Positions 1 through 58,245 of a stretch of 58,245 bases of DNA are shown here, piece by piece. The translations under genes and the position numbers were made by a program. Where the stretch lies: the NCBI GenBank assembly GCA_018242165.1, contig JAFECL010000052.1:1-58245 (forward strand), written 5' to 3'. Position 1 is the stretch's first letter; every line of letters begins with the position of its first letter. This stretch comes from Pseudomonadota bacterium. Lineage in GTDB: Bacteria; Pseudomonadota; Alphaproteobacteria; Sphingomonadales; Sphingomonadaceae. The notes under the pieces are model-generated. The model searched no databases. It saw nothing but the letters and a program-made list of their open reading frames with translations, and had not been told where the DNA came from.

Positions 1-641
1 GTCGCCCGGATTTTCTCGGCAAGGCGGCCTATACCGGCGATCTGTCTGGCCACCGCGTGCAGGTCGAGGCCTTCGCGATCAACCGCAAATTCATCGCCCA
101 CCTCAATTCGGTCGGGAATGTCAGCGCAACGGGAAGCGGCTACGGCGGCGGCATCGTGCTGCAGCTGGTGCCCGGATACATCGACGCCCAGTTCTCCGGC
201 CTCGCGGGCAAGGGGATCGGGCGCTACGGTTCGGCCCAGCTTCCCGACGTGACCTTCGACGGCGCAGGCAACATCTACCCGATCAGGGAAGTCATGTTGC
301 TGGGCGGGCTGACCGTGCACGCGACCAAGCAGATCGACCTCTACGGCTTTGCCGGGCGCGAGCGCCAGCAGCCGGTGCCACTGGGCACCTTCGGCACCGG
401 CCTTGCCAGTGCCAACAACAGCGGCTGCGGAATCGAGGGCGGCACCTGCGCCGGCAACACCCACGAGATTCGCCAGATTACCGGCGGCTTCTGGGACAAG
501 CTCTACTCCGGTTCCTTTGGCCGGGTGCAGGTCGGCTTCCAATACAGCTATACCGTGCGCGAGCTGTTCGCCGGCGTGGGTGGCGCGCCCGAGGCAAGTC
601 AGCAAATCGGCCTGGTCAGCTTCCGCTACTATCCGTTCTGA
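1..641 (+). CDS. Outer-membrane beta-barrel protein, C-terminal part (5' end outside window)
   Basis: The reading frame is open from base 3 to a TGA at 639-641, so at least 212 residues of the C-terminus are present and the start lies left of the window. The sequence alternates polar and hydrophobic residues in many short strands with Gly/Asn-rich turns. It ends in FRYYPF, an aromatic terminal residue typical of outer-membrane barrels recognised by the BAM machinery. Two cysteines (in CGIEGGTC) could close a loop disulfide. A porin-like or surface channel role is inferred from this architecture; I do not recognise a specific family. An internal GTG at 57 could be read as a start, but it sits mid-strand and is unlikely to be used. 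Confidence 0.7.
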   Translation, partial: RPDFLGKAAYTGDLSGHRVQVEAFAINRKFIAHLNSVGNVSATGSGYGGGIVLQLVPGYIDAQFSGLAGKGIGRYGSAQLPDVTFDGAGNIYPIREVMLLGGLTVHATKQIDLYGFAGRERQQPVPLGTFGTGLASANNSGCGIEGGTCAGNTHEIRQITGGFWDKLYSGSFGRVQVGFQYSYTVRELFAGVGGAPEASQQIGLVSFRYYPF

Positions 642-780
642 GGGCGCGGTGGCCCCCCAGCTACCCAGGATCACCCGGATTCATCCCGTCACCGGCCGCA
701 TCGCGCGGCCGTGGCGGGATCGCCGGCATCAATTCCACGTTGCCCGCCACGCCGGGCGAAACCTGCCGCCACAGGCCGCG

Positions 781-1524
781 ATGGCGATTGCCGACTATCC
801 CGAACTCGTCGCGCGGATCGAGCAAGGCTGGTCGGTGCGGATGTATGATGGCCATGTCCGGCCCGCCTTCGTCGCCCCTGACCAGCTGCGCCTGTCCTCC
901 GCACCCTACACGGTGCCCGACGAACTCTGGGCCTATTGCCTGCCCCCGCCACCGTGCACCCCGGCCCAGGTTACTGCGGACGTCATCGCGGCGACCAACC
1001 GTCACCCCGGGCTGGCCAGTGCCTTTGCTGGTGAAATGCTGACAGCCAGCCGCTTGCAGGCCCTGGCGATGGCGGCCCATGCCAGTGCCTTCCGCTCCGG
1101 CGCTGATCGCTCGCTTGGCGCGATCGAATTTGATCAGGTAGCCACCGCGATCTCGTTCTGGCGGATGCAGGGGCGCGTGGGTGGCCCCACCAGGATCCAG
1201 CCGTTCCCCGCGCTCAGGCTGACCCTGCGCTGCGCCCTGATGCGCCATGCCTTGGTGACCAACCAGCTGGAGCAGGCGGCCGCAGTATTGGATGTGCCCT
1301 TGGTCGAGGCGCTCGGGATGCTGGCCGGCCTAGGCTATGCTGCGGCGCGAAACTCCTTGTCGCAGGCGGGCATTCACATCTCCTCACGGCCCGAACCCGG
1401 CCTGCTGCTGGACTGGCTGGCCGACCGCCGGGGATTCCCGCCCCTGCGCGAGGCTGAGCGGCAGGGTTTCAGCCGTCCCGGTCAGGGCAATGGCGGCGCC
1501 AAGGCAGGCACGCCGATCGCCTAG
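781..1524 (+). CDS. Hypothetical protein, 247 aa
   Basis: This ORF of about 247 residues begins with MAIADYPELVARIEQGW and ends at the TAG before the 1557-1588 hairpin. Codon use looks genuinely coding, with GC-rich third positions like its neighbours. I recognise no family. The composition is Ala/Leu-rich with helical stretches in the second half and no signal peptide. The start is uncertain: the frame stays open upstream, and neither ATG 781 nor an upstream GTG near 649 has a clear ribosome-binding site. It follows the barrel gene by about 140 bp on the same strand and may be co-transcribed. It could be a decayed or over-predicted gene. Confidence 0.4.
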   Translation: MAIADYPELVARIEQGWSVRMYDGHVRPAFVAPDQLRLSSAPYTVPDELWAYCLPPPPCTPAQVTADVIAATNRHPGLASAFAGEMLTASRLQALAMAAHASAFRSGADRSLGAIEFDQVATAISFWRMQGRVGGPTRIQPFPALRLTLRCALMRHALVTNQLEQAAAVLDVPLVEALGMLAGLGYAAARNSLSQAGIHISSRPEPGLLLDWLADRRGFPPLREAERQGFSRPGQGNGGAKAGTPIA

Positions 1525-1556
1525 ATCTCGCTACTCCCCGCGTGGCCAACCGATGC

Positions 1557-1588
1557 CCCCCACCGGCGCCCCACGGCGCCGGTGGGGG
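1557..1588. terminator. Strong hairpin between convergent genes
   Basis: A perfect 14-bp inverted repeat (1557-1570 with 1575-1588) flanks a CCAC loop. It lies 6 bp beyond the stop of the minus-strand TonB receptor and about 30 bp beyond the plus-strand hypothetical gene. There is no T-run on either side, so it may act as a bidirectional or RNA-stabilising terminator rather than a classical intrinsic one. Confidence 0.6.
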
Positions 1589-1594
1589 CAGCTG

Positions 1595-4123
1595 TCAGAA
1601 CTTCGCAGCCAACTCGACGCCGACCAGGCGCTGGGCACCGGGCGAGATGAACGAGCCGCCGAATTCGATCGCCGGGATGACTTCGGCGAGGTAGTTCTTG
1701 TTGAGCGCATTGTTGGCAAACGCGGTCACCGTCACACCGTGGGTCTCGACCCCGGCACGCAGGTTGAGGATGCCGAAGGCGTTGCGGCGCGACTTGCAGT
1801 AGTTGGCATCGCCGACGAACGAGGGCAGTGCCAGCGCCGAGATCGGCAGCAGGCCCGAGAACAGGCTGGGCCGCGACTGGCACTGCACCGTGCTGAACCA
1901 GGTCGGCCCGGTGATGCGATAGTCGGCGCGGAACAGCAGCTTGGTGCCGGGGGCCAGAGGCGCACTGATATCGGTGCCAAGATTGATGGTGTAGTCCGCG
2001 GTGTAGGGCGACTTGTTACCCACCGTGTAGGGCCGCGCGGCGTTTGCCTTGATCTTGCTGTCGGTAAGGTTGCCCGAGGCAAAGATGCGCCAGCCGTCGA
2101 TCAGCTTGGCCGCGACGTTGAGCTCGGCACCCTTGATGTCGACACGGTCGATGTTCGAGACCACGCGCAGCAGGCCGAAGCTGCCGACGAAGAACTCGAA
2201 GAACTGCATGTCGCTGACCCGGGTGTAGTAGCCCGCGAGGTCGAAGGTGACACGGTCGTTCAGCATGCTGCCCTTCATGCCGACCTCGAAGGCGCTCGAC
2301 TTCTCCTTGCGGTACTGATCGGCGATGTTCACCCCGGCATTGATCGTTCCCGGGGTGACGCCGTTGTTGAAGTTGGCGTTGATCAGCGCCGCCGAACCCT
2401 GGTTGTTGAAGCCGCCCGACTTGAAGCCGATCCCCCAGTCCGCATAGAGGTTGAAGCGGCTGGAGGGGTGCCACGAGAGCGAAATCTTCGGCTCGAGCTG
2501 GTCATAGGTGTTCGACTTGGGGGTCAGCGGCCCGAAGGCCTGGCCCGGATTGATCGGCCCGCCGGTGAAGGGGTCGTTGGCGGTCGGCACCAGCGACGAG
2601 GACTGGCGGTGTTCGCTGTCGTAACGCAGCGTCAGGCTCAGGCTGACCTGGTCGCTCGGCTTCCAGTCGGCCGAGCCAAAGGCGGCATAGACGTTGGTCT
2701 TGAACTTGTCGGCCAGCAACAGCGAGGTCGGGTTGACGGTGTTCGGCGCGTTGTAGAGCTGCTTGATCACCCCCTGCCCCTCGTCGGCGCCGAGGCTGAC
2801 CCCGACGGTCCGGTCGATATGCAGGTAATAGGCCCCGACCTGCCAGTTCAGCGGGCCGTTGCCAGTCGACGACAGGCGGACTTCGCCGCTGAAATCGGTC
2901 TGGTTGCGCAGCTGGTACTGGATGCCGTCGCAGGTGGTCGGGCTGTAGGGGCCGAAGGTCGAGCCGGTGGCCGGCGCGAACAGGAAGGGCACCGGGATCG
3001 CACCGATGAAGCCGGGGGCATTGACCGGGTAGCCGGTGTTGGCCGCGGTCGAGGCGAAGCACTTGTTGACCGCCGCCTGCGCCGCCGGATTCGCGGCGCC
3101 GATATAGCGGGCGAAGTCGGCCGAGGTGCCATCGGCCACCAGGTTCTGCTTGATGTCCGAATAGAGCGCCCAGGCGGTCAGCTTCATCTTCTCGAATTCG
3201 TGCTCGACCTTGATCGACGCGTCGAAGCTGGTCTGGTCGTTGGTCGGGCGGATGTTGTTGTAGAAGCGGAACGGGTGCTGGTTCACGTCCTGATAGAAGG
3301 CAGCGTTGACACCAGCAAAGTTGGGCAGGGCAAATGCGGCATTGAACGGCAGCGATGCGCCATGGAATTCCGCATAGCGGACCTTCGCGTCGAACTTGGT
3401 GGCGCTGTTCATCCCGAACATCACCCGTCCGTCGACCGACCAGGCGCGATGATCGTCAACCACCGGAGCGTTGCCGAAATAGAGGTTGCGGTAATATCCG
3501 TCCGAGCTGTCGTACATCGCCGATACGACGTAACCCGCCCCCTGACCCAGCGGCCCGGCCACATGGCCGGTGGTCGCCCAGCTGTTGTTTTCGCCATAGG
3601 AGGTCTTGACCCCGCCGGTCAGGTGATCGGTCGGCTTCAGCGTCTGGATCACGATCGCGCCGGCTGCGGCGTTGCGGCCATAGATCGCGCCCTGCGGGCC
3701 CTTGAGGATTTCAACCTGGCGAAGGGTGCCCTGATCCTGGTTCAGCTGGGCGGTATTGGTCTTGAGGATCCCGTCGACGACCAGCGCAACCGAGCTTTCC
3801 GCGTCGCGCGCACCGTTCATGCCTCGGATGTTGATCTGGGTGTCGCCGGCTTCGGCGGTGCCGGTGACGATGGTCACCCCCGGGGTCAGCTGGGCGAAGT
3901 TCTCGGCGCGGGTGGCGCCGGTCCGCTCGATCGCCGCCGCGGTGATCACGGTGACCGAAGCCGGCGCATCCTGCAGCCGTTCGGACTGGCGCCGGGCGGT
4001 AACGACGATCGCCCCCTCATCCTCGCCGCCGGCGCCCGGGGCGGAGGACTGGGCCAGGGCCGGATCGGCCATCGCGGCGAGGCCAAGGACGGCACTGGAG
4101 AGCAGCCAAGGGAACTTACGCAT
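1595..4123 (-). CDS. TonB-dependent receptor (842 aa)
   Basis: This is an outer-membrane active transporter powered by TonB-ExbBD. The start is ATG 4123, which opens a signal peptide (MRKFPWLLSSAVLGL...PALAQ, about 25 residues) and is preceded by a GGGGG ribosome-binding site. An upstream in-frame start near 4270 would swallow the promoter. A TonB-box-like stretch (GAIVVTARR, about residue 38) is followed by a plug domain (VTVITAAAIERTG, NIRGM, VEILKGPQGAIYGRNAAAGAI). The remainder is a 22-strand-type barrel ending in ELAAKF. It is transcribed divergently from the GntR regulator, with a shared operator-like palindrome, so it is probably the uptake receptor for the substrate handled by the hyuAB/CoA-transferase/lyase genes. 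The substrate cannot be read from sequence. Confidence 0.93.
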   Translation of the reverse strand: MRKFPWLLSSAVLGLAAMADPALAQSSAPGAGGEDEGAIVVTARRQSERLQDAPASVTVITAAAIERTGATRAENFAQLTPGVTIVTGTAEAGDTQINIRGMNGARDAESSVALVVDGILKTNTAQLNQDQGTLRQVEILKGPQGAIYGRNAAAGAIVIQTLKPTDHLTGGVKTSYGENNSWATTGHVAGPLGQGAGYVVSAMYDSSDGYYRNLYFGNAPVVDDHRAWSVDGRVMFGMNSATKFDAKVRYAEFHGASLPFNAAFALPNFAGVNAAFYQDVNQHPFRFYNNIRPTNDQTSFDASIKVEHEFEKMKLTAWALYSDIKQNLVADGTSADFARYIGAANPAAQAAVNKCFASTAANTGYPVNAPGFIGAIPVPFLFAPATGSTFGPYSPTTCDGIQYQLRNQTDFSGEVRLSSTGNGPLNWQVGAYYLHIDRTVGVSLGADEGQGVIKQLYNAPNTVNPTSLLLADKFKTNVYAAFGSADWKPSDQVSLSLTLRYDSEHRQSSSLVPTANDPFTGGPINPGQAFGPLTPKSNTYDQLEPKISLSWHPSSRFNLYADWGIGFKSGGFNNQGSAALINANFNNGVTPGTINAGVNIADQYRKEKSSAFEVGMKGSMLNDRVTFDLAGYYTRVSDMQFFEFFVGSFGLLRVVSNIDRVDIKGAELNVAAKLIDGWRIFASGNLTDSKIKANAARPYTVGNKSPYTADYTINLGTDISAPLAPGTKLLFRADYRITGPTWFSTVQCQSRPSLFSGLLPISALALPSFVGDANYCKSRRNAFGILNLRAGVETHGVTVTAFANNALNKNYLAEVIPAIEFGGSFISPGAQRLVGVELAAKF

Positions 4124-4194
4124 GTCGATACCCCCGTATGGTTGCGCAGCGCGGGTTCGGGGTGAGGCCGTACCGCCTGAGCGTTCCGAGACAC

Positions 4195-4237
4195 TTGTCA
4201 GTCGCTGTTTATATTGTATACAAATTGAACTGGTCAA
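4195..4237. promoter_or_regulatory. Divergent promoter with FadR/GntR-type operator
   Basis: TTGTATACAA at 4214-4223 is a perfect 10-bp palindrome and matches the TNGTNNACNA consensus of FadR-type GntR regulators. On the plus strand TTGTCA (4195-4200) and TATACA (4217-4222) form a promoter with a 16-bp spacer for the regulator gene. On the minus strand TTGACC (4237-4232) and TATAAA (4213-4208) with an 18-bp spacer could serve the TonB receptor. The palindrome overlaps both, so one bound dimer could repress both directions. Promoter assignments are by eye. Confidence 0.55.
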
Positions 4238-4253
4238 GCGATTTGGAGTCACG

Positions 4254-4922
4254 ATGTCACGCGCTGCCAACCGGGCCTATTCGGTTATCCGCGACCGCAT
4301 CCTCTCCGGGGAATTGCCGGCGGGTGCCCAGTTGGGCGAGGAGGCGCTGGCCGACCTGTGCGGGGTTTCGCGAACCCCGGTCCGGGATGCGCTGCGCCGG
4401 CTCGAGGGCGAGCTGCTGGTCAAGCGCAGCGACAGCCAGCGGTGCTTCGTGGCCGACTGGTCGATCGACGATGTCGCGGATGCCTTCGAGCTGCGCGCCA
4501 TGCTTGAAGGGCATGCCGCCCGGCGCGCCGCAGATCGCATGACCGAGGCCGCGCTGCAACGCCTGCGCGCCGCCAATTCCGCAATCCGCGAGGCGATCTC
4601 GGCCGAGCCGGCCGACATCACCGGCTTCCTCGAACACAACCGCGCCTTTCACGGACTGATCCTCGAATCCGCGCAATCGCCGCGCCTTGCCGCCCTGCTG
4701 GCAACCCTGATCGAGCAACCGGTGGTCTGGCGCACCGCGCACCATTACGGACGCGAGGCACTGCGCCGCTCGCACGGTGAGCATGAGGAATTGCTGGCAG
4801 CCTTCGCCCGACGCGACGGCGCCTGGGCCGAGGCAGTCATGGTTGCCCACATCCGCCGCGCCTTCCATGCCTATGCCGACGCCCACCACGGGCTCGGTGC
4901 AATCGATGGGCAGGGCCGATGA
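4254..4922 (+). CDS. GntR-family transcriptional regulator, FCD (FadR-like) type
   Basis: A 222-residue ligand-responsive DNA-binding protein. The N-terminal winged helix-turn-helix spans roughly residues 5-70 (LGEEALADLCGVSRTPVRDAL is the recognition region). It is followed by an all-helical FCD effector domain with the usual metal-binding pattern (NRAFH, HGEHEEL, HIRRAF). ATG 4254 has a GGAG site 5 bp upstream and lies just after the operator at 4214-4223. Its stop overlaps the start of the lyase gene by 4 bp (ATGA, 4919-4922), so it heads the catabolic operon and probably autoregulates. The effector is likely an organic acid or acyl-CoA intermediate (inference from FCD regulators in general). 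Confidence 0.92.
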   Translation: MSRAANRAYSVIRDRILSGELPAGAQLGEEALADLCGVSRTPVRDALRRLEGELLVKRSDSQRCFVADWSIDDVADAFELRAMLEGHAARRAADRMTEAALQRLRAANSAIREAISAEPADITGFLEHNRAFHGLILESAQSPRLAALLATLIEQPVVWRTAHHYGREALRRSHGEHEELLAAFARRDGAWAEAVMVAHIRRAFHAYADAHHGLGAIDGQGR

Positions 4923-5839
4923 CCGGAGAAATGTATACAGGCCCGGTCGAGATGGTCGAGGTCAGCCCGCGTGACGGGCTGCAGAACGAGCGGCAGGAGC
5001 TGTCGACCGAAGTCAAGCTCGCGCTGATCGACCGCGCGCTGGCTGCCGGGGTGCGGCGGATCGAGGTTACCAGCTTCGTCAATCCGCGCGCCGTCCCGCA
5101 GATGGCCGATGCCGAAGCCGTCTGCGCCGGGCTGCCCGAGCGGCCCGATGTGACCTACATCGGGCTGGTGATGAACCTGCGCGGGGCCGAGCGGGCGCTG
5201 GCCACCGGCCGGATCGACCAGCTGGGCGCGGTGGCGGTGGCCACCGACCGCTTCGCCATGGCCAACCAGGGCCAGACCAGCGACGGGTCGGTCGAGGTGG
5301 CTGGGGCGATCATCGCCGCCGCCAGGGCCGCCGGGCGCAGCGCGCAGGCCACCATTGCCGCCAGCTTTGGCTGCCCCTTCGAGGGCGAGGTGGCCCCTGC
5401 CCGGGTCATCGCCATGGCGCGGGCGCTGGCCGCGGCGGGCGCGGTGGAGGTCGGGCTGGCCGACACCATCGGCGTCGCCAACCCGGCCCATGTCGGCAGG
5501 CTGGTGGCCGATGTGCAGGCCGCGATCGGCCCGGTGCCGGTGCGGGTCCACTTCCACAACACGCGTGGCACGGGGCTGGCCAATGTCTGGGCCGCGATCG
5601 GCGCCGGCGCGCGGATCATCGATGCCGCGATCGGCGGGCTGGGCGGCTGCCCCTTTGCCCCTGGCGCGGCCGGCAACGTCTCTACCGAAGACGTTGTCTA
5701 CATGCTTGAACGGGCCGGGATCACCACCTGCCTCGATCTGGATCGGCTGACCGAGGCCAACCACTGGCTCGGCTCGGTCATGAAGCGGGACCTGCCCGGG
5801 ATGGTGGCGCGCGCGCCACGCTTTCCCGGGCAACACTGA
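4919..5839 (+). CDS. Hydroxymethylglutaryl-CoA lyase-like protein
   Basis: A 306-residue DRE-TIM metallolyase of the HMG-CoA lyase family, which cleaves 3-hydroxy-3-methylglutaryl-CoA (or a close analogue) to acetyl-CoA and a keto acid or ester. Hallmarks are VSPRDGLQNE near residue 15 (metal/substrate site), the barrel strand VHFHNTRGTGL, and the signature loop GGLGGCPFAPGAAGN carrying the catalytic Cys. Length matches bacterial HMG-CoA lyases. The start overlaps the GntR stop; ATG 4931 is an alternative, but its GGAG is too close. A second GTATAC palindrome lies in codons 5-7. The neighbouring class III CoA-transferase could supply the CoA ester. Related 3-hydroxy-acyl-CoA substrates cannot be excluded. 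Confidence 0.9.
   Translation: MTGEMYTGPVEMVEVSPRDGLQNERQELSTEVKLALIDRALAAGVRRIEVTSFVNPRAVPQMADAEAVCAGLPERPDVTYIGLVMNLRGAERALATGRIDQLGAVAVATDRFAMANQGQTSDGSVEVAGAIIAAARAAGRSAQATIAASFGCPFEGEVAPARVIAMARALAAAGAVEVGLADTIGVANPAHVGRLVADVQAAIGPVPVRVHFHNTRGTGLANVWAAIGAGARIIDAAIGGLGGCPFAPGAAGNVSTEDVVYMLERAGITTCLDLDRLTEANHWLGSVMKRDLPGMVARAPRFPGQH
4932..4939. promoter_or_regulatory. Possible second GntR half-operator inside the lyase start
   Basis: TGTATACA repeats the 8-bp core of the palindrome at 4214-4223 and sits 13 bp into the lyase coding sequence. Bound regulator could block elongation or loop with the upstream site. An 8-bp palindrome can arise by chance, but the same core twice near one GntR gene in GC-rich DNA is suggestive. 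Confidence 0.3.
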
Positions 5840-5854
5840 GGGAGTTTGCAGAGG

Positions 5855-7903
5855 ATGGGCTATCGTCTGGGCGTTGATGTAGGGGGGACGTTCACCGACC
5901 TCCTGCTGTTCGACACGCAAACCGGCGCCTTCTGGCGGCACAAGACGCCGTCGACCCCTCACGATTCGTCGGAAGGCATCCTCAACGGGGTGCAGGCGAT
6001 CTGCGCAGCGGCCGGGATCGGCCCGTCATCGATCGACTATTTCCTTCATGGTACCACGGTCGCCACCAACGCCGTGCTGGAAGGCAAGGGCGCCCGCGTT
6101 GGCCTCGTCACCACCGAGGGCTATCGCCACATCATGCAGATCGCCCGCAGCTTCGTGCCGGGCGGCCTAGCGGCGTGGATCATCTGGCCCAAGCCGACCC
6201 CGCTGGCGCGGCTGGAAGACACCGTGACGGTCAAGGGGCGGATGGACGCGGCGGGGCAGGAAGTTCGCCCGCTGGACGAGGGCGACATCCGTCACCAGCT
6301 GGGCCTGCTCAAGGCCAAGGGGGTCGAGGCGGTCACGGTCAGCCTGATCAACGCCTATGCCAATGGCGCGCACGAGGCGCGGATCGGCGAGCTGGCGCGC
6401 GAGATCCTGCCCGGCATCCCGGTCTCGCTGAGCCATCAGGTCCTGCCCGAGATGCAGGAATACGAACGCACCCTGACGACCGTCGCCAATGCCGCGGTGC
6501 GCCCCGTGGTTTCGAACTATGTTTCGAACCTGCGGCGGCGGCTGGCCGATACCGGGATGGCGGGCAAGCTGTCGCTGCTGCGTTCCGACGGCGGGCTGAT
6601 GAGCGCCGAGAAGGCCGAGGAACACCCGGTCAACATCCTGATGTCCGGCCCTGCCGGTGGGGTGACCGGCGCGCTGTGGGTGGCGAAGAATGCGGGACTC
6701 AAGAACATCCTGACGCTCGACGTCGGCGGCACCAGCACCGACGTTGCGCTGATCGAGAACCTTGAGCCGCGCCGCCAGCGCGAAACCGAAGTGGGGCACC
6801 TCAAGGTCCGCGCCTCGGCGCTGGATGTGAAAACGGTGGGCGCGGGCGGCGGTTCGATTGCCTATGTGCCCGAACTGACCCGCGCGCTGCGCGTCGGCCC
6901 CCAGTCGGCGGGCGCGGTTCCGGGGCCGGTCGCCTACGGCAAGGGCGGCGAACTGCCGACCGTGACCGACGCCAACGTGGTGCTGGGCTATCTGCCGGAG
7001 AACCTGCTGGGCGGCAGTTTCCAGCTGGACCGCGAGGGCGCCAAGCGCGCGGTGCAGACCATCGCCGATGCGCTCGGCATCGACCTGATGGCGGCGGCGC
7101 GCGGAATCATCGACATCGTCAACGAGAACATGTTCGGCGCACTGCGGATGATTTCGGTGCAGCAGGGTTATGACCCCAGGCACTTCGCGCTGATGGGCTT
7201 CGGCGGCGCCGGCCCGCTGCATGTCAACGCCGTGGCACGACTGATGGGCAGCTGGCCGGCGGTCTCGCCGGTCTCGCCCGGCGTGCTCTGCGCGCTGGGC
7301 GATGCCACCACCCGCATGCGCACCGAAACCGCGCGGAGCTTCTCGAAGCTGGCCAGCGCGACCGAAGCCGCCGAGCTGATCGCGGTGCTCGACGAGATGG
7401 CCGCGCAGACCCGCACCGAGCTGCTCGCCGACGGGGTGCCCGCCGACGAGATCAGCTGCGCCTTCGAGATCGACGTACGCTATGCCGGCCAGGCCTTCGA
7501 GGTGCCGCTGACCATCACGCCCGAGGCGCTGAAGGCCGAGGGGGTGGCCGCGATCCTGCACCGCTTCGACGAGGAGCACCACCGGCTGTTCACCTTCAAC
7601 ATGGACACCCCGCACGAGATCGTGAACCTGCGCGCCGTGGCGCTCGGCCGCGCGCTGGACCTGCCGGCGGCCGAGCTGCCCAAGGGCGACGGCAATCCCG
7701 CCGCCGCCAGGATGCGCGACCATACCTTGTGGATGGACGGGCGCGAGCAGGCGGCGGTGATCTACGACCGCGCCAAGCTGCGCCAGGGCGATGTGATCCC
7801 CGGCCCGGCGATCGTGGTCGAGATGGATTCGACCACCCTGATCGAAAGCGGCTGCGTCGCCACGGTCGACCGCGTCGGCAATATCCTGATCAATCTGGCC
7901 TGA
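5855..7903 (+). CDS. hyuA: Hydantoinase/5-oxoprolinase family protein, subunit A
   Basis: A 682-residue HyuA-type subunit of the ATP-dependent hydantoinase/oxoprolinase family, whose members open or phosphorylate cyclic amides (hydantoins, 5-oxoproline, lactams) and include some carboxylases. The N-terminus has the actin-fold phosphate loop (LGVDVGGTFTDLLLFD, residues 4-19). A second ASKHA motif (LTLDVGGTSTDVALIE) lies near residue 290, then the C-terminal domain (FEIDVRYAGQAFEVPL). ATG 5855 is preferred over an upstream TTG at 5846 because GCAGAGG precedes it and homologues begin YxLGVDVGG. It is followed 18 bp later by hyuB, the obligate partner. Exact substrate is unknown. Confidence 0.92.
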   Translation: MGYRLGVDVGGTFTDLLLFDTQTGAFWRHKTPSTPHDSSEGILNGVQAICAAAGIGPSSIDYFLHGTTVATNAVLEGKGARVGLVTTEGYRHIMQIARSFVPGGLAAWIIWPKPTPLARLEDTVTVKGRMDAAGQEVRPLDEGDIRHQLGLLKAKGVEAVTVSLINAYANGAHEARIGELAREILPGIPVSLSHQVLPEMQEYERTLTTVANAAVRPVVSNYVSNLRRRLADTGMAGKLSLLRSDGGLMSAEKAEEHPVNILMSGPAGGVTGALWVAKNAGLKNILTLDVGGTSTDVALIENLEPRRQRETEVGHLKVRASALDVKTVGAGGGSIAYVPELTRALRVGPQSAGAVPGPVAYGKGGELPTVTDANVVLGYLPENLLGGSFQLDREGAKRAVQTIADALGIDLMAAARGIIDIVNENMFGALRMISVQQGYDPRHFALMGFGGAGPLHVNAVARLMGSWPAVSPVSPGVLCALGDATTRMRTETARSFSKLASATEAAELIAVLDEMAAQTRTELLADGVPADEISCAFEIDVRYAGQAFEVPLTITPEALKAEGVAAILHRFDEEHHRLFTFNMDTPHEIVNLRAVALGRALDLPAAELPKGDGNPAAARMRDHTLWMDGREQAAVIYDRAKLRQGDVIPGPAIVVEMDSTTLIESGCVATVDRVGNILINLA

Positions 7904-7921
7904 GACGAAAGGACAAGGACC

Positions 7922-9808
7922 ATGCCCGCAACCATCGTCGCAACCAACCAGACCCCCTTCCGCCAGGTGCCGATCGACCCGGTGACGCTGGACATCATCG
8001 AGAATGCGCTGCGCAACGCCCGCATCGAGATGGACGCCACACTGGTGCGCACCGCCATGTCGCCCGGCATCCGCGAACAGGGCGACGCCTTCCCGCTGAT
8101 CGCCGACCATACCGGCAAGATGATCGTCGGCCAGTTCGGCAGCTTCATCGGCGGCTTCCTCGCCAGCTATGACGGCACGCTGGAAGATGGCGACATGATC
8201 TTCCTGTCGGACCCCTACAGCTGCGAAGGGGCGATCAGCCACTCGAACGACTGGCTGGTGCTGCTGCCGGTGTTCAAGGACGGCCGCCTGCTGGCCTATA
8301 CCGCGATGTTCGGCCACCAGAGCGACATCGGCGGCAAGGTGGTCGGCTCGATGCCGATCAAGGCCCATTCGATCTTCGAGGAAGGGGTGCGCGTGCCCCC
8401 GGTGAAGATCTGGAAGAAGGGCGAGTTCAATGCCGAGCTGATGAAGCTGGTGCTGCACCAGACCCGCAAGCCCGACTGGTGCCAGGCCGACTTCAACGCG
8501 CTGGTCGCCTCGTGCCGGGTGGCGGCGCGCCGGGTGATCGAGATGGCCGAACGCTTTGGCGACGACATCTATGTCTCGGCAACGCAGGAACTGCTCGCCC
8601 GTAACCACCGCGCGATGCAGGCACTGATCGGCATGGCCGTGGCCGAGGAGCCGGTCAGCTTCGAGGACTACATCTGCGACGACGGCATGGGCTATGGCCC
8701 CTACCGGATGCGGTGCACGATGTGGCGCGAGGGCGAAAAGGTGGTGCTGGACTTTGCCGGCACCGACCCGCAGTCGGCAGCCTCGATCAATTTCTATCTC
8801 AACGAGAACATGTTCAAGATGTTCTTCGGCATCTACATGATCATGGTCTTCGACCCGCAGATCCTGTTCAACGACGGGTTCTACGACCTGATCGAGGTGC
8901 GGATCCCGGAAGGCAGCCTGCTCAAGCCGAAGTTCCCTGCCGCGCTCTCGGGCCGGACCCACGCGCTGGGGCGGATCTTCGACATCCTGGGCGGGCTTCT
9001 CGGCCAGAAGACCCCGGAATTCCTCAACGCCGCCGGGTTCAGCTCGTCGCCCCACCTGTTCTATTCGGGCAACGATCACCGCCCGGGCAAGGGCGGCGAA
9101 TGGTTCCAGCTGTTCCAGATCGGCTTCGGCGGGATCCCCGGCCGGCCGCTGGGCGACGGGCCCGATGGCCATTCGCTGTGGCCCGGCTTTACCAATGTGC
9201 CCAACGAGTTCCTCGAGCGCTATTTCCCGATGCGGATCGAACGCTACGAGACCGAGCCCGACAGCGGCGGCGCGGGGCTCCACCGCGGCGGCAATGGCAT
9301 CCACATGACCTACCGCTTCCTCGCCTCGGGCACGATCTCGATCCACGATGACCGCTGGTTCGTGCCGCCGTGGGGCGTCAACGGCGGCGAGCCGGGCCAG
9401 CGCGCGCGCAAGGTGCTGGAACGGGCCGACGGCACCACCGAAATCGTCGGCAACAAGGTCGAGGATGTCGCAGTGGCCGAGGGCGACCAGCTGCACTTCA
9501 TCACCTGGGGCGGTGGCGGCTGGGGCGATCCGCTGGCGCGCGACCCGGCGCTGGTCGGGCTGGAAATCACCCAGGGGCTGGTTACGCCCGCGGGGGCCCG
9601 GGCCTACGGGGTGGTGGCGGATGCCGCCGGCGCGATCGACGCGGCCGCGACCGAGGCGCTGCGTACCGAGCTGCGCGCCGCGCGGGGCGATCTGCCGCTG
9701 TTCAGCTTCGGCCCATCGATCGAGCAGCTGCGCGCGGCCTGTGCGGCCGAAACCGGGCTGCCGGCGCCGATCCAGCCGCAGTGGGCGATGGCCGAGGCAG
9801 CGGAATAG
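7922..9808 (+). CDS. hyuB: Hydantoinase B/oxoprolinase family protein
   Basis: A 628-residue HyuB subunit that pairs with HyuA. The N-terminus VTLDIIENALRNARIEMDATLVRTA is the characteristic opening (known family). The middle has DMIFLSDPYSCEGAISHSNDW and the VVLDFAGTDPQSAASINFY motif. The C-terminus has FLASGTISIHDDRW and GGGGWGDPLARDP, also standard. Start ATG 7922 has an AAGGAC site. It lies in the run lyase-hyuA-hyuB-CoA-transferase-amidohydrolase with gaps under 20 bp, so it is operonic. By analogy with N-methylhydantoinase, caprolactamase or acetophenone carboxylase systems it may act on a lactam, hydantoin or ketone; the sequence alone does not choose. Confidence 0.92.
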   Translation: MPATIVATNQTPFRQVPIDPVTLDIIENALRNARIEMDATLVRTAMSPGIREQGDAFPLIADHTGKMIVGQFGSFIGGFLASYDGTLEDGDMIFLSDPYSCEGAISHSNDWLVLLPVFKDGRLLAYTAMFGHQSDIGGKVVGSMPIKAHSIFEEGVRVPPVKIWKKGEFNAELMKLVLHQTRKPDWCQADFNALVASCRVAARRVIEMAERFGDDIYVSATQELLARNHRAMQALIGMAVAEEPVSFEDYICDDGMGYGPYRMRCTMWREGEKVVLDFAGTDPQSAASINFYLNENMFKMFFGIYMIMVFDPQILFNDGFYDLIEVRIPEGSLLKPKFPAALSGRTHALGRIFDILGGLLGQKTPEFLNAAGFSSSPHLFYSGNDHRPGKGGEWFQLFQIGFGGIPGRPLGDGPDGHSLWPGFTNVPNEFLERYFPMRIERYETEPDSGGAGLHRGGNGIHMTYRFLASGTISIHDDRWFVPPWGVNGGEPGQRARKVLERADGTTEIVGNKVEDVAVAEGDQLHFITWGGGGWGDPLARDPALVGLEITQGLVTPAGARAYGVVADAAGAIDAAATEALRTELRAARGDLPLFSFGPSIEQLRAACAAETGLPAPIQPQWAMAEAAE

Positions 9809-9819
9809 GCAGGCGCGAC

Positions 9820-11001
9820 ATGGGTGCTTTGAACGACATCCGGGTGGTGGAGCTGGGCCAGTTGCTGGCCGGCCCCTTCTGCGGCCAGTTGCTGGGCGAC
9901 TTGGGGGCCGACGTGATCAAGGTCGAGCCGCCGGGGGCGGGCGATCCGATGCGCGAGTGGGGCCAGGGCGAGACCAAGGTGCAGTGGGAAGTGATCGCGC
10001 GCAACAAGCGCTCGGTCTCGGCCAACCTGCGGCTGCCCGAGGGGCAGGCGCTGGTGCGCCGGCTGATTGCCGAGGCCGACGTGCTGATCGAGAACTTCAA
10101 GCCCGGCACGATGGAGAAATGGGGCCTCGACCCGGCGCAGTTGCTGGCCGAGCAGCCCGGGCTGATCGTGGCGCGGATGTCGGGTTATGGCCAGACCGGG
10201 CCCTATTCCGACCGCGCCGGCTTTGGCGGAATCGGCGAGGCGATGGGCGGCTGGCGCTACATCGTCGGCGAGCCCGACCGAGCGCCGAGCCGGATGGGGA
10301 TCTCGATCGGCGATACGCTGACCGCAACCTATGGCTGCATGGGCGTGCTGGCCGCGCTCCACCACCGTTCGCGCACCGGCGCGGGGCAGGTGATCGACGC
10401 CGCGCTCTACGAAAGCGTGCTGCAGGTGATGGAAGGATTGGTGCCCGAATACGACTACAATGGCCTCATTCGCGAGCGTTCGGGCTCGATCCTGCCGGGC
10501 ATCGCCCCCTCGAACGTCTATCGCTGCAAGGATGGCGAATACATGATCGGGGCGAACAAGGATTCGCTGTGGCAACGGCTGGCGACGGCCATGGGCCGGC
10601 CCGAGCTGGGCAGCGATCCGCGCTATGCCACCCACCTGGCGCGCGGGCAGAACCAGACCGAGCTGGACCAGCTGATCGAGAGCTGGACCAGGACACTGAC
10701 CGTCGACGAGGTCGATGCGCTGATGACCCGGCACTCGATCCCGGCCGGCCGGGTCTATCGCGCGCCCGACATGTTCGAGGATCCGCACTTTCAGGCGCGC
10801 GAGGCGATCATCACGGTGGAGACCGAACGCTTCGGGCCGCTGAAGATGCAGGGGGCCTTCCCCCGGCTGTCGGCGACACCTTCCAGCGTCCGCCGGCCCG
10901 CCCCCTCGCGCGCCGGGCAGCACAATGCCGAGATCTACGGCGGGCTCCTCGGCATCGATGCCGCCGAGCTGGAGCGGCTGGCCGCGGTGGGGGCGATCTG
11001 A
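9820..11001 (+). CDS. CaiB/BaiF family (class III) CoA-transferase
   Basis: A 393-residue family III CoA-transferase, which moves CoA between carboxylic acids through an aspartyl-CoA thioester. The N-terminus (IRVVELGQLLAGPFCGQLLGDLGADVIKVEPP) is diagnostic. Asp165 in SIGDTLTATYGCMG is the likely catalytic aspartate by alignment to formyl-CoA transferase (inference). ATG 9820 lies 11 bp after hyuB. One member of this family activates dicarboxylates including 3-hydroxy-3-methylglutarate with succinyl-CoA (SUGCT in animals). Together with the lyase at 4919 that suggests conversion of a free hydroxy-dicarboxylate to acetyl-CoA plus a keto product. Confidence 0.92.
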   Translation: MGALNDIRVVELGQLLAGPFCGQLLGDLGADVIKVEPPGAGDPMREWGQGETKVQWEVIARNKRSVSANLRLPEGQALVRRLIAEADVLIENFKPGTMEKWGLDPAQLLAEQPGLIVARMSGYGQTGPYSDRAGFGGIGEAMGGWRYIVGEPDRAPSRMGISIGDTLTATYGCMGVLAALHHRSRTGAGQVIDAALYESVLQVMEGLVPEYDYNGLIRERSGSILPGIAPSNVYRCKDGEYMIGANKDSLWQRLATAMGRPELGSDPRYATHLARGQNQTELDQLIESWTRTLTVDEVDALMTRHSIPAGRVYRAPDMFEDPHFQAREAIITVETERFGPLKMQGAFPRLSATPSSVRRPAPSRAGQHNAEIYGGLLGIDAAELERLAAVGAI

Positions 11002-11003
11002 CC

Positions 11004-11681
11004 ATGGCCGACCCCGCCGATCTGGCCGCCAACTATGCCCCGGCCTTCTCCGGTCGTCTGCCCTTCGGCCGGCGCCCGGCGCTGCTGATCGTCGACGTGG
11101 TGATGGCCTATCTCGACCCGGCTTCGCCGCTCTATGCCGGGGTCGAGGCGGCGCTGGCCAGCTGCGAGCGGCTGGCCGCGGCGGCGCGCGCTGCCGGGGT
11201 GCCGGTGATCTTCACCAATGTTTCCTACGCCCCGGGCGGGGCGGACGGCGGGGTATTCTACCGCAAGGTGCCCGCGCTGAAGCTGTTCGAGCAGGGTTCC
11301 CCGCACGGCGCCTTTCCCCCCAGCCTGCAGCCGGCGCCGGGCGAACTGGTGATCACCAAGCAATATGCCTCGGCCTTCTTCGGCACCCCGCTGCTGGCGG
11401 CGCTGGTGGCGCAGGGGATCGATACGCTGCTGATCGGCGGCTTCTCGACCTCGGGCTGCGTGCGGGCCAGCGCGCTCGATGCCTGCCAGCATGGCTTCCT
11501 GCCCTTCGTGGTGCGCGAGGCCTGCGGCGACCGCCACGCCGCCCCGCATGAGGCAAACCTGTTCGACCTGCAGGCCAAATATGCCGAAGTAATCGCCGAG
11601 GACGAGGCCCTTTCGCGGATCGCGGCGGCTGGTCCAGGCACCGGGCCGAACACCGCCGCTGGTTCCGATCCGGCGCGCTGA
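11004..11681 (+). CDS. Isochorismatase-superfamily hydrolase (N-carbamoylsarcosine amidase-like)
   Basis: A 225-residue cysteine hydrolase with the Asp-Lys-Cys triad visible: D31 (ALLIVDVVMAY), K119 (VITKQYASAFF) and C152 (GGFSTSGCVRAS). Family members hydrolyse N-carbamoylsarcosine, maleamate, nicotinamide or similar amides. The S-x-x-x-FFGT and STSGCVRA motifs are closest to the carbamoylsarcosine/maleamate branch. ATG 11004 follows the CoA-transferase stop by 2 bp, so the two are translationally linked. Beside hyuAB, a logical order is ring opening by HyuAB and removal of a carbamoyl or amide group here, as in creatinine/N-methylhydantoin breakdown. The C-terminal 20 residues are Gly/Ala/Pro-rich and probably disordered. 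Confidence 0.88.
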   Translation: MADPADLAANYAPAFSGRLPFGRRPALLIVDVVMAYLDPASPLYAGVEAALASCERLAAAARAAGVPVIFTNVSYAPGGADGGVFYRKVPALKLFEQGSPHGAFPPSLQPAPGELVITKQYASAFFGTPLLAALVAQGIDTLLIGGFSTSGCVRASALDACQHGFLPFVVREACGDRHAAPHEANLFDLQAKYAEVIAEDEALSRIAAAGPGTGPNTAAGSDPAR

Positions 11682-11823
11682 AAGGTCCGGGCTTCCCCGG
11701 CATGGCCCATAATCCGCCGGCTTCGCCGTCCTGAGGGCGGGCTGAGGTGGCGGCGATCCTGACTCCACGCCCCCACCGCCGATCCCGTTGGACAGCAACG
11801 GCGGCGCTGTGCATTGTGCCGTG

Positions 11824-14151
11824 ATGAGGATCCCTTCCTTCGCCGGCCTTCAGCCCTGCGCGATCGCGCTTTCGCTGTTCCTTTCGGCGGCCCCCGATGC
11901 CCGCGCGCAGCCGGGGCCTTCGCCGGTCGAGGCGGCGGATCCGATGGTCGGCACCGCGGGCGAAGGGCATACCTTCCCCGGGGCGACGGCGCCCTTCGGC
12001 ATGGTCCAGCTCTCGCCCGATACCGACACCTTGTGCGAGATCAGGGCGTGCTATGGCCACGCCGCCGGCTATCGCTACGAAGACCCGACCATCCAGGGCT
12101 TTTCGCATACCCATTTCTCGGGCGCGGGGCATTCGGACCTGGGGGATATCCTGGTCATGCCGATGGCCGGCGAGGTGCAGCTTGACCCCGGCGATCCCAA
12201 GCTGGCGGGGCCAGGCTACCGCAGCCGCTTCTCGCATGACAGCGAGGTCGCCCGGCCCGGATACTACGCCGTGACGCTGGCCGATCAGGGCATTCGCGCG
12301 GAATTGACCGCGGGCACGCGGGTAGGCGTGCATCGCTACACCTTTGCCGCCGGGGCGCGGGCGCGGCTGGTGATCGATCTGCGCTCGTCGCTCTACAACT
12401 ACCCCGGCAAGGTGCTGTGGTCCGGCCTGCACCTGCGCCCCGACGGGGTTTTGACGGGCTTTCGCGAAACCCGTGGCTGGGCGCCGGGCCGCAAGCTGTA
12501 CTTCGCCATGCGCTTTTCCGCGCCGCTGGTGGGCGCCGAGCTGATCGACCGCGATAGCAATGTGCCCTATCGCGGTTTTGCCGGGCCCAAGGGCGCCGAA
12601 AAGCTGGGCAAGGCGCTGGAGGCTGCGCTCGATTTCGGCACGCTGACGGCGCCGCTGGAAGTGAAGGTAGCGCTGTCCGGCGTCGACGAGGCGGGCGCCC
12701 TCGCCAATCTGGCCAGCGAGCCTGGCGGGTTTGACGCCACGCTGGCCACCACCACCGCAGCCTGGGCCAAGGCACTGGGCGCGGTGGAGATCGACGCCCC
12801 CGCGCCGATGCGCCGCAGTATCTACACCGCGCTCTACCACAGCCTGCTCGCCCCCAGCGTGTGGAGCGACGCCGATGGCCGCTATCGCGGACCGGACGAT
12901 GCGGTGCATCAGGCCCGGGGCTTCACCTTCCGCTCGACCTTTTCGCTGTGGGACACCTTCCGGGCCGAGCACCCGCTGCTTACCCTGATCCAGCCCGAAC
13001 AGACCACCGCCGACGTGGTCAACTCGCTGATCGAAAGCCAGCGCCACAGCCCCGACGGCATCCTGCCGGTCTGGCAATTCGCCGGGCGCGAGACCTGGTG
13101 CATGATCGGCTATCACGCCGTGCCGGTCATCGCCGATGCTTACCTGAAGGGCATCAGGGGCTTTGACGCCGATGCGGCGCTGCAGGCGATGGTCGCCAGT
13201 GCCACCCATGCCAGCTATGGCGGGCTGGGCGACTATATGGCGCGCGGCTATGTCCCCATCGATCGCGAGCCGGAAGCGGCATCGAAAACGGTCGAATATG
13301 CCTTCGATGACTGGACCATCGCCCGCATGGCCCGCCAGATGGGCAAGGCCGATATTGCCGCCGCCTTTGACAGGCGGGCCGGCAACTGGCGCAATTCCTT
13401 CGATGCCAGCAGCGGCTGGCTTCGCGCGCGCAAGGTCGATGGCACCTTCCGCACCCCCTTCGATCCCGCCGCGATCAACTATGGCTCGGACTATACCGAG
13501 GGCAACGCCTGGCAATACAGCTGGTTCGTGCCGCAGGATCAGGCCGGGCTGTTCCGCCTGCTGGGTGGCGACGCCAAGGTGGTGGCAAAGCTCGACGCCA
13601 TGTTCGACTTCGACAATTCCAAACTCGATTACAGCCATGCCGAAGACATTGCCGGGCTGATCGGGCAATATATCCACGGCAACGAGCCCAGCCACCATGT
13701 CGCCTATCTCTACGCCTACGCAGGTGCGCCGTGGCGCACCCAGGCGCGGCTGAAGCAGATCGTCGACAGCCAGTACAAGCCCACCCCCGACGGGCTGGCG
13801 GGCAATGACGATCTTGGCCAGATGTCGGCCTGGCTGGTCTTCACCGCGCTGGGTTTCTACCCGGTGGCGCCAGCGTCGAACCAATATGTCATCGGCCGGC
13901 CCTTCGTGTCGCGCGCGGTGATCCATCTGCCGGGCGGCAAGGCCTTCACCGTGGTGGCCGATGGCCTGGCCGACGCCCATCCCTATGTCGGCAGCGTGAC
14001 GCTGAATGGCCGCCCGCTCAACCGCGTGTGGCTCAGCGACGCCGAAATACGCGCCGGGGGCGAGCTGCGCTTCACCATGAGCGCAGTGCCCAACAAGGCC
14101 TTGGGCAAAGCCACGGCGGCAAGGCCTTTTTCGATGACAGCTGCGCCTTGA
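11824..14151 (+). CDS. GH92 family alpha-mannosidase, secreted
   Basis: A 775-residue calcium-dependent exo-alpha-mannosidase of family GH92, probably periplasmic: residues 1-29 form a signal peptide (MRIPSFAGLQPCAIALSLFL...ARAQ). Family motifs appear in order: GTAGEGHTFPGATAPFGMVQ near the N-terminus, FSHTHFSGAG, WDTFRAEHPLL, EGNAWQYSWFVPQD and GNDDLGQMSAW (the last two hold catalytic and metal ligands in known structures). ATG 11824 is chosen over TTG 11788 because it places the signal peptide at the N-terminus. The 142-bp gap after the amidohydrolase suggests a separate transcription unit. It would release mannose, fitting the mannosyl-compound genes downstream. Confidence 0.93.
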   Translation: MRIPSFAGLQPCAIALSLFLSAAPDARAQPGPSPVEAADPMVGTAGEGHTFPGATAPFGMVQLSPDTDTLCEIRACYGHAAGYRYEDPTIQGFSHTHFSGAGHSDLGDILVMPMAGEVQLDPGDPKLAGPGYRSRFSHDSEVARPGYYAVTLADQGIRAELTAGTRVGVHRYTFAAGARARLVIDLRSSLYNYPGKVLWSGLHLRPDGVLTGFRETRGWAPGRKLYFAMRFSAPLVGAELIDRDSNVPYRGFAGPKGAEKLGKALEAALDFGTLTAPLEVKVALSGVDEAGALANLASEPGGFDATLATTTAAWAKALGAVEIDAPAPMRRSIYTALYHSLLAPSVWSDADGRYRGPDDAVHQARGFTFRSTFSLWDTFRAEHPLLTLIQPEQTTADVVNSLIESQRHSPDGILPVWQFAGRETWCMIGYHAVPVIADAYLKGIRGFDADAALQAMVASATHASYGGLGDYMARGYVPIDREPEAASKTVEYAFDDWTIARMARQMGKADIAAAFDRRAGNWRNSFDASSGWLRARKVDGTFRTPFDPAAINYGSDYTEGNAWQYSWFVPQDQAGLFRLLGGDAKVVAKLDAMFDFDNSKLDYSHAEDIAGLIGQYIHGNEPSHHVAYLYAYAGAPWRTQARLKQIVDSQYKPTPDGLAGNDDLGQMSAWLVFTALGFYPVAPASNQYVIGRPFVSRAVIHLPGGKAFTVVADGLADAHPYVGSVTLNGRPLNRVWLSDAEIRAGGELRFTMSAVPNKALGKATAARPFSMTAAP

Positions 14152-14176
14152 GCGCCAACGGGGATGGTACGACGCG

Positions 14177-15463
14177 ATGATTGCACAGCCGCTGATATTG
14201 CCGTGTGGCGCTGAACTGCCCAACCGCCTCGCCAAAGGCGCGATGACCGAGGGCCTGGCATCGCCGCGCGGGGTGCCGACGCCGGAACTGGCGACACTCT
14301 ACCGGGTGTGGGCGCATGGTGGTGCCGGCATGCTCTTGTCCGGCAACGTCCAGATCGATGGCGACCATCTCGAGCGGCCGGGCAATGTCATCCTCGACCG
14401 TCCGGCCGATGCGGCGATGAAGGCGGCGCTGCGCGCCTGGGCCGAAGCCGGGACCGAAGGCGGCAACCATTTCTGGATGCAGATCAGCCACGCCGGCCGG
14501 CAAACCCAAAGCGGCGTAAACCCCGCGCCCAAGGCCCCCTCTGCCGTGCAGGTGGGGCTGCCCGGGGGGCGCTTCGGCATGCCGGTGCCCCTGACCGGTG
14601 ACGAGATCGTCGACCTGATCGGGCGCTTTGCCAATGCCGCCGCCGCAGCGAAGGAGGCGGGGTTCACCGGCGTGCAGATCCACGGCGCGCACGGCTATCT
14701 GATTTCCCAATTCCTCAGCCCGCGGACCAACCAGCGCGACGATCAATGGGGCGGCAGCCTCGAAAACCGCGCGCGCTTCCTGCTGGAAACGGTAGGCGCG
14801 GTGCGCGCGGCGGTGGGCCCCTCGTTCCCGGTTTCGGTGAAGCTCAACTCCGCCGACTTCCAGCGCGGCGGCTTTGCCTTCGAGGATAGCCTGACCGTTG
14901 CGCGCTGGCTGGAAAAGGCGGGGGTGGATCTGCTCGAAATCTCCGGCGGGTCTTACGAGCAGCCGGCCATGATGGACACCGAGGGACTTGAAGCGCGGGA
15001 GCAGCCCAAGGTCGCGGCTTCCACCGCCGCCCGCGAAGCCTACTTCGTCGATTTCGCCAAGGCGATGAAGGCGGAGCTCAAGACCATGCCGCTGATGGTG
15101 ACGGGGGGCTTTCGGACCCGCGCCGCCATGGAGCAGGCCCTCGCCAGCGGGGCGACCGACGTCATCGGCATCGGCCGCCCGCTCTGCGCGTCACCCGCCG
15201 CTTGCCGCGATCTGCTCGACGGCATTGCCGACCTTCCCCGCTACGAGAACCAGCTCGCCCTGCTGCCGGCCTGGCTGGGCTGGCTGGGGCGGGGCAAGAT
15301 CATGCGCGCCATCGCCGGCTTCGGCGTGCAGATGTGGTATTATGCGCAGATCGATCACATCGGGCGCCATGGGCGAGCCAATCCGGGGCAGTCCGTTTTC
15401 TCGGCGATGATGCAGATCCAGAAGCACGAGAAGGCCTGGCTCGCCGCGCGAAAGGGCGCGTGA
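14177..15463 (+). CDS. NADH:flavin oxidoreductase, old yellow enzyme family
   Basis: A 428-residue FMN-binding TIM-barrel oxidoreductase resembling the N-terminal half of 2,4-dienoyl-CoA reductase. The core motif HGAHGYLISQFLSPRTNQR with WGGSLENRARF follows residue 170. GGFRTRAAMEQALASGATD and IGIGRPLC form the FMN phosphate site. No C-terminal FeS/FAD module is present, so it is the single-domain type, although it is longer than average (a C-terminal helix-rich tail after about residue 365). It follows the GH92 gene by 25 bp and is convergent with the ROK repressor. Its job in a glycoside cluster is unclear; it may reduce an enone or serve a different pathway. Confidence 0.9.
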   Translation: MIAQPLILPCGAELPNRLAKGAMTEGLASPRGVPTPELATLYRVWAHGGAGMLLSGNVQIDGDHLERPGNVILDRPADAAMKAALRAWAEAGTEGGNHFWMQISHAGRQTQSGVNPAPKAPSAVQVGLPGGRFGMPVPLTGDEIVDLIGRFANAAAAAKEAGFTGVQIHGAHGYLISQFLSPRTNQRDDQWGGSLENRARFLLETVGAVRAAVGPSFPVSVKLNSADFQRGGFAFEDSLTVARWLEKAGVDLLEISGGSYEQPAMMDTEGLEAREQPKVAASTAAREAYFVDFAKAMKAELKTMPLMVTGGFRTRAAMEQALASGATDVIGIGRPLCASPAACRDLLDGIADLPRYENQLALLPAWLGWLGRGKIMRAIAGFGVQMWYYAQIDHIGRHGRANPGQSVFSAMMQIQKHEKAWLAARKGA

Positions 15464-15486
15464 CCGCCATGGGCGGGCGGTGACAA

Positions 15487-15501
15487 CGGGGGCTGCCCCC
15501 G
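15487..15501. terminator. Short GC hairpin between convergent genes
   Basis: CGGGGG-CTG-CCCCCG is a 6-bp stem with a 3-nt loop in the 66-bp gap between the oxidoreductase and the convergent ROK repressor. There is no T-tract, so terminator function is only plausible. Confidence 0.3.
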
Positions 15502-15529
15502 CCTGCCGACCGTACCGGACGGCGCCTCT

Positions 15530-16675
15530 CTACAGCATGGTGGTGTAGAGCATCTGCTCGAGCGGGAGCATGGCGGCACCGATCGCGCAGGCATCAAACG
15601 TCGCCTGGGAGGCGATGATCCGGGGCAACGGCCGCGGCATTTCACGGCGGGCATCATCAAACAGTTCGATCGCCGGGAGCAGCTTGCTCGCCAATGAGCG
15701 CGGCAGGCGTCCGCCGAAGACGATCGCTTCGGGATCGATCAGCGCGGCAATGGCCGAGGCGATCAGCGAGAACTGGTCGCGACTGCGGGTGATCCACTCG
15801 TCCACACCCGGCCATTCGGGATCGAAGCTGGCCAGCATGGTCGATATGCCATCCAGCTCGACCCCGGATTTGCGCAAGGCGTGCAGCAAGGTTTCCAGCG
15901 TGGGAATCTGGAAATTGCGCCACGGCAGCATGCGGCCGATTTCACCGCTGTTGCCATGCGAACCGCGCAGCAGGCGATTGTTGCTGATGATCCCGCCACC
16001 AAGGCCGGCCGCAACATAGATGTAGACGAAGTTCGAGTAGAACCGGCCCGCACCAAGGAAGCTTTCCCCCACCGCCGCGGCATTGCCATCGCTTTCGACC
16101 CAGCAGGGAATCCCCAGCTTCTCGGAAAAAAGCTCGTCGATCGGCACCATGGCGAATTCGTCGAGCGCCCGCGGCGGATTGAAGCGCGATTTGCCGTCAA
16201 GGCATGGCCCAAGGATCCCGATGCCGGCACCGACCAGTCGCAGGCGGGCGGCGGGGGCCAGGGCGAAGAAACGTTCGCGAGCCTCTTCAATCCGGGCGAA
16301 GACCGCGCGGCGGCTCATCACCGGCATGGTGAAATGCTCGTGCGCGATCACATTGCCGGCAAAGTCCATCAGCAGAACCGACATGGCGTCGGTCATCAGC
16401 GCAACGCCCAGCGCATAGGCATAGTTGGGGGCAATATCGATGGTTGCACTGGGTTGGCCACGCCGCCCGCTGGAACGCCGTTCGCCCAGGACCAGCGCGC
16501 CGGCACCGACCAGTTCGTTGACCAGCCGCGAAACCGACTGCTGGGAAAGCTCGCAGGCCTTGGCGATTTCCGGCTGGGTCGCCCCGCGATTGCGCAGCAC
16601 ATGGCCAAGAATGCGTGCTTCGCTCTCGGATGGTCGCAGGATGCCCAACGCTGGCTGGATGCGGAGATCAGACAT
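15530..16675 (-). CDS. ROK-family transcriptional repressor (NagC/XylR type)
   Basis: A 381-residue sugar-responsive repressor. The N-terminal winged HTH (ILGHVLRNRGATQPEIAKAC followed by LSQQSVSRLVNELV, residues 14-50) is followed by a ROK sugar-kinase-like fold with ESDGNAAAVGE and VAAGLGGGII. The zinc-binding Cys cluster of most ROK proteins is missing: HGNSGEIGRMLPW runs directly into a helical region without a CGCGxxGC motif. I chose ATG 16675; an in-frame ATG at 16735 would make the AT-rich regulatory block 16711-16735 coding and has no ribosome-binding site. It is divergent from the TonB receptor at 16820 and probably controls the glyceryl-glycoside genes. Confidence 0.88.
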   Translation of the reverse strand: MSDLRIQPALGILRPSESEARILGHVLRNRGATQPEIAKACELSQQSVSRLVNELVGAGALVLGERRSSGRRGQPSATIDIAPNYAYALGVALMTDAMSVLLMDFAGNVIAHEHFTMPVMSRRAVFARIEEARERFFALAPAARLRLVGAGIGILGPCLDGKSRFNPPRALDEFAMVPIDELFSEKLGIPCWVESDGNAAAVGESFLGAGRFYSNFVYIYVAAGLGGGIISNNRLLRGSHGNSGEIGRMLPWRNFQIPTLETLLHALRKSGVELDGISTMLASFDPEWPGVDEWITRSRDQFSLIASAIAALIDPEAIVFGGRLPRSLASKLLPAIELFDDARREMPRPLPRIIASQATFDACAIGAAMLPLEQMLYTTML

Positions 16676-16710
16676 GATCGGGCCATCGCAGATCGGCGTG
16701 CCACAGGCAA

Positions 16711-16735
16711 CATTTATACCTCTTTTAATACTCAT
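16711..16735. promoter_or_regulatory. AT-rich block between ROK repressor and TonB receptor
   Basis: This 25-bp stretch (catttatacc tcttttaata ctcat) is strikingly AT-rich for this GC-rich DNA and lies in the divergent gap. It carries TATAAA on the minus strand and TAATAC on the plus strand as possible -10 elements, but I could not pair either with a good -35. It is a likely promoter/operator zone for the ROK regulator; the exact elements are unresolved. Confidence 0.35.
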
Positions 16736-16819
16736 GATGGGTTGTAATGGGTGCGCGGCGGTGGTAGGCCCATCGCAATGATGGCCCCATCAGCGGGCCA
16801 AAGGGCGAGGAGAGGGATT

Positions 16820-19345
16820 ATGAAATCGGTATGCATGGCAAAGCTTGCAGGGGTCTCGCTGCTCGCCCTTGTTCCGGCATCGGCGCTGGCACAGAATGCT
16901 CGCGGCTCGGCGCCATCCGCCGCTTCCGCGGGTGAAGCTGCCCCTGTTCAGGAAATCGTCGTCACCGGCACCAGCAAGGCGCGCGTTTCGTTGCGCTCGC
17001 CGGTTGCGATCACCAGCCTGGGCAGCGAATCGCTCGAGCGGCTGTCGGCCAACAGCCAGGCCGATATCCTCGCCTCGGTCCCCGCGCTGAAGGCCGAAGG
17101 CGGTGGTGGCGAGGTGGCGGCCAACATCTTCGTTGCCGGCCTGCCCAGCGGCGGCCAGTACCAGTTCACCCCGCTGCAGTTCAACGGCATGCCGACCGTG
17201 CCGATCATGGGCCTGAACTCGTCAGCCCCCGACATCTATCGCCGCCCGGACCTGGGGGTCGAGCGGCTGGAATTCGTGCGCGGTGGCGTGTCGAACCTGT
17301 TCGGCGGCGGCGGCATCGGCGGGATCATCAACTACATCGACAAGAAGGGTGGCGACGCGCACCACGGCGAGCTGGCGGTGGAAGTGTCCGACCATTCGCG
17401 GGTCAAGGCCGACTTTGCGCTGAACGGCCCGATCGCCGAGGGGCTGCACTATGCCCTCTCGGGCTGGTATCGCTATGACGAAGGCCCGCTGGTCACCGGC
17501 TTTTCGGCCAAGGGCTACCAGCTGCGCGGCAATGTCACCCGCGACATCGAGGGCGGCGAGATCACCCTCTATGCGCAGGCGATCAACGACCGTTCGCCCT
17601 TCTACGGCGGCATTCCGCTGAACGGCGCGACCTACCAGCCGGCACTGGGCAACAACGGCAGCCAGGTGCTGAGCACCGAGACCGCCGCGCTGGCCAACAT
17701 CGCCTTCCAGACCCCGGCGGGCACCTTCCGGACCAGCGTGGGCGATGGCGTTTACGTCAGCGGCTATTCGTTCGGCGCCGATTTCAAGAAGGCCTTCGGC
17801 GACGGCTGGGGATTGAACGGTCGGGCGAACATCGGCGCCTACGATCACAGCTTTGCCCTGTTCAACGGCGGCGACAACGTCACCAATCTGCCCACCACCC
17901 AGACGGCCTTCCTGCAGAGCTATGCCAGCCTGTTCGGCACCACGGCGGCCGCCTTCAATCCCGCCAACTACACCAGCAGCTTCACCTTCGCGAATACCGG
18001 GGGTGCCGTGCCCGCCGCCTCGCTGCTGTGGGGTGACCGGATTACCGACCGCGCGCGGCATATCTCGATGGCCGAGGGCGAACTGAACCTGACCAAGCAG
18101 CTGACCGCCGGCAGCTTGCAGCACAACCTCACCCTGGGCGGCTACTTCGGCCAGACCAGCGCGGTCGATTTCGACGTCACCTATTCCTACATCGGCGATT
18201 TCAACAACGCCCCCCAGCTGGTCAACGCGCGGGTTACCAACATCGCCACCGGGGCCACCACCATTCTTGCCAGCAACGGGCTGGTCGGCGCGGGCATCGG
18301 CTACACCAACAACGCCGCCGACGCGAAGCGCTATGCGATCTATGCCGCCGACCAGATGGAAACCGGCAAATGGGTGTTCGACATCGGCGCCCGCTGGGAA
18401 AAGCTGGACGGCCACGTCTCGAAAGAGCTGACCCAGACGGTCGCGGGCGGCCCGCTGGTGAGCGGGCTTCCGGCGGGCACCACGCTGTCGAGCAAGCTGA
18501 CCGCCATTACCTGGGGCTCGGGCCAGTACCTGACCGGTGATGTCCAGCCCAGTTCGTGGGCGATCGCCGGCGCGGTGCTCTACCGGATGACCGACAATGT
18601 CAGCCTGTTTGCCAATGCCTCGCGCGGGTTCTTCATGCCCGAGCTGCGCGGCCTCGGCATTTCGGCCAGCGGCACGGTGCAATCGTTCCAGCCCGAGGTC
18701 ATCAAGCAGTTCATGGGCGGGGTGAAGTTCCGCACCAGCCGGGTCAGCGGCTCGGCCTCGGTGTTCTACGTCACCCTCGACAACCGCCGCAATGTCCAGC
18801 TGATCAACGGGGCCACCCCGGGCAGCCCGGCGACCGAGGTGGTCAACCTGGTCTCGACCAAGGCCTACGGCTTCGAGGGCACCGCGTCGGTCAAGCTGGC
18901 GCCGGGGCTGACCGCGGATGGCAACATCACCTACGAGCACGCCACCTTCACCCAGTACACCCCGGTGGCGGCCTGCACCAATTGCGTGGGCAACCGCGAG
19001 GCGCGCCAGCCCGATCTGGTCGCCAATGCCGGCATCTACTACAAGAATGGCCGCTTCGATTTCGCCCTGTTCGACACCTACACCGGGCGGACCTTCACCT
19101 CGGATCTCAACAATATCCGCCTCAGCCCCTACAACATCGTCCGGCTGGACGCGGGGGTGAAGATCGGGATCGGCAGTTCGCAGACGGTGCGGGTCGGCAT
19201 CGACGTCTACAACCTGTTCAACAATCACGGGGCGACCGAGGGCAGCCCGCGCCAGGGCACCCTGCAGAACGCCGGGCAGGCCTACTTCATCGGCCGTGTC
19301 GTGCTGCCGCGGCGGGTGTCGCTGAAGGCTTCGCTCAAGTTCTGA
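16820..19345 (+). CDS. TonB-dependent receptor (841 aa)
   Basis: The second outer-membrane TonB transporter of the window. ATG 16820 follows a strong GAGGAGAGGG site and opens a signal peptide (MKSVCMAKLAGVSLLALVPASALAQ, 25 aa). A TonB box (EIVVTGTSKAR) appears near residue 50. The plug includes YRRPDLGVERLEFVRGGVS followed by NLFGGGGIGGIINYIDKKGG. The barrel ends in RRVSLKASLKF. Divergent from the ROK repressor and followed by glycerate kinase, glycoside hydrolase, MFS and ROK kinase genes, it is probably the receptor that brings the glycosyl-glycerate or mannoside into the periplasm. It shows little similarity by eye to the receptor at 1595. Confidence 0.93.
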   Translation: MKSVCMAKLAGVSLLALVPASALAQNARGSAPSAASAGEAAPVQEIVVTGTSKARVSLRSPVAITSLGSESLERLSANSQADILASVPALKAEGGGGEVAANIFVAGLPSGGQYQFTPLQFNGMPTVPIMGLNSSAPDIYRRPDLGVERLEFVRGGVSNLFGGGGIGGIINYIDKKGGDAHHGELAVEVSDHSRVKADFALNGPIAEGLHYALSGWYRYDEGPLVTGFSAKGYQLRGNVTRDIEGGEITLYAQAINDRSPFYGGIPLNGATYQPALGNNGSQVLSTETAALANIAFQTPAGTFRTSVGDGVYVSGYSFGADFKKAFGDGWGLNGRANIGAYDHSFALFNGGDNVTNLPTTQTAFLQSYASLFGTTAAAFNPANYTSSFTFANTGGAVPAASLLWGDRITDRARHISMAEGELNLTKQLTAGSLQHNLTLGGYFGQTSAVDFDVTYSYIGDFNNAPQLVNARVTNIATGATTILASNGLVGAGIGYTNNAADAKRYAIYAADQMETGKWVFDIGARWEKLDGHVSKELTQTVAGGPLVSGLPAGTTLSSKLTAITWGSGQYLTGDVQPSSWAIAGAVLYRMTDNVSLFANASRGFFMPELRGLGISASGTVQSFQPEVIKQFMGGVKFRTSRVSGSASVFYVTLDNRRNVQLINGATPGSPATEVVNLVSTKAYGFEGTASVKLAPGLTADGNITYEHATFTQYTPVAACTNCVGNREARQPDLVANAGIYYKNGRFDFALFDTYTGRTFTSDLNNIRLSPYNIVRLDAGVKIGIGSSQTVRVGIDVYNLFNNHGATEGSPRQGTLQNAGQAYFIGRVVLPRRVSLKASLKF

Positions 19346-19384
19346 GCCGAAGCTCCCGGCCAACCGGGATCGAGGCCGATTGAT

Positions 19385-19426
19385 CGCGCCGGCCACTCGC
19401 TGCAAGGACGCAGGGTGGCCGGCGCG
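19385..19426 (+). other. Intercistronic hairpin after the TonB receptor
   Basis: A perfect 12-bp inverted repeat (CGCGCCGGCCAC at 19385-19396 with its complement at 19415-19426) encloses an 18-nt loop. It lies 40 bp after the receptor stop and 37 bp before the glycerate kinase start, with no T-tract. It could attenuate transcription or protect the receptor mRNA from 3' decay, making receptor transcript more abundant than the enzyme transcript. Confidence 0.45.
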
Positions 19427-19463
19427 GATTGCCGGTAGCACGATGGCGCCCGAAGGATCACGG

Positions 19464-20699
19464 ATGACCTGCCGCGAGATGCTCGAAGGCTATTTCCTTG
19501 CCGGGGTGGCGGCGGCCAGCCCGGCGGAGCGCCTGCCCGGCCTGCTGCCCAAGGGGCGCCCGGCGGGGCAAACACTGGTGCTGGGCTGCGGCAAGGCAGC
19601 GGCGGCCATGGCGGCGGTGGCCCGGCGCGGGCTGGAGGGCCCGGTGTCGGGCTGTGTCGTCACCCGCCATGGCCATGGCGGCGGGCAGGACACCGGCGCG
19701 ATCACCGTGATCGAGGCCGGCCATCCGGTGCCCGACGCCGCCAGCCTGCGCGCCGGCCAGCAGATCCGTGCCCTGGCCGCCAGCGCGGGGCCGGCAGACC
19801 GCGTGATCTTCCTGATCTCGGGCGGCGGCTCGGCCCTGCTCTGCGATCAGCTGCCGGGGCTGACGCTGGAGACCAAGGCGGCGATCACCCGCCATCTGGT
19901 GCTGTCGGGCCTGCCGATCGACCAGATCAACCTGGTCCGCCGGCACCTCTCGCTGGTCAAGGGTGGACGGCTGGCGGCAGCTGCCGCTGCGGCGGGCGAG
20001 ATGCATTCCTTCCTGATTTCCGACGTGGTTGGCGATGATCCCGCCGCCATCGCCTCCGGCCCGACAATCGCCTGCCGCTTCGAGCCGGAGGCAGCTTTGG
20101 CAATCCTCAACCAGGCCGGCTGGCCGGTGAGCCCCGAACTGACCAGCGCGATCCGCAACGCGCCGGCGCTGGCAGCCCCCCGCCATCCCGTCCACATTGC
20201 CGCCCGGGGTGCCGACGCGCTGGACCGTATCGCCATCCTGGCCCGCGCCGACGGCTGGAACGTGGTGCGGCTGGGCGATGAACTGACCGGCGATGCGGCG
20301 CAGACCGGGCAGGCCCATGCCGAACTGGCGCTACGCCATGCCGCGCAAGGCGGGCGGCACCTGCTGCTTTCGGGCGGCGAGCTGACGGTAACGGTGCGGG
20401 CTGAAGGCGGGTGCGGCGGGCCGAACCTTGAGTATCTTGCCGCGCTGATGGAACGCCTGCCCCCCGGCGCGCCGATTGCCGCGCTGGCCGGCGACAGCGA
20501 CGGGATCGACGGGACCGAGGCCAACGCCGGGGGCTATTGCGACGCCACCACCCGCGCCACCCCCCAGGCCTGCGCTGCCGCGCTGGCCGCCAACCGTACC
20601 CATGAACTGTTCGCGCAGATCGGCGGCCTGATCACCACCGGCCCGACCGGCACCAATGTCAACGATATCCGCATGATCGCAATCGGAGCCATTGCATGA
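19464..20699 (+). CDS. Glycerate 2-kinase, MOFRL family (GckA/TtuD type)
   Basis: A 411-residue kinase that converts D-glycerate to 2-phosphoglycerate; older annotations call the family hydroxypyruvate reductase. Visible signatures are LVLGCGKAAAAM, VTRHGHGGG, EAGHPVPDAASL, ISGGGSALL, INLVRRHLSLVKGGRLA, ISDVVGDDPAAIASGPT and the C-terminal MOFRL block with AGDSDGIDGTEANAGGY and TGPTGTNVNDI. ATG 19464 is preferred over ATG 19443 because GAAGGA precedes it at good spacing. Its stop overlaps the next gene by 4 bp (20696-20699). It would phosphorylate the glycerate released by that hydrolase. Confidence 0.93.
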   Translation: MTCREMLEGYFLAGVAAASPAERLPGLLPKGRPAGQTLVLGCGKAAAAMAAVARRGLEGPVSGCVVTRHGHGGGQDTGAITVIEAGHPVPDAASLRAGQQIRALAASAGPADRVIFLISGGGSALLCDQLPGLTLETKAAITRHLVLSGLPIDQINLVRRHLSLVKGGRLAAAAAAAGEMHSFLISDVVGDDPAAIASGPTIACRFEPEAALAILNQAGWPVSPELTSAIRNAPALAAPRHPVHIAARGADALDRIAILARADGWNVVRLGDELTGDAAQTGQAHAELALRHAAQGGRHLLLSGGELTVTVRAEGGCGGPNLEYLAALMERLPPGAPIAALAGDSDGIDGTEANAGGYCDATTRATPQACAAALAANRTHELFAQIGGLITTGPTGTNVNDIRMIAIGAIA

Positions 20700-21964
20700 C
20701 CCGCAATCCGCAGCTCGACATGAAAGCTCGCGAGATTCTCGAGCGGAATGATCTGGGCGGCTACACTGTCCCCACCCACGGCCTCTACCCGTTCCAGTGG
20801 AACTGGGATTCGGCCTTCGTGGCGCTTGGCTTCGCGCCCTTCGACATGGACCGGGCATGGCAGGAACTTGAAACGCTGGTGGCGGGGCAGTGGGCGGACG
20901 GGATGATCCCGCACATCATCTTCCACCGCGATGATGCCGGCTACTTCCCCGGCCCGGACATGTGGGCTTCCGGTACGACCCCGCCAACCTCGGGGATTAC
21001 CCAGCCACCCGTGCTGGCCAGCATCGTCCGCCAGCTGTGGGAACAGGAAGGCGCCGCCCCCGATCATCCGAGGCTCGCGCCGCTCTATCAGGCCTGCCTG
21101 CGCAGCCATCGCTGGTTTCACCGGTTCCGCGATCCGCTGGGCAATGGCCTGGTCATGGCAACGCACAATTGGGAGACCGGGCGGGACAATTCCAGCGAGT
21201 GGGATGACGCGCTGGCACGGATCGATGCATCGCGGGTCGGCGCTTACCAGCGGCGCGACACGGGGCACGTCGATGCCGCGATGCGCCCCCGGCAGCACGA
21301 ATACGATCGCTATGTCGCAATCCTCGAGTTCGGCCGCGCTTCGGGCTGGGATCATCGCCGGATTGCCGACAGCGGGCCATTCCGGATGATAGATGTCGGG
21401 ATGTCGATGATCCTCTTGCGGGCCAATCGCGATCTGCTGGTGATGGCCGAGGCTTTGGGCGATGCCGCCGCCGCCGGCGAATTGCGTCAGCAAATCGCCC
21501 GCGCCGAGAGCGGGATGGACTGGCTGTGGAACGAGGAGGTTGGTGCCTATTGCTCGCGCGACGCCACCACGCATGAAAGTTCCGGCCTGGTCACCAATGC
21601 CAGCTTCCTCGGTTTCTATGCCGGGGTGGGCAATCGACACCAGCAGGCGCGGCTGATCGACGCGCTGGAGCGCATCAGCCGGGGCACGGCCTACCTGCTG
21701 CCCAGCCTCGAAACCGGCAGCCGGGCCTACGATCACCGCCGATACTGGCGCGGCCCGATCTGGCTGGTCGTCAGTTACATGGTGGCGCAAGGGCTGGCGG
21801 AGCAAGGCCATGCCGACTGGGCGCTCAGGATCGCCAGTGACTCTGCAAAGCTGATCGAGCAATTCGGCTTTTTCGAGAGCTTCAGCCCGGAAACCGGCGA
21901 GGGTTCCGGTGGCGCCGATTTTTCCTGGACCGCCGCCATGTGGCTGGCCTGGTGTGGCCGCTAG
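20696..21964 (+). CDS. GH63-like glycosylglycerate hydrolase (mannosylglycerate hydrolase-type)
   Basis: A 422-residue (alpha/alpha)6-barrel glycosidase resembling mannosylglycerate/glucosylglycerate hydrolases. Motifs: GLYPFQWNWDSAFVALGF (about residues 29-46), DGMIPHIIFH, HNWETGRDNSSEWD (about 157-170, candidate catalytic acid Asp), YWRGPIWLVVSYM and the C-terminal FESFSPETGEGSGG with DFSWTAA. There is no signal peptide, so hydrolysis is cytoplasmic, consistent with import by the following MFS gene. The 4-bp overlap with glycerate kinase and the sugar kinase two genes downstream strongly suggest the products are glycerate and a hexose. Mannose or glucose as the sugar cannot be decided from sequence. 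Confidence 0.85.
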   Translation: MTRNPQLDMKAREILERNDLGGYTVPTHGLYPFQWNWDSAFVALGFAPFDMDRAWQELETLVAGQWADGMIPHIIFHRDDAGYFPGPDMWASGTTPPTSGITQPPVLASIVRQLWEQEGAAPDHPRLAPLYQACLRSHRWFHRFRDPLGNGLVMATHNWETGRDNSSEWDDALARIDASRVGAYQRRDTGHVDAAMRPRQHEYDRYVAILEFGRASGWDHRRIADSGPFRMIDVGMSMILLRANRDLLVMAEALGDAAAAGELRQQIARAESGMDWLWNEEVGAYCSRDATTHESSGLVTNASFLGFYAGVGNRHQQARLIDALERISRGTAYLLPSLETGSRAYDHRRYWRGPIWLVVSYMVAQGLAEQGHADWALRIASDSAKLIEQFGFFESFSPETGEGSGGADFSWTAAMWLAWCGR

Positions 21965-21971
21965 CGCCGGC

Positions 21972-23213
21972 ATGACCTTGCCCGCCCGCCCGCGCTTGCG
22001 CCCTTCCTACCCCTGGCTGCTGGTCGGCCTGCTGTGGATGGTGTCGTTTCTCAATTCTGCCGATCGGGCGATCTTCAACGCGGTGAAGCCCTTGCTGCGG
22101 CAAGGCTTCCACGTCACCGATGTCCAGCTTGGGGCGATCGACACGGCCTTCTTCTGGACCTATGCGGTTTGCGCATTCCTGTTCGGCCGGGCGGGCGACA
22201 GCGTGCGGCGCCGGCACATGATCCTGTTCGGACTGACCTTCTGGAGCACCGCCACGGGAATGATGCCCCTGGCCACGGGCTACGCCATGCTGATGGGCAT
22301 GCGCACGCTGGTCGCGATCGGCGAATCCACCTACTACCCCACGGCAACCGCCCTGATCGGCGCCTGGCACCCGCCCGCCACCCGCAGCCGGGCACTGGCG
22401 ATCCATCAGACGGCGGTTTTCGCCGGTGGTGGCGCCGGCGGCTGGGTTGCGGGGCGTCTGGCGGATGCCCACGGCTGGGCGGCTCCGTTCGTATTGTTCG
22501 CCGCAACCGGCCTGGTGGTCATGGTGGCGCTGACCTTCACCTTGCGCGACGATGCGCCCGTTCCGCCCCGTGAGGCGCAGCCCCGGGTGGTGGAGCCGCT
22601 CCGGCTGATCCTGTCCAATCCGGCCGCCCTGTTGCTGTGCGGGGTATTCTGCCTGGCCACCGCCGCCTCTTCGGCGGTGCTCAACTGGTGCAACACCTTC
22701 GCCCACGATGTGCTGCACCTCAACCTCGCCGAAAGCGCGCTGGTCGGCCCGGTGATGATTACCAGTGCCGGCTTCTGCTCGGTGCTGGTCGGCGGCTGGC
22801 TGGCGGATGGCCTGGCGGCAAGGATGCCGCTGGGCCGATTTGTCATGCTTGGTGTCGGGCTTGGTATCGCCGCGGCCTTTCTTCTACCCTTCCCCTGGGT
22901 GCGTTCGGCCTCGGCGGTCGCCCTGCTGCTGTTCGCAACCAGTTTCGGCAAGGGCCTGTTCGACGGGTGCATATATGCGGCGCTGCATGATGTCATGCCG
23001 GATCAGGCCCGCGCGACCGCTGCGGGGCTGATGACGATGATGGGCTTTCTTGGCGCCGGCGTGGCCACGGTGGCGCTGCCCGTCATTGCAACCCGCACCG
23101 GGCTGGCGCCGGGCTTCGGGATGATGGCCGGCCTCTATATCGTCGCGGTCCTGGCCCTGATCGCCGGGCGGCATCAGCTGAGGCGGGTGCGGGCGGAGCA
23201 AGCCCATGGCTGA
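21972..23213 (+). CDS. Major facilitator superfamily transporter
   Basis: A 413-residue inner-membrane secondary carrier with about twelve hydrophobic helices. The first begins YPWLLVGLLWMVSFLNSADRA and the loop 2-3 motif is GRAGDSVRRR. The sequence resembles anion:cation symporters for sugar acids and glycosides rather than drug efflux pumps (judged by eye). ATG 21972 is 8 bp after the hydrolase stop. The stop overlaps the following kinase start by 8 bp. It probably imports the intact glycosyl-glycerate into the cytoplasm, since the hydrolase lacks a signal peptide. Confidence 0.9.
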   Translation: MTLPARPRLRPSYPWLLVGLLWMVSFLNSADRAIFNAVKPLLRQGFHVTDVQLGAIDTAFFWTYAVCAFLFGRAGDSVRRRHMILFGLTFWSTATGMMPLATGYAMLMGMRTLVAIGESTYYPTATALIGAWHPPATRSRALAIHQTAVFAGGGAGGWVAGRLADAHGWAAPFVLFAATGLVVMVALTFTLRDDAPVPPREAQPRVVEPLRLILSNPAALLLCGVFCLATAASSAVLNWCNTFAHDVLHLNLAESALVGPVMITSAGFCSVLVGGWLADGLAARMPLGRFVMLGVGLGIAAAFLLPFPWVRSASAVALLLFATSFGKGLFDGCIYAALHDVMPDQARATAAGLMTMMGFLGAGVATVALPVIATRTGLAPGFGMMAGLYIVAVLALIAGRHQLRRVRAEQAHG

Positions 23214-24078
23214 TCACCCGCTAGTCGGGGGGATCGAGCTGGGCGGCACCAAGATCGTGCTGGCGGTAGGGCACCGCGATGGAACGATTGTGGCGCGAAC
23301 GGCCATTCCGACCGAGGCGCCGCAACAATCGCTTCCTCAGCTCATTGCCTTTTTCGCGGCCTGGCGTGGCAGGCTTTGCGGCCTGGGGGTTGCCGCGTTC
23401 GGGCCGATCGTGATCGACCCGGCAGCCGCCGGATATGGTCATCTCCTGGCAACCAACAAACCGGGGTGGAGCGGGTTCGACCTCGTCGGCAGCCTGGCCC
23501 GCGCGCTGGGCCTGCCGATCCGGCTCGTTACCGATGTCGGCGCCGCGGGCATCGCCGAAGCCCGCCTTGGGGCGCTGCGCGGTGCTCCGCTGGGCATCTA
23601 TCTGACCGTCGGCACCGGGATCGGGGGCGCGATCCTGATCGACGGAGACATTGCCCCGGCCCTGCTCCACCCCGAGCTTGGCCACCTGCCGCTGCAACGG
23701 CATCCTGACGACGGGTTTGCCTCAACCTGCCGATTTCATGACTGTTGCGCCGAAGGGCTGGCCGCCGGGCCGGCGATCCAGGCGCGGTTCGGCTCCGCCC
23801 TGAACGCGTTCCGCGAGGGATCGGACGAACACAGGCTGATCTGCGATTATCTCGGACAGCTCTGCGCCCATCTGACCTTGGCCCTGTCGCCGCATCGGAT
23901 CGTCATCGGCGGCGGGGTTGCGCAAGCCCCGGGGATGATCCCGGAAACGCTGCGCGCCATGGTCCGCCATCTCGGTGGATACGCGACACCGCATACCCCA
24001 CTGGACGATTACCTCCGCAGCCCGACGTTTGGCCAGGATGCCGGGATAGCCGGGGCGCTGCTTTGCGCCCCGGGCTGA
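23206..24078 (+). CDS. ROK-family sugar kinase (fructokinase/mannokinase-like)
   Basis: A 290-residue ATP-dependent hexokinase of the ROK family. Residues 9-16 give the phosphate motif (IELGGTK). The TVGTGIGGAILIDG motif and the zinc site in HPELGHLP...HPDD...CRFHDCC follow; the last matches the bacterial fructokinase/mannose kinase subgroup. IGGGVAQAPG lies near the C-terminus. The overlapping start couples it to the MFS gene. It would phosphorylate the hexose released by the GH63-like enzyme (and mannose from GH92). The final gene of the plus-strand run, it is convergent with the pentapeptide-repeat gene across a 27-bp gap in which I see no terminator. Confidence 0.9.
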   Translation: MADHPLVGGIELGGTKIVLAVGHRDGTIVARTAIPTEAPQQSLPQLIAFFAAWRGRLCGLGVAAFGPIVIDPAAAGYGHLLATNKPGWSGFDLVGSLARALGLPIRLVTDVGAAGIAEARLGALRGAPLGIYLTVGTGIGGAILIDGDIAPALLHPELGHLPLQRHPDDGFASTCRFHDCCAEGLAAGPAIQARFGSALNAFREGSDEHRLICDYLGQLCAHLTLALSPHRIVIGGGVAQAPGMIPETLRAMVRHLGGYATPHTPLDDYLRSPTFGQDAGIAGALLCAPG

Positions 24079-24105
24079 TCGCCCTTCACAACCCTTCTGC
24101 CGCCC

Positions 24106-27100
24106 TCACGGGACGATCACGATATTGCTGATGTTGGCGCCAGCCAGAGCGCCCGCCTGCACGCCGCACCGGGTGAAGGTGACGTTGCTGAGATTGGCGC
24201 CGCTGAACGTGGCTCCGGCAAAGCTGCAGTCGGTGAATTTCGAACCGGACAGGTCCAGGTTGGCCAGGCTGACGGCATCGAACGACACGCCGGAGACAAT
24301 CGCCGTCGGCCCCAGCAGGGCGCCGTTGACCAGGCGCCAGCCGGCGGGCAGGTCGCTCGTCCCCTGCGTGATGCCCGACGAGGTGATGTTGGCGAAGGTC
24401 GCGCCCGAAAAGTTGCAGCCGGCCATGTTGACCCGTGTCAGATCGACGTTGTTGAAGGCCGCGCAGCCGCTGGTCAGGCCGTTGAAGTCGGCGCCGGTCA
24501 GATCGACATTTTCAACCGGCTGAAACTGCCACCCCATGAACCATGCCTGATAGCCCTTCATGAAAGTCACGCCGGGCGCACAGAGATAGCCGCCGATGAT
24601 CGCGCAGCGCGGCGGCAGCTTGGGGGTGCCGGAGATGTTGCCGGTGCGAACCCCGGCCAGCCGCGCGCCGGACAGGTCGACCGACCCGAGATCGCAGTTC
24701 GCGAGCCAGATGCCATCGAGGTTGACGGTCGGCCCCACCAGTACCCCGGGATCGCCAAGTATCGTCCACCCATCCGGCAAGGGAATGTTGGCGGGGGCGA
24801 TGCCCTGGATCGAAATCCAGTCCATCGGCACCCCCCGAAGCCCCTGCGCGTTGGCGGGAACGGTGACCGGGCCCAGGGGCGGGCCGAAATATATCTGGCT
24901 CAATCGGGCACCGGTCAGGTCCGTGCCGACAAAGTCATCCCACATCGGGTTCATCCCCGTCACTTTCGCGCCCGGCCCGACGAAATGGAGGCGCAGGATT
25001 TTCCACGGCGCTGGCAGGATGGCATCGTTGAGCTTGGCGGGCCAACCGACCCCCCCTGCCCATTGGTAGTAGTAGTTGTCGGGAGGTAGCTGTGTGTCGA
25101 TTCCATAGAGCCGCGCGCCACTGAAATCGGTGTTGCACAGCCCGGTGTTGTGCATCACGGCGTTGGTAAGGTCCGCGCCGACGAAGCGGACGTTGGTCAG
25201 GTTGGAATTGTTGAAGCTGGCGCCCGTGAGGTTCGCGCCACTGAAATCGGCACCGGTCAGGTCGAGCCGGTCAAGCACCGCGCCCGACAGATCGGCCCCG
25301 CGCAGATCGGCGCCGGGGGCAATGATGCACTGGTTGTAGAAGACCGCCCCCGGCGACAGCACCGGCGTGCCCACCAGGTTCTGCATGCGCGCGCCGGTGA
25401 AATTGCACCACTGGAGCGAGATCCCGTCGACAAAGGCGCCGCTGAGGTCAAGCCCGGACAGGTCCAGCCCCTCGGCACAGAAATATACCGGGAAGGAGTA
25501 GGGCGACGGCGACATGTTGAAGTTCACCGTCGGCCCGATCGGCATGTTGTAGTTAGGGTTGGTACCCGCGGCCGAACGGATGGTCCAGCCCGTCGGCAAG
25601 ATGCAATCGGTCCAGTTCGACCAGCATGGCTGAATCCCGGTGAAATCGGCGCCGGTGAAATCGCACAGCGTCACCGGGCCATTGAACGAGGCCCCGCTGA
25701 GGTTGGCGCCGGTGAAATCGCACAGGCTGGTGGTGAGAGCCGGGAACAGGACCCCGGAAAGATTGGCGCCGCGGAAATTGATGTTGCTGAGCGAATACCG
25801 GATCCAGGGATTGATGATCGACATGCCCGACAGGTCGGAACCCGACAGATCGATATCCGCCAGATTGCAAATCGACATATTGAAGTAGTAGCCAGGGAAC
25901 ACCCGGCAGCCCGGCCCGAGCAGGGTTCCCGAATTAAGGATCCAGCCGGTTGGCAGCACAGGGGGGCCGGCGGGGAACGACAGGCCGCCCGACTTGATCC
26001 CCTGCAGGGTGGCTCCGGTCAGGTCGATCGCGGCGCTGAAGGTGACATTGTGCAGCGTGGCATCGGTAAGGTTCACCCCCCTGAGGCTGGCCGCCGCGAT
26101 GGTGCAGTTTTCGAAGGTTGCCCCGGTCAGGTCTGCGCCGGGCCCGACCAGCCAGCCCTGGATGATCGCCCAGCCATCGGGCAAGCGGACATTGGGCGGC
26201 GCGGCCCCTGCCGCCACGCAGAACCGGGCCCCGGTCAGCGTGGCTTGCGACAGGTCCAATCCCGAAAGGTCGGTTCCCTCAAGGTTGCAATTGGTCAGGT
26301 CCGAGGTTGGCCCGAGGATGAAGCCGTTGCGGAACACCCACGGTGCGGAGAGCTGCGGGTTCCCCGTGATATTGCCCGAGCGGACATTGCCCAATATAAC
26401 GTTCTGCACATTGGTGCCGGTCAGATCGGCGCCAGCAAGGTTGGCACCGGTAAAGTCCCCGTATAGAAAATTGGCGCCGGTCAGGTTGGCCCGCGGCCCT
26501 ACCAGGTAGCCGTAAACCAGCTTCCAGCCGGCTGGCAGCGTGGGGGTCCCGGTCACCCGCCCGGAGCTTACCCCGTCGAGCAGCGCGCCACTGAGGTCGG
26601 CATTGCCGAGATTGCACCCGGCAAGGCTCTGGTTGCGCAGGTCTGCCCCGGCAAGGTCGACCCCGTCGCCAACCAGCCAGCCGTTGACCAGCAGCCAGCC
26701 GGGCGGCAGCGAGGGCGTGCCGGTCACCCCGCCACTGCGCACCCCTGACAGTTGCGCGGTGGTGAGGTAGGCCGCGTCGAGGTTGGCGCGGGTCAGCTTC
26801 GCGCCCTGCAGCTGGGCACCTGCCAGCATGACATGCGAGAGATTGCTGTCGGTCAGCAGCGCGCCGCGCAGGTCGGCATTGGCCAGCGACGGCTGGATAA
26901 GCCACCAGCTCTGGCTGCTCATGTCCAGCCGGGCCAGGTTGGCATTGCGCAGGTCGGCGGATGGACCAACCAGAAGATCGCCATAGAGCATGCAATTGTT
27001 GGAAGACAGGTTCGGCGTGCCGACATGGTCTACCATCCGCACCCCGGTCATGTCGCAATAGAAGAAGTTCGTTCCCGCCACGTTGGCGCGCGACATGTTG

Positions 27101-29499
27101 GCACCAACCGCCACCCCGTTCACCACAGCGGTAAAAGTGCAGTTGTTGAAGGTCGCGCCGGCCAGATTCGCCCCGCTAAGGTCGCAGGCGCCGAAGTTCA
27201 CGTTGTTGAAGGTCTGGCCGGCAAGGCTGCAGCCGGGGCCGACCAGCACGGCACGGTTGGCAAGGAAGCTTTGCGACGGGCTGAGGTCGACCAGCGTCCA
27301 GCCATCGGGCACCGTCGCGCCTTGCGCCTGCACGCCGAATGCCTGCACACCCTTCAGCACGGCATCGGGCAGGTTCATCGACGGAACCACGCCGGACAAT
27401 GCACCGCCCTTGAAATTGGACCCGATGATGCAGCCGTAATTGAGGTTGAGGCCGGTCAGATTGTAACCGCCAAGCTCCATGCCTGAAATGCTGCCGTACG
27501 ATTGCACCACCAGGCCTGAAAGGCTGAGCGAAGAGCTTGCCGGCAGGGCGGCAGGCAGCTTGCGCGCGATAAGGTATTGGCCCGGGCGGAGATCGTTGGG
27601 CCGGGCCGCACCGAGGTTGGGGGTCGCGACGTTGAAGGTGGCCCCGGTGGTTGGGGCGATCAGCTGGCGGGCGAATTGCGCAACGCTTGGCAGCGCGAAG
27701 GGCATCGCCCCGGCCAGCGCGCTGAGCGACAGGGTGGCCTGGGCGGCGTTGCGCCAGTTCAACCGCACGGCGGGGACGCCGAATGGAGATGTGCTGGGTA
27801 CGCGCGGGTTGAGCGAAAAGTCTGCCGGGCCGGCGGTGGCGAACCCGCAATGCATCGATTCCGGTCGCTGGCTGATCGTGATGCTGCCGATCTCGCCATC
27901 GAACAGATAGAGCTGGACGTTGGGCTGGATCTGCGCGCTCCGCAGGAGATTGAGCGGCGGCCCGCCAGCCGCCCCGTAGGCCCCGGTTCCGCAGGCGGAG
28001 ACAACCATGTCCGGCCAGCCGCTGACCAGCGACGAGCGCATCACGAAGCCGGTGACCAATTTATGCGGATAGGTGGCCGGCGACTGGAGGTGGTTGCCGT
28101 CGTCGATCACATCAGTGGTGGTCACCCGGCCAATGCTGAAAGCGCCATCCAGCAGCGATTGCATCCATGCCGGATCGCAGCGGAACACCCGCAGCGATTC
28201 CGGCGGCAGCATGGCCGCATCGGGGATGAGGTAGCGGTACGGCACGCCTTCGAGCAAGGCGAGCCGCCCGAACCAGGCGCTGACGTCGGCGGGCACCGGA
28301 ACCGGCGCGGCCCCGCCGGCGGCGGTCAATTCGGCCCCGGTCGGTTCGAACGGCAAGTGCACCAGCCGCGTTTCCTCGGCCAGGATCGACTGCTTGTGGG
28401 CGCGCTTCCAGTTGTACAGGCTGTTCGAGATAGCCTGGTTCTGCAGCATCAGCATGCGCCCCAGCTGCCACGCGGCGGCATAGGAAACATCGAACATGCC
28501 AAGCGTGGAATCGAACAGCAGCAATTCGTCGGCAACGTGGACGGGCAAGGTCAGTTCAAGGGTTCCGCCGCCGGGCGCCAGCGGCCCGTGAAAGCGGGCA
28601 TAGGTCTGCCCGCCGCCGCGCAATTGCTGCGGCAAGGCCAGGTGCCCGGTCGAGAGGAAGGCCTCTGCGGTGGAATCGGAGACCGGAGGCATGCGCAAGC
28701 TCGACGGCGAGCGATCGAGGCTGCTCAGCCGGCTGGTGAAATTGCCGCTGCCCCGCTCGCTCGACCACGACCATTGCGCCAGCGAGATCAGGCGGATGCT
28801 GTCGGTATCGCCCGCTGCCCCGAATTGAAAACCACCAGAGAAATAGCGCCCGGCGAGCGAGACCAGATGCGCCACATAGCGCTGGTCATCGCGCGGCACC
28901 CGGCTGGCCAGAACCACCGCCTGCGCCGCCGCTGATGCCGTGGCCGGCTGGCGGACGTGGGCAGTAAACGGCAGATCGGCGACTGTCGGCAGCTGGGCCG
29001 CCAGCAGCGATTTCTGGACATCAAGCACGCTGACCTGGGCGTTCGCGTCCTCGTCCAGTTCGATCGGCATGGCTGGCCAAACGATTGCCCCGGTTCCGGC
29101 CACGGCCAGCGAACCGATTGTCACCGTGCTGGCCGCGAAGGCCTCCCCTTCGGCGAAAACCAGCAAGGCTAGCCACGGATTGTCGCCGGCGAACCCTGGC
29201 GACCGTTCCCAGGGCAGGGTCGCCCGCGACAGGATCACGCTGGGCAACGCGGTCGAAAAGTCGCCATGTCCGTCGCGCGGAGGAAAGACGCCGGCAATAT
29301 CCCCCGACGCCAGCACCGTACGCGGCCCGCCAACCTGGAACGAAGTTTCGGTCGGGGCGGCCGGGGTGATCAGATCGAGGGGGGTGGTGTTTGTCCCGCG
29401 GGTCAAAACCCCCTTCAGCGTCTGTTGGGTCTTGATGCTGTAGCTGCCCGAAGCCAGTGCCGGCTTGCTGTAGCTGAGCAGGGTGATCGGGTCGGTCAT
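24106..29499 (-). CDS. Giant pentapeptide-repeat protein (1797 aa), last gene of a four-gene operon
   Basis: Residues 1 to about 665 are a non-repeat region beginning MTDPITLLSYSKPAL, with conserved-looking phrases (VFPPRDGHGDFSTALPSVIL, LPWERSPG) and no known domain to me. From about 675 to the end the chain is pentapeptide repeats (A[D/N]LxG type, for example FTGANLSGASFNG and LDLSGLDLSGA), predicted to fold as a right-handed quadrilateral beta-helix. About 13 linkers of the form LPxGW-x4-G-x-LVGPGADL interrupt the helix at roughly regular intervals. ATG 29499 overlaps the stop of the upstream gene (29496-29499). There is no signal peptide and no membrane helix. Pentapeptide proteins can mimic DNA or act as scaffolds; nothing here assigns a role. 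Repeated DNA inside is coding, not CRISPR. Confidence 0.88.
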   Translation of the reverse strand: MTDPITLLSYSKPALASGSYSIKTQQTLKGVLTRGTNTTPLDLITPAAPTETSFQVGGPRTVLASGDIAGVFPPRDGHGDFSTALPSVILSRATLPWERSPGFAGDNPWLALLVFAEGEAFAASTVTIGSLAVAGTGAIVWPAMPIELDEDANAQVSVLDVQKSLLAAQLPTVADLPFTAHVRQPATASAAAQAVVLASRVPRDDQRYVAHLVSLAGRYFSGGFQFGAAGDTDSIRLISLAQWSWSSERGSGNFTSRLSSLDRSPSSLRMPPVSDSTAEAFLSTGHLALPQQLRGGGQTYARFHGPLAPGGGTLELTLPVHVADELLLFDSTLGMFDVSYAAAWQLGRMLMLQNQAISNSLYNWKRAHKQSILAEETRLVHLPFEPTGAELTAAGGAAPVPVPADVSAWFGRLALLEGVPYRYLIPDAAMLPPESLRVFRCDPAWMQSLLDGAFSIGRVTTTDVIDDGNHLQSPATYPHKLVTGFVMRSSLVSGWPDMVVSACGTGAYGAAGGPPLNLLRSAQIQPNVQLYLFDGEIGSITISQRPESMHCGFATAGPADFSLNPRVPSTSPFGVPAVRLNWRNAAQATLSLSALAGAMPFALPSVAQFARQLIAPTTGATFNVATPNLGAARPNDLRPGQYLIARKLPAALPASSSLSLSGLVVQSYGSISGMELGGYNLTGLNLNYGCIIGSNFKGGALSGVVPSMNLPDAVLKGVQAFGVQAQGATVPDGWTLVDLSPSQSFLANRAVLVGPGCSLAGQTFNNVNFGACDLSGANLAGATFNNCTFTAVVNGVAVGANMSRANVAGTNFFYCDMTGVRMVDHVGTPNLSSNNCMLYGDLLVGPSADLRNANLARLDMSSQSWWLIQPSLANADLRGALLTDSNLSHVMLAGAQLQGAKLTRANLDAAYLTTAQLSGVRSGGVTGTPSLPPGWLLVNGWLVGDGVDLAGADLRNQSLAGCNLGNADLSGALLDGVSSGRVTGTPTLPAGWKLVYGYLVGPRANLTGANFLYGDFTGANLAGADLTGTNVQNVILGNVRSGNITGNPQLSAPWVFRNGFILGPTSDLTNCNLEGTDLSGLDLSQATLTGARFCVAAGAAPPNVRLPDGWAIIQGWLVGPGADLTGATFENCTIAAASLRGVNLTDATLHNVTFSAAIDLTGATLQGIKSGGLSFPAGPPVLPTGWILNSGTLLGPGCRVFPGYYFNMSICNLADIDLSGSDLSGMSIINPWIRYSLSNINFRGANLSGVLFPALTTSLCDFTGANLSGASFNGPVTLCDFTGADFTGIQPCWSNWTDCILPTGWTIRSAAGTNPNYNMPIGPTVNFNMSPSPYSFPVYFCAEGLDLSGLDLSGAFVDGISLQWCNFTGARMQNLVGTPVLSPGAVFYNQCIIAPGADLRGADLSGAVLDRLDLTGADFSGANLTGASFNNSNLTNVRFVGADLTNAVMHNTGLCNTDFSGARLYGIDTQLPPDNYYYQWAGGVGWPAKLNDAILPAPWKILRLHFVGPGAKVTGMNPMWDDFVGTDLTGARLSQIYFGPPLGPVTVPANAQGLRGVPMDWISIQGIAPANIPLPDGWTILGDPGVLVGPTVNLDGIWLANCDLGSVDLSGARLAGVRTGNISGTPKLPPRCAIIGGYLCAPGVTFMKGYQAWFMGWQFQPVENVDLTGADFNGLTSGCAAFNNVDLTRVNMAGCNFSGATFANITSSGITQGTSDLPAGWRLVNGALLGPTAIVSGVSFDAVSLANLDLSGSKFTDCSFAGATFSGANLSNVTFTRCGVQAGALAGANISNIVIVP

Positions 29500-32400
29500 G
29501 CGTAGCTTCCCAACTCGGGTGCCTTGAGGAAACTGGCTGCGATGGTGTTGGTATCGCCGATGGCGAACTGCGGGGTGATGCCCAGCCCCCGCAGCAGCTC
29601 CGCGCGCGCAGCAGCGACGGATGGCTGCATCAGCCTGCTGGCGATAAAGGTGCGGGGCGTGGCCCCGGTCGGCAGGTATGCGCTCGGCATCGGAGTGAAG
29701 GTCTGCCCGGCCTGCCAGGCAAAGGCCTGATTGACCACGCCCGCCGTGGCGCTCAGGTCGGCTTCGGTGACGGTGCAGCTGGCCCCGGTGGCCGCAGCCG
29801 CAGCAGGTTTGATCGAAACCCCGGCCAGCATGGGGTAAAGCGCCTGATCGCCCAATCCGCTGGCCCCCGGCGCGCCCCACAAAGCGGCGGGCATGGCCTT
29901 GACCGTGGGGGTGAAGGTGAACTGGGCGTTGACCTGCGTGCCGCCGTAAAAGACTTCGATGGACAGCGCGCTCTCGCCCACCGAAGGAACGGCAATCCAG
30001 TCGACCAGCCCCGGGATGGGCCGGTCGAAGTAGCCCATTGGCGCAATCCCGATGTCGGTACGGGTACCTGCCGGGATTGCCACGCTGGCCCCGGTGGCGG
30101 TGATTGTCTTGAGCGGAATTGCGGAGTTGTAGGCGATCTGCAGTTGCGCCGGGTTGATCAGGCCCAGCGATGCGCCGGCGCCCGGCTGCACCAGTCCCCC
30201 GGTTACGGTCACACCGGTCTGGGCGCTGGGCGGAGGCAGGAAGGCCGCGCAGAACCCTGGCCAATCAAGATAGGGCGGGCTGGCCGGATCCTGGCCAAAG
30301 CTGATGGTGAACTTGATGACCTTGACCCGGACCACCGCACGGCCGGAAAATTCCGGTCCCCACATCGACAGGTCGGCGCCCGCATCGATGTCGATCGTAT
30401 GCCGGCCGAACATGTGGATGACGACCGAGGCGCCGACATCGATCGACATGCTGGCTTCGTAGTGGAACGGCTTCCAGGCGACCAGAAAGTCGGCCCGGGT
30501 CCGGAACCAGGCGCGCACATCGCCATCGCGCCACTGCGCTTCCAGCGTCCCCCCGGCCATGACCTGCGCCGGGGTGAGCGCGAAATAGCACTCGCCCTTC
30601 ACGTTCAACTGGCGGGTGACCTGCCAGTTGAACCCCAGCCGTGGCACCGCGGGATAGTGCCGCGGTTTCATATAGGCGGGATTGTAGCCGCCCATCGTCA
30701 GCACGAAGTCGCCCGCGCTGATCCGGTTGCCGGCGGCATCGGTTACCGATTTGAACCAGCTGTAGAAAGCAAAGCCGCCCGACAGCCGGCAGGCCGGCGC
30801 GAACAGGTAGGACGCCGGGGTCAACTGGCCGTTGATCGCCAGCTCGCCCCGCGCGGGGAGGAGCGAACCGCGCAATTCCATCTCGACATTCACCACTGGC
30901 GGGATTGCCCCGGCCGTGGGCGGGACCTTGGCAACCGACAGCCCGACAACGTCGATCCGGGTTTCCTTGCCCAGCGACAGGGTTACCAGCGCGAACGAAT
31001 CGATCAGCTTGAACGAGTTGAACTTGACCCCGATTCCGAAGAACTTCTCGCCCAGCGCCATCGGGATCGAAGGCCGCAGCTGGCTCAGCACATCGGTCAG
31101 CCGCGGTTGCGGCAAGGCCGGGTTGTTGGCCTTGGTCACCGCCAGCTGGACCAGCGGATAGGTTGCGATCCCGCCGATTCCGGGCAGTACCAGCTTGCGA
31201 TTGAAGCCGAAGGTCCCGGCCAGGCCGGTCACCGTGAAGCAGGGTGGCCCGCCAAGCACCTTGTCGACCAGGGCAAAGCCAAACAGCGAAGCCTCGCCGG
31301 CCACGGTCGAATAGGAGGCAATCGCCCGCAGCGTCAGCTCGCCCGACTTGAGCACCGCGAAGCCATCGTAGCTGTCGGGCGTGGCGGGCGCCGTCGCCGT
31401 GGCCGCGGTCCCGGGCGTGCGCAGCAGCGCGCCACCGATCTCGACGGTGGGCGACTTGTAGTCGAGCCCGATCCCCAGGAGGTTGAAGCTCGGCCGCGAC
31501 CGGTCGAGCGGAATCGAAACCGACAGCCCTTCGAGCGCCAGGGTCATGCCGCCCGAAGTCATCGCCGCACCCAGCCACAGCGAGACGGTATTGGAGGCCA
31601 GCCCGATGCCGACCCGGTTGATCACCACCGGCCCGAGGGTCTTCTGGATGTCGAACCAGGCAAGGTTCGGCTGGTTGGTCGCCCTGACGGTGGTCACGCC
31701 CGAACGGGCCGGGGCGGCCGGCGGCGGGGTGGGTCCGCCGGTTCCGGCACCCGACGCGGTGGCGGGCGCGGCTGCCGCAGTCATGTTGAGCGCCAGCGGA
31801 ACCGACAGGGCCCGGTTGCCCACGAACAGGTTGGTGAAGACCTGAAGATTGGCGGGCAGTTCGGCATCGGTCTCGAAGGCGCCGGCGCCGGGCGGCAGCG
31901 CGCGGTTGATTGCCTTCAGCTCGTTGACGGTGAACGGCTTGGTGGCGATGACCGGCTGAAACTGCAGGCGCATGCCCGATCCGGCCGGCAGGCGGGTGCC
32001 GACTACCGGCAGGTCGGCAAGGTTGAATGCCCCTTCGAAGGTGGTGGTCAGCAGGATCTTGGTGACCAGCGCGCCGCCGGCTGCCGGAACCCCCCGATAG
32101 ACCACCAGCATGGCATCGGTCAGCGAGACATCAAGGCTTTCGGGAACCGTGCTGCTGTCGATCTGAGCCAGCGACTGGACGAATTTCCGCAGCGAAAAGG
32201 GTTCGGTCGCCGCGCCGCCAAACATGCACACCAGCATGGTCGCCGAGGGATCGGAGCCGAAGTAGACGTTGAAGGCGTATTCGCCGATGTAGAGAATGCC
32301 CTTGAAGCTCTTGGCCCACTGGCCGCCGGTCAGGCTGGTGATGTCGAGAACCAGCCGGAGCGAGCCCGCCATGTCCGCTTCGCCGGTCAGCGGGAATGCC

Positions 32401-33884
32401 AGATCGATGGTTATCGTCGCGTTGCGGGTTGCGGTGTGGAACTCCAGCACAAAGGCGTCCACGGTCATCCCGGCCACGGCCGCGGGCAGGCGCACTCCGT
32501 CGAACTGCGCGGCAAGTTGCGCCGCGAGCTGGCCCACCGGCATGCCCGAACTGCTGACTGCGGCACCACGGAATTGCCATCCGCCATTGCAGTAGGAGGC
32601 ATTGATGGCCAGCCGCATCCCGGCGAAGCTGGTCATGGCCGACAGCGTCGCGTCGACTATGCCCGCCTGCAGCGAGAAGGCCAGCATCAGGGAATCCATG
32701 GTCAGGGTTCCGTTGCCGAGCGGAACCTGCCACGACGACAGCAGCAGCGTTCCGGCATAGGCGGAACTTGCGGTATCGAGCCTGATATCGAGATCGTTCA
32801 CCGTCGCGGCGGTGATCTGGTCGATCCCCGGCAGCCCCGGCACGAATTGCCGCGCCAGGGTGGCCAGCGCATACTTGTTGCCGGAAACCGGAAGCAGCCG
32901 GATCGTCCGCTTGGGGAATTCGATTTCCGCATCGATCTGCAGGCCACCACAATCGGCCCTGGCACCGAGCTGGATGAAAGCCCCGGAGCCGGCGAGATAG
33001 CCCAGCGAAAGTTCGAACTCGCTTACCGATACCGGCCCGATGGCCAAAGATCGGCTCGCCGTAAGGCGCGCGCGGCTGCCGATCGTCCGGCCGGTATAGC
33101 GATCGTAGCGCCACTCCATGCCGGCAAGTTCGACATTGGCATCGTCCACCGCTGCCGGCAGATCCGGGATGAACGCCGGGGCCAGCGCCTGCAGGGTCGA
33201 GGCCAGGGTTCCTGGGGTAAAGCCCGAGAAGCTCAGGTCGACGAGGGTCTCGCCCGAGATGGCATTGCCGCGCAACCGCGCGGTCGCGGCAACCGAGGCC
33301 GCCGGGCGCGCCGCCCGTGCCCCCGCCGCCGGACTTGCCGCAGCCGCAGCCAGCGTGGCGGTGGCCGTCACGAAGATCCCCGCAGCGAGCGGCTCGCCAT
33401 CTGCGGCCAGGCTGGCCAGGCTGGCGGCAAAGCTGGCGGAAAGATCGGGCGCCAGGGTCGCGCGTTCGGCCGCCGTCACCGCGCCCGAAATGTAGAGGAA
33501 CCGGGTGTTCCCGAAAGCGAGCAACTTGCCGGCGTCGAGCGCGGCGTCGTCGCCCATGCCCGGCCCGCCCCAATTGGCCACCGATCCCGCTATCAGCGCG
33601 CGCACCGTGCCATTCAGGTTGATCAGCACGATATCGAGCGCCATTTGCGGCAGGCCAAAGCTGCCGTTCCAGTTGGCGGCGGCCTTGATCAGGCTGTCGG
33701 TGGCGGCGGTGCGGGTCACTCCGTTGAGCACCTGCGCGCCTCGGGCGAAGGTATCCACCCATGGCTGGAACAGGCCAATGGCGCCCAGCGCCTCGGCGGC
33801 AAGGTCGACGGAAATGCCGGAAAACTGGCGGGTGATCGTTGCCCAGGCGGTGTCGGCCGGCGTGCTGACGGTCGGCGTGGTCAT
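29496..33884 (-). CDS. Large DUF6603-like protein (1462 aa), third gene of the operon
   Basis: A 1462-residue protein without signal peptide. The N-terminal about 690 residues consist of repeated beta-rich domains (LASTLQALAPAFIPDLPAAVDD and similar). A block at about 690-1190 (LGIGLDYKSPTVEIGGALLR; GGYNPAYMKPRHYPAVPRLG; LNVKGECYFALTPAQVMAGG; FLVAWKPFHYEASM) matches my memory of DUF6603, an uncharacterised family in bacteria and fungi. A C-terminal beta domain of about 250 residues follows. ATG 33884 overlaps the upstream stop by 4 bp, and its own stop overlaps the pentapeptide gene, implying coupled translation and fixed stoichiometry. A frame extension to 33950 lies within the upstream gene and is not a credible start. 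Function unknown. Confidence 0.85.
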   Translation of the reverse strand: MTTPTVSTPADTAWATITRQFSGISVDLAAEALGAIGLFQPWVDTFARGAQVLNGVTRTAATDSLIKAAANWNGSFGLPQMALDIVLINLNGTVRALIAGSVANWGGPGMGDDAALDAGKLLAFGNTRFLYISGAVTAAERATLAPDLSASFAASLASLAADGEPLAAGIFVTATATLAAAAASPAAGARAARPAASVAATARLRGNAISGETLVDLSFSGFTPGTLASTLQALAPAFIPDLPAAVDDANVELAGMEWRYDRYTGRTIGSRARLTASRSLAIGPVSVSEFELSLGYLAGSGAFIQLGARADCGGLQIDAEIEFPKRTIRLLPVSGNKYALATLARQFVPGLPGIDQITAATVNDLDIRLDTASSAYAGTLLLSSWQVPLGNGTLTMDSLMLAFSLQAGIVDATLSAMTSFAGMRLAINASYCNGGWQFRGAAVSSSGMPVGQLAAQLAAQFDGVRLPAAVAGMTVDAFVLEFHTATRNATITIDLAFPLTGEADMAGSLRLVLDITSLTGGQWAKSFKGILYIGEYAFNVYFGSDPSATMLVCMFGGAATEPFSLRKFVQSLAQIDSSTVPESLDVSLTDAMLVVYRGVPAAGGALVTKILLTTTFEGAFNLADLPVVGTRLPAGSGMRLQFQPVIATKPFTVNELKAINRALPPGAGAFETDAELPANLQVFTNLFVGNRALSVPLALNMTAAAAPATASGAGTGGPTPPPAAPARSGVTTVRATNQPNLAWFDIQKTLGPVVINRVGIGLASNTVSLWLGAAMTSGGMTLALEGLSVSIPLDRSRPSFNLLGIGLDYKSPTVEIGGALLRTPGTAATATAPATPDSYDGFAVLKSGELTLRAIASYSTVAGEASLFGFALVDKVLGGPPCFTVTGLAGTFGFNRKLVLPGIGGIATYPLVQLAVTKANNPALPQPRLTDVLSQLRPSIPMALGEKFFGIGVKFNSFKLIDSFALVTLSLGKETRIDVVGLSVAKVPPTAGAIPPVVNVEMELRGSLLPARGELAINGQLTPASYLFAPACRLSGGFAFYSWFKSVTDAAGNRISAGDFVLTMGGYNPAYMKPRHYPAVPRLGFNWQVTRQLNVKGECYFALTPAQVMAGGTLEAQWRDGDVRAWFRTRADFLVAWKPFHYEASMSIDVGASVVIHMFGRHTIDIDAGADLSMWGPEFSGRAVVRVKVIKFTISFGQDPASPPYLDWPGFCAAFLPPPSAQTGVTVTGGLVQPGAGASLGLINPAQLQIAYNSAIPLKTITATGASVAIPAGTRTDIGIAPMGYFDRPIPGLVDWIAVPSVGESALSIEVFYGGTQVNAQFTFTPTVKAMPAALWGAPGASGLGDQALYPMLAGVSIKPAAAAATGASCTVTEADLSATAGVVNQAFAWQAGQTFTPMPSAYLPTGATPRTFIASRLMQPSVAAARAELLRGLGITPQFAIGDTNTIAASFLKAPELGSYA

Positions 33885-35836
33885 AGCGCGGAACTCCCCG
33901 GCACGAGGGGCGGGACCCAGGCAACCCGCTTGACGGCCCCGGTTGGCCACAGCATCGCGATTTGCCGAAATGCGGCGGCCAGCGCGACCGGATTGGGCAG
34001 GGTCGCGCCGTCATCAACCTCGAGCCGCAGACCGCGATTGACCAGATTGCCGGGATGCCCGGTCTCGCAGGCGAGGCCAATCGAACGCCGATCCTCGCAA
34101 ACGAGCTGGAAGGTCATCTCGCTCGACAGCGTGCCATAGGACCATGCCTGATAATTCGGCGCCTTGAGGACATTGGTCAGGTCGGCCCGGCCAAGCTTGC
34201 GCATCGCCGTCAGCAGGCTGGCCTTGTCCGCCTTGAGCGCGTCGAGATAGGAGTCGAGCTGGGTGGCAAGGGTATCGGCGCCATTGAGCGACTTCAGATA
34301 GTCCATCGTCGCCTCGATCATCGGATCGCCACCGATCTCTTCGAAAGCCTCGTCGGCGAAGCGGGCAACGGCGCGCTCGGTCATCGATGGCGGGCCGGGC
34401 GGGTCAGCCTCGTTCAGCGGATTGCCCAGCGAAAAGCCGCCGCCGCCCTGCGATGGATTGCGGGTGATAAGGTAAGCGGGCAGCCGGGCGCTGGCGATGG
34501 CCGTCCAGATCTGCGACTTGTACTGTTCGATCGCAAACAGCGCGATCTCCGCCGCGCCCGGCTGGCACGCCTCGAGGCGGCCCAGCAGTTCGATCGCCAG
34601 GCACTGCGGCAGCGGGCTGAACGCCTTGCGCCGGTTGGTGCCATCATCGCCGTTGAAATAGGGCGCCATCGCTGCGGGCTTGCAGATCAGGTCGTCGTAG
34701 GCGCGCACCAGGAAGTTCAGGCACAACAGATAGACCGTGCCCCGGATGAGCTTCATGGTCATGCGCCGGGCGCGCCAGAACCGACCGTTCGCGGCCCGGC
34801 CATCGCTGCCGTACCAGTCGGCATAGGCGTTCAGGATCACGCTGTTGATCAGGTCGGTCAGCGAGGCGACGGCGGCGATCGCGACCGGCGGCCGCCCGTC
34901 GGCGACATAGCTGCATTCGCCCAGCGCGGCCGCGAAGGCGTCGGACAGCTTCATGTAGAAATCGAAAGCGCCAACATCGGGTGACGAACCCGCCGCCTGA
35001 CTGGCGCCCTTGGCCGCGCTCGACGCCGGGTTCAGCATGGTCGCGGTGCGTTCGGTGTAGAACTCGCGCGCCAGATTGAAGAAGCTGGCACTGCCGACGC
35101 TGGCCAGATCGATGTCGAAGGTGGTGCGGCAGGTCGCCGCGCCGCTGCCGAAGGAATCGTTGGCAACCGTCAGGGGCACGCCGATCTGGCGGACGATGCC
35201 GGTGCCGATCTCGCGGTAGGTGACCGGCGCCGCCTTGGGGTAGAAATTGCCCGCCGCCGGCACCGGCGGGTCGGCCACCACCGGATAGAGCGGCGGGGTC
35301 CAGCCATTGCTGGCGGGGGCGAAGGTCGGGGCGCTGGCGCCGCCGACCGGCGGCTTGCGCAGCCGCGCCAGAACCGTCTGGATCTGACCGATGACCGCCG
35401 GAGCGGCGGCAACGCCGACGGGCTGGGTGACAATGCGCACATGTGCCGCTTTCTGCACGTTGCCGCCCACCCGCCCGGCGCGGATCTGGATCGCGTAATT
35501 GGTACCGCTGATCGACGCGACTGCCGCAGAAAGAATCGAGCTTGCATCCAGAATCGGCAATTCGTTGAGCGTCGAAGGGACGATCTTCAGCCCGGTGCAG
35601 GCAAAGTCGAGCGCCACCCGCTGCTGGTCAGCCGGAGCGGCGGCGGCGGTGGGTGCGGCCGGGGCCGCTGCGGGCGCGGGTGCCGCGGTCGATCCGGCGG
35701 CCGGCGCCGGGGCCAGTCCGACCGCCTGGGTGGCCGAGAGAACGGTGCGGCTGCCCTCGGTTGCCGCTGCCGTGGCGCCGGATGCGCTGGCCGCCGCAGG
35801 TGCAGGGGACGGGGTGGTGGTCGTGGTATCGGTCAT
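33881..35836 (-). CDS. Hypothetical protein (651 aa), second gene of the operon
   Basis: The protein opens MTDTTTTTPSPAPAA and residues 8 to about 80 are Ala/Pro/Ser/Thr-rich low complexity, probably a flexible tether. The rest is a mixed alpha/beta body with a strongly helical centre (RFWRARRMTMKLIRGTVYLL, then LNFLVRAYDDLIC) and a C-terminal FQLVCEDRRSIGLACETGHPG motif. I recognise no domain. There is no signal peptide. ATG 35836 is chosen over TTG 35896; neither has a good ribosome-binding site, and 76 bp separate ATG 35836 from the upstream stop. The stop overlaps the DUF6603-like gene by 4 bp, so it belongs to the same unit. Confidence 0.8.
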   Translation of the reverse strand: MTDTTTTTPSPAPAAASASGATAAATEGSRTVLSATQAVGLAPAPAAGSTAAPAPAAAPAAPTAAAAPADQQRVALDFACTGLKIVPSTLNELPILDASSILSAAVASISGTNYAIQIRAGRVGGNVQKAAHVRIVTQPVGVAAAPAVIGQIQTVLARLRKPPVGGASAPTFAPASNGWTPPLYPVVADPPVPAAGNFYPKAAPVTYREIGTGIVRQIGVPLTVANDSFGSGAATCRTTFDIDLASVGSASFFNLAREFYTERTATMLNPASSAAKGASQAAGSSPDVGAFDFYMKLSDAFAAALGECSYVADGRPPVAIAAVASLTDLINSVILNAYADWYGSDGRAANGRFWRARRMTMKLIRGTVYLLCLNFLVRAYDDLICKPAAMAPYFNGDDGTNRRKAFSPLPQCLAIELLGRLEACQPGAAEIALFAIEQYKSQIWTAIASARLPAYLITRNPSQGGGGFSLGNPLNEADPPGPPSMTERAVARFADEAFEEIGGDPMIEATMDYLKSLNGADTLATQLDSYLDALKADKASLLTAMRKLGRADLTNVLKAPNYQAWSYGTLSSEMTFQLVCEDRRSIGLACETGHPGNLVNRGLRLEVDDGATLPNPVALAAAFRQIAMLWPTGAVKRVAWVPPLVPGSSAL

Positions 35837-35912
35837 GGACGATGACTCGGGCTGCGAGGGAGGGGCAAGGGCGCCGTTGCCGGTGCCGTTGCGCAAATGG
35901 GTGCCGGCCCGG

Positions 35913-38900
35913 TCACTCGAAGCGCCGGCTCAGCTGCAGCCAGCCGTCGCGCACCACCTGGGTGCCGACGGGCATGACCGCAGGGTTGTCCGGGGCGACG
36001 GGCTCGACGGTCCAGGCCAAACGGCTGCCCTGTTGCAGCCAGGCCCAATCGTAGCCCGGCGTTTCGCGCAGCGGGAGGGCAACCTGGCCGCTGTCGCTGA
36101 TGATCGGGGCGGCAAGAAAGGTCATCTTGAGCGACTGCATCGCCTTGGCGAACTGTTCGGCCGGGATATCGATCGACTTGGTCGGCAGGACGCCGCTGGT
36201 GGCAAAGACCTTGCCGCGCGGATCGACCAGCATCGCCAGGGTGAGCGGCGCGGCGTCGACCGACAGCGCCAGGGCCGCTGCGCTGGCAATCCCGGGGCTT
36301 GCCGCCGGGGTAGCGGTGGATGACGCGGGGGCGGGGGCGGTGGAATAGAAGGTGTTGTTGCGATAGCTCTCGGCGCTTTCGACCCAGTAGCCCACCACCC
36401 CGTCGCCGACCCGGCCACCCTCGCCGATCCGCACCGGGATGTTCACCGCCCCCACCCCGGCGTCGCGGGCCGGCCGTCCGCCGACCCTTGCCGCCAGATC
36501 GTCGGGCAGCTGTGCGGTTGCCGTCGGCCCCTTTTGCGAGAGGCCGAGCGAAGCCCGCACCAGCGCGACCGGGCGGCCGACCATCACCGACAGCCCGGCA
36601 TGTTGCGCGGCGCCTTCGGGATCGATGTTGCCGAGGCTGGAGTCGATCGCCTGCATCAGGTTGGCGATGAAGGTTCTGCCCCCGGTTGCCTGCTGCGCCT
36701 GGGCGACCAGAAAGGACACCAGCCGCCGCAGGTAGGGGTTGGGAATGGCATCGGGAATGCGCGCGCCGGCGCCCCCGGGGGCCATTTGCCACGCGCTGTC
36801 GGCCAGCACCGAGATCGTGCCCAGGGCGATGCCATCGGCGGTGTAGACCATCAGGCTTTCATCGAGATAATTGGGCAGCAGCCACCCGCAGACCGGCGCA
36901 GTGGCCGGATGGCTGTTCATCTCGATTTCGCCGTTGACCGCAGAAAGCCAGCGCAGGTCGATCCGCGTCGGCTGCACCAGGCGCGGCGGCAGCGCGAAAC
37001 AGGCTGCCCCCGCCGAAGTCTGCAGGGCGCTGCTGGTCAACACGGGTTTGCCAGCTGCGGGCAGCTTGAGGGTCAGGATCTGGCCGAAACAGTCGACGAT
37101 CCGCAGCCCGGTAAACCGGAAGGCGCCATTGCGGATCGGGTTGAAGCCCAGCCCATCCGAGGGTGCGGCGACGGCATAGTCGCCGATCAGCGGAGCGATC
37201 TGCGCCGCGAGGGCATTGGCATCGGATGAGGAAGGATCGGTTACCGGAAGCTGGGTGCCGGTGGTGAGCGAGAGCAGCGCATCGTTGATCCCGCCAAGCA
37301 CCTGCGAGGCTATGCCGACCCCTTGCAGCTTCTCATAGGCCACCAGGGCAGTGCAGCCGGCATCGGGCGCCGTGGGCGCGGTAACCCCGGCAAACTGCGT
37401 GAGCGCGGCGGATCTGGCGCCAGCGATGGCGGCGGCGCTTGCCGCGGTGGCGGCAGGCAGCACCTTGTCTTGGATATAGCGCACCAGCTGGCTCTGGCCG
37501 AGTGCGCCGGCATCCTCGGTCAGGATGCTGCGCCCGGTCAGGCGGCGTCCGGTGGCAACGAGGGCAGGGCTGGCGACGGGCTGCAGCTCGGGCCCGAGGC
37601 TGGCGAAACGATAGTTGGCGGTCAGAAAGTCGGCCGGGTAGGCGGCGACTGGCCCCGGCGGCTGTGGGGGCGGTGGCGGCGGGGGCACGCCCATGGCAGA
37701 GCCGAACGCATCGGCGATGCTCCCCCCGGGGCCCGACGGCGGCGGGGGCGGTGGTGCCGGTGGCTGCAGCAACTCGATTTCCCACTCGAGGAACAGCGGG
37801 TGCCAGGGCGCAACGGTGGACGCGTTGAACCCGGCGGCAAGGGTACGATCGCTGCTGGCCACTGCGGCCAGCACGGCGTCGAGCCCCGCGGTATCGGTAA
37901 GCGGGCCATTCCCCGGCAGGGCCATCGAGCCCGAATAGAACAGGCACGGCACCGCGGCCCCAATGGCATAGCGCGCCGATGGCAAGGCGGCGCCGGAAAG
38001 GAGGATGGCAGGGTTGGTCGGCCGCCAGAAGCGCGGCGCCCCGGTCGACTGGATGGTGTATTGCGGATCGTTCCGGCCACTGGCCTCATTGCCATCGGCA
38101 ACCGCTGCGTTGTGGGCCGCGAGGGCGGCGTCCAGCTCGGCCAGCAGGCTCGCCACCTGTTGGGCGGCGGTTGGAGCGGGCGAGGCGCCGCCCGGCGCGG
38201 TGACCCCCGGATCAAACCCGGCGCGCACGGCGGTGAGGCTGCCACCCGGGCCGGATTCCAGAGTCAGCAGGCCGCTGGCCTGGCACAGCGTCTGGATCCG
38301 GTCAGCGTCCGCGCCCCGCAGCAGTGTGGCAATGGCGGCGGCGCCCGTCGCAGGCGGGCTGCTGGCGGCATGATGCGTCGCCTGCTGATAGCGACACCAA
38401 TCCGCAAACACCTGGGCACGCGCCGCAACCACCGCGCGGCGGGCCCGATTGTAGGCCAGCTGCGCCGAATTGAGCGCGTTGAGCAGATGCGCCAGCGGAT
38501 CCGGCAGGGTAACGGATTCCGCCTCCTCCGCGCTGATTTCGGGCGAGATGGACGGCGCCTCGGCGCTTTGTGGCCGCACGCTCCAGATCAGGCCGGAAAG
38601 GTCCGGCGAGAAGCCCTGCGCGTGGCGCAGATCGCGAAACCGCCGCGCCGTGTCGAGCTGGGTGGCGTTGAAGCCGATCTGCAACCGGATCATCTCCAGC
38701 TGGTCTTCGATCGCGGCGCGCGCGGTATCGGGAAGCGCGGCATTACTCGACTTGAGCTCGGTGAAGACTTGCTGGGTCAGCCAGGCGGACAGGGCCTCGC
38801 CAGTGTTGCTGCCGACCGCAACGCTTGCTTCGTCGGCCATTGCCGCAGGGTTGGCCGCCAGTGCCGTGGCGGGCAGCACCAGCTGGCCATAACAGATGAA

Positions 38901-39692
38901 GCTCGCCGGCACGGCGTTCAACAGGCCGTTCCACTCCCACCCGAAGCGGGCTTTCAACGTGGCCCATTCCTCCGCGATCTGCGCGCTGGTGGTCGGCGCG
39001 CTGCCGGTCCTGATTTCGGCCAGAAAATCGACCAGCGGGCACTGGGTGGCATCGGAATACCAGCCGTAAACGGTGTAGGTCTGCCCGGCACAGGCTGTTG
39101 TCGCCGGATCGTGGGCGCCGAATACCTGCGGCGCATTGCCATAAAGCGCGGCAAAGGCCGGGTCGCCCCAGCCGATGGCGGTCAGCCGGTCAAGATAGCG
39201 CGCCCCGCTGGTCGGCGCCCAGCCTGCGGCGGCACTTTGCCGACCGAGATAATGGAACGGTTCGGGATCCGCCGCGCCATTCGGGGGGAAAGTCGAAATC
39301 GGGCCGGCCGGGGCCGTTCCCGCCGGATGCAGGTAATCGCTTTCGATCAGCCACGAGGTGGCGGTCGCCGTGCTGCCACTGCCCGTGCTGCGCGTCACCA
39401 GCCAGCGGTTGGGGCAGCGAGGAAACTGCAACTGGCCATTGAGGCTGGTGGCGTGCGACAGCGCGGATGGCAACGTCCAGTGCAGGTGGGTGCCGGCTGG
39501 CAGGGTGAGGCCGGGGGCGGCCATCGGAGCGGCGGCGACCGACGCGCCCAGGAACGGGTTGGCGCCATTCATCAAGGTGGTGCCGCTGAGGTATGGCAAG
39601 GCCGAGAAATCTGCGGTTGCCCCAGCCACGGCTGTCGCGCTTCCCAGCACCAGTGCGTCGAGATGCACTGGCACCATCAGGATGTCAGCCAT
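35913..39692 (-). CDS. Large hypothetical protein (1259 aa), first gene of the operon
   Basis: The protein begins MADILMVPVHLDALVLG at ATG 39692, preceded by GGGGGGCAAGGC. Conserved-looking phrases include LPAGTHLHWTLPSALSHA near the N-terminus, WHPLFLEWEIELLQPP in the middle and VCGWLLPNYLDESLMVYTADG near residue 950. Two polyproline stretches (about residues 643-680) separate N- and C-terminal halves. I have seen similar phrases only in uncharacterised bacterial proteins and cannot name a family. A helical central region (about residues 330-480) may form coiled coil. There is no signal peptide or membrane segment. As the promoter-proximal gene it probably sets expression of the four-gene set. 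Confidence 0.82.
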   Translation of the reverse strand: MADILMVPVHLDALVLGSATAVAGATADFSALPYLSGTTLMNGANPFLGASVAAAPMAAPGLTLPAGTHLHWTLPSALSHATSLNGQLQFPRCPNRWLVTRSTGSGSTATATSWLIESDYLHPAGTAPAGPISTFPPNGAADPEPFHYLGRQSAAAGWAPTSGARYLDRLTAIGWGDPAFAALYGNAPQVFGAHDPATTACAGQTYTVYGWYSDATQCPLVDFLAEIRTGSAPTTSAQIAEEWATLKARFGWEWNGLLNAVPASFICYGQLVLPATALAANPAAMADEASVAVGSNTGEALSAWLTQQVFTELKSSNAALPDTARAAIEDQLEMIRLQIGFNATQLDTARRFRDLRHAQGFSPDLSGLIWSVRPQSAEAPSISPEISAEEAESVTLPDPLAHLLNALNSAQLAYNRARRAVVAARAQVFADWCRYQQATHHAASSPPATGAAAIATLLRGADADRIQTLCQASGLLTLESGPGGSLTAVRAGFDPGVTAPGGASPAPTAAQQVASLLAELDAALAAHNAAVADGNEASGRNDPQYTIQSTGAPRFWRPTNPAILLSGAALPSARYAIGAAVPCLFYSGSMALPGNGPLTDTAGLDAVLAAVASSDRTLAAGFNASTVAPWHPLFLEWEIELLQPPAPPPPPPSGPGGSIADAFGSAMGVPPPPPPPQPPGPVAAYPADFLTANYRFASLGPELQPVASPALVATGRRLTGRSILTEDAGALGQSQLVRYIQDKVLPAATAASAAAIAGARSAALTQFAGVTAPTAPDAGCTALVAYEKLQGVGIASQVLGGINDALLSLTTGTQLPVTDPSSSDANALAAQIAPLIGDYAVAAPSDGLGFNPIRNGAFRFTGLRIVDCFGQILTLKLPAAGKPVLTSSALQTSAGAACFALPPRLVQPTRIDLRWLSAVNGEIEMNSHPATAPVCGWLLPNYLDESLMVYTADGIALGTISVLADSAWQMAPGGAGARIPDAIPNPYLRRLVSFLVAQAQQATGGRTFIANLMQAIDSSLGNIDPEGAAQHAGLSVMVGRPVALVRASLGLSQKGPTATAQLPDDLAARVGGRPARDAGVGAVNIPVRIGEGGRVGDGVVGYWVESAESYRNNTFYSTAPAPASSTATPAASPGIASAAALALSVDAAPLTLAMLVDPRGKVFATSGVLPTKSIDIPAEQFAKAMQSLKMTFLAAPIISDSGQVALPLRETPGYDWAWLQQGSRLAWTVEPVAPDNPAVMPVGTQVVRDGWLQLSRRFE

Positions 39693-40063
39693 GCCTTGCC
39701 CCCCGGATGGCCCCGGCGGGCGCCCGGGCAGCATCGTTAACTGAAGATGATCAGCATATCAGCACTTTGCGGCAGCACAAACGATTCCGGCAGCAGGCCA
39801 AGACCGAGAAATTGCCCCACGGCTTCCCGCCGCTAGCCGGATCGGATCATCCAGTTTCCCACCCGCGATCATCGGGCCGGGGGGTGATCAGGCAGGTACG
39901 GTTTACGCTACATCTGCAGGACCGCGCAGGGCAGCGAAGCGAAGGAACAGAGGGTTTGCTGCACCGGGCGCGCTGGAGCGGGTGAAGGGAATCGAACCCC
40001 TCAGCGGAGCAGCTTGCTGCACAGCGCATCAAGGAATCGGGGGTTCATTGAGCTGGGCATCGT
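39693..40063. other. 371-bp gene-free region upstream of the giant-gene operon
   Basis: This gap lies between the start of the four-gene operon and tRNA-Gly. It must contain the operon promoter, but I see no convincing -35/-10 pair; TTAACG on the minus strand near 39735 is a weak -10 candidate. It holds the partial tRNA 3'-end copy at 39974-39999. Small ORFs crossing it lack coding character and ribosome-binding sites. Confidence 0.5.
39974..39999 (-). repeat. 26-bp duplicate of the tRNA-Gly 3' end (att-like)
   Basis: The 26 bases here are identical to 40064-40089, the CCA end, acceptor 3' strand and T-arm of tRNA-Gly(UCC), in the same orientation and 90 bp away. The match stops after the T-arm and no 5' half (GCGGGTG) follows, so it is not a second tRNA gene. 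Integrases commonly target tRNA 3' ends and leave such copies. It could also be a remnant of a decayed tandem tRNA. A short AGCTCAATG match to the D-arm lies within the spacer. Confidence 0.7.
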
Positions 40064-40137
40064 TGGAGCGGGTGAAGGGAATCGAACCCTCGTCGTAAGC
40101 TTGGAAGGCTTCTGCTCTACCATTGAGCTACACCCGC
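40064..40137 (-). tRNA. tRNA-Gly (UCC)
   Basis: The minus strand folds as a standard cloverleaf: acceptor GCGGGTG pairs with CACCCGC, D-arm AGCTCAATGGTAGAGC, anticodon loop CTTCCAA (anticodon UCC), T-loop TTCGATT. The discriminator is U and CCA is encoded (40064-40066). It decodes GGA/GGG glycine codons. Its 3' end is duplicated at 39974-39999. Confidence 0.96.
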
Positions 40138-40257
40138 CCGGATCCGCGGCTCGCTTGCCACGGGCATCCGGCAGGGTCAACCGCTGGCAGTCGCCCAAGG
40201 CCGCGCAGCGCCATCCTGGCCGGTAACCTTGCCCTTGGCGGGCGCGTTCACCGGCGG

Positions 40258-43014
40258 CTAGGCGCAGGCGGAACTCTGGCCGACATCCCTTGGCAGGGCG
40301 TGGGGCCGGCCGAAGAGGTAGCCCTGCGCTTCATCGCAACCTTCGGCGATCAGGAAGGCCACCTGATCGGGGGTTTCAACCCCTTCGGCCAGGACGGGAA
40401 TCCTAAGATTGCGGCCCAGCGCCAGCACGGCCTTGACGATCGCAGCGGCGGGCGGGCTGGAAGCCGATTGCTGCAGGAACGACTTGTCGATCTTGATCTT
40501 GTCGAAGGGGAACGAATGCAGCGTGTCGAGCGATGAATAGCCGGTACCGAAATCGTCCATGGCAATCGCGATCCCCATCGCCTTGATCTGGCGCAGCAGA
40601 TGCAGGGCCCGGCCCTTGTCGGCAATGATCGCGCTTTCGGTGATTTCCAGTTCCAGCCGGCTTGGTGGCAGCCCGGTTTCCAGCAGGATCGCCATGATGC
40701 GCGGCACCAGATCATCCTGCAGCAGCTGGACCGGCGAGAGATTGACGGCAACCTTCAGCGGTTCGGGCCAGGTGGCGGCCTGCATCGCGGCTTCGCGCAG
40801 CACCCATTCGCCAATGCCCACGATCTCGCCGGTTTCCTCGGCGATCGGGATGAAATCCATCGGGCTGACCAGGCCGCGAACCGGGTGATGCCAGCGCAGC
40901 AGGGCTTCATAGCCGACCAGTTCGCCGGTCCTGACCACGTGCTGCGGCTGATAGAGCACCCGGAATTCGCCCCGTTCCGTCGCGCCGCGCAGCTCTGCGG
41001 CGATCTGGCGCCGGGTCCGCGCCAGCTCGTCCATTTCGGACTGGTAGTAGCAGATGCGCTCCTGCGCGCTGGCCTTGGCGCGGTGCATCGCCAGATCGGC
41101 ATTGGCCAGCAGCATCCCACCCTCATCCGCATCCTGCGGGAAGGTCGCGATCCCGAAGCTGGCGGACACCTCCACCGGCATCTCGCCCTCGTCACAGGCC
41201 CGGGCAAAGCAATCGACCAGTCGTGCCATGAAATGCGCCAGCTGGGGGTCGCCGTCGAAGGTCAGGCCAGCGGCAAATTCGTCACCGCCCAGGCGGGCGG
41301 CCATGGCACCGATGCCGCAACATTCAGCCAGGCGCCCGGCAAGTTCGATCAGCACCCGGTCGCCGACCTGATGCCCCCGCGCGTCATTCACCTGCTTGAA
41401 GCGGTCAAGGCCGATCGCAACCAGCGCGAACCGTTGATTGCGTTCTGCCGCCAGGCCGATTTCCTTGCCGCACCATGCGCCGAAATGGGATCGGTTGGGC
41501 AAGCCGGTCAGCGAATCGTGCAGCGCCAGGTGGGCAATGCGGGCCTCGCTGCGATGGCGCTCGGTGACATCCTCGAAGGTGGTGACCCACCCTCCGTCGG
41601 CCAACGCACGGCTGATCACGGCGACCACGAATTCGTCATGGCAGGCGATTTCATGCGGTTCCGTTCCGGGGGTCGAAATCGCCTGCACCAGCGCCTTGAG
41701 CGCCCCCGGTCTGGCCTCGAACCGCGGGCCATGGGTCAGCGCATCGACCACATCGGCCACGGCCGAGCCTTCGGCGACTACGGCCGCCGGCACCGACCAC
41801 AGCTCGAGCAGCCGCTGGTTGCGAAGGACAAGGCGGCGGTTGCGGTCGAACAGCAGCAGGCCCTGGTGCATGTTGTCGAGGGCCGTATCCCGCTGCGCCT
41901 TGGTCTCGGCGATCCGGTCCTGGCTCGCCTTCCAGCGTGTCATATCGCGGGTGATCTTCGCAAAACCCGCCATCGCGCCAGAGGCATCGTGCACGCGCTC
42001 GATCGTGACATGGGCCCAGAAGGTGCTGCCATCCTTGCGCATGCGCCAGCCCTCGCCGGTGAACTTGCCATCACGCAAGGCGGTGGCCAGAGCCTGCGCG
42101 GGAAGCCCGGCGGCGCGATCCTCCGGGGTATAGAAGGCCGCCAGCGGCAGGCCCAGCGCCTCGTGTTCAGCATAGCCCTTCAGGCGCGCCGCGCCGGCGT
42201 TCCAGCTGGCAACCGCTCCCTCGGGCGAGAGCAGGTAAAGCGCGCAATCGGAAATGCCCTTGACCAGAATGCCGAAATCGCGCTCGCTGCCATGGACCGC
42301 CTGACGGATCCGGCGCTCGGTACTGATCGCGGAGAGGCACACCGCCAGCACCGCACAACCCGCCAGGCCGACCAGAACCGACATCGCATGGGCCGAGAGA
42401 ATCAGCGCGCCATCCGGGGCAAGCCGCTGGGGCAGCAGCCTGATCGCGGCCATGCCGGTGAAATGCAGGCTGGTGACCGCCAGGGTCAGCAGCAGGCACG
42501 ATGGCCAGACCGCCGCACGACGCTGCGCCAGGAAGATCGCAGGAACCAGCGGGACAATCGCCAGCACCACCGACGCCGCCACCATCACAGGGTCGAAGAC
42601 CAGCCGGACAGGTGCCTCGAGCGCGCTGGTGCCGAGGTAATGCATTGCCGCGATCCCGCCACCCGCCAGCAGCGCCGCGCCCAACGCTCCGGCAAGGCTG
42701 CGATGCCGGTCGGCCAGGCGGGTGGCGAGCATCACGCAGGTTGCCGAAAGGCCGAGCGAGCCGAGCGTCGGGGCGACACGATAGGCCATGGCGTTGCCGG
42801 GAATGTAGCCGAGCATGGCCACGAAATGGGTGGACCATACGCCCAGCCCGATCGTCGCCCCGGCAATCGACACCCTGCGCCCGTGATGCGCCCCGCCCGA
42901 CCGGCGCAGCGTCAGAAAGCCGGCGGCGGCTGTGGTCAGGCAGATCGCCGCCGCCAGGGCGACCAGCCACAGGGCATGTTGGCGCAGCGTGCAGAAATAT
43001 ACCAGGTAGAGCAT
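40258..43014 (-). CDS. MHYT-PAS-PAS-GGDEF-EAL cyclic-di-GMP signalling protein
   Basis: A 918-residue inner-membrane sensor. Residues 1 to about 215 form an MHYT domain with the metal-site motifs WSTHFVAML, AAMHYLG and SLHFTGMAA between hydrophobic helices. PAS domains follow at about 245-355 and 370-475. The diguanylate cyclase domain (about 490-650) keeps an intact ARLGGDEFAAG active site. The phosphodiesterase domain (about 660-905) keeps EALLRW, NLSPVQL, ELEITES and DDFGTGYSSL. Both enzymatic halves may therefore be active; which dominates cannot be told. MHYT is thought to bind metal and sense a diatomic gas (family knowledge). Its promoter would lie in the gap shared with arsR. Confidence 0.94.
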   Translation of the reverse strand: MLYLVYFCTLRQHALWLVALAAAICLTTAAAGFLTLRRSGGAHHGRRVSIAGATIGLGVWSTHFVAMLGYIPGNAMAYRVAPTLGSLGLSATCVMLATRLADRHRSLAGALGAALLAGGGIAAMHYLGTSALEAPVRLVFDPVMVAASVVLAIVPLVPAIFLAQRRAAVWPSCLLLTLAVTSLHFTGMAAIRLLPQRLAPDGALILSAHAMSVLVGLAGCAVLAVCLSAISTERRIRQAVHGSERDFGILVKGISDCALYLLSPEGAVASWNAGAARLKGYAEHEALGLPLAAFYTPEDRAAGLPAQALATALRDGKFTGEGWRMRKDGSTFWAHVTIERVHDASGAMAGFAKITRDMTRWKASQDRIAETKAQRDTALDNMHQGLLLFDRNRRLVLRNQRLLELWSVPAAVVAEGSAVADVVDALTHGPRFEARPGALKALVQAISTPGTEPHEIACHDEFVVAVISRALADGGWVTTFEDVTERHRSEARIAHLALHDSLTGLPNRSHFGAWCGKEIGLAAERNQRFALVAIGLDRFKQVNDARGHQVGDRVLIELAGRLAECCGIGAMAARLGGDEFAAGLTFDGDPQLAHFMARLVDCFARACDEGEMPVEVSASFGIATFPQDADEGGMLLANADLAMHRAKASAQERICYYQSEMDELARTRRQIAAELRGATERGEFRVLYQPQHVVRTGELVGYEALLRWHHPVRGLVSPMDFIPIAEETGEIVGIGEWVLREAAMQAATWPEPLKVAVNLSPVQLLQDDLVPRIMAILLETGLPPSRLELEITESAIIADKGRALHLLRQIKAMGIAIAMDDFGTGYSSLDTLHSFPFDKIKIDKSFLQQSASSPPAAAIVKAVLALGRNLRIPVLAEGVETPDQVAFLIAEGCDEAQGYLFGRPHALPRDVGQSSACA

Positions 43015-43132
43015 CGGAAAGCCTGCGATTTTATACCCTGATAGGTGCTTTGGGGCACGATCTGATAAATGCCCGGCTAGGCACTTATGCCGGGTGGCGA
43101 TGCCGTGGGCACGACCTCGTCAGGGGGAGGGC

Positions 43133-43176
43133 TTGACGGACGCGGCAATCAATCCCATATTTCAATGATTATCGAA
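43133..43176 (+). promoter_or_regulatory. arsR promoter and ArsR operator-like palindrome
   Basis: TTGACG (43133-43138) and CATATT (43156-43161) form a promoter with a 17-bp spacer ahead of arsR. The AT-rich imperfect palindrome TTCAATGATTATCGAA (43161-43176, 6 of 8 pairs matched) begins at the -10 and is the usual type and position for an ArsR/SmtB operator. GAGGCAGG before ATG 43190 is the ribosome-binding site. Confidence 0.6.
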
Positions 43177-43189
43177 TTATGAGGCAGGC

Positions 43190-43534
43190 ATGGAGTCGGC
43201 AACCGTCATTCGCGCCCTGGGGGCCCTGGCGCAGGAACATCGCCTGGCGGTGTTTCGCCTGCTGGTTCAGGCCGGGCCCGATGGCATGGCAGCCGGCGCG
43301 CTGGCCGAGGCCTTGGGGGTGCCGGCTTCCTCGATGAGCTTTCACCTCGCCCAGCTGGCCCATGCCGGGCTGGTGGCCCAGCGCCGGGTCAGCCGCTCGA
43401 TCATCTATTCCGCCGACTATGGCGCGATGAACCGCCTGATAGCCTACCTGATGGCCAATTGCTGTGGTGGCACCGCGTGCCTGCCGGAGCTCGATTGCCT
43501 GTCCGTGGCCGGTGATGACAGGAGTGTCGCATGA
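43190..43534 (+). CDS. arsR: ArsR-family arsenic-responsive repressor
   Basis: A 114-residue winged-helix repressor that leaves its operator when As(III) binds. The recognition helix is PASSMSFHLAQLAHAGLV (residues 46-63). Cysteines C91, C92, C97 and C103 cluster at the C-terminus (MANCCGGTACLPELDC). This resembles ArsR proteins with a C-terminal As(III) site (Acidithiobacillus type) rather than the alpha-3 CxCxxC site of E. coli ArsR. The stop overlaps the arsI start by 4 bp. It autoregulates the operon through the palindrome at 43161-43176 (inference). Confidence 0.93.
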   Translation: MESATVIRALGALAQEHRLAVFRLLVQAGPDGMAAGALAEALGVPASSMSFHLAQLAHAGLVAQRRVSRSIIYSADYGAMNRLIAYLMANCCGGTACLPELDCLSVAGDDRSVA

Positions 43535-44037
43535 AACGTTTCCACGTCCACGTCGGGGTTGCCGACCTTGACCAGTCGATTGCCTTCTACACCGGCCTGT
43601 TCGGGCAGGCGCCCAGCGTGGCCAAGCCCGACTATGCCAAGTGGATGCTCGACGATCCGCGCCTCAACTTCGCGATTTCCAGCAAGGAAGGGGTCGCGCG
43701 GGGCATCGAGCACCTGGGCCTGCAGGTGGAAGATGCCGATGAACTGGCGGAGGTCTATGCCCGGCTCCAGGCTGCCGACCGCCCGGTGCTGGAAGAGGGC
43801 GAAACCACCTGCTGCTACGCCCGATCGGAAAAGAGCTGGATCGCCGACCCCGACGGGGTGGTGTGGGAAGCCTTCCTGACCACCGGCGAGGCCACCGTCT
43901 ATGGCGGCAACCCCGAACTGTCCCGGCTCGGCTCCGCCAATGCCGCCGCAGGGGCCTGCTGCACCCCGGCAACCCCGCAGGGCACCTGCTGCCCGCCGAA
44001 GGCCGACCTGCCAGCTGCCGCGCCTTGCTGCGGCTGA
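43531..44037 (+). CDS. arsI: ArsI/CadI-family C-As lyase (glyoxalase fold)
   Basis: A 168-residue type I extradiol-dioxygenase-fold enzyme matching ArsI, which uses Fe(II) and O2 to demethylate trivalent methylarsenicals and aromatic arsenicals to As(III). Predicted iron ligands are H5 (FHVHVGV), H61 (EHLGLQV) and E113 (VVWEAF). The vicinal pair C94-C95 in ETTCCYARSEKSW is the organoarsenical-binding site of ArsI (family knowledge). The C-terminal tail adds three more Cys pairs (C143/144, C153/154, C166/167). It overlaps arsR and precedes arsC by 7 bp. The As(III) product can leave through the downstream aquaglyceroporin. Confidence 0.92.
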   Translation: MKRFHVHVGVADLDQSIAFYTGLFGQAPSVAKPDYAKWMLDDPRLNFAISSKEGVARGIEHLGLQVEDADELAEVYARLQAADRPVLEEGETTCCYARSEKSWIADPDGVVWEAFLTTGEATVYGGNPELSRLGSANAAAGACCTPATPQGTCCPPKADLPAAAPCCG

Positions 44038-44044
44038 CCCCGGC

Positions 44045-44548
44045 ATGACCGCAATCACCACCGTGCTGGTGCTCTGCACGGGCAATTCGGCCCGCTCGAT
44101 CCTGGGCGAGGCGCTGTTCAATCAACTGGGGCAGCGGCGGGTCCGCGCCTTCAGTGCCGGCAGCCGGCCGAAGGGCGTGCCGCATCCCGGGGCCCTGCGC
44201 CAGCTGGCCCGGCACGGGATCGATCCCGCCCCGTTCCGCTCCAAGAGCTGGGATGAATTCACCGGCAGCACGGCAATCCCCATCGATCTGGCCATCACGG
44301 TCTGCGGCAATGCCGCGGGTGAGGCCTGCCCGGTGTTTGCCGGCGCGCCGCTGCGCGCGCACTGGGGTCTGGCCGACCCCGCCGAGGTTGTCGGCACCGA
44401 GGCGGAAGTCGACGCGGCCTTTGCCTCGACATGGCATTTTCTGGAAATGCGGGTGCGGGCCTTTCTGGCGCTCGACCTGGCCGGCATGGAACGCGGTGAC
44501 GTCATGCGCGAACTGGGCCGTATCGGCACGATGGAGGGGGCGGCGTGA
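44045..44548 (+). CDS. arsC: Arsenate reductase, low-molecular-weight phosphatase type
   Basis: A 167-residue ArsC of the LMW tyrosine-phosphatase fold that reduces arsenate to arsenite. The P-loop is C11-TGNSA-R17-S. C87 (ITVCGN) and C95 (GEACPVF) provide the resolving cysteine relay expected of the thioredoxin-coupled type. WGLADPAEV carries the general-acid Asp. ATG 44045 fits the N-terminal strand; longer frames lie inside arsI. It overlaps the aqpS start (GTGA, 44545-44548). Confidence 0.92.
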   Translation: MTAITTVLVLCTGNSARSILGEALFNQLGQRRVRAFSAGSRPKGVPHPGALRQLARHGIDPAPFRSKSWDEFTGSTAIPIDLAITVCGNAAGEACPVFAGAPLRAHWGLADPAEVVGTEAEVDAAFASTWHFLEMRVRAFLALDLAGMERGDVMRELGRIGTMEGAA

Positions 44549-45195
44549 AGCAAAGACTTGGTGCCGAGGCGCTCGGCAGCTTTTTCCTCTTCGCCACCGT
44601 GGTCGGCTCGGGGATCATGGGCGAAAAGCTGGCCGGCGGGAATGTCGCGGTGGCGCTGCTGGCCAACACCGGGGCGACGGCAGCGATGCTCTATGTGCTG
44701 ATCGCCATGCTCGGGCCGGTTTCGGGAGCCCATTTCAATCCGGCAGTCAGCCTGGTGATGCGCCTGCGCGGCGATGGCGCCTGGCCGGTGCTGGCGGCCA
44801 CGATCCTGGTCCAGATCGCCGCCGGGATCGCCGGGGTATGGTGCGCGCATGCCATGTTCGGCCTGCCGATCCTGCAGCTCTCGCACCATCTGCGCGATGG
44901 GCCGGGGCAATGGCTGGGCGAATTCATCGCCACCTTCGGCCTGGCGACCACCATCCTGCTGACCTTGCGGCACCGCCCGCAAGCGGTGCCGGCCAGTGTC
45001 GCGCTCTATATCGCCGCCGCTTACTGGTTCACCTCGTCGACCAGCTTCGCCAATCCGGCAATCACGCTGGCGCGCAGCCTCAGCGACAGCTTCGCCGGGA
45101 TCGCGCCGGCCAGCGTGCCGGGCTTCATCGCGGCGCAGATTGCCGGTGCCCTTGCGGCCCACTGGCTGGAACGCCGGCTGCTGCCGGCCAGCTGA
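44545..45195 (+). CDS. aqpS: MIP-family aquaglyceroporin (AqpS-like arsenite channel)
   Basis: A 216-residue inner-membrane channel with six hydrophobic helices and both NPA boxes (AHFNPAVSL and FANPAITLARSLSDSFAGI). The start is GTG 44545, inside the arsC stop. In Sinorhizobium an ars operon with aqpS in place of an arsenite pump lets arsenite made by ArsC flow out down its gradient (established). The same logic fits here because no arsB or acr3 gene is present. It is the last gene of the operon and is convergent with the small ORF at 45220. Confidence 0.92.
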   Translation: MKQRLGAEALGSFFLFATVVGSGIMGEKLAGGNVAVALLANTGATAAMLYVLIAMLGPVSGAHFNPAVSLVMRLRGDGAWPVLAATILVQIAAGIAGVWCAHAMFGLPILQLSHHLRDGPGQWLGEFIATFGLATTILLTLRHRPQAVPASVALYIAAAYWFTSSTSFANPAITLARSLSDSFAGIAPASVPGFIAAQIAGALAAHWLERRLLPAS

Positions 45196-45219
45196 AACCC
45201 GCGCGCAGGCCTTCGCCCG

Positions 45220-45420
45220 CTAGTCGAGCAGTGCCCGGACCTTGCCGATCAGACCGCCGATCCGCTCGGCAGCCTCGCTGAAGGTCTCGACATCGGCGCG
45301 ATTGGCATTGCCCCGTGCTTCCTTCGCGGATTCCAGATAGCCCTCCATGTCCGCCTCCAGGGCGTCCACGATCATTTCGGCTTCGTCTTCGGTCAGCGTC
45401 AGCTTGATTGCCTTGGTCAC
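45220..45420 (-). CDS. Small hypothetical protein, 66 aa
   Basis: A 66-residue acidic, helical protein (MTKAIKLTLTEDEAEMIVDA at the start), with a GTG start at 45420 preceded by AGGGA. No Cys, no membrane segment. The heptad-like spacing of hydrophobic residues suggests a helical hairpin or dimer. It lies downstream of kdpE on the same strand (67-bp gap) and could be co-transcribed. I recognise no family. Codon use and start site support it as a real gene. Confidence 0.6.
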   Translation of the reverse strand: MTKAIKLTLTEDEAEMIVDALEADMEGYLESAKEARGNANRADVETFSEAAERIGGLIGKVRALLD

Positions 45421-45487
45421 GGGATTCCCTGTCGTTGCAGAGGGGGCTCATAAGCATGAAGCCCGATCCCCGTCCAGCCCCGCCGGG

Positions 45488-46165
45488 CTAGCTGTCGAGG
45501 TTCAACCGATAGCCGATGCCCGGCTCGTTCAGAATGATCGTCGGCAGGGCCGGATCGGGCTCAACCTTGCGGCGCAGGGCACGGACGGCCACGCGCAGAT
45601 ATTCCACGTCGCGGATGTGGGCCTCGCCCCACACCGCGCTCAGCAACGCCTGATGGGTCATCACCCGGCCGGCATTGCGCGCCAGTTCCAGCAACAGGGC
45701 GAATTCGCGCTTCGCCAGCTCCACCGGCTCGCCCGCCAGCATTACCTGATGACGGGCGAGATCGATTTCGAGCGCGCCGACCGCCACGCGTTCGGAGGCG
45801 CGACCGCTGCGATGGCGCAGGGCGGTGCGGATCCGGGCCAGCAATTCCTCGGTATCGAAGGGCTTGGTGACATAGTCGTCCGCCCCGAGGTCGAGCGCGG
45901 CGACCTTTTCGGCGGTGGCGTCGCGCGCGGTCAGCACGATCACCGCGCGATCCAGCGCCTTCAGCAGCGGGATCAGTTCGAGCCCGTCACGGTCGGGCAG
46001 CCCAAGGTCCAGCAACACCACTTCGCAGCCCGGACGCCGCGCCAGGGCCAGCGCCTCGCCCGCCGCCCCCGCCTCGACACAGTGCCAGCCGGAACGGTCG
46101 AGCGCGGCCCGCAGCATCCGGCGGATGGCCGGTTCGTCGTCAGCGATCAGGATCGGGGCACTCAT
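45488..46165 (-). CDS. kdpE: KdpE response regulator
   Basis: A 225-residue OmpR/PhoB-type regulator of the kdp operon. The receiver domain has the acidic pair in ILIADDEP and the phospho-acceptor Asp in VVLLDLGLPDRDGLEL (about residue 53). The C-terminal winged helix includes VEYLRVAVRALRRKVE and ends GIGYRLNLDS. Its start overlaps the kdpD stop by 4 bp (46162-46165). It is expected to bind tandem repeats upstream of kdpF (see 53311-53331). Confidence 0.94.
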   Translation of the reverse strand: MSAPILIADDEPAIRRMLRAALDRSGWHCVEAGAAGEALALARRPGCEVVLLDLGLPDRDGLELIPLLKALDRAVIVLTARDATAEKVAALDLGADDYVTKPFDTEELLARIRTALRHRSGRASERVAVGALEIDLARHQVMLAGEPVELAKREFALLLELARNAGRVMTHQALLSAVWGEAHIRDVEYLRVAVRALRRKVEPDPALPTIILNEPGIGYRLNLDS

Positions 46166-48798
46166 GCGCTGCCTTTGCGGATCAGGTCGGCGGGCCAGGT
46201 GATGGCGAACTGCGCGCCGCCACCGGTGCGGTTGGCTGCCTCTACTGCCAATCCCATGGCCGAGGCAAAGCCCTTGACGATCGCCAGCCCCAGCCCGGAG
46301 CCACCGGTCCGGTCGCTGCCCGAAGCGCGGGTGAAGCGCTCGAACAGCTGCGCCGCCTCGCCCGGTGGCAGGCCGGGGCCCTCATCCAGCACCAGCAGCC
46401 GGACCCCCTCGCTCAACCGTTCGCCGCGCAGGGTGATCGCCGAGCGGGGGGGCGAGAACTTGGCGGCGTTACCGACCAGGTTGATCAGGATGTGGTGCAA
46501 CAGGCGTGGGTCGGCCAGGACCAGCGGCAGCGCCGGCGGCACCTCCAGCACCAGCCGGCGCGCGCCGAGTTCGGCCCGCAGGTCGTGAGCCGCGGTGGTA
46601 ACCGCATCGGTCAGGTCGACCGGCTCGCTGCGAACCTCGAGCGCCCCCGCCTCGATCCGGGTCATCTCGATCAGGTCGTCGAAGAAGCGGCGCAACCGGC
46701 GGGCTTCGACCAGCAAGGTCTGAAGCGCGGGGCTGTCCGGACTGATTGCCGCCAGTTCGCCTGATGCCGCGACCACGGCGGCCAGCGGCGTGCGCAGGTC
46801 ATGGCCGATCGAGGAGAGCAGCGCCGCGCGCAATTCGTCGCGCTGGCGCAGCACGGCAAGGTCGCGCATCTCGCGTTCGAGGCGGATCCGCTCGAAGGCC
46901 AGCGCCGCCTGCCCCTTCAGGGTGGTGAACAAGGTCCGCTGCGCCGGGGCCAGCGGCACCGAGGCATCGGCCTTGCTGAGCGCCAGCACGGCATGAACCC
47001 CCAGGGCCGAGGCCAGCGGATGAAACTGCCAGTCCGAGGCATTGAGGGTGCCGCTGCCCCGCCCCGAGACTTCGCCACGTTCGAACACCCAGCCCGCCGC
47101 GGCATCGTCGATCGCGCCCAGTTCCTCGATCGCCGGCTCACCCGCCACCGCGCGCAGCACGCCATCCTCGCGCATCAGTACCATGGTGCGGGCACCGAGC
47201 AGTTCGTGGACCGCCGCCGCGACGATCCCGGCGGTGCCCGCCGCGTCCGAAACCGAAGCCAGCTGCTGGCCGAAGCCGGCGATGGCGGCATTCTCGATCG
47301 CCACCCGCGCGCCGGTCCGCTCGCCGCGTCGCAGCCGGCCGGCCAGATTGGCCACCAGGATGCCGGTCGCGGTCAGCACCAGGAACGTCACCAGATTCTG
47401 GGGATCGCTGATGGTGAACTGGTAGAGCGGTGGCAGGAAGAAGAAGTTGTAGGCCAGCGCCGCCATCACCGAGGTCAGCAGCGCGGAACGCAGCCCGTAG
47501 CGGGTCGCGACGGCGACCACCGGCACGATGTAGAGCAGGTCAACCGGCTTGCTGCCGATCCAGCGCTGCAACAGCACGCAGGCCAGGGTGGTCAGCGCGG
47601 TTGCCAGCATGCCGGCGCCAAACCCGGTCCACGGCAGCGGCTGGCGGAGGGTGCGGATCCGCTCATGCCGCGCCGGATCGAGCGGGACGAGATGAAGCGT
47701 CACCTCCGCAAGGTCGCGCGCCAGCCGTTCGAGCACCACGCCGCGCCGCGCGCCAAAGCCCCGCGGCCGGTGGCTCCTGCCCAGGACCAGCGTGGTTGCA
47801 CGCAGTTCGCGGGCATAATCGGCCAGTCCGGTGGCAACATCGACGGCGGGAATGGTCGCAATGGCCGCGCCCAGCACGGTGCCCAGCTCGAGCGCCGCGG
47901 CGATCCGCTGGCGCGCGGCCGCATCGAGGGTGGCGCTCTGCGGGGTTTCGACCGTTACCACGCTCCACGGCGCGTTGCAGCTGTCGGCCAGCCGCTTGGC
48001 GCTCCGCACCAGCTGCTCGCCTCCCGCCCGCTCGCCGATGGCCACCACGATCCGCTCGCCGGCGGCAAACTGGCCCGCCGCGCCGCTGGCCTGCAGCTGG
48101 TCGAGCATCTGGCGATCGACCGCCTGGGCGGCGCGGCGCAGCGCCAGCTCGCGCAAGGCCGAGAGGTTGGCGCGCGAAAAGAAATGCTGGAGCGCACGGC
48201 TGGCCTCGTGCGGAACATAGACCTTGCCGGCCTTCAGCCGGGCGATCAGCTCGTCGGGCGGCAGGTCGACCACCTCGATCTCGGCATCCTCGAGGCAGGC
48301 ATCGGGCACCGTCTCGCGCACCCGGACATGGGTGAAGCCGGCCACCACGTCGTTGAGGCTTTCGACGTGCTGGATGTTGAGCGTGGTGATCACGTCGATC
48401 CCCGCGTCGCGCAGTTCCTCGACATCCTGCCAGCGCTTGGCGTGGCGGCAGCCGGGGGCGTTGCTGTGGGCGAACTCGTCGATCAAGGCCACCTGCGGGC
48501 GCCGCGCCAGCATGCCATCGAGGTCGAATTCCACCAGCGCATGGACGCCGTGGCGAACGGTGCGGCGCGGCAGCACCTCGAACGGAGCCACCAGCGCCCC
48601 GGTTTCGGCGCGGCCGTGGGTTTCGACCACGCCGATCACCACGTCGGCTCCGCCGCGCAGCAGGTCGGCCCCCTCGCGCAGCATCTCGAAGGTCTTGCCG
48701 ACCCCGGGGGCGGCGCCCAGCAGGATCTTCAGCTTCCCGCGCGCTTCGGCGCGGGCCGCCTTGAGCAGGGCTTCGGGGGAAGGCCGGGTCCCGTTCAC
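46162..48798 (-). CDS. kdpD: KdpD osmosensitive K+ sensor histidine kinase
   Basis: An 878-residue membrane kinase. The N-terminal KdpD domain has a Walker A (LLGAAPGVGKTFEML, near residue 30) and LIDEFAHSNAPG. A Usp-like domain covers about 250-370, four closely spaced membrane helices about 395-500, then a GAF-type domain. The HisKA box contains the phosphorylated His (SSIGHDLRTPLAAV), and the ATPase domain has LVGNAAKFSPP, DEGPGLPPGEA and GGSGLGLAIVKG. The start is GTG 48798, overlapping the kdpC stop by 4 bp. All domains are intact at normal length. It senses low K+ and turgor stress and phosphorylates KdpE (established). Confidence 0.95.
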   Translation of the reverse strand: MNGTRPSPEALLKAARAEARGKLKILLGAAPGVGKTFEMLREGADLLRGGADVVIGVVETHGRAETGALVAPFEVLPRRTVRHGVHALVEFDLDGMLARRPQVALIDEFAHSNAPGCRHAKRWQDVEELRDAGIDVITTLNIQHVESLNDVVAGFTHVRVRETVPDACLEDAEIEVVDLPPDELIARLKAGKVYVPHEASRALQHFFSRANLSALRELALRRAAQAVDRQMLDQLQASGAAGQFAAGERIVVAIGERAGGEQLVRSAKRLADSCNAPWSVVTVETPQSATLDAAARQRIAAALELGTVLGAAIATIPAVDVATGLADYARELRATTLVLGRSHRPRGFGARRGVVLERLARDLAEVTLHLVPLDPARHERIRTLRQPLPWTGFGAGMLATALTTLACVLLQRWIGSKPVDLLYIVPVVAVATRYGLRSALLTSVMAALAYNFFFLPPLYQFTISDPQNLVTFLVLTATGILVANLAGRLRRGERTGARVAIENAAIAGFGQQLASVSDAAGTAGIVAAAVHELLGARTMVLMREDGVLRAVAGEPAIEELGAIDDAAAGWVFERGEVSGRGSGTLNASDWQFHPLASALGVHAVLALSKADASVPLAPAQRTLFTTLKGQAALAFERIRLEREMRDLAVLRQRDELRAALLSSIGHDLRTPLAAVVAASGELAAISPDSPALQTLLVEARRLRRFFDDLIEMTRIEAGALEVRSEPVDLTDAVTTAAHDLRAELGARRLVLEVPPALPLVLADPRLLHHILINLVGNAAKFSPPRSAITLRGERLSEGVRLLVLDEGPGLPPGEAAQLFERFTRASGSDRTGGSGLGLAIVKGFASAMGLAVEAANRTGGGAQFAITWPADLIRKGSA

Positions 48799-49421
48799 CG
48801 GGCGGGCATAGCGGAGATCGGGGCGGTCTGTCGAACGATGGCGTCAAGCGCGCGGTTCAGCGCCAGCACGTTGACCCTGGGCGGGCCAAGGAAGGCAGGG
48901 CGCGGCGCCGCGATTGCCGCTGTCACCAGCTGCCGCACCCGCGCCTCGTCCAGCCCCCGGGCCCGGGCCACCCGCGAAACCTGGAAAAAGGCCGCCTCGG
49001 GGCTGATGTCCGGATCGAGCCCCGAGGCGGAAGTGGTGACCAGATCGGAAGGAACCGCTTGGCTGGTCAGACCCTGTTGGCGCAGCGCGGCCACCGCGCC
49101 CGTCACCCGCCGGGCCAGTTCCGGCGCGCCCGGCGCAAGGTTGCTGCCCGAGGAATTGGCGGCGTCATAACCCCCCTGTGCCGAATTTCCGGCGGCGGAG
49201 GGGCGGCCGTGAAAATAGCCCGGCCGGCTGAACGGTTGCCCGATCAGAGCAGAACCCCGCACACCGCCGCCGTCGCGGACCAGACTGCCCTCGGCCTCGG
49301 CCGGAAAGGCCAGCCGGGCCAGCACGGTCACCGCCAGCGGATAGGCGAGGCCGGTCAGCCCGGTGAACAGCACCAGCAGCACGATCGCCGGGCGCAGGGT
49401 GTCGCGAAGTTCGGTCCACAT
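48795..49421 (-). CDS. kdpC: KdpC, K+-transporting ATPase subunit C
   Basis: A 208-residue single-span subunit that stabilises and increases ATP affinity of the KdpB pump. One N-terminal membrane helix (IVLLVLFTGLTGLAYPLAVT) is followed by a periplasmic domain with SALIGQPFSRPGYFHGRPSA and LDPDISPEAAFFQVSRVARARG, both family signatures. It is 12 bp after kdpB. Confidence 0.95.
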   Translation of the reverse strand: MWTELRDTLRPAIVLLVLFTGLTGLAYPLAVTVLARLAFPAEAEGSLVRDGGGVRGSALIGQPFSRPGYFHGRPSAAGNSAQGGYDAANSSGSNLAPGAPELARRVTGAVAALRQQGLTSQAVPSDLVTTSASGLDPDISPEAAFFQVSRVARARGLDEARVRQLVTAAIAAPRPAFLGPPRVNVLALNRALDAIVRQTAPISAMPAR

Positions 49422-49433
49422 GGGAGTGCCTCC

Positions 49434-51440
49434 TCAGGCGAGGTGCAGGCCGGCGACGACGAGGTCGATCGCCTTGATGCCGATGAACGGGGCGATCAGA
49501 CCGCCGAGGCCATAGATCGCGAGGTTGCGGGCCAGCAGTTCGCCGGCGGGCGCGGGGCGATAGCGCACCCCTTTCAGCGCCAGCGGCACCAGCGCGGGGA
49601 TGATCAGGGCGTTGAACACGATGGCCGAGAGGATCGCGCTTTGCGGACTGGCGAGGTGCATCACGTTGAGCACCGCCAAGGCCGGATAGAGCACCACGAA
49701 GATCGCCGGCAGGATCGCGAAATACTTGGCGACGTCGTTGGCGATCGAAAAGGTGGTCAGCGCGCCGCGGGTCATCAGCAGCTGCTTGCCCAGCCCGACG
49801 ATCTCGATCAGCTTGGTCGGATCGCTGTCGAGGTCGACCATGTTGCCCGCCTCGCGCGCAGCCTGGGTGCCGGTGTTCATCGCCACGCCAACGTCGGACT
49901 GGGCCAGCGCCGGGGCATCGTTGGTGCCATCGCCGCACATGGCCACCAGGCGCCCGCCCTGCTGCTCGGCCCGGATCAGCGCCAGCTTGTCTTCCGGGGT
50001 AGCCTCGGCCAGGAAATCGCCGACCCCGCTCTCGGCGGCGATGCTGGCGGCGGTCAGCGGGTTGTCGCCGGTGATCATCACGGTGCGAATGCCCATCTTG
50101 CGCAGTTCGGCGAAACGCTCGCGGATCCCGGCCTTGACCACGTCCTTGAGGTGGATCACCCCCAGCAGCCGCGCCCCGTCGGCCACCGCCAGCGGGGTGC
50201 CGCCAGCCCGGGCGATGCGGTCCGCCAGCTCGCGCAGCATGCTGGCGGCGGCGCGGTCGGCGCTGTCGCCCAGCCGCCGCAGCACCGCATCGACCGCGCC
50301 CTTGATCAGCGCCCGCTCGCCGATCAGCACGCCCGAGACCCGTGTCTGCGAGGTAAAGCGGATCTGTTCCGCCCCGGCGGGCAGCGGCGCCCCGGCCCCC
50401 GCCAGCGCCACGATCGAGCGGCCCTCGGGGGTTTCGTCGGCCATGCTGGCCAGCCGCGCGGCATCGATCAGGGCATCGCGCGTGACCCCGGGCAGGGTGA
50501 GGAACTCGCTGGCCTGCCGGTCGCCAATGGTGATCGTCCCGGTCTTGTCGAGCAGCAGCACATCGATGTCCCCCGCCGCCTCGACCGCGCGGCCCGACTT
50601 CGCCAGCACGTTGAAGCGCACCAGCCGGTCCATCCCGGCAATGCCGATGGCCGAGAGCAGCGCCGAAATCGTGGTCGGGATCAGGGTCACGAACAACGCC
50701 ACCAGCACCGGCACCGCCAGCGCACCATGGGCATAGGCGGCGAAGGCAGGCATGGTGCCGACCGCCACCAGGAAGATCAGCGTCAGCCCCGCCAGCAGGA
50801 TGGTCAGCGCCACTTCGTTCGGCGTCTTCTGCCGCGCCGCGCCCTCGACCAGCGCGATCATCCGGTCAAGGAAGCCCTGGCCCGCTGCGGCGGTAACCCG
50901 CACGCGGATCCAGTCGGCGATCACCCGGGTGCCGGCTGTCACCGCGCTGCGGTCGCCGCCGCCCTCGCGGATCACCGGGGCGCTCTCGCCGGTGATCGCC
51001 GCTTCGTTGACGCTGGCACAGCCCTCGACCACCTCGCCATCGGCCGGGATCAGTTCTCCGGTCTCGACCAGCACCACATCCCCGACCTTGAGGGTGGCGG
51101 CCGAAACCACCCGGCCATCGGGCAGGCGGGCGGTCAGATGGGCCTTGGTGGCGCGCAGGCTGGCCGCCTGGGCCTTGCCCCGCCCCTCGGCCAGCGCCTC
51201 GGCGAAATTGCCGAACAGCACGGTCAGCCACAGCCAGAACACCAGCTGGGCCTGAAAGCCAAGGTCGGGCGCGGCGTGGAGCAGCCCCTCGATCAGGATC
51301 GCGGTGGAGAGCGCGGCGACCAGCGCGGTGACGAACATCACCGGATTGCGCACCAGCACGCGCGGCGAAAGCTTGGCCAGGGCATCGCGCAGCGCGGGCC
51401 GCAGCAGTTCGCGGGTGAACAGCGATTGGGCTTGCGACAT
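49434..51440 (-). CDS. kdpB: KdpB, K+-transporting P-type ATPase
   Basis: A 668-residue catalytic subunit of the high-affinity K+ pump. The phosphorylation site Asp is in [29 protein letters not shown] marks the actuator domain (TGES). [20 protein letters not shown] marks the hinge. The membrane helix with MIPTT-like residues ([20 protein letters not shown]) is conserved. Length is normal. It lies 12 bp downstream of kdpA. Confidence 0.96.
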
Positions 51441-51452
51441 GGCTCGGACTCC

Positions 51453-53135
51453 TCAGTGCGCAAAGAGCTGGAGGTGGTCGGCGATCGGCCCCAGCGCGAG
51501 GCTGGGCAGGAAGGTCAGCCCGCCAACGATCAGGATCACCGAGGCGAGCAGGGCGACCCACAGCGGCCCGGTGGTGGGAAACGATCCGGGGCCTTCGGGC
51601 ACGCGCTTCTTGGCGGCCAGCCCGCCGGCGATCGCCAGCGCCGGCAGCAGCACGCCGAACCGCCCGACCACCATCGCCAGGGCCAGCGTGGCGTTGTAGA
51701 AAGGGGTGTTGCCGTTCAACCCGGCGAAGGCGCTGCCATTGTTCCCGACCGTGCTGGTGTAGGCATAGAGGATCTCGGAAAAGCCGTGCGCGCCCCTGGC
51801 GGCGGGGCCGGCCAGCCCGGCGGCGGTAACCGAGGCCAGCGCGGTCAGCACCAGGATGAACAGCGGCAGGACCGCCACCGCGATCACCGCCAGCTTCATC
51901 TCGCGCGCCTCGATCTTCTTGCCGGCATATTCAGGGGTACGCCCCACCATCAGCCCGGCAATGAACACCGCGAGCAGGGCATAGAGCAGCATCCCGTAAA
52001 GCCCCGAGCCGACCCCGCCGAAGATGATCTCGCCCAGCTGGATGTTGAACAGCGGCACCAGGCCGGCCAGCGGCATCAGGCTGTCGTGCATCATGTTGAC
52101 CGCCCCGCACGAGGCGTCGGTGGTCACCACCGCGAACAGCACGCTGGCGGCCGGGCCAAAGCGGACCTCCTTGCCCTCCATGTTCGCACCCGCCAGGCCC
52201 AGGCCGTGCAGCGCGGGACTGGCAACGCTCTCTGCCGCATAGGCCGCGACCAGGCCAAGCAGGAACAGCACCGTCATCGTCGCCAGCAAGGCCCAGCCCT
52301 GCCGCTCGCGCCCGACCGCCTTGCCAAAAGTGATGGTCAGGCCCGCGCCCAGCGCGAAGATCGTCACCATCTGGATGAAATTGACCAGTGCCGACGGGTT
52401 CTCGAAGGGGTGGGCGGAATTGGCGTTGAAGAACCCGCCACCATTGGTGCCCAGCATCTTGATCGCCAGCTGCGAGGCGACCGGGCCGACCGCGATGGTC
52501 TGCCGCGCCCCTTCCAGGGTGGTAACCTCGACCGAGGCGCCCAGAGTCTGCGGCACGCCGAGCGCGACATAGCCCAGCGCCAGCACCAGGCTGAGCGGCA
52601 GCAGCAGGTAGAGGGTGACCCGCGTGCAATCGGCCCAGAAGTTGCCGATCGCCTTCGTTTCGGCGCGGGCGAACCCCCGGATCAGCGCGAAGGCAACGGC
52701 AATGCCGGTGGCGGCCGAAAGGAAGTTGTGCACCGTCAGCCCGGCCATCTGGCTGAAGTACGACAGGGCCGCCTCGCCGCTGTAGTTCTGCCAGTTCGTG
52801 TTGGTGACGAAGCTGACCGCGGTGTTGAAGGCCAGCCACGGCTCCATCCCCGCAACGTGCTGCGGGTTGAACGGCAGGGCCCGCTGGCACCGCAGGATCA
52901 GGTAGAGGCTGACAATCCCGAACAGCGAAAAGCCCAGCACGCTGAGGGCATAGGCCAGCCAGCCCTGCTCGCGCGCGGGATCGACCCCGGCGCAGCGGTA
53001 GATGGCCTGCTCCAGCCCGCACAGCGGCAGCGGCCGGCCATCGTACAAGGCGTGCATCCAGCGACCCAGCGGGCGGGCCAGGGCGAGCACGACCAGGGTA
53101 TAGGCGAAGAAGAGGGCCAGGGCCTGCGCATCCAT
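51453..53135 (-). CDS. kdpA: KdpA, K+ channel-like subunit
   Basis: A 560-residue membrane subunit with the K+ selectivity filter, related to SKT transporters. The filter-region sequence [19 protein letters not shown] and the [15 protein letters not shown] motif are visible, along with about ten hydrophobic helices. Gene order F-A-B-C-D-E and spacing (10 bp from kdpF) are the standard arrangement. Confidence 0.96.
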
Positions 53136-53145
53136 GACCGCCTCC

Positions 53146-53235
53146 TCAGAACCGCTCGGGCCGGCTCAGCACGGCGAGCAGGTAGATCAGGATGACAAGG
53201 GCAACGAAGCCCCCGGCAAGGAGGTCGTAAGACAT
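53146..53235 (-). CDS. kdpF: KdpF, small membrane subunit
   Basis: A 29-residue single-helix peptide starting [20 protein letters not shown] and ending SRPERF. ATG 53235 follows an AGGAG site. KdpF stabilises the Kdp complex in the membrane. It is easily missed because of its length, but sequence, position upstream of kdpA and the 10-bp gap make it clear. Confidence 0.92.
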
Positions 53236-53310
53236 GGGCAGCCAACTCCTGTGGGCGGCCCGGCCTAGCCCGCGCGCAGCGCACCGCGCCCGGGGGAAAG
53301 TTGCCCGGCA

Positions 53311-53331
53311 GCGTAAAATCCGCGTAAAATC
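53311..53331 (-). promoter_or_regulatory. Tandem repeat upstream of kdpF, candidate KdpE site
   Basis: GCGTAAAATC occurs at 53311-53320 and again at 53322-53331, a direct repeat with 11-bp period. On the minus strand this reads TTTTACGC twice, the direct-repeat geometry used by OmpR/PhoB-family dimers. It lies 76 bp upstream of the kdpF start. No clear -35/-10 pair is visible downstream. Confidence 0.5.
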
Positions 53332-53355
53332 GCGCGTCAGCCTTGCCGCTGACGG

Positions 53356-55038
53356 TCAGCGTGCCGGGCAGCGGTTCCAGCCGGGGCCGTGGACGAAGCG
53401 GCCCGGGGTGGCCCCGGTCGGCTCGCCGTTGCGCAGGATCTGCACCCCGTTGACGAAAACATGGCGCATCCCGGTGGCATATTGCTGTGGCCGGTCAAAG
53501 GTCGCGGTGTCGCCGATGGTGGCGGGATCGAAGATCGCCAGATCGGCGAAATTGCCGGTCTTCAGCACCCCGCGATCCTTGATCCCAAGGTTGCTGGCGG
53601 GAAAGCCCGACAGCCGGCGCACTGCATCGGCCAGCGTGGTGGTCCGCTCTTCGCGGACATATTTGCCCAGCAGCCGGGCGAAATTGCCATAGGCGCGGGG
53701 GTGGGCGCTGGCCTTGAGGAATACCCCCTCGGGCGCCTGGCTCGCCGCATCCGAGCCAAAGGCCATCCACGGCAGCGCGGTCTGCTGCGCCACATTGGCC
53801 TCGTTCATCAGGAAATAGGCGGTGCCCACCCGCGTGCCATCCTCGATCACCAGGTCGATCGCGGTATCCTCGGGGCTGGTGCCGCGCAGCGCCGCCACCT
53901 CGGCCAGCGTCTTGCCCGACAGCGGCTTGAGCTTCGGGTTCTTGAAGGCCAGCAGGATCACCTTGTCGGCCCCCCCGGCGTTGTAGAGCAGGTTTTCCCA
54001 GCCCTTGCCGGGCGCGCGCATCTCGGCCAGCACGCGGGCGCGGATCGCCGGATCCTTCATCCGCGCGATCCATTGTTCGGTCCCGCCGGCCTGAACCCAG
54101 GTCGGCATGGCGGCATCCAGCCCGGTCGCCCCGGCAGTATAGGTATACATGTCGGCGGTGATCCGCAGGCCTTCGGCGCGCGCCGACTCGATCTTCGCCA
54201 CCATCGCCGGATACTTGCCCCAGGCGTTCCGGCCGCCCTGCTTCATGTGATAGATTTCGGCCGGCGCGCCCGACTGGCGCGAGATCGTGATCAGCTCGTC
54301 CACCGCCTCGAGCAATTCGTCGCCCTCGCTGCGCATATGGCTGATGTACATGCCGCCGCACTGGTGCGCGGCGCGGGCCAGCGCGACCAGTTCGGGGGTC
54401 TTGGCATAGGTCGCGGGGGCATAGATCAAGGAGCTGCCCAGCCCCATCGCCCCCTCGTTCAGCGCCGCGCGCACCAGCCCCTGCATCCGCGCCAGCTGTG
54501 CCTCGCTGGGGGTGACATCGCCCTCGCCCAGCTCGTGGATCCGCACGGTGGTTGCCCCGACGAAGCTGGCGACATTGGGGGCGATCCCCCGCCGGGTCAG
54601 CCAGTCGAGATACCCGCCCAGCGTGCTCCAGCCGATCTTGTAGCGGATGTCGGCCTGGCGGTTTTCCTCGCGCCGGGCCATCTCGGGGCTCAGCGGGCCC
54701 ATCGACCAGCCTTCGCCCATCACCTCCAGGGTGATGCCCTGTTTGGTATCGCTCATCCCGCGCGGATCGGCGATCAGCGATTCGTTCGACCAGCTGAGCA
54801 TGTTGATGAAGCCCGGCGCCACCGCCAGCCCCGTGGCATCGACCACCCGTGCCGCGCTGCCGCGCACCCGCCCGACCGCGACAATCCGGTCGCCCCGGAT
54901 CGCGACATCGCCGCGATAGGGCGTGCCGCCAGTGCCATCGTAGATCGTCCCGCCACGGATGATCAGGTCATAGCTGTGGCGGCCGGTCGCACCGGTCAGC
55001 AGCACGGCCACGCAGGCCAGAATCGCAGGTTTCCGCAT
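53356..55038 (-). CDS. D-aminoacylase-like amidohydrolase family protein, secreted
   Basis: A 560-residue amidohydrolase of the N-acyl-D-amino-acid deacylase type. ATG 55038 has a GGAGG site and opens a signal or lipoprotein-like leader (MRKPAILACVAVLLTGATG). The N-terminal beta-sandwich (YDLIIRGGTIYDGTGG) and C-terminal GNFADLAIFDP block are typical. The usual VHTHD metal motif is replaced by FINMLSWSNESL; the later SHMRSEGDELLEA, YHMKQGG and FGSDAASQAPEG positions are kept. The active site may therefore hold one metal or use different ligands. It is divergent from the photolyase gene. Substrate unknown; peptides or D-amino-acid derivatives are possible. Confidence 0.88.
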   Translation of the reverse strand: MRKPAILACVAVLLTGATGRHSYDLIIRGGTIYDGTGGTPYRGDVAIRGDRIVAVGRVRGSAARVVDATGLAVAPGFINMLSWSNESLIADPRGMSDTKQGITLEVMGEGWSMGPLSPEMARREENRQADIRYKIGWSTLGGYLDWLTRRGIAPNVASFVGATTVRIHELGEGDVTPSEAQLARMQGLVRAALNEGAMGLGSSLIYAPATYAKTPELVALARAAHQCGGMYISHMRSEGDELLEAVDELITISRQSGAPAEIYHMKQGGRNAWGKYPAMVAKIESARAEGLRITADMYTYTAGATGLDAAMPTWVQAGGTEQWIARMKDPAIRARVLAEMRAPGKGWENLLYNAGGADKVILLAFKNPKLKPLSGKTLAEVAALRGTSPEDTAIDLVIEDGTRVGTAYFLMNEANVAQQTALPWMAFGSDAASQAPEGVFLKASAHPRAYGNFARLLGKYVREERTTTLADAVRRLSGFPASNLGIKDRGVLKTGNFADLAIFDPATIGDTATFDRPQQYATGMRHVFVNGVQILRNGEPTGATPGRFVHGPGWNRCPAR

Positions 55039-55175
55039 CGTTTGCCCTCCGGCCGGGCAGTCTGTCGGAAAAGCGTGGCGGGCGCCACGACAATTCATCG
55101 GGGCCCCCGGGGCGGGAGGCCGACCGCCCCTTGGGGCAGGCTGACTCGGCCAATCGGCTGGCCTAGGCGCCGGGC

Positions 55176-56684
55176 ATGGCACGGCTGGTTCTGGTACTGG
55201 GCGATCAATTGACCCCGGAGTTGGCCGCCCTGCGCGCCGCCGATCGGGCCAGCGACGTGGTGCTGATGGCCGAGGTGGCCGAAGAAGCCGGCTATGTGCC
55301 CCACCATCGCAAGAAGCTGGCGCTGGTCTTTGCCGCGATGCGCCATTTCGCCGCCGAATTGCGTGCCGCCGGCTGGCAGGTCGATTACACCCGCCTCGAC
55401 GATCCGGCCAACCGTGGTCACCTGCGCGGCGAGGTAGAACGCGCGCTGGCCCGCCACGGCCTGGATGCGGTGATCGTCACCGAACCGGGGGAGTGGCGGC
55501 TGCTGGAAGAGCTGCAGCGCTGGCCGGCAGCCACCCTGCTGGCGGACGACCGCTTCATCGCCGACCGCCACGGGTTTGCCCGCTGGGCCACGGGCCGCAA
55601 GGGCCTGCGGATGGAGCACTTCTACCGGCTGATGCGCCGCAAGACCGGCCTGTTGATGGCGGGCGACCAGCCGGCCGGCGGCCAGTGGAACTTCGACCAT
55701 GACAACCGCCAGCGCCCGCCCGAAGGGCTGATCCCCCCCGATCCGCCCCGCTTTGCCCCCGATGCGATCACCCGCGAGGTGCTCGATATGGTGGAGCAGC
55801 GCTTCCCCGGCCAGTTCGGCAGCCTGCACCCGTTCTGGTTCGCCACCGACCGCGCCGGGGCCGAGGCCGCCTTCGCCCATTTCCTGCACCACGCCCTGCC
55901 CGACTTCGGGCGCTATCAGGATGCCATGTTGCAGGGGCACCGCTTCCTGTTCCATGCGGTGATCTCGCCCTACCTGAACCTGGGGCTGCTCGATCCGCTC
56001 GCGCTGTGCCGGGCTGCCGAGGCGGAATGGCAGGCCGGGCGGGTGCCGCTGAACAGCGCCGAGGGCTTCATCCGCCAGATCATCGGCTGGCGCGAATATG
56101 TCCGGGGGATCTACTGGTGGCGGGGCCCCGGCTATGCGCGGGAGAACGCGCTGGATGCCCACCGCCCGCTGCCGGCCTTCTACTGGAGCGGCGAGACTGA
56201 CATGGCCTGCATGCGGGCCTGCATCACCCAGACCCGCGAAGAGGCCTATGCCCACCACATCCAGCGGCTGATGGTGACCGGCAACTTCGCGCTGCTGGCC
56301 GGGATCGACCCCTATGAACTGCACGAATGGTATCTGGCGGTCTATGCCGATGCCTACGAATGGGTCGAGCTGCCCAATACCGTGGGGATGAGCCAGTTCG
56401 CCGACGGCGGCCTGCTGGCCAGCAAGCCCTATGCCGCCAGCGGGGCCTATATCGACCGGATGAGCGACTATTGCCGGGGCTGCGCCTATGACGTGAAGGC
56501 GAAGGAAGGCCCGCGCGCCTGCCCGTTCAACCTGCTCTACTGGCACTTCATCGCCCGCCATGCCGAACGGCTGCGGCGCAACCCGCGCATGGCCCGGATG
56601 GTGCAACTGTGGGCGGGGTTCACCCCCGACAGGCAGGCCCGATTAAGGCACGACGCCGCCGCCTTCCTGGCCACCCTTGGCTGA
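55176..56684 (+). CDS. Cryptochrome/photolyase of the iron-sulfur (PhrB, 6-4) class
   Basis: A 502-residue light-driven DNA repair flavoprotein. The N-terminal [16 protein letters not shown] motif marks the photolyase-related (FeS-BCP) group, which lacks the classical antenna motif. The C-terminal half binds FAD and carries four cysteines ([26 protein letters not shown]) that ligate a [4Fe-4S] cluster in PhrB (family knowledge). Length matches. ATG 55176 follows a 137-bp divergent gap. Its last 42 bp overlap the convergent DUF2256 gene. Confidence 0.93.
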
Positions 56685-56813
56685 GCGGCAGCGATCCGAG
56701 CAATAGCGCACCTGCCCCCAGTCGCGGGCCCATTTCTTGCGCCAGGCAAAGGTGCGGGCACAGACCGCGCAGATCTTGCTGGGCAGATCGGCCTTGCGGC
56801 GCATCTTCACCAT
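56643..56813 (-). CDS. DUF2256 small zinc-ribbon-like protein (56 aa)
   Basis: A 56-residue protein starting [20 protein letters not shown]. Cysteine pairs CAVC and CSDRC frame [11 protein letters not shown], the DUF2256 pattern. DUF2256 genes are frequently found beside FeS photolyases (from memory), which fits its place here. Start ATG 56813 overlaps the SDR stop; ATG 56804 is an alternative. The last 42 bp overlap the photolyase 3' end in antisense. Function is unknown; the four Cys suggest metal binding. Confidence 0.82.
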
Positions 56814-57523
56814 GGCAGGCGCGCGCCATCCCAGGCGAAGAATCCGCCACTGTCGGCCGGGGTCAGCCCTGCCACCACCCGCAGCAGATGGCCGGCCGCC
56901 GCCGCCGGGGTGAACAGCTGCTGCGGGGCGACTCCGGACTGGAAGGGGGCAGAAAGCGCACTGGCCACCGTGCCGGGGTGCAGTGCGGCGATGATCGCCA
57001 GCGGATGGGTGCGGCGCAGCTCGATCGCGAAATTGGCAACCAGCATGTTCAGCGCCGCCTTGCTGGCGCGATAGGCGTGCCAGCCGCCAAGCCGGTTGTC
57101 GCCAATCGACCCGACCCGTGCCGACAGCACCGCGAACACCACGCGCCGGTCGCGTGGCAGGCGGGGCAGCAAGTGCTTGGCAATCAGCGCCGGGCCGATG
57201 GTATTGGCCGCGAACAGCTGCGCCATGGCCCCGCCGCTGATGGCGCGCAGGCTCCTTTCGGGGGCAATGTCGCGCGCCGGATCGTGCAGCAGCCCGGTGG
57301 CGACCATGGTCAGATCGGGCAGCGGATCGAACCCGGCTACGGCATCGGCAATGCTGGCTTCGTCGGCCAGATCGAAGGCGAAGGCGCGGGCGCCGGCGGG
57401 CAGGTCCGCCTGCGGCTGACGCGCACCGGCATGGACCAGCGACCAGTCGCCCGACGCCGCCAGCCCCGCCACCAGCGCCCGGCCAATGCCGCCCCCTGCA
57501 CCGAACACGGCGGCGGCGCGCAT
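56807..57523 (-). CDS. Short-chain dehydrogenase/reductase family protein
   Basis: A Rossmann-fold oxidoreductase of about 238 residues. [11 protein letters not shown] is the dinucleotide site, ANTIGP corresponds to the NAxG motif, VLSARVGSI holds the catalytic Ser and [11 protein letters not shown] the Tyr-x3-Lys. It resembles the sepiapterin/CsgA-type SDRs by eye. ATG 57523 gives the usual N-terminus; ATGs at 57568 and 57619 are in frame but add a Pro/Ala-rich leader, and none has a clear ribosome-binding site. Substrate unknown. Confidence 0.85.
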
Positions 57524-57654
57524 GGTGGGTGGAGGGGAGGCGAGTGGGGCGGGCACGGCCGGTTTCATCGGCCCCGCCCAGGCCAGCGTCAATCGGCCGG
57601 CACCTGCCCTCTTGGGCATGCGGGGATGGCGCTAGGCCTTCAGCGGCAGACAGC

Positions 57655-58245
57655 CTAGTCGCGCGAGCGGCGGCGGCGGCGGCTGGGCGATGCGGCAGGC
57701 GCCACCTGCCCCCGGCGGTCGAAAGCCAGGCTGGCGTCGAGTTCGGCAACCGCGTCACGCAACACCGAAAAACCGCGCGAAAACTGCCACAGAGTGCCGG
57801 TCAGCTTGGGCAACTGCCCCGGTGCGCGGACCAGCGAGCCGAGCATCTTGCCCACGGCCAGCCCCCCGCCATCGGCCATGGCCACCCCGACCGCAGGGGG
57901 CAGATCGACGTTGTGGAGATCGGAAATGCACCGCAGCACCGCCAGCGGCAGCCCGTGGCGCGCCGCCGCCGCCGCCGCGACGTGGCTTTCCATGTCGACG
58001 GTGAGCGCGGCGGTGGTGCTGGAAACCCGGCCCTTGGCATGGCGGGTGGCCAGCAGCCGGCCATCGGCATAGACCGGGCCGCGCCGCGCGCCCGGCAGCC
58101 CTTCGGCCAGCGCCGCCGCCCAATCCTCGTCGCAGGGCTGCGGGGCCGGGCCATCGACCGCCGTACCGATCACCAGGTGCCCGATCTTCAGGCCGCGCTG
58201 CAGCGAACCGGCCATGCCGAAGCTGATGATCCCGACGATCCCGCC
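57655..58245 (-). CDS. hpnG: Hopanoid-associated phosphorylase HpnG-like, 5' end outside window
   Basis: The frame is open to the window edge, giving 196 C-terminal residues of a nucleoside-phosphorylase-fold protein. [43 protein letters not shown] and [10 protein letters not shown] match HpnG, which removes adenine from adenosyl-hopane to give ribosyl-hopane (established for hopanoid producers). A basic tail (SRRRRRSRD) ends the protein. Other phosphorylase-family nucleosidases are possible, but the VDMESHVAA motif and ending favour HpnG. Other hopanoid genes are expected just right of the window. Confidence 0.8.

What the first reader, a model, noticed from the sequence alone, without database searches (positions are those of the whole stretch)
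24106..39692. Four-gene operon of giant uncharacterised proteins
Four consecutive minus-strand genes (1259, 651, 1462, 1797 aa; 15.6 kb) are packed with two ATGA stop/start overlaps and one 76-bp junction. None has a signal peptide, membrane helix or recognisable enzyme motif. Their contents (polyproline-linked beta protein, Ala/Pro-tethered helical protein, DUF6603-like protein, beta-helix pentapeptide protein) look like structural parts of one large assembly. The coupling suggests the products are needed in fixed ratio. I know of no described system with this composition. A surface or tail-fibre-like complex, an intracellular scaffold, or an inter-organism effector are all open.
Basis: partly seen in the sequence, partly recalled or inferred. 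Interest (0 to 1): 0.9.

Follow-up and report, generated by a model that had tools for sequence, protein, structure and literature searches.

The report
Unnamed modular giant-protein operon
Three of these four giant genes belong to an undescribed gene set seen in scattered bacteria, often on plasmids, with a related set in salt-loving archaea; a fixed group of giant proteins goes with swappable enzyme and binding modules, so it looks like one shared molecular machine whose job is unknown.

Summary
In detail: four minus-strand genes (P1 1259, P2 651, P3 1462, P4 1797 aa), two ATGA overlaps, one 76-bp junction. Three of them are parts of a conserved, apparently undescribed system. DUF6603 (P3), the first ~600 aa of P4 (P4N) and P1 occur in exactly the same 9 of 398 phylum genomes. 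In 17 of 17 other complete loci read, the order is DUF6603-P4N-P1; the window has P1 first. A sister set (DUF6603-IIa-IIb-IIc) is colinear in 11 of 11 loci, three of them haloarchaeal plasmids. P1 and P4N have no significant match in Pfam, NCBIfam, PHROGs, PADLOC or PDB. P2 is an orphan. The slot directly upstream of DUF6603 is swapped: of 29 loci, MBL-fold 4, PhoD-like 4, PLD 1, small protein U 7, unassigned 13 (P2 among them). Core proteins carry interchangeable domains (pentapeptide repeats here; VCBS, BGTF, LTD elsewhere). Best reading: a horizontally moved scaffold of giant proteins displaying swappable recognition and hydrolase modules.

The parts
35913..39692 (-). P1, 1259 aa: third core family, no significant Pfam/NCBIfam/PHROG/PADLOC/PDB match
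33881..35836 (-). P2, 651 aa: orphan; lies in the variable slot directly upstream of DUF6603
29496..33884 (-). P3, 1462 aa: DUF6603 protein (PF20248 at residues 746-1222)
24106..29499 (-). P4, 1797 aa: core P4N+P4m front fused to a pentapeptide C-terminus
27580..29499 (-). Conserved front of P4 (residues 1-640): P4N (about 1-380) and P4m (about 400-600); P4m is a separate gene in 9 of 17 other type I loci
24106..27579 (-). Pentapeptide-repeat region of P4 (variable module)

Best explanation
The operon is one copy of a horizontally transferred modular system. SHOWN by sequence in the loci read: three giant families (DUF6603, P4N/P4m, P1) occur together, in one order elsewhere, with parallel divergence; a sister form (DUF6603, IIa, IIb, IIc) exists in bacteria and haloarchaea; the gene directly upstream of DUF6603 differs between loci (MBL-fold hydrolase, PhoD-like phosphatase, PLD, a small conserved protein U, or others); extra domains are fused to or encoded next to the core. 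INFERRED: the core proteins co-assemble into a large soluble scaffold made in the cytoplasm; the added domains (in the window a roughly 1150-residue pentapeptide region on P4) set what it binds; the slot gene brings a phosphodiester- or phospholipid-cleaving activity to that target, or, where no enzyme is recognised (window: P2), another effector. Most likely use: interaction with other biological entities (competitors, hosts or mobile DNA) rather than housekeeping.
For: Same 9 of 398 genomes for DUF6603, P1 and P4N (for one pair, coinciding by chance is about 1 in 6.3e17 if independent). Order DUF6603-P4N-P1 in 17 of 17 other complete type I loci. Distance matrices correlate at r 0.886, 0.888 and 0.903, 0 of 5000 permutations each. 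dN/dS 0.078-0.26 for four core genes in one close pair. Type II genes colinear in 11 of 11 loci. Slot genes: MBL 4, PhoD-like 4, PLD 1, U 7, unassigned 13 of 29 loci. Metal- or HKD-type motifs are present in the three MBL proteins printed and in the PLD of G398b. Acidobacterial copy G474 nests with G246 and G031 of the window's phylum. Plasmid copies in Streptomyces, Embleya, Paenibacillus, Rhizobium, Nocardia and haloarchaea.
Against: No structure, complex or activity was tested. 13 of 29 loci have no recognised slot enzyme and 7 have U instead, so hydrolysis is not shown to be essential. One MBL (G190) scores just under the Pfam cut-off (21.6 vs 22.7); the PLD of L030, which lies downstream, has N where the motif has D. 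No signal peptide was seen in the core proteins scanned, although many added domains are typical of cell surfaces; U of G569 has a strong hydrophobic stretch (3.55) and G277 DUF6603 a weaker one (2.16). P2 shows no known domain. Correlated distances and purifying selection are expected of any linked, useful operon.
Confidence: 0.42

Rival explanations
1. Surface or extracellular nutrient and adhesion complex: the scaffold binds polymers or lipids outside the cell, with PhoD, PLD or MBL enzymes releasing phosphate or lipid.
For: Added domains are typical of surfaces: PLAT, LTD, annotated BGTF, VCBS and peptidoglycan-binding (the last also by Pfam), S8 peptidase. The gene after P1 in G091 begins with a signal-like stretch, and U of G569 has a membrane-helix-like one. 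In the window the neighbour is a sugar-utilisation locus with a TonB receptor.
Against: No signal peptide seen in the four window proteins or in the four slot enzymes scanned; no exporter was recognised as part of the conserved set; distribution is patchy (9 of 398; 5 of 247).
Confidence: 0.25
2. Anti-phage or anti-plasmid defence: the giant core senses an invader and switches on an exchangeable nuclease.
For: Effector-slot swapping resembles defence systems; the MBL slot gene of G190 hits PADLOC LmuA, RTasMBL, Avs1a and PDC-M48B and ComEC domains in PDB; PMC12799240 (passages read) describes MBL nucleases repeatedly acquired by unrelated defence systems; in Streptomyces plasmids conflict-type genes (CATRA/CHAT, TIR-MoxR-TPR, NB-ARC) lie nearby.
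Against: No NTPase or known sensor recognised in the core; no PADLOC hit for P1-P4 or the three type II proteins tested; no trypsin-like partner of the MBL recognised; 20 of 29 loci have no recognised hydrolase in the slot. Nearness to conflict genes had no statistical control.
Confidence: 0.2
3. Toxin-delivery or tail-like particle.
For: Large co-encoded proteins, interchangeable enzymes and binding domains; in Paenibacillus polymyxa annotated baseplate-V-like and pentapeptide genes lie about 9 kb upstream.
Against: No PHROG match for P1-P3 or any of 14 P4N members; no relative of P3 or P4N among phage records and none of P1 in viral contigs by one pattern (the P3 and P4N alignments could not be scanned there, and P1 was not compared with phage records); no sheath, tube or ATPase recognised in the conserved set. 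One unverified faecal 'phage' contig carries type II genes.
Confidence: 0.08
4. Unrelated large genes that merely lie together in the window.
For: P2 and the pentapeptide part are local to this genome among those searched; the gene order differs from that of the 17 relatives read.
Against: Identical occurrence and linkage of the other three families.
Confidence: 0.02

Closest known systems
DUF6603 (PF20248)
   Same: P3 is a clear member, 417.5 bits against a cut-off of 27
   Different: Pfam lists it as of unknown function; the terms DUF6603 and PF20248 gave 0 papers
Pentapeptide-repeat proteins (PF00805; NCBIfam Alr5209 family)
   Same: P4 C-terminus carries the repeats above both cut-offs
   Different: Here fused to P4N; scores for the Qnr, MfpA, HetL, PipB and HalA models are below their cut-offs
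Lamassu / Avs / DRT MBL modules
   Same: Works like: a fixed core with a swappable upstream nuclease-type gene; MBL sequence similarity
   Different: P1-P4 match no PADLOC model, and no trypsin-like protease was recognised beside the MBL
Phage-tail-derived injection systems
   Same: Large co-encoded proteins with variable binding domains (general resemblance, recalled)
   Different: No homologous phage structural protein detected

Membership tests
DUF6603 (PF20248) | profile score over curated cut-off | tested here: met
   P3 417.5 bits vs 27
Pentapeptide repeat protein | repeat profile over cut-off | tested here: met
   P4 269.4 bits vs 20.2
Qnr/MfpA-type pentapeptide proteins | NCBIfam equivalog cut-off | tested here: not met
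   Qnr 106.5 vs 240, MfpA 50.6 vs 360
Phage tail / contractile injection system | phage structural homologues | tested here: not met
   P1-P3 0 PHROGs; P4 only families of unknown function, over its repeat part; P4N 0 of 14 members
Known anti-phage defence system | PADLOC model match of core proteins | tested here: not met
   P1-P4: 0 families; of the five other proteins tested only the MBL slot gene matches
Trypsin-MBL defence module (PMC12799240, passages read) | MBL directly upstream of a trypsin-fused enzyme | tested here: inconclusive
   A one-motif search (G[DN]SG[GS]) over ORFs of 4 MBL loci gave two L029 ORFs: one about 3.5 kb upstream of the MBL ORF without a TAAHC-type histidine motif, one on the reverse strand overlapping P1; neither is fused to a core gene
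Defence or antagonism function | protects against or harms another entity | not testable with these tools
   needs experiment

The most novel reading that the evidence does not exclude
A new class of prokaryotic giant-protein machine, present in bacteria and archaea and often on plasmids: a scaffold of three or four giant proteins without a recognised NTPase, which accepts interchangeable binding domains and an interchangeable phosphoesterase-type effector.
Probability: 0.4. Interest if true: 0.9.

Novelty: categorically new. Interest (0 to 1): 0.8.

Why it matters
If right, several uncharacterised giant-protein families (P1, P4N/IIa, IIb, IIc), plus DUF6603, gain a common context, and a system that crossed phylum boundaries and occurs in both Bacteria and Archaea becomes directly testable. 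The swap of phosphodiesterase-like enzymes at one fixed position gives a concrete handle on its function.

Tried and rejected
Integration scar at tRNA-Gly: the tRNA 3' end recurs 90 bp away in the window, but two such copies also follow another tRNA-Gly in this genome, so it looks like a tRNA-tail repeat rather than an attachment site. Empty site: four neighbourhoods of EAL relatives were fetched; none showed a tRNA-Gly, a ROK gene or the operon, so no conclusion. Viral contigs: no confirmed relative of P1 (one pattern). Internal repeats in short-form DUF6603: none found; the long form (4 sequences) aligns with itself at an offset of about 220 residues within residues 180-800, probability 97. 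P2 as a distant relative of U, IIa, IIb, IIc, P1, P4N, P4m or DUF6603: no. IIb as a distant P1: no. P4m against the C-terminal half of IIa: colinear but weak (hhalign probability 30). Beta-propeller relative in G031: none by tblastn. Literature: DUF6603 and PF20248 give 0 papers, a control with DUF4157 gives 24, but three neighbouring DUF numbers also give 0, so the zero is weak; no preprints are held. Three composite searches gave no paper on such a system by title and abstract start.

Full report
OBSERVATION. The four genes, their lengths and the two four-base overlaps are as reported. Over Pfam cut-offs only DUF6603 (P3) and pentapeptide repeats (P4) appear; NCBIfam and PHROGs give nothing for P1-P3 and, for P4, matches in the repeat part. 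A hydropathy scan shows no convincing signal peptide or membrane helix in the four.

IT IS A CONSERVED SYSTEM. DUF6603 occurs in 9 of 398 sampled genomes of the window's phylum. Profiles of P1 (A1) and P4N (A3) hit the same 9 handles of 398. In the phylum of the acidobacterial contig L011, 5 of 247 genomes carry DUF6603. Besides the window, 17 complete type I loci were read (G190, G261, G091, G235, G277, G031, G070, G246, G569, G474, L011, L028, L029, L030, L031, L032, L055); 17 of 17 have the order DUF6603-P4N-P1 (ORFs by script, start codons uncertain). P4m is a separate gene in 9 of them; in G569 it was not found. The window is the exception, with P1 first and P2 between P1 and DUF6603. In G261 P1 is split into two ORFs. 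Paenibacillus sonchi (L054) has P4N and a split P1 but no DUF6603 in the stretch read. Pairwise distances of the three families correlate at r 0.886-0.903 over 17 loci (the window and 16 others; G261 left out as a near copy of G190), 0 of 5000 permutations. Between G190 and G261 dN/dS is 0.080 (DUF6603), 0.100 (P4N), 0.260 (P4m) and 0.078 (P1, 1136 codons).

THREE ARCHITECTURES. Long form (7 loci: G235, G277, G070, G031, G246, G569, G474): small protein U, a DUF6603 protein of about 3250-3390 aa, P4N, P4m (not found in G569), P1, then a large protein of one BLAST family in 6 of the 7 (G569 joins it only weakly, E 2e-8; none in G031). Sortilin and BNR (beta-propeller) domains were recognised only in G569; three others tested gave no Pfam match. 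Short form (the window and 10 others): DUF6603 ORFs of about 850-1840 aa with varied neighbours. Type II (11 loci: G473, G452, G398b, L033, L066-L072): DUF6603-IIa-IIb-IIc, colinear in 11 of 11 (IIa or IIb split in L069 and L070), three on haloarchaeal plasmids. IIa is a distant relative of P4N (hhalign probability 97.8 and 98.2); IIb is not detectably related to P1. Of 13 plasmid records with IIb I read 8 (7 as L066-L072, plus L033); five were not read. In the DUF6603 tree of 22 loci the long form and the four type II loci included are each one clade (support 100/99 and 100/100), and acidobacterial G474 sits with G246 and G031: transfer across phyla.

VARIABLE MODULES. Directly upstream of DUF6603, 29 loci (18 type I with the window, 11 type II) hold: MBL-fold hydrolase 4 (G190, G261, L028, L029), PhoD-like 4 (G473, L066 by Pfam; G452, L067 by BLAST, the last with a peptidoglycan-binding domain), PLD 1 (G398b), U 7, unassigned 13 including P2. 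The MBL of G190 is just under the Pfam cut-off but matches ComEC domains and PADLOC LmuA, RTasMBL and Avs1a. The MBL motifs of three proteins and two HKD motifs in G398b are present; the L030 PLD has N for D (motif names recalled). Other domains in or near the core: PLAT, LTD, S8 peptidase, Ig-like, annotated BGTF, VCBS and WD40, pentapeptide repeats (window; L033 as a separate annotated gene). Hydropathy in relatives is not uniformly bland: U of G569 peaks at 3.55, G277 DUF6603 at 2.16, and the gene after P1 in G091 starts with a signal-like stretch.

P2. No relative in plasmids, none at E <= 0.001 in the 14 other genomes or records (one further record, W06, was not searched), none in 336 other class genomes. 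It sits where other loci carry the slot gene; that it is the window's slot effector is inference.

MECHANISM. The best-supported reading is a scaffold of co-inherited giant proteins that displays exchangeable recognition domains and an exchangeable hydrolase. Assembly, location and target are inferred. Defence, surface processing and delivery remain open (see rivals). PMC12799240 (passages read) reports MBL nucleases repeatedly recruited by unrelated defence systems together with a trypsin-like protease; no such partner was recognised here.

NOVELTY. P1 and P4N have no significant match: Pfam (14 members each; two P1-family members reached E 0.034 and 0.042), PDB profiles (none for P1, one at E 0.27 for P4N), PADLOC. 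DUF6603 and PF20248 gave no paper in a library without preprints and most subscription journals. Limits: no structure model, no experiment; genomes are a partial one-per-species sample, and Actinomycetota, Bacillota and archaea were seen only through plasmid records.

Noticed in passing
window 39971-40137 and L061 (G000:C11) 1234-1487: The 3' tail of tRNA-Gly recurs at 90-bp spacing after two different tRNA-Gly genes (one extra copy in the window, two in C11), reminiscent of tRNA-tail repeats such as rtT of tyrT (recalled).
   Followed up: partly
window 16751-24078: Sugar-utilisation locus (TonB receptor, DUF4147/MOFRL, MGH1-like glycoside hydrolase, MFS, ROK); the hydrolase is in 1 of 39 family genomes, its own.
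   Followed up: partly
window 40258-43014: MHYT-PAS-GGDEF-EAL protein upstream; the best plasmid relatives are in Sphingomonas and Novosphingobium.
   Followed up: no
L073 (MT835531.1): An unverified faecal 'bacteriophage' contig encodes IIa, IIb and IIc.
   Followed up: partly
L054 15915-21266: Paenibacillus sonchi plasmid carries P4N and a split P1 without DUF6603 in the stretch read; an annotated PLD-like gene lies about 1 kb downstream on the other strand.
   Followed up: no
L030 3066-11063: Annotated baseplate-V-like, DUF4280 and pentapeptide genes about 9 kb upstream of the Paenibacillus polymyxa cassette.
   Followed up: no
L011 and L050-L051 (both G398): One acidobacterial genome carries both a type I (C50) and a type II (C20) set; an Embleya plasmid carries two type I sets (L028, L055).
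   Followed up: no
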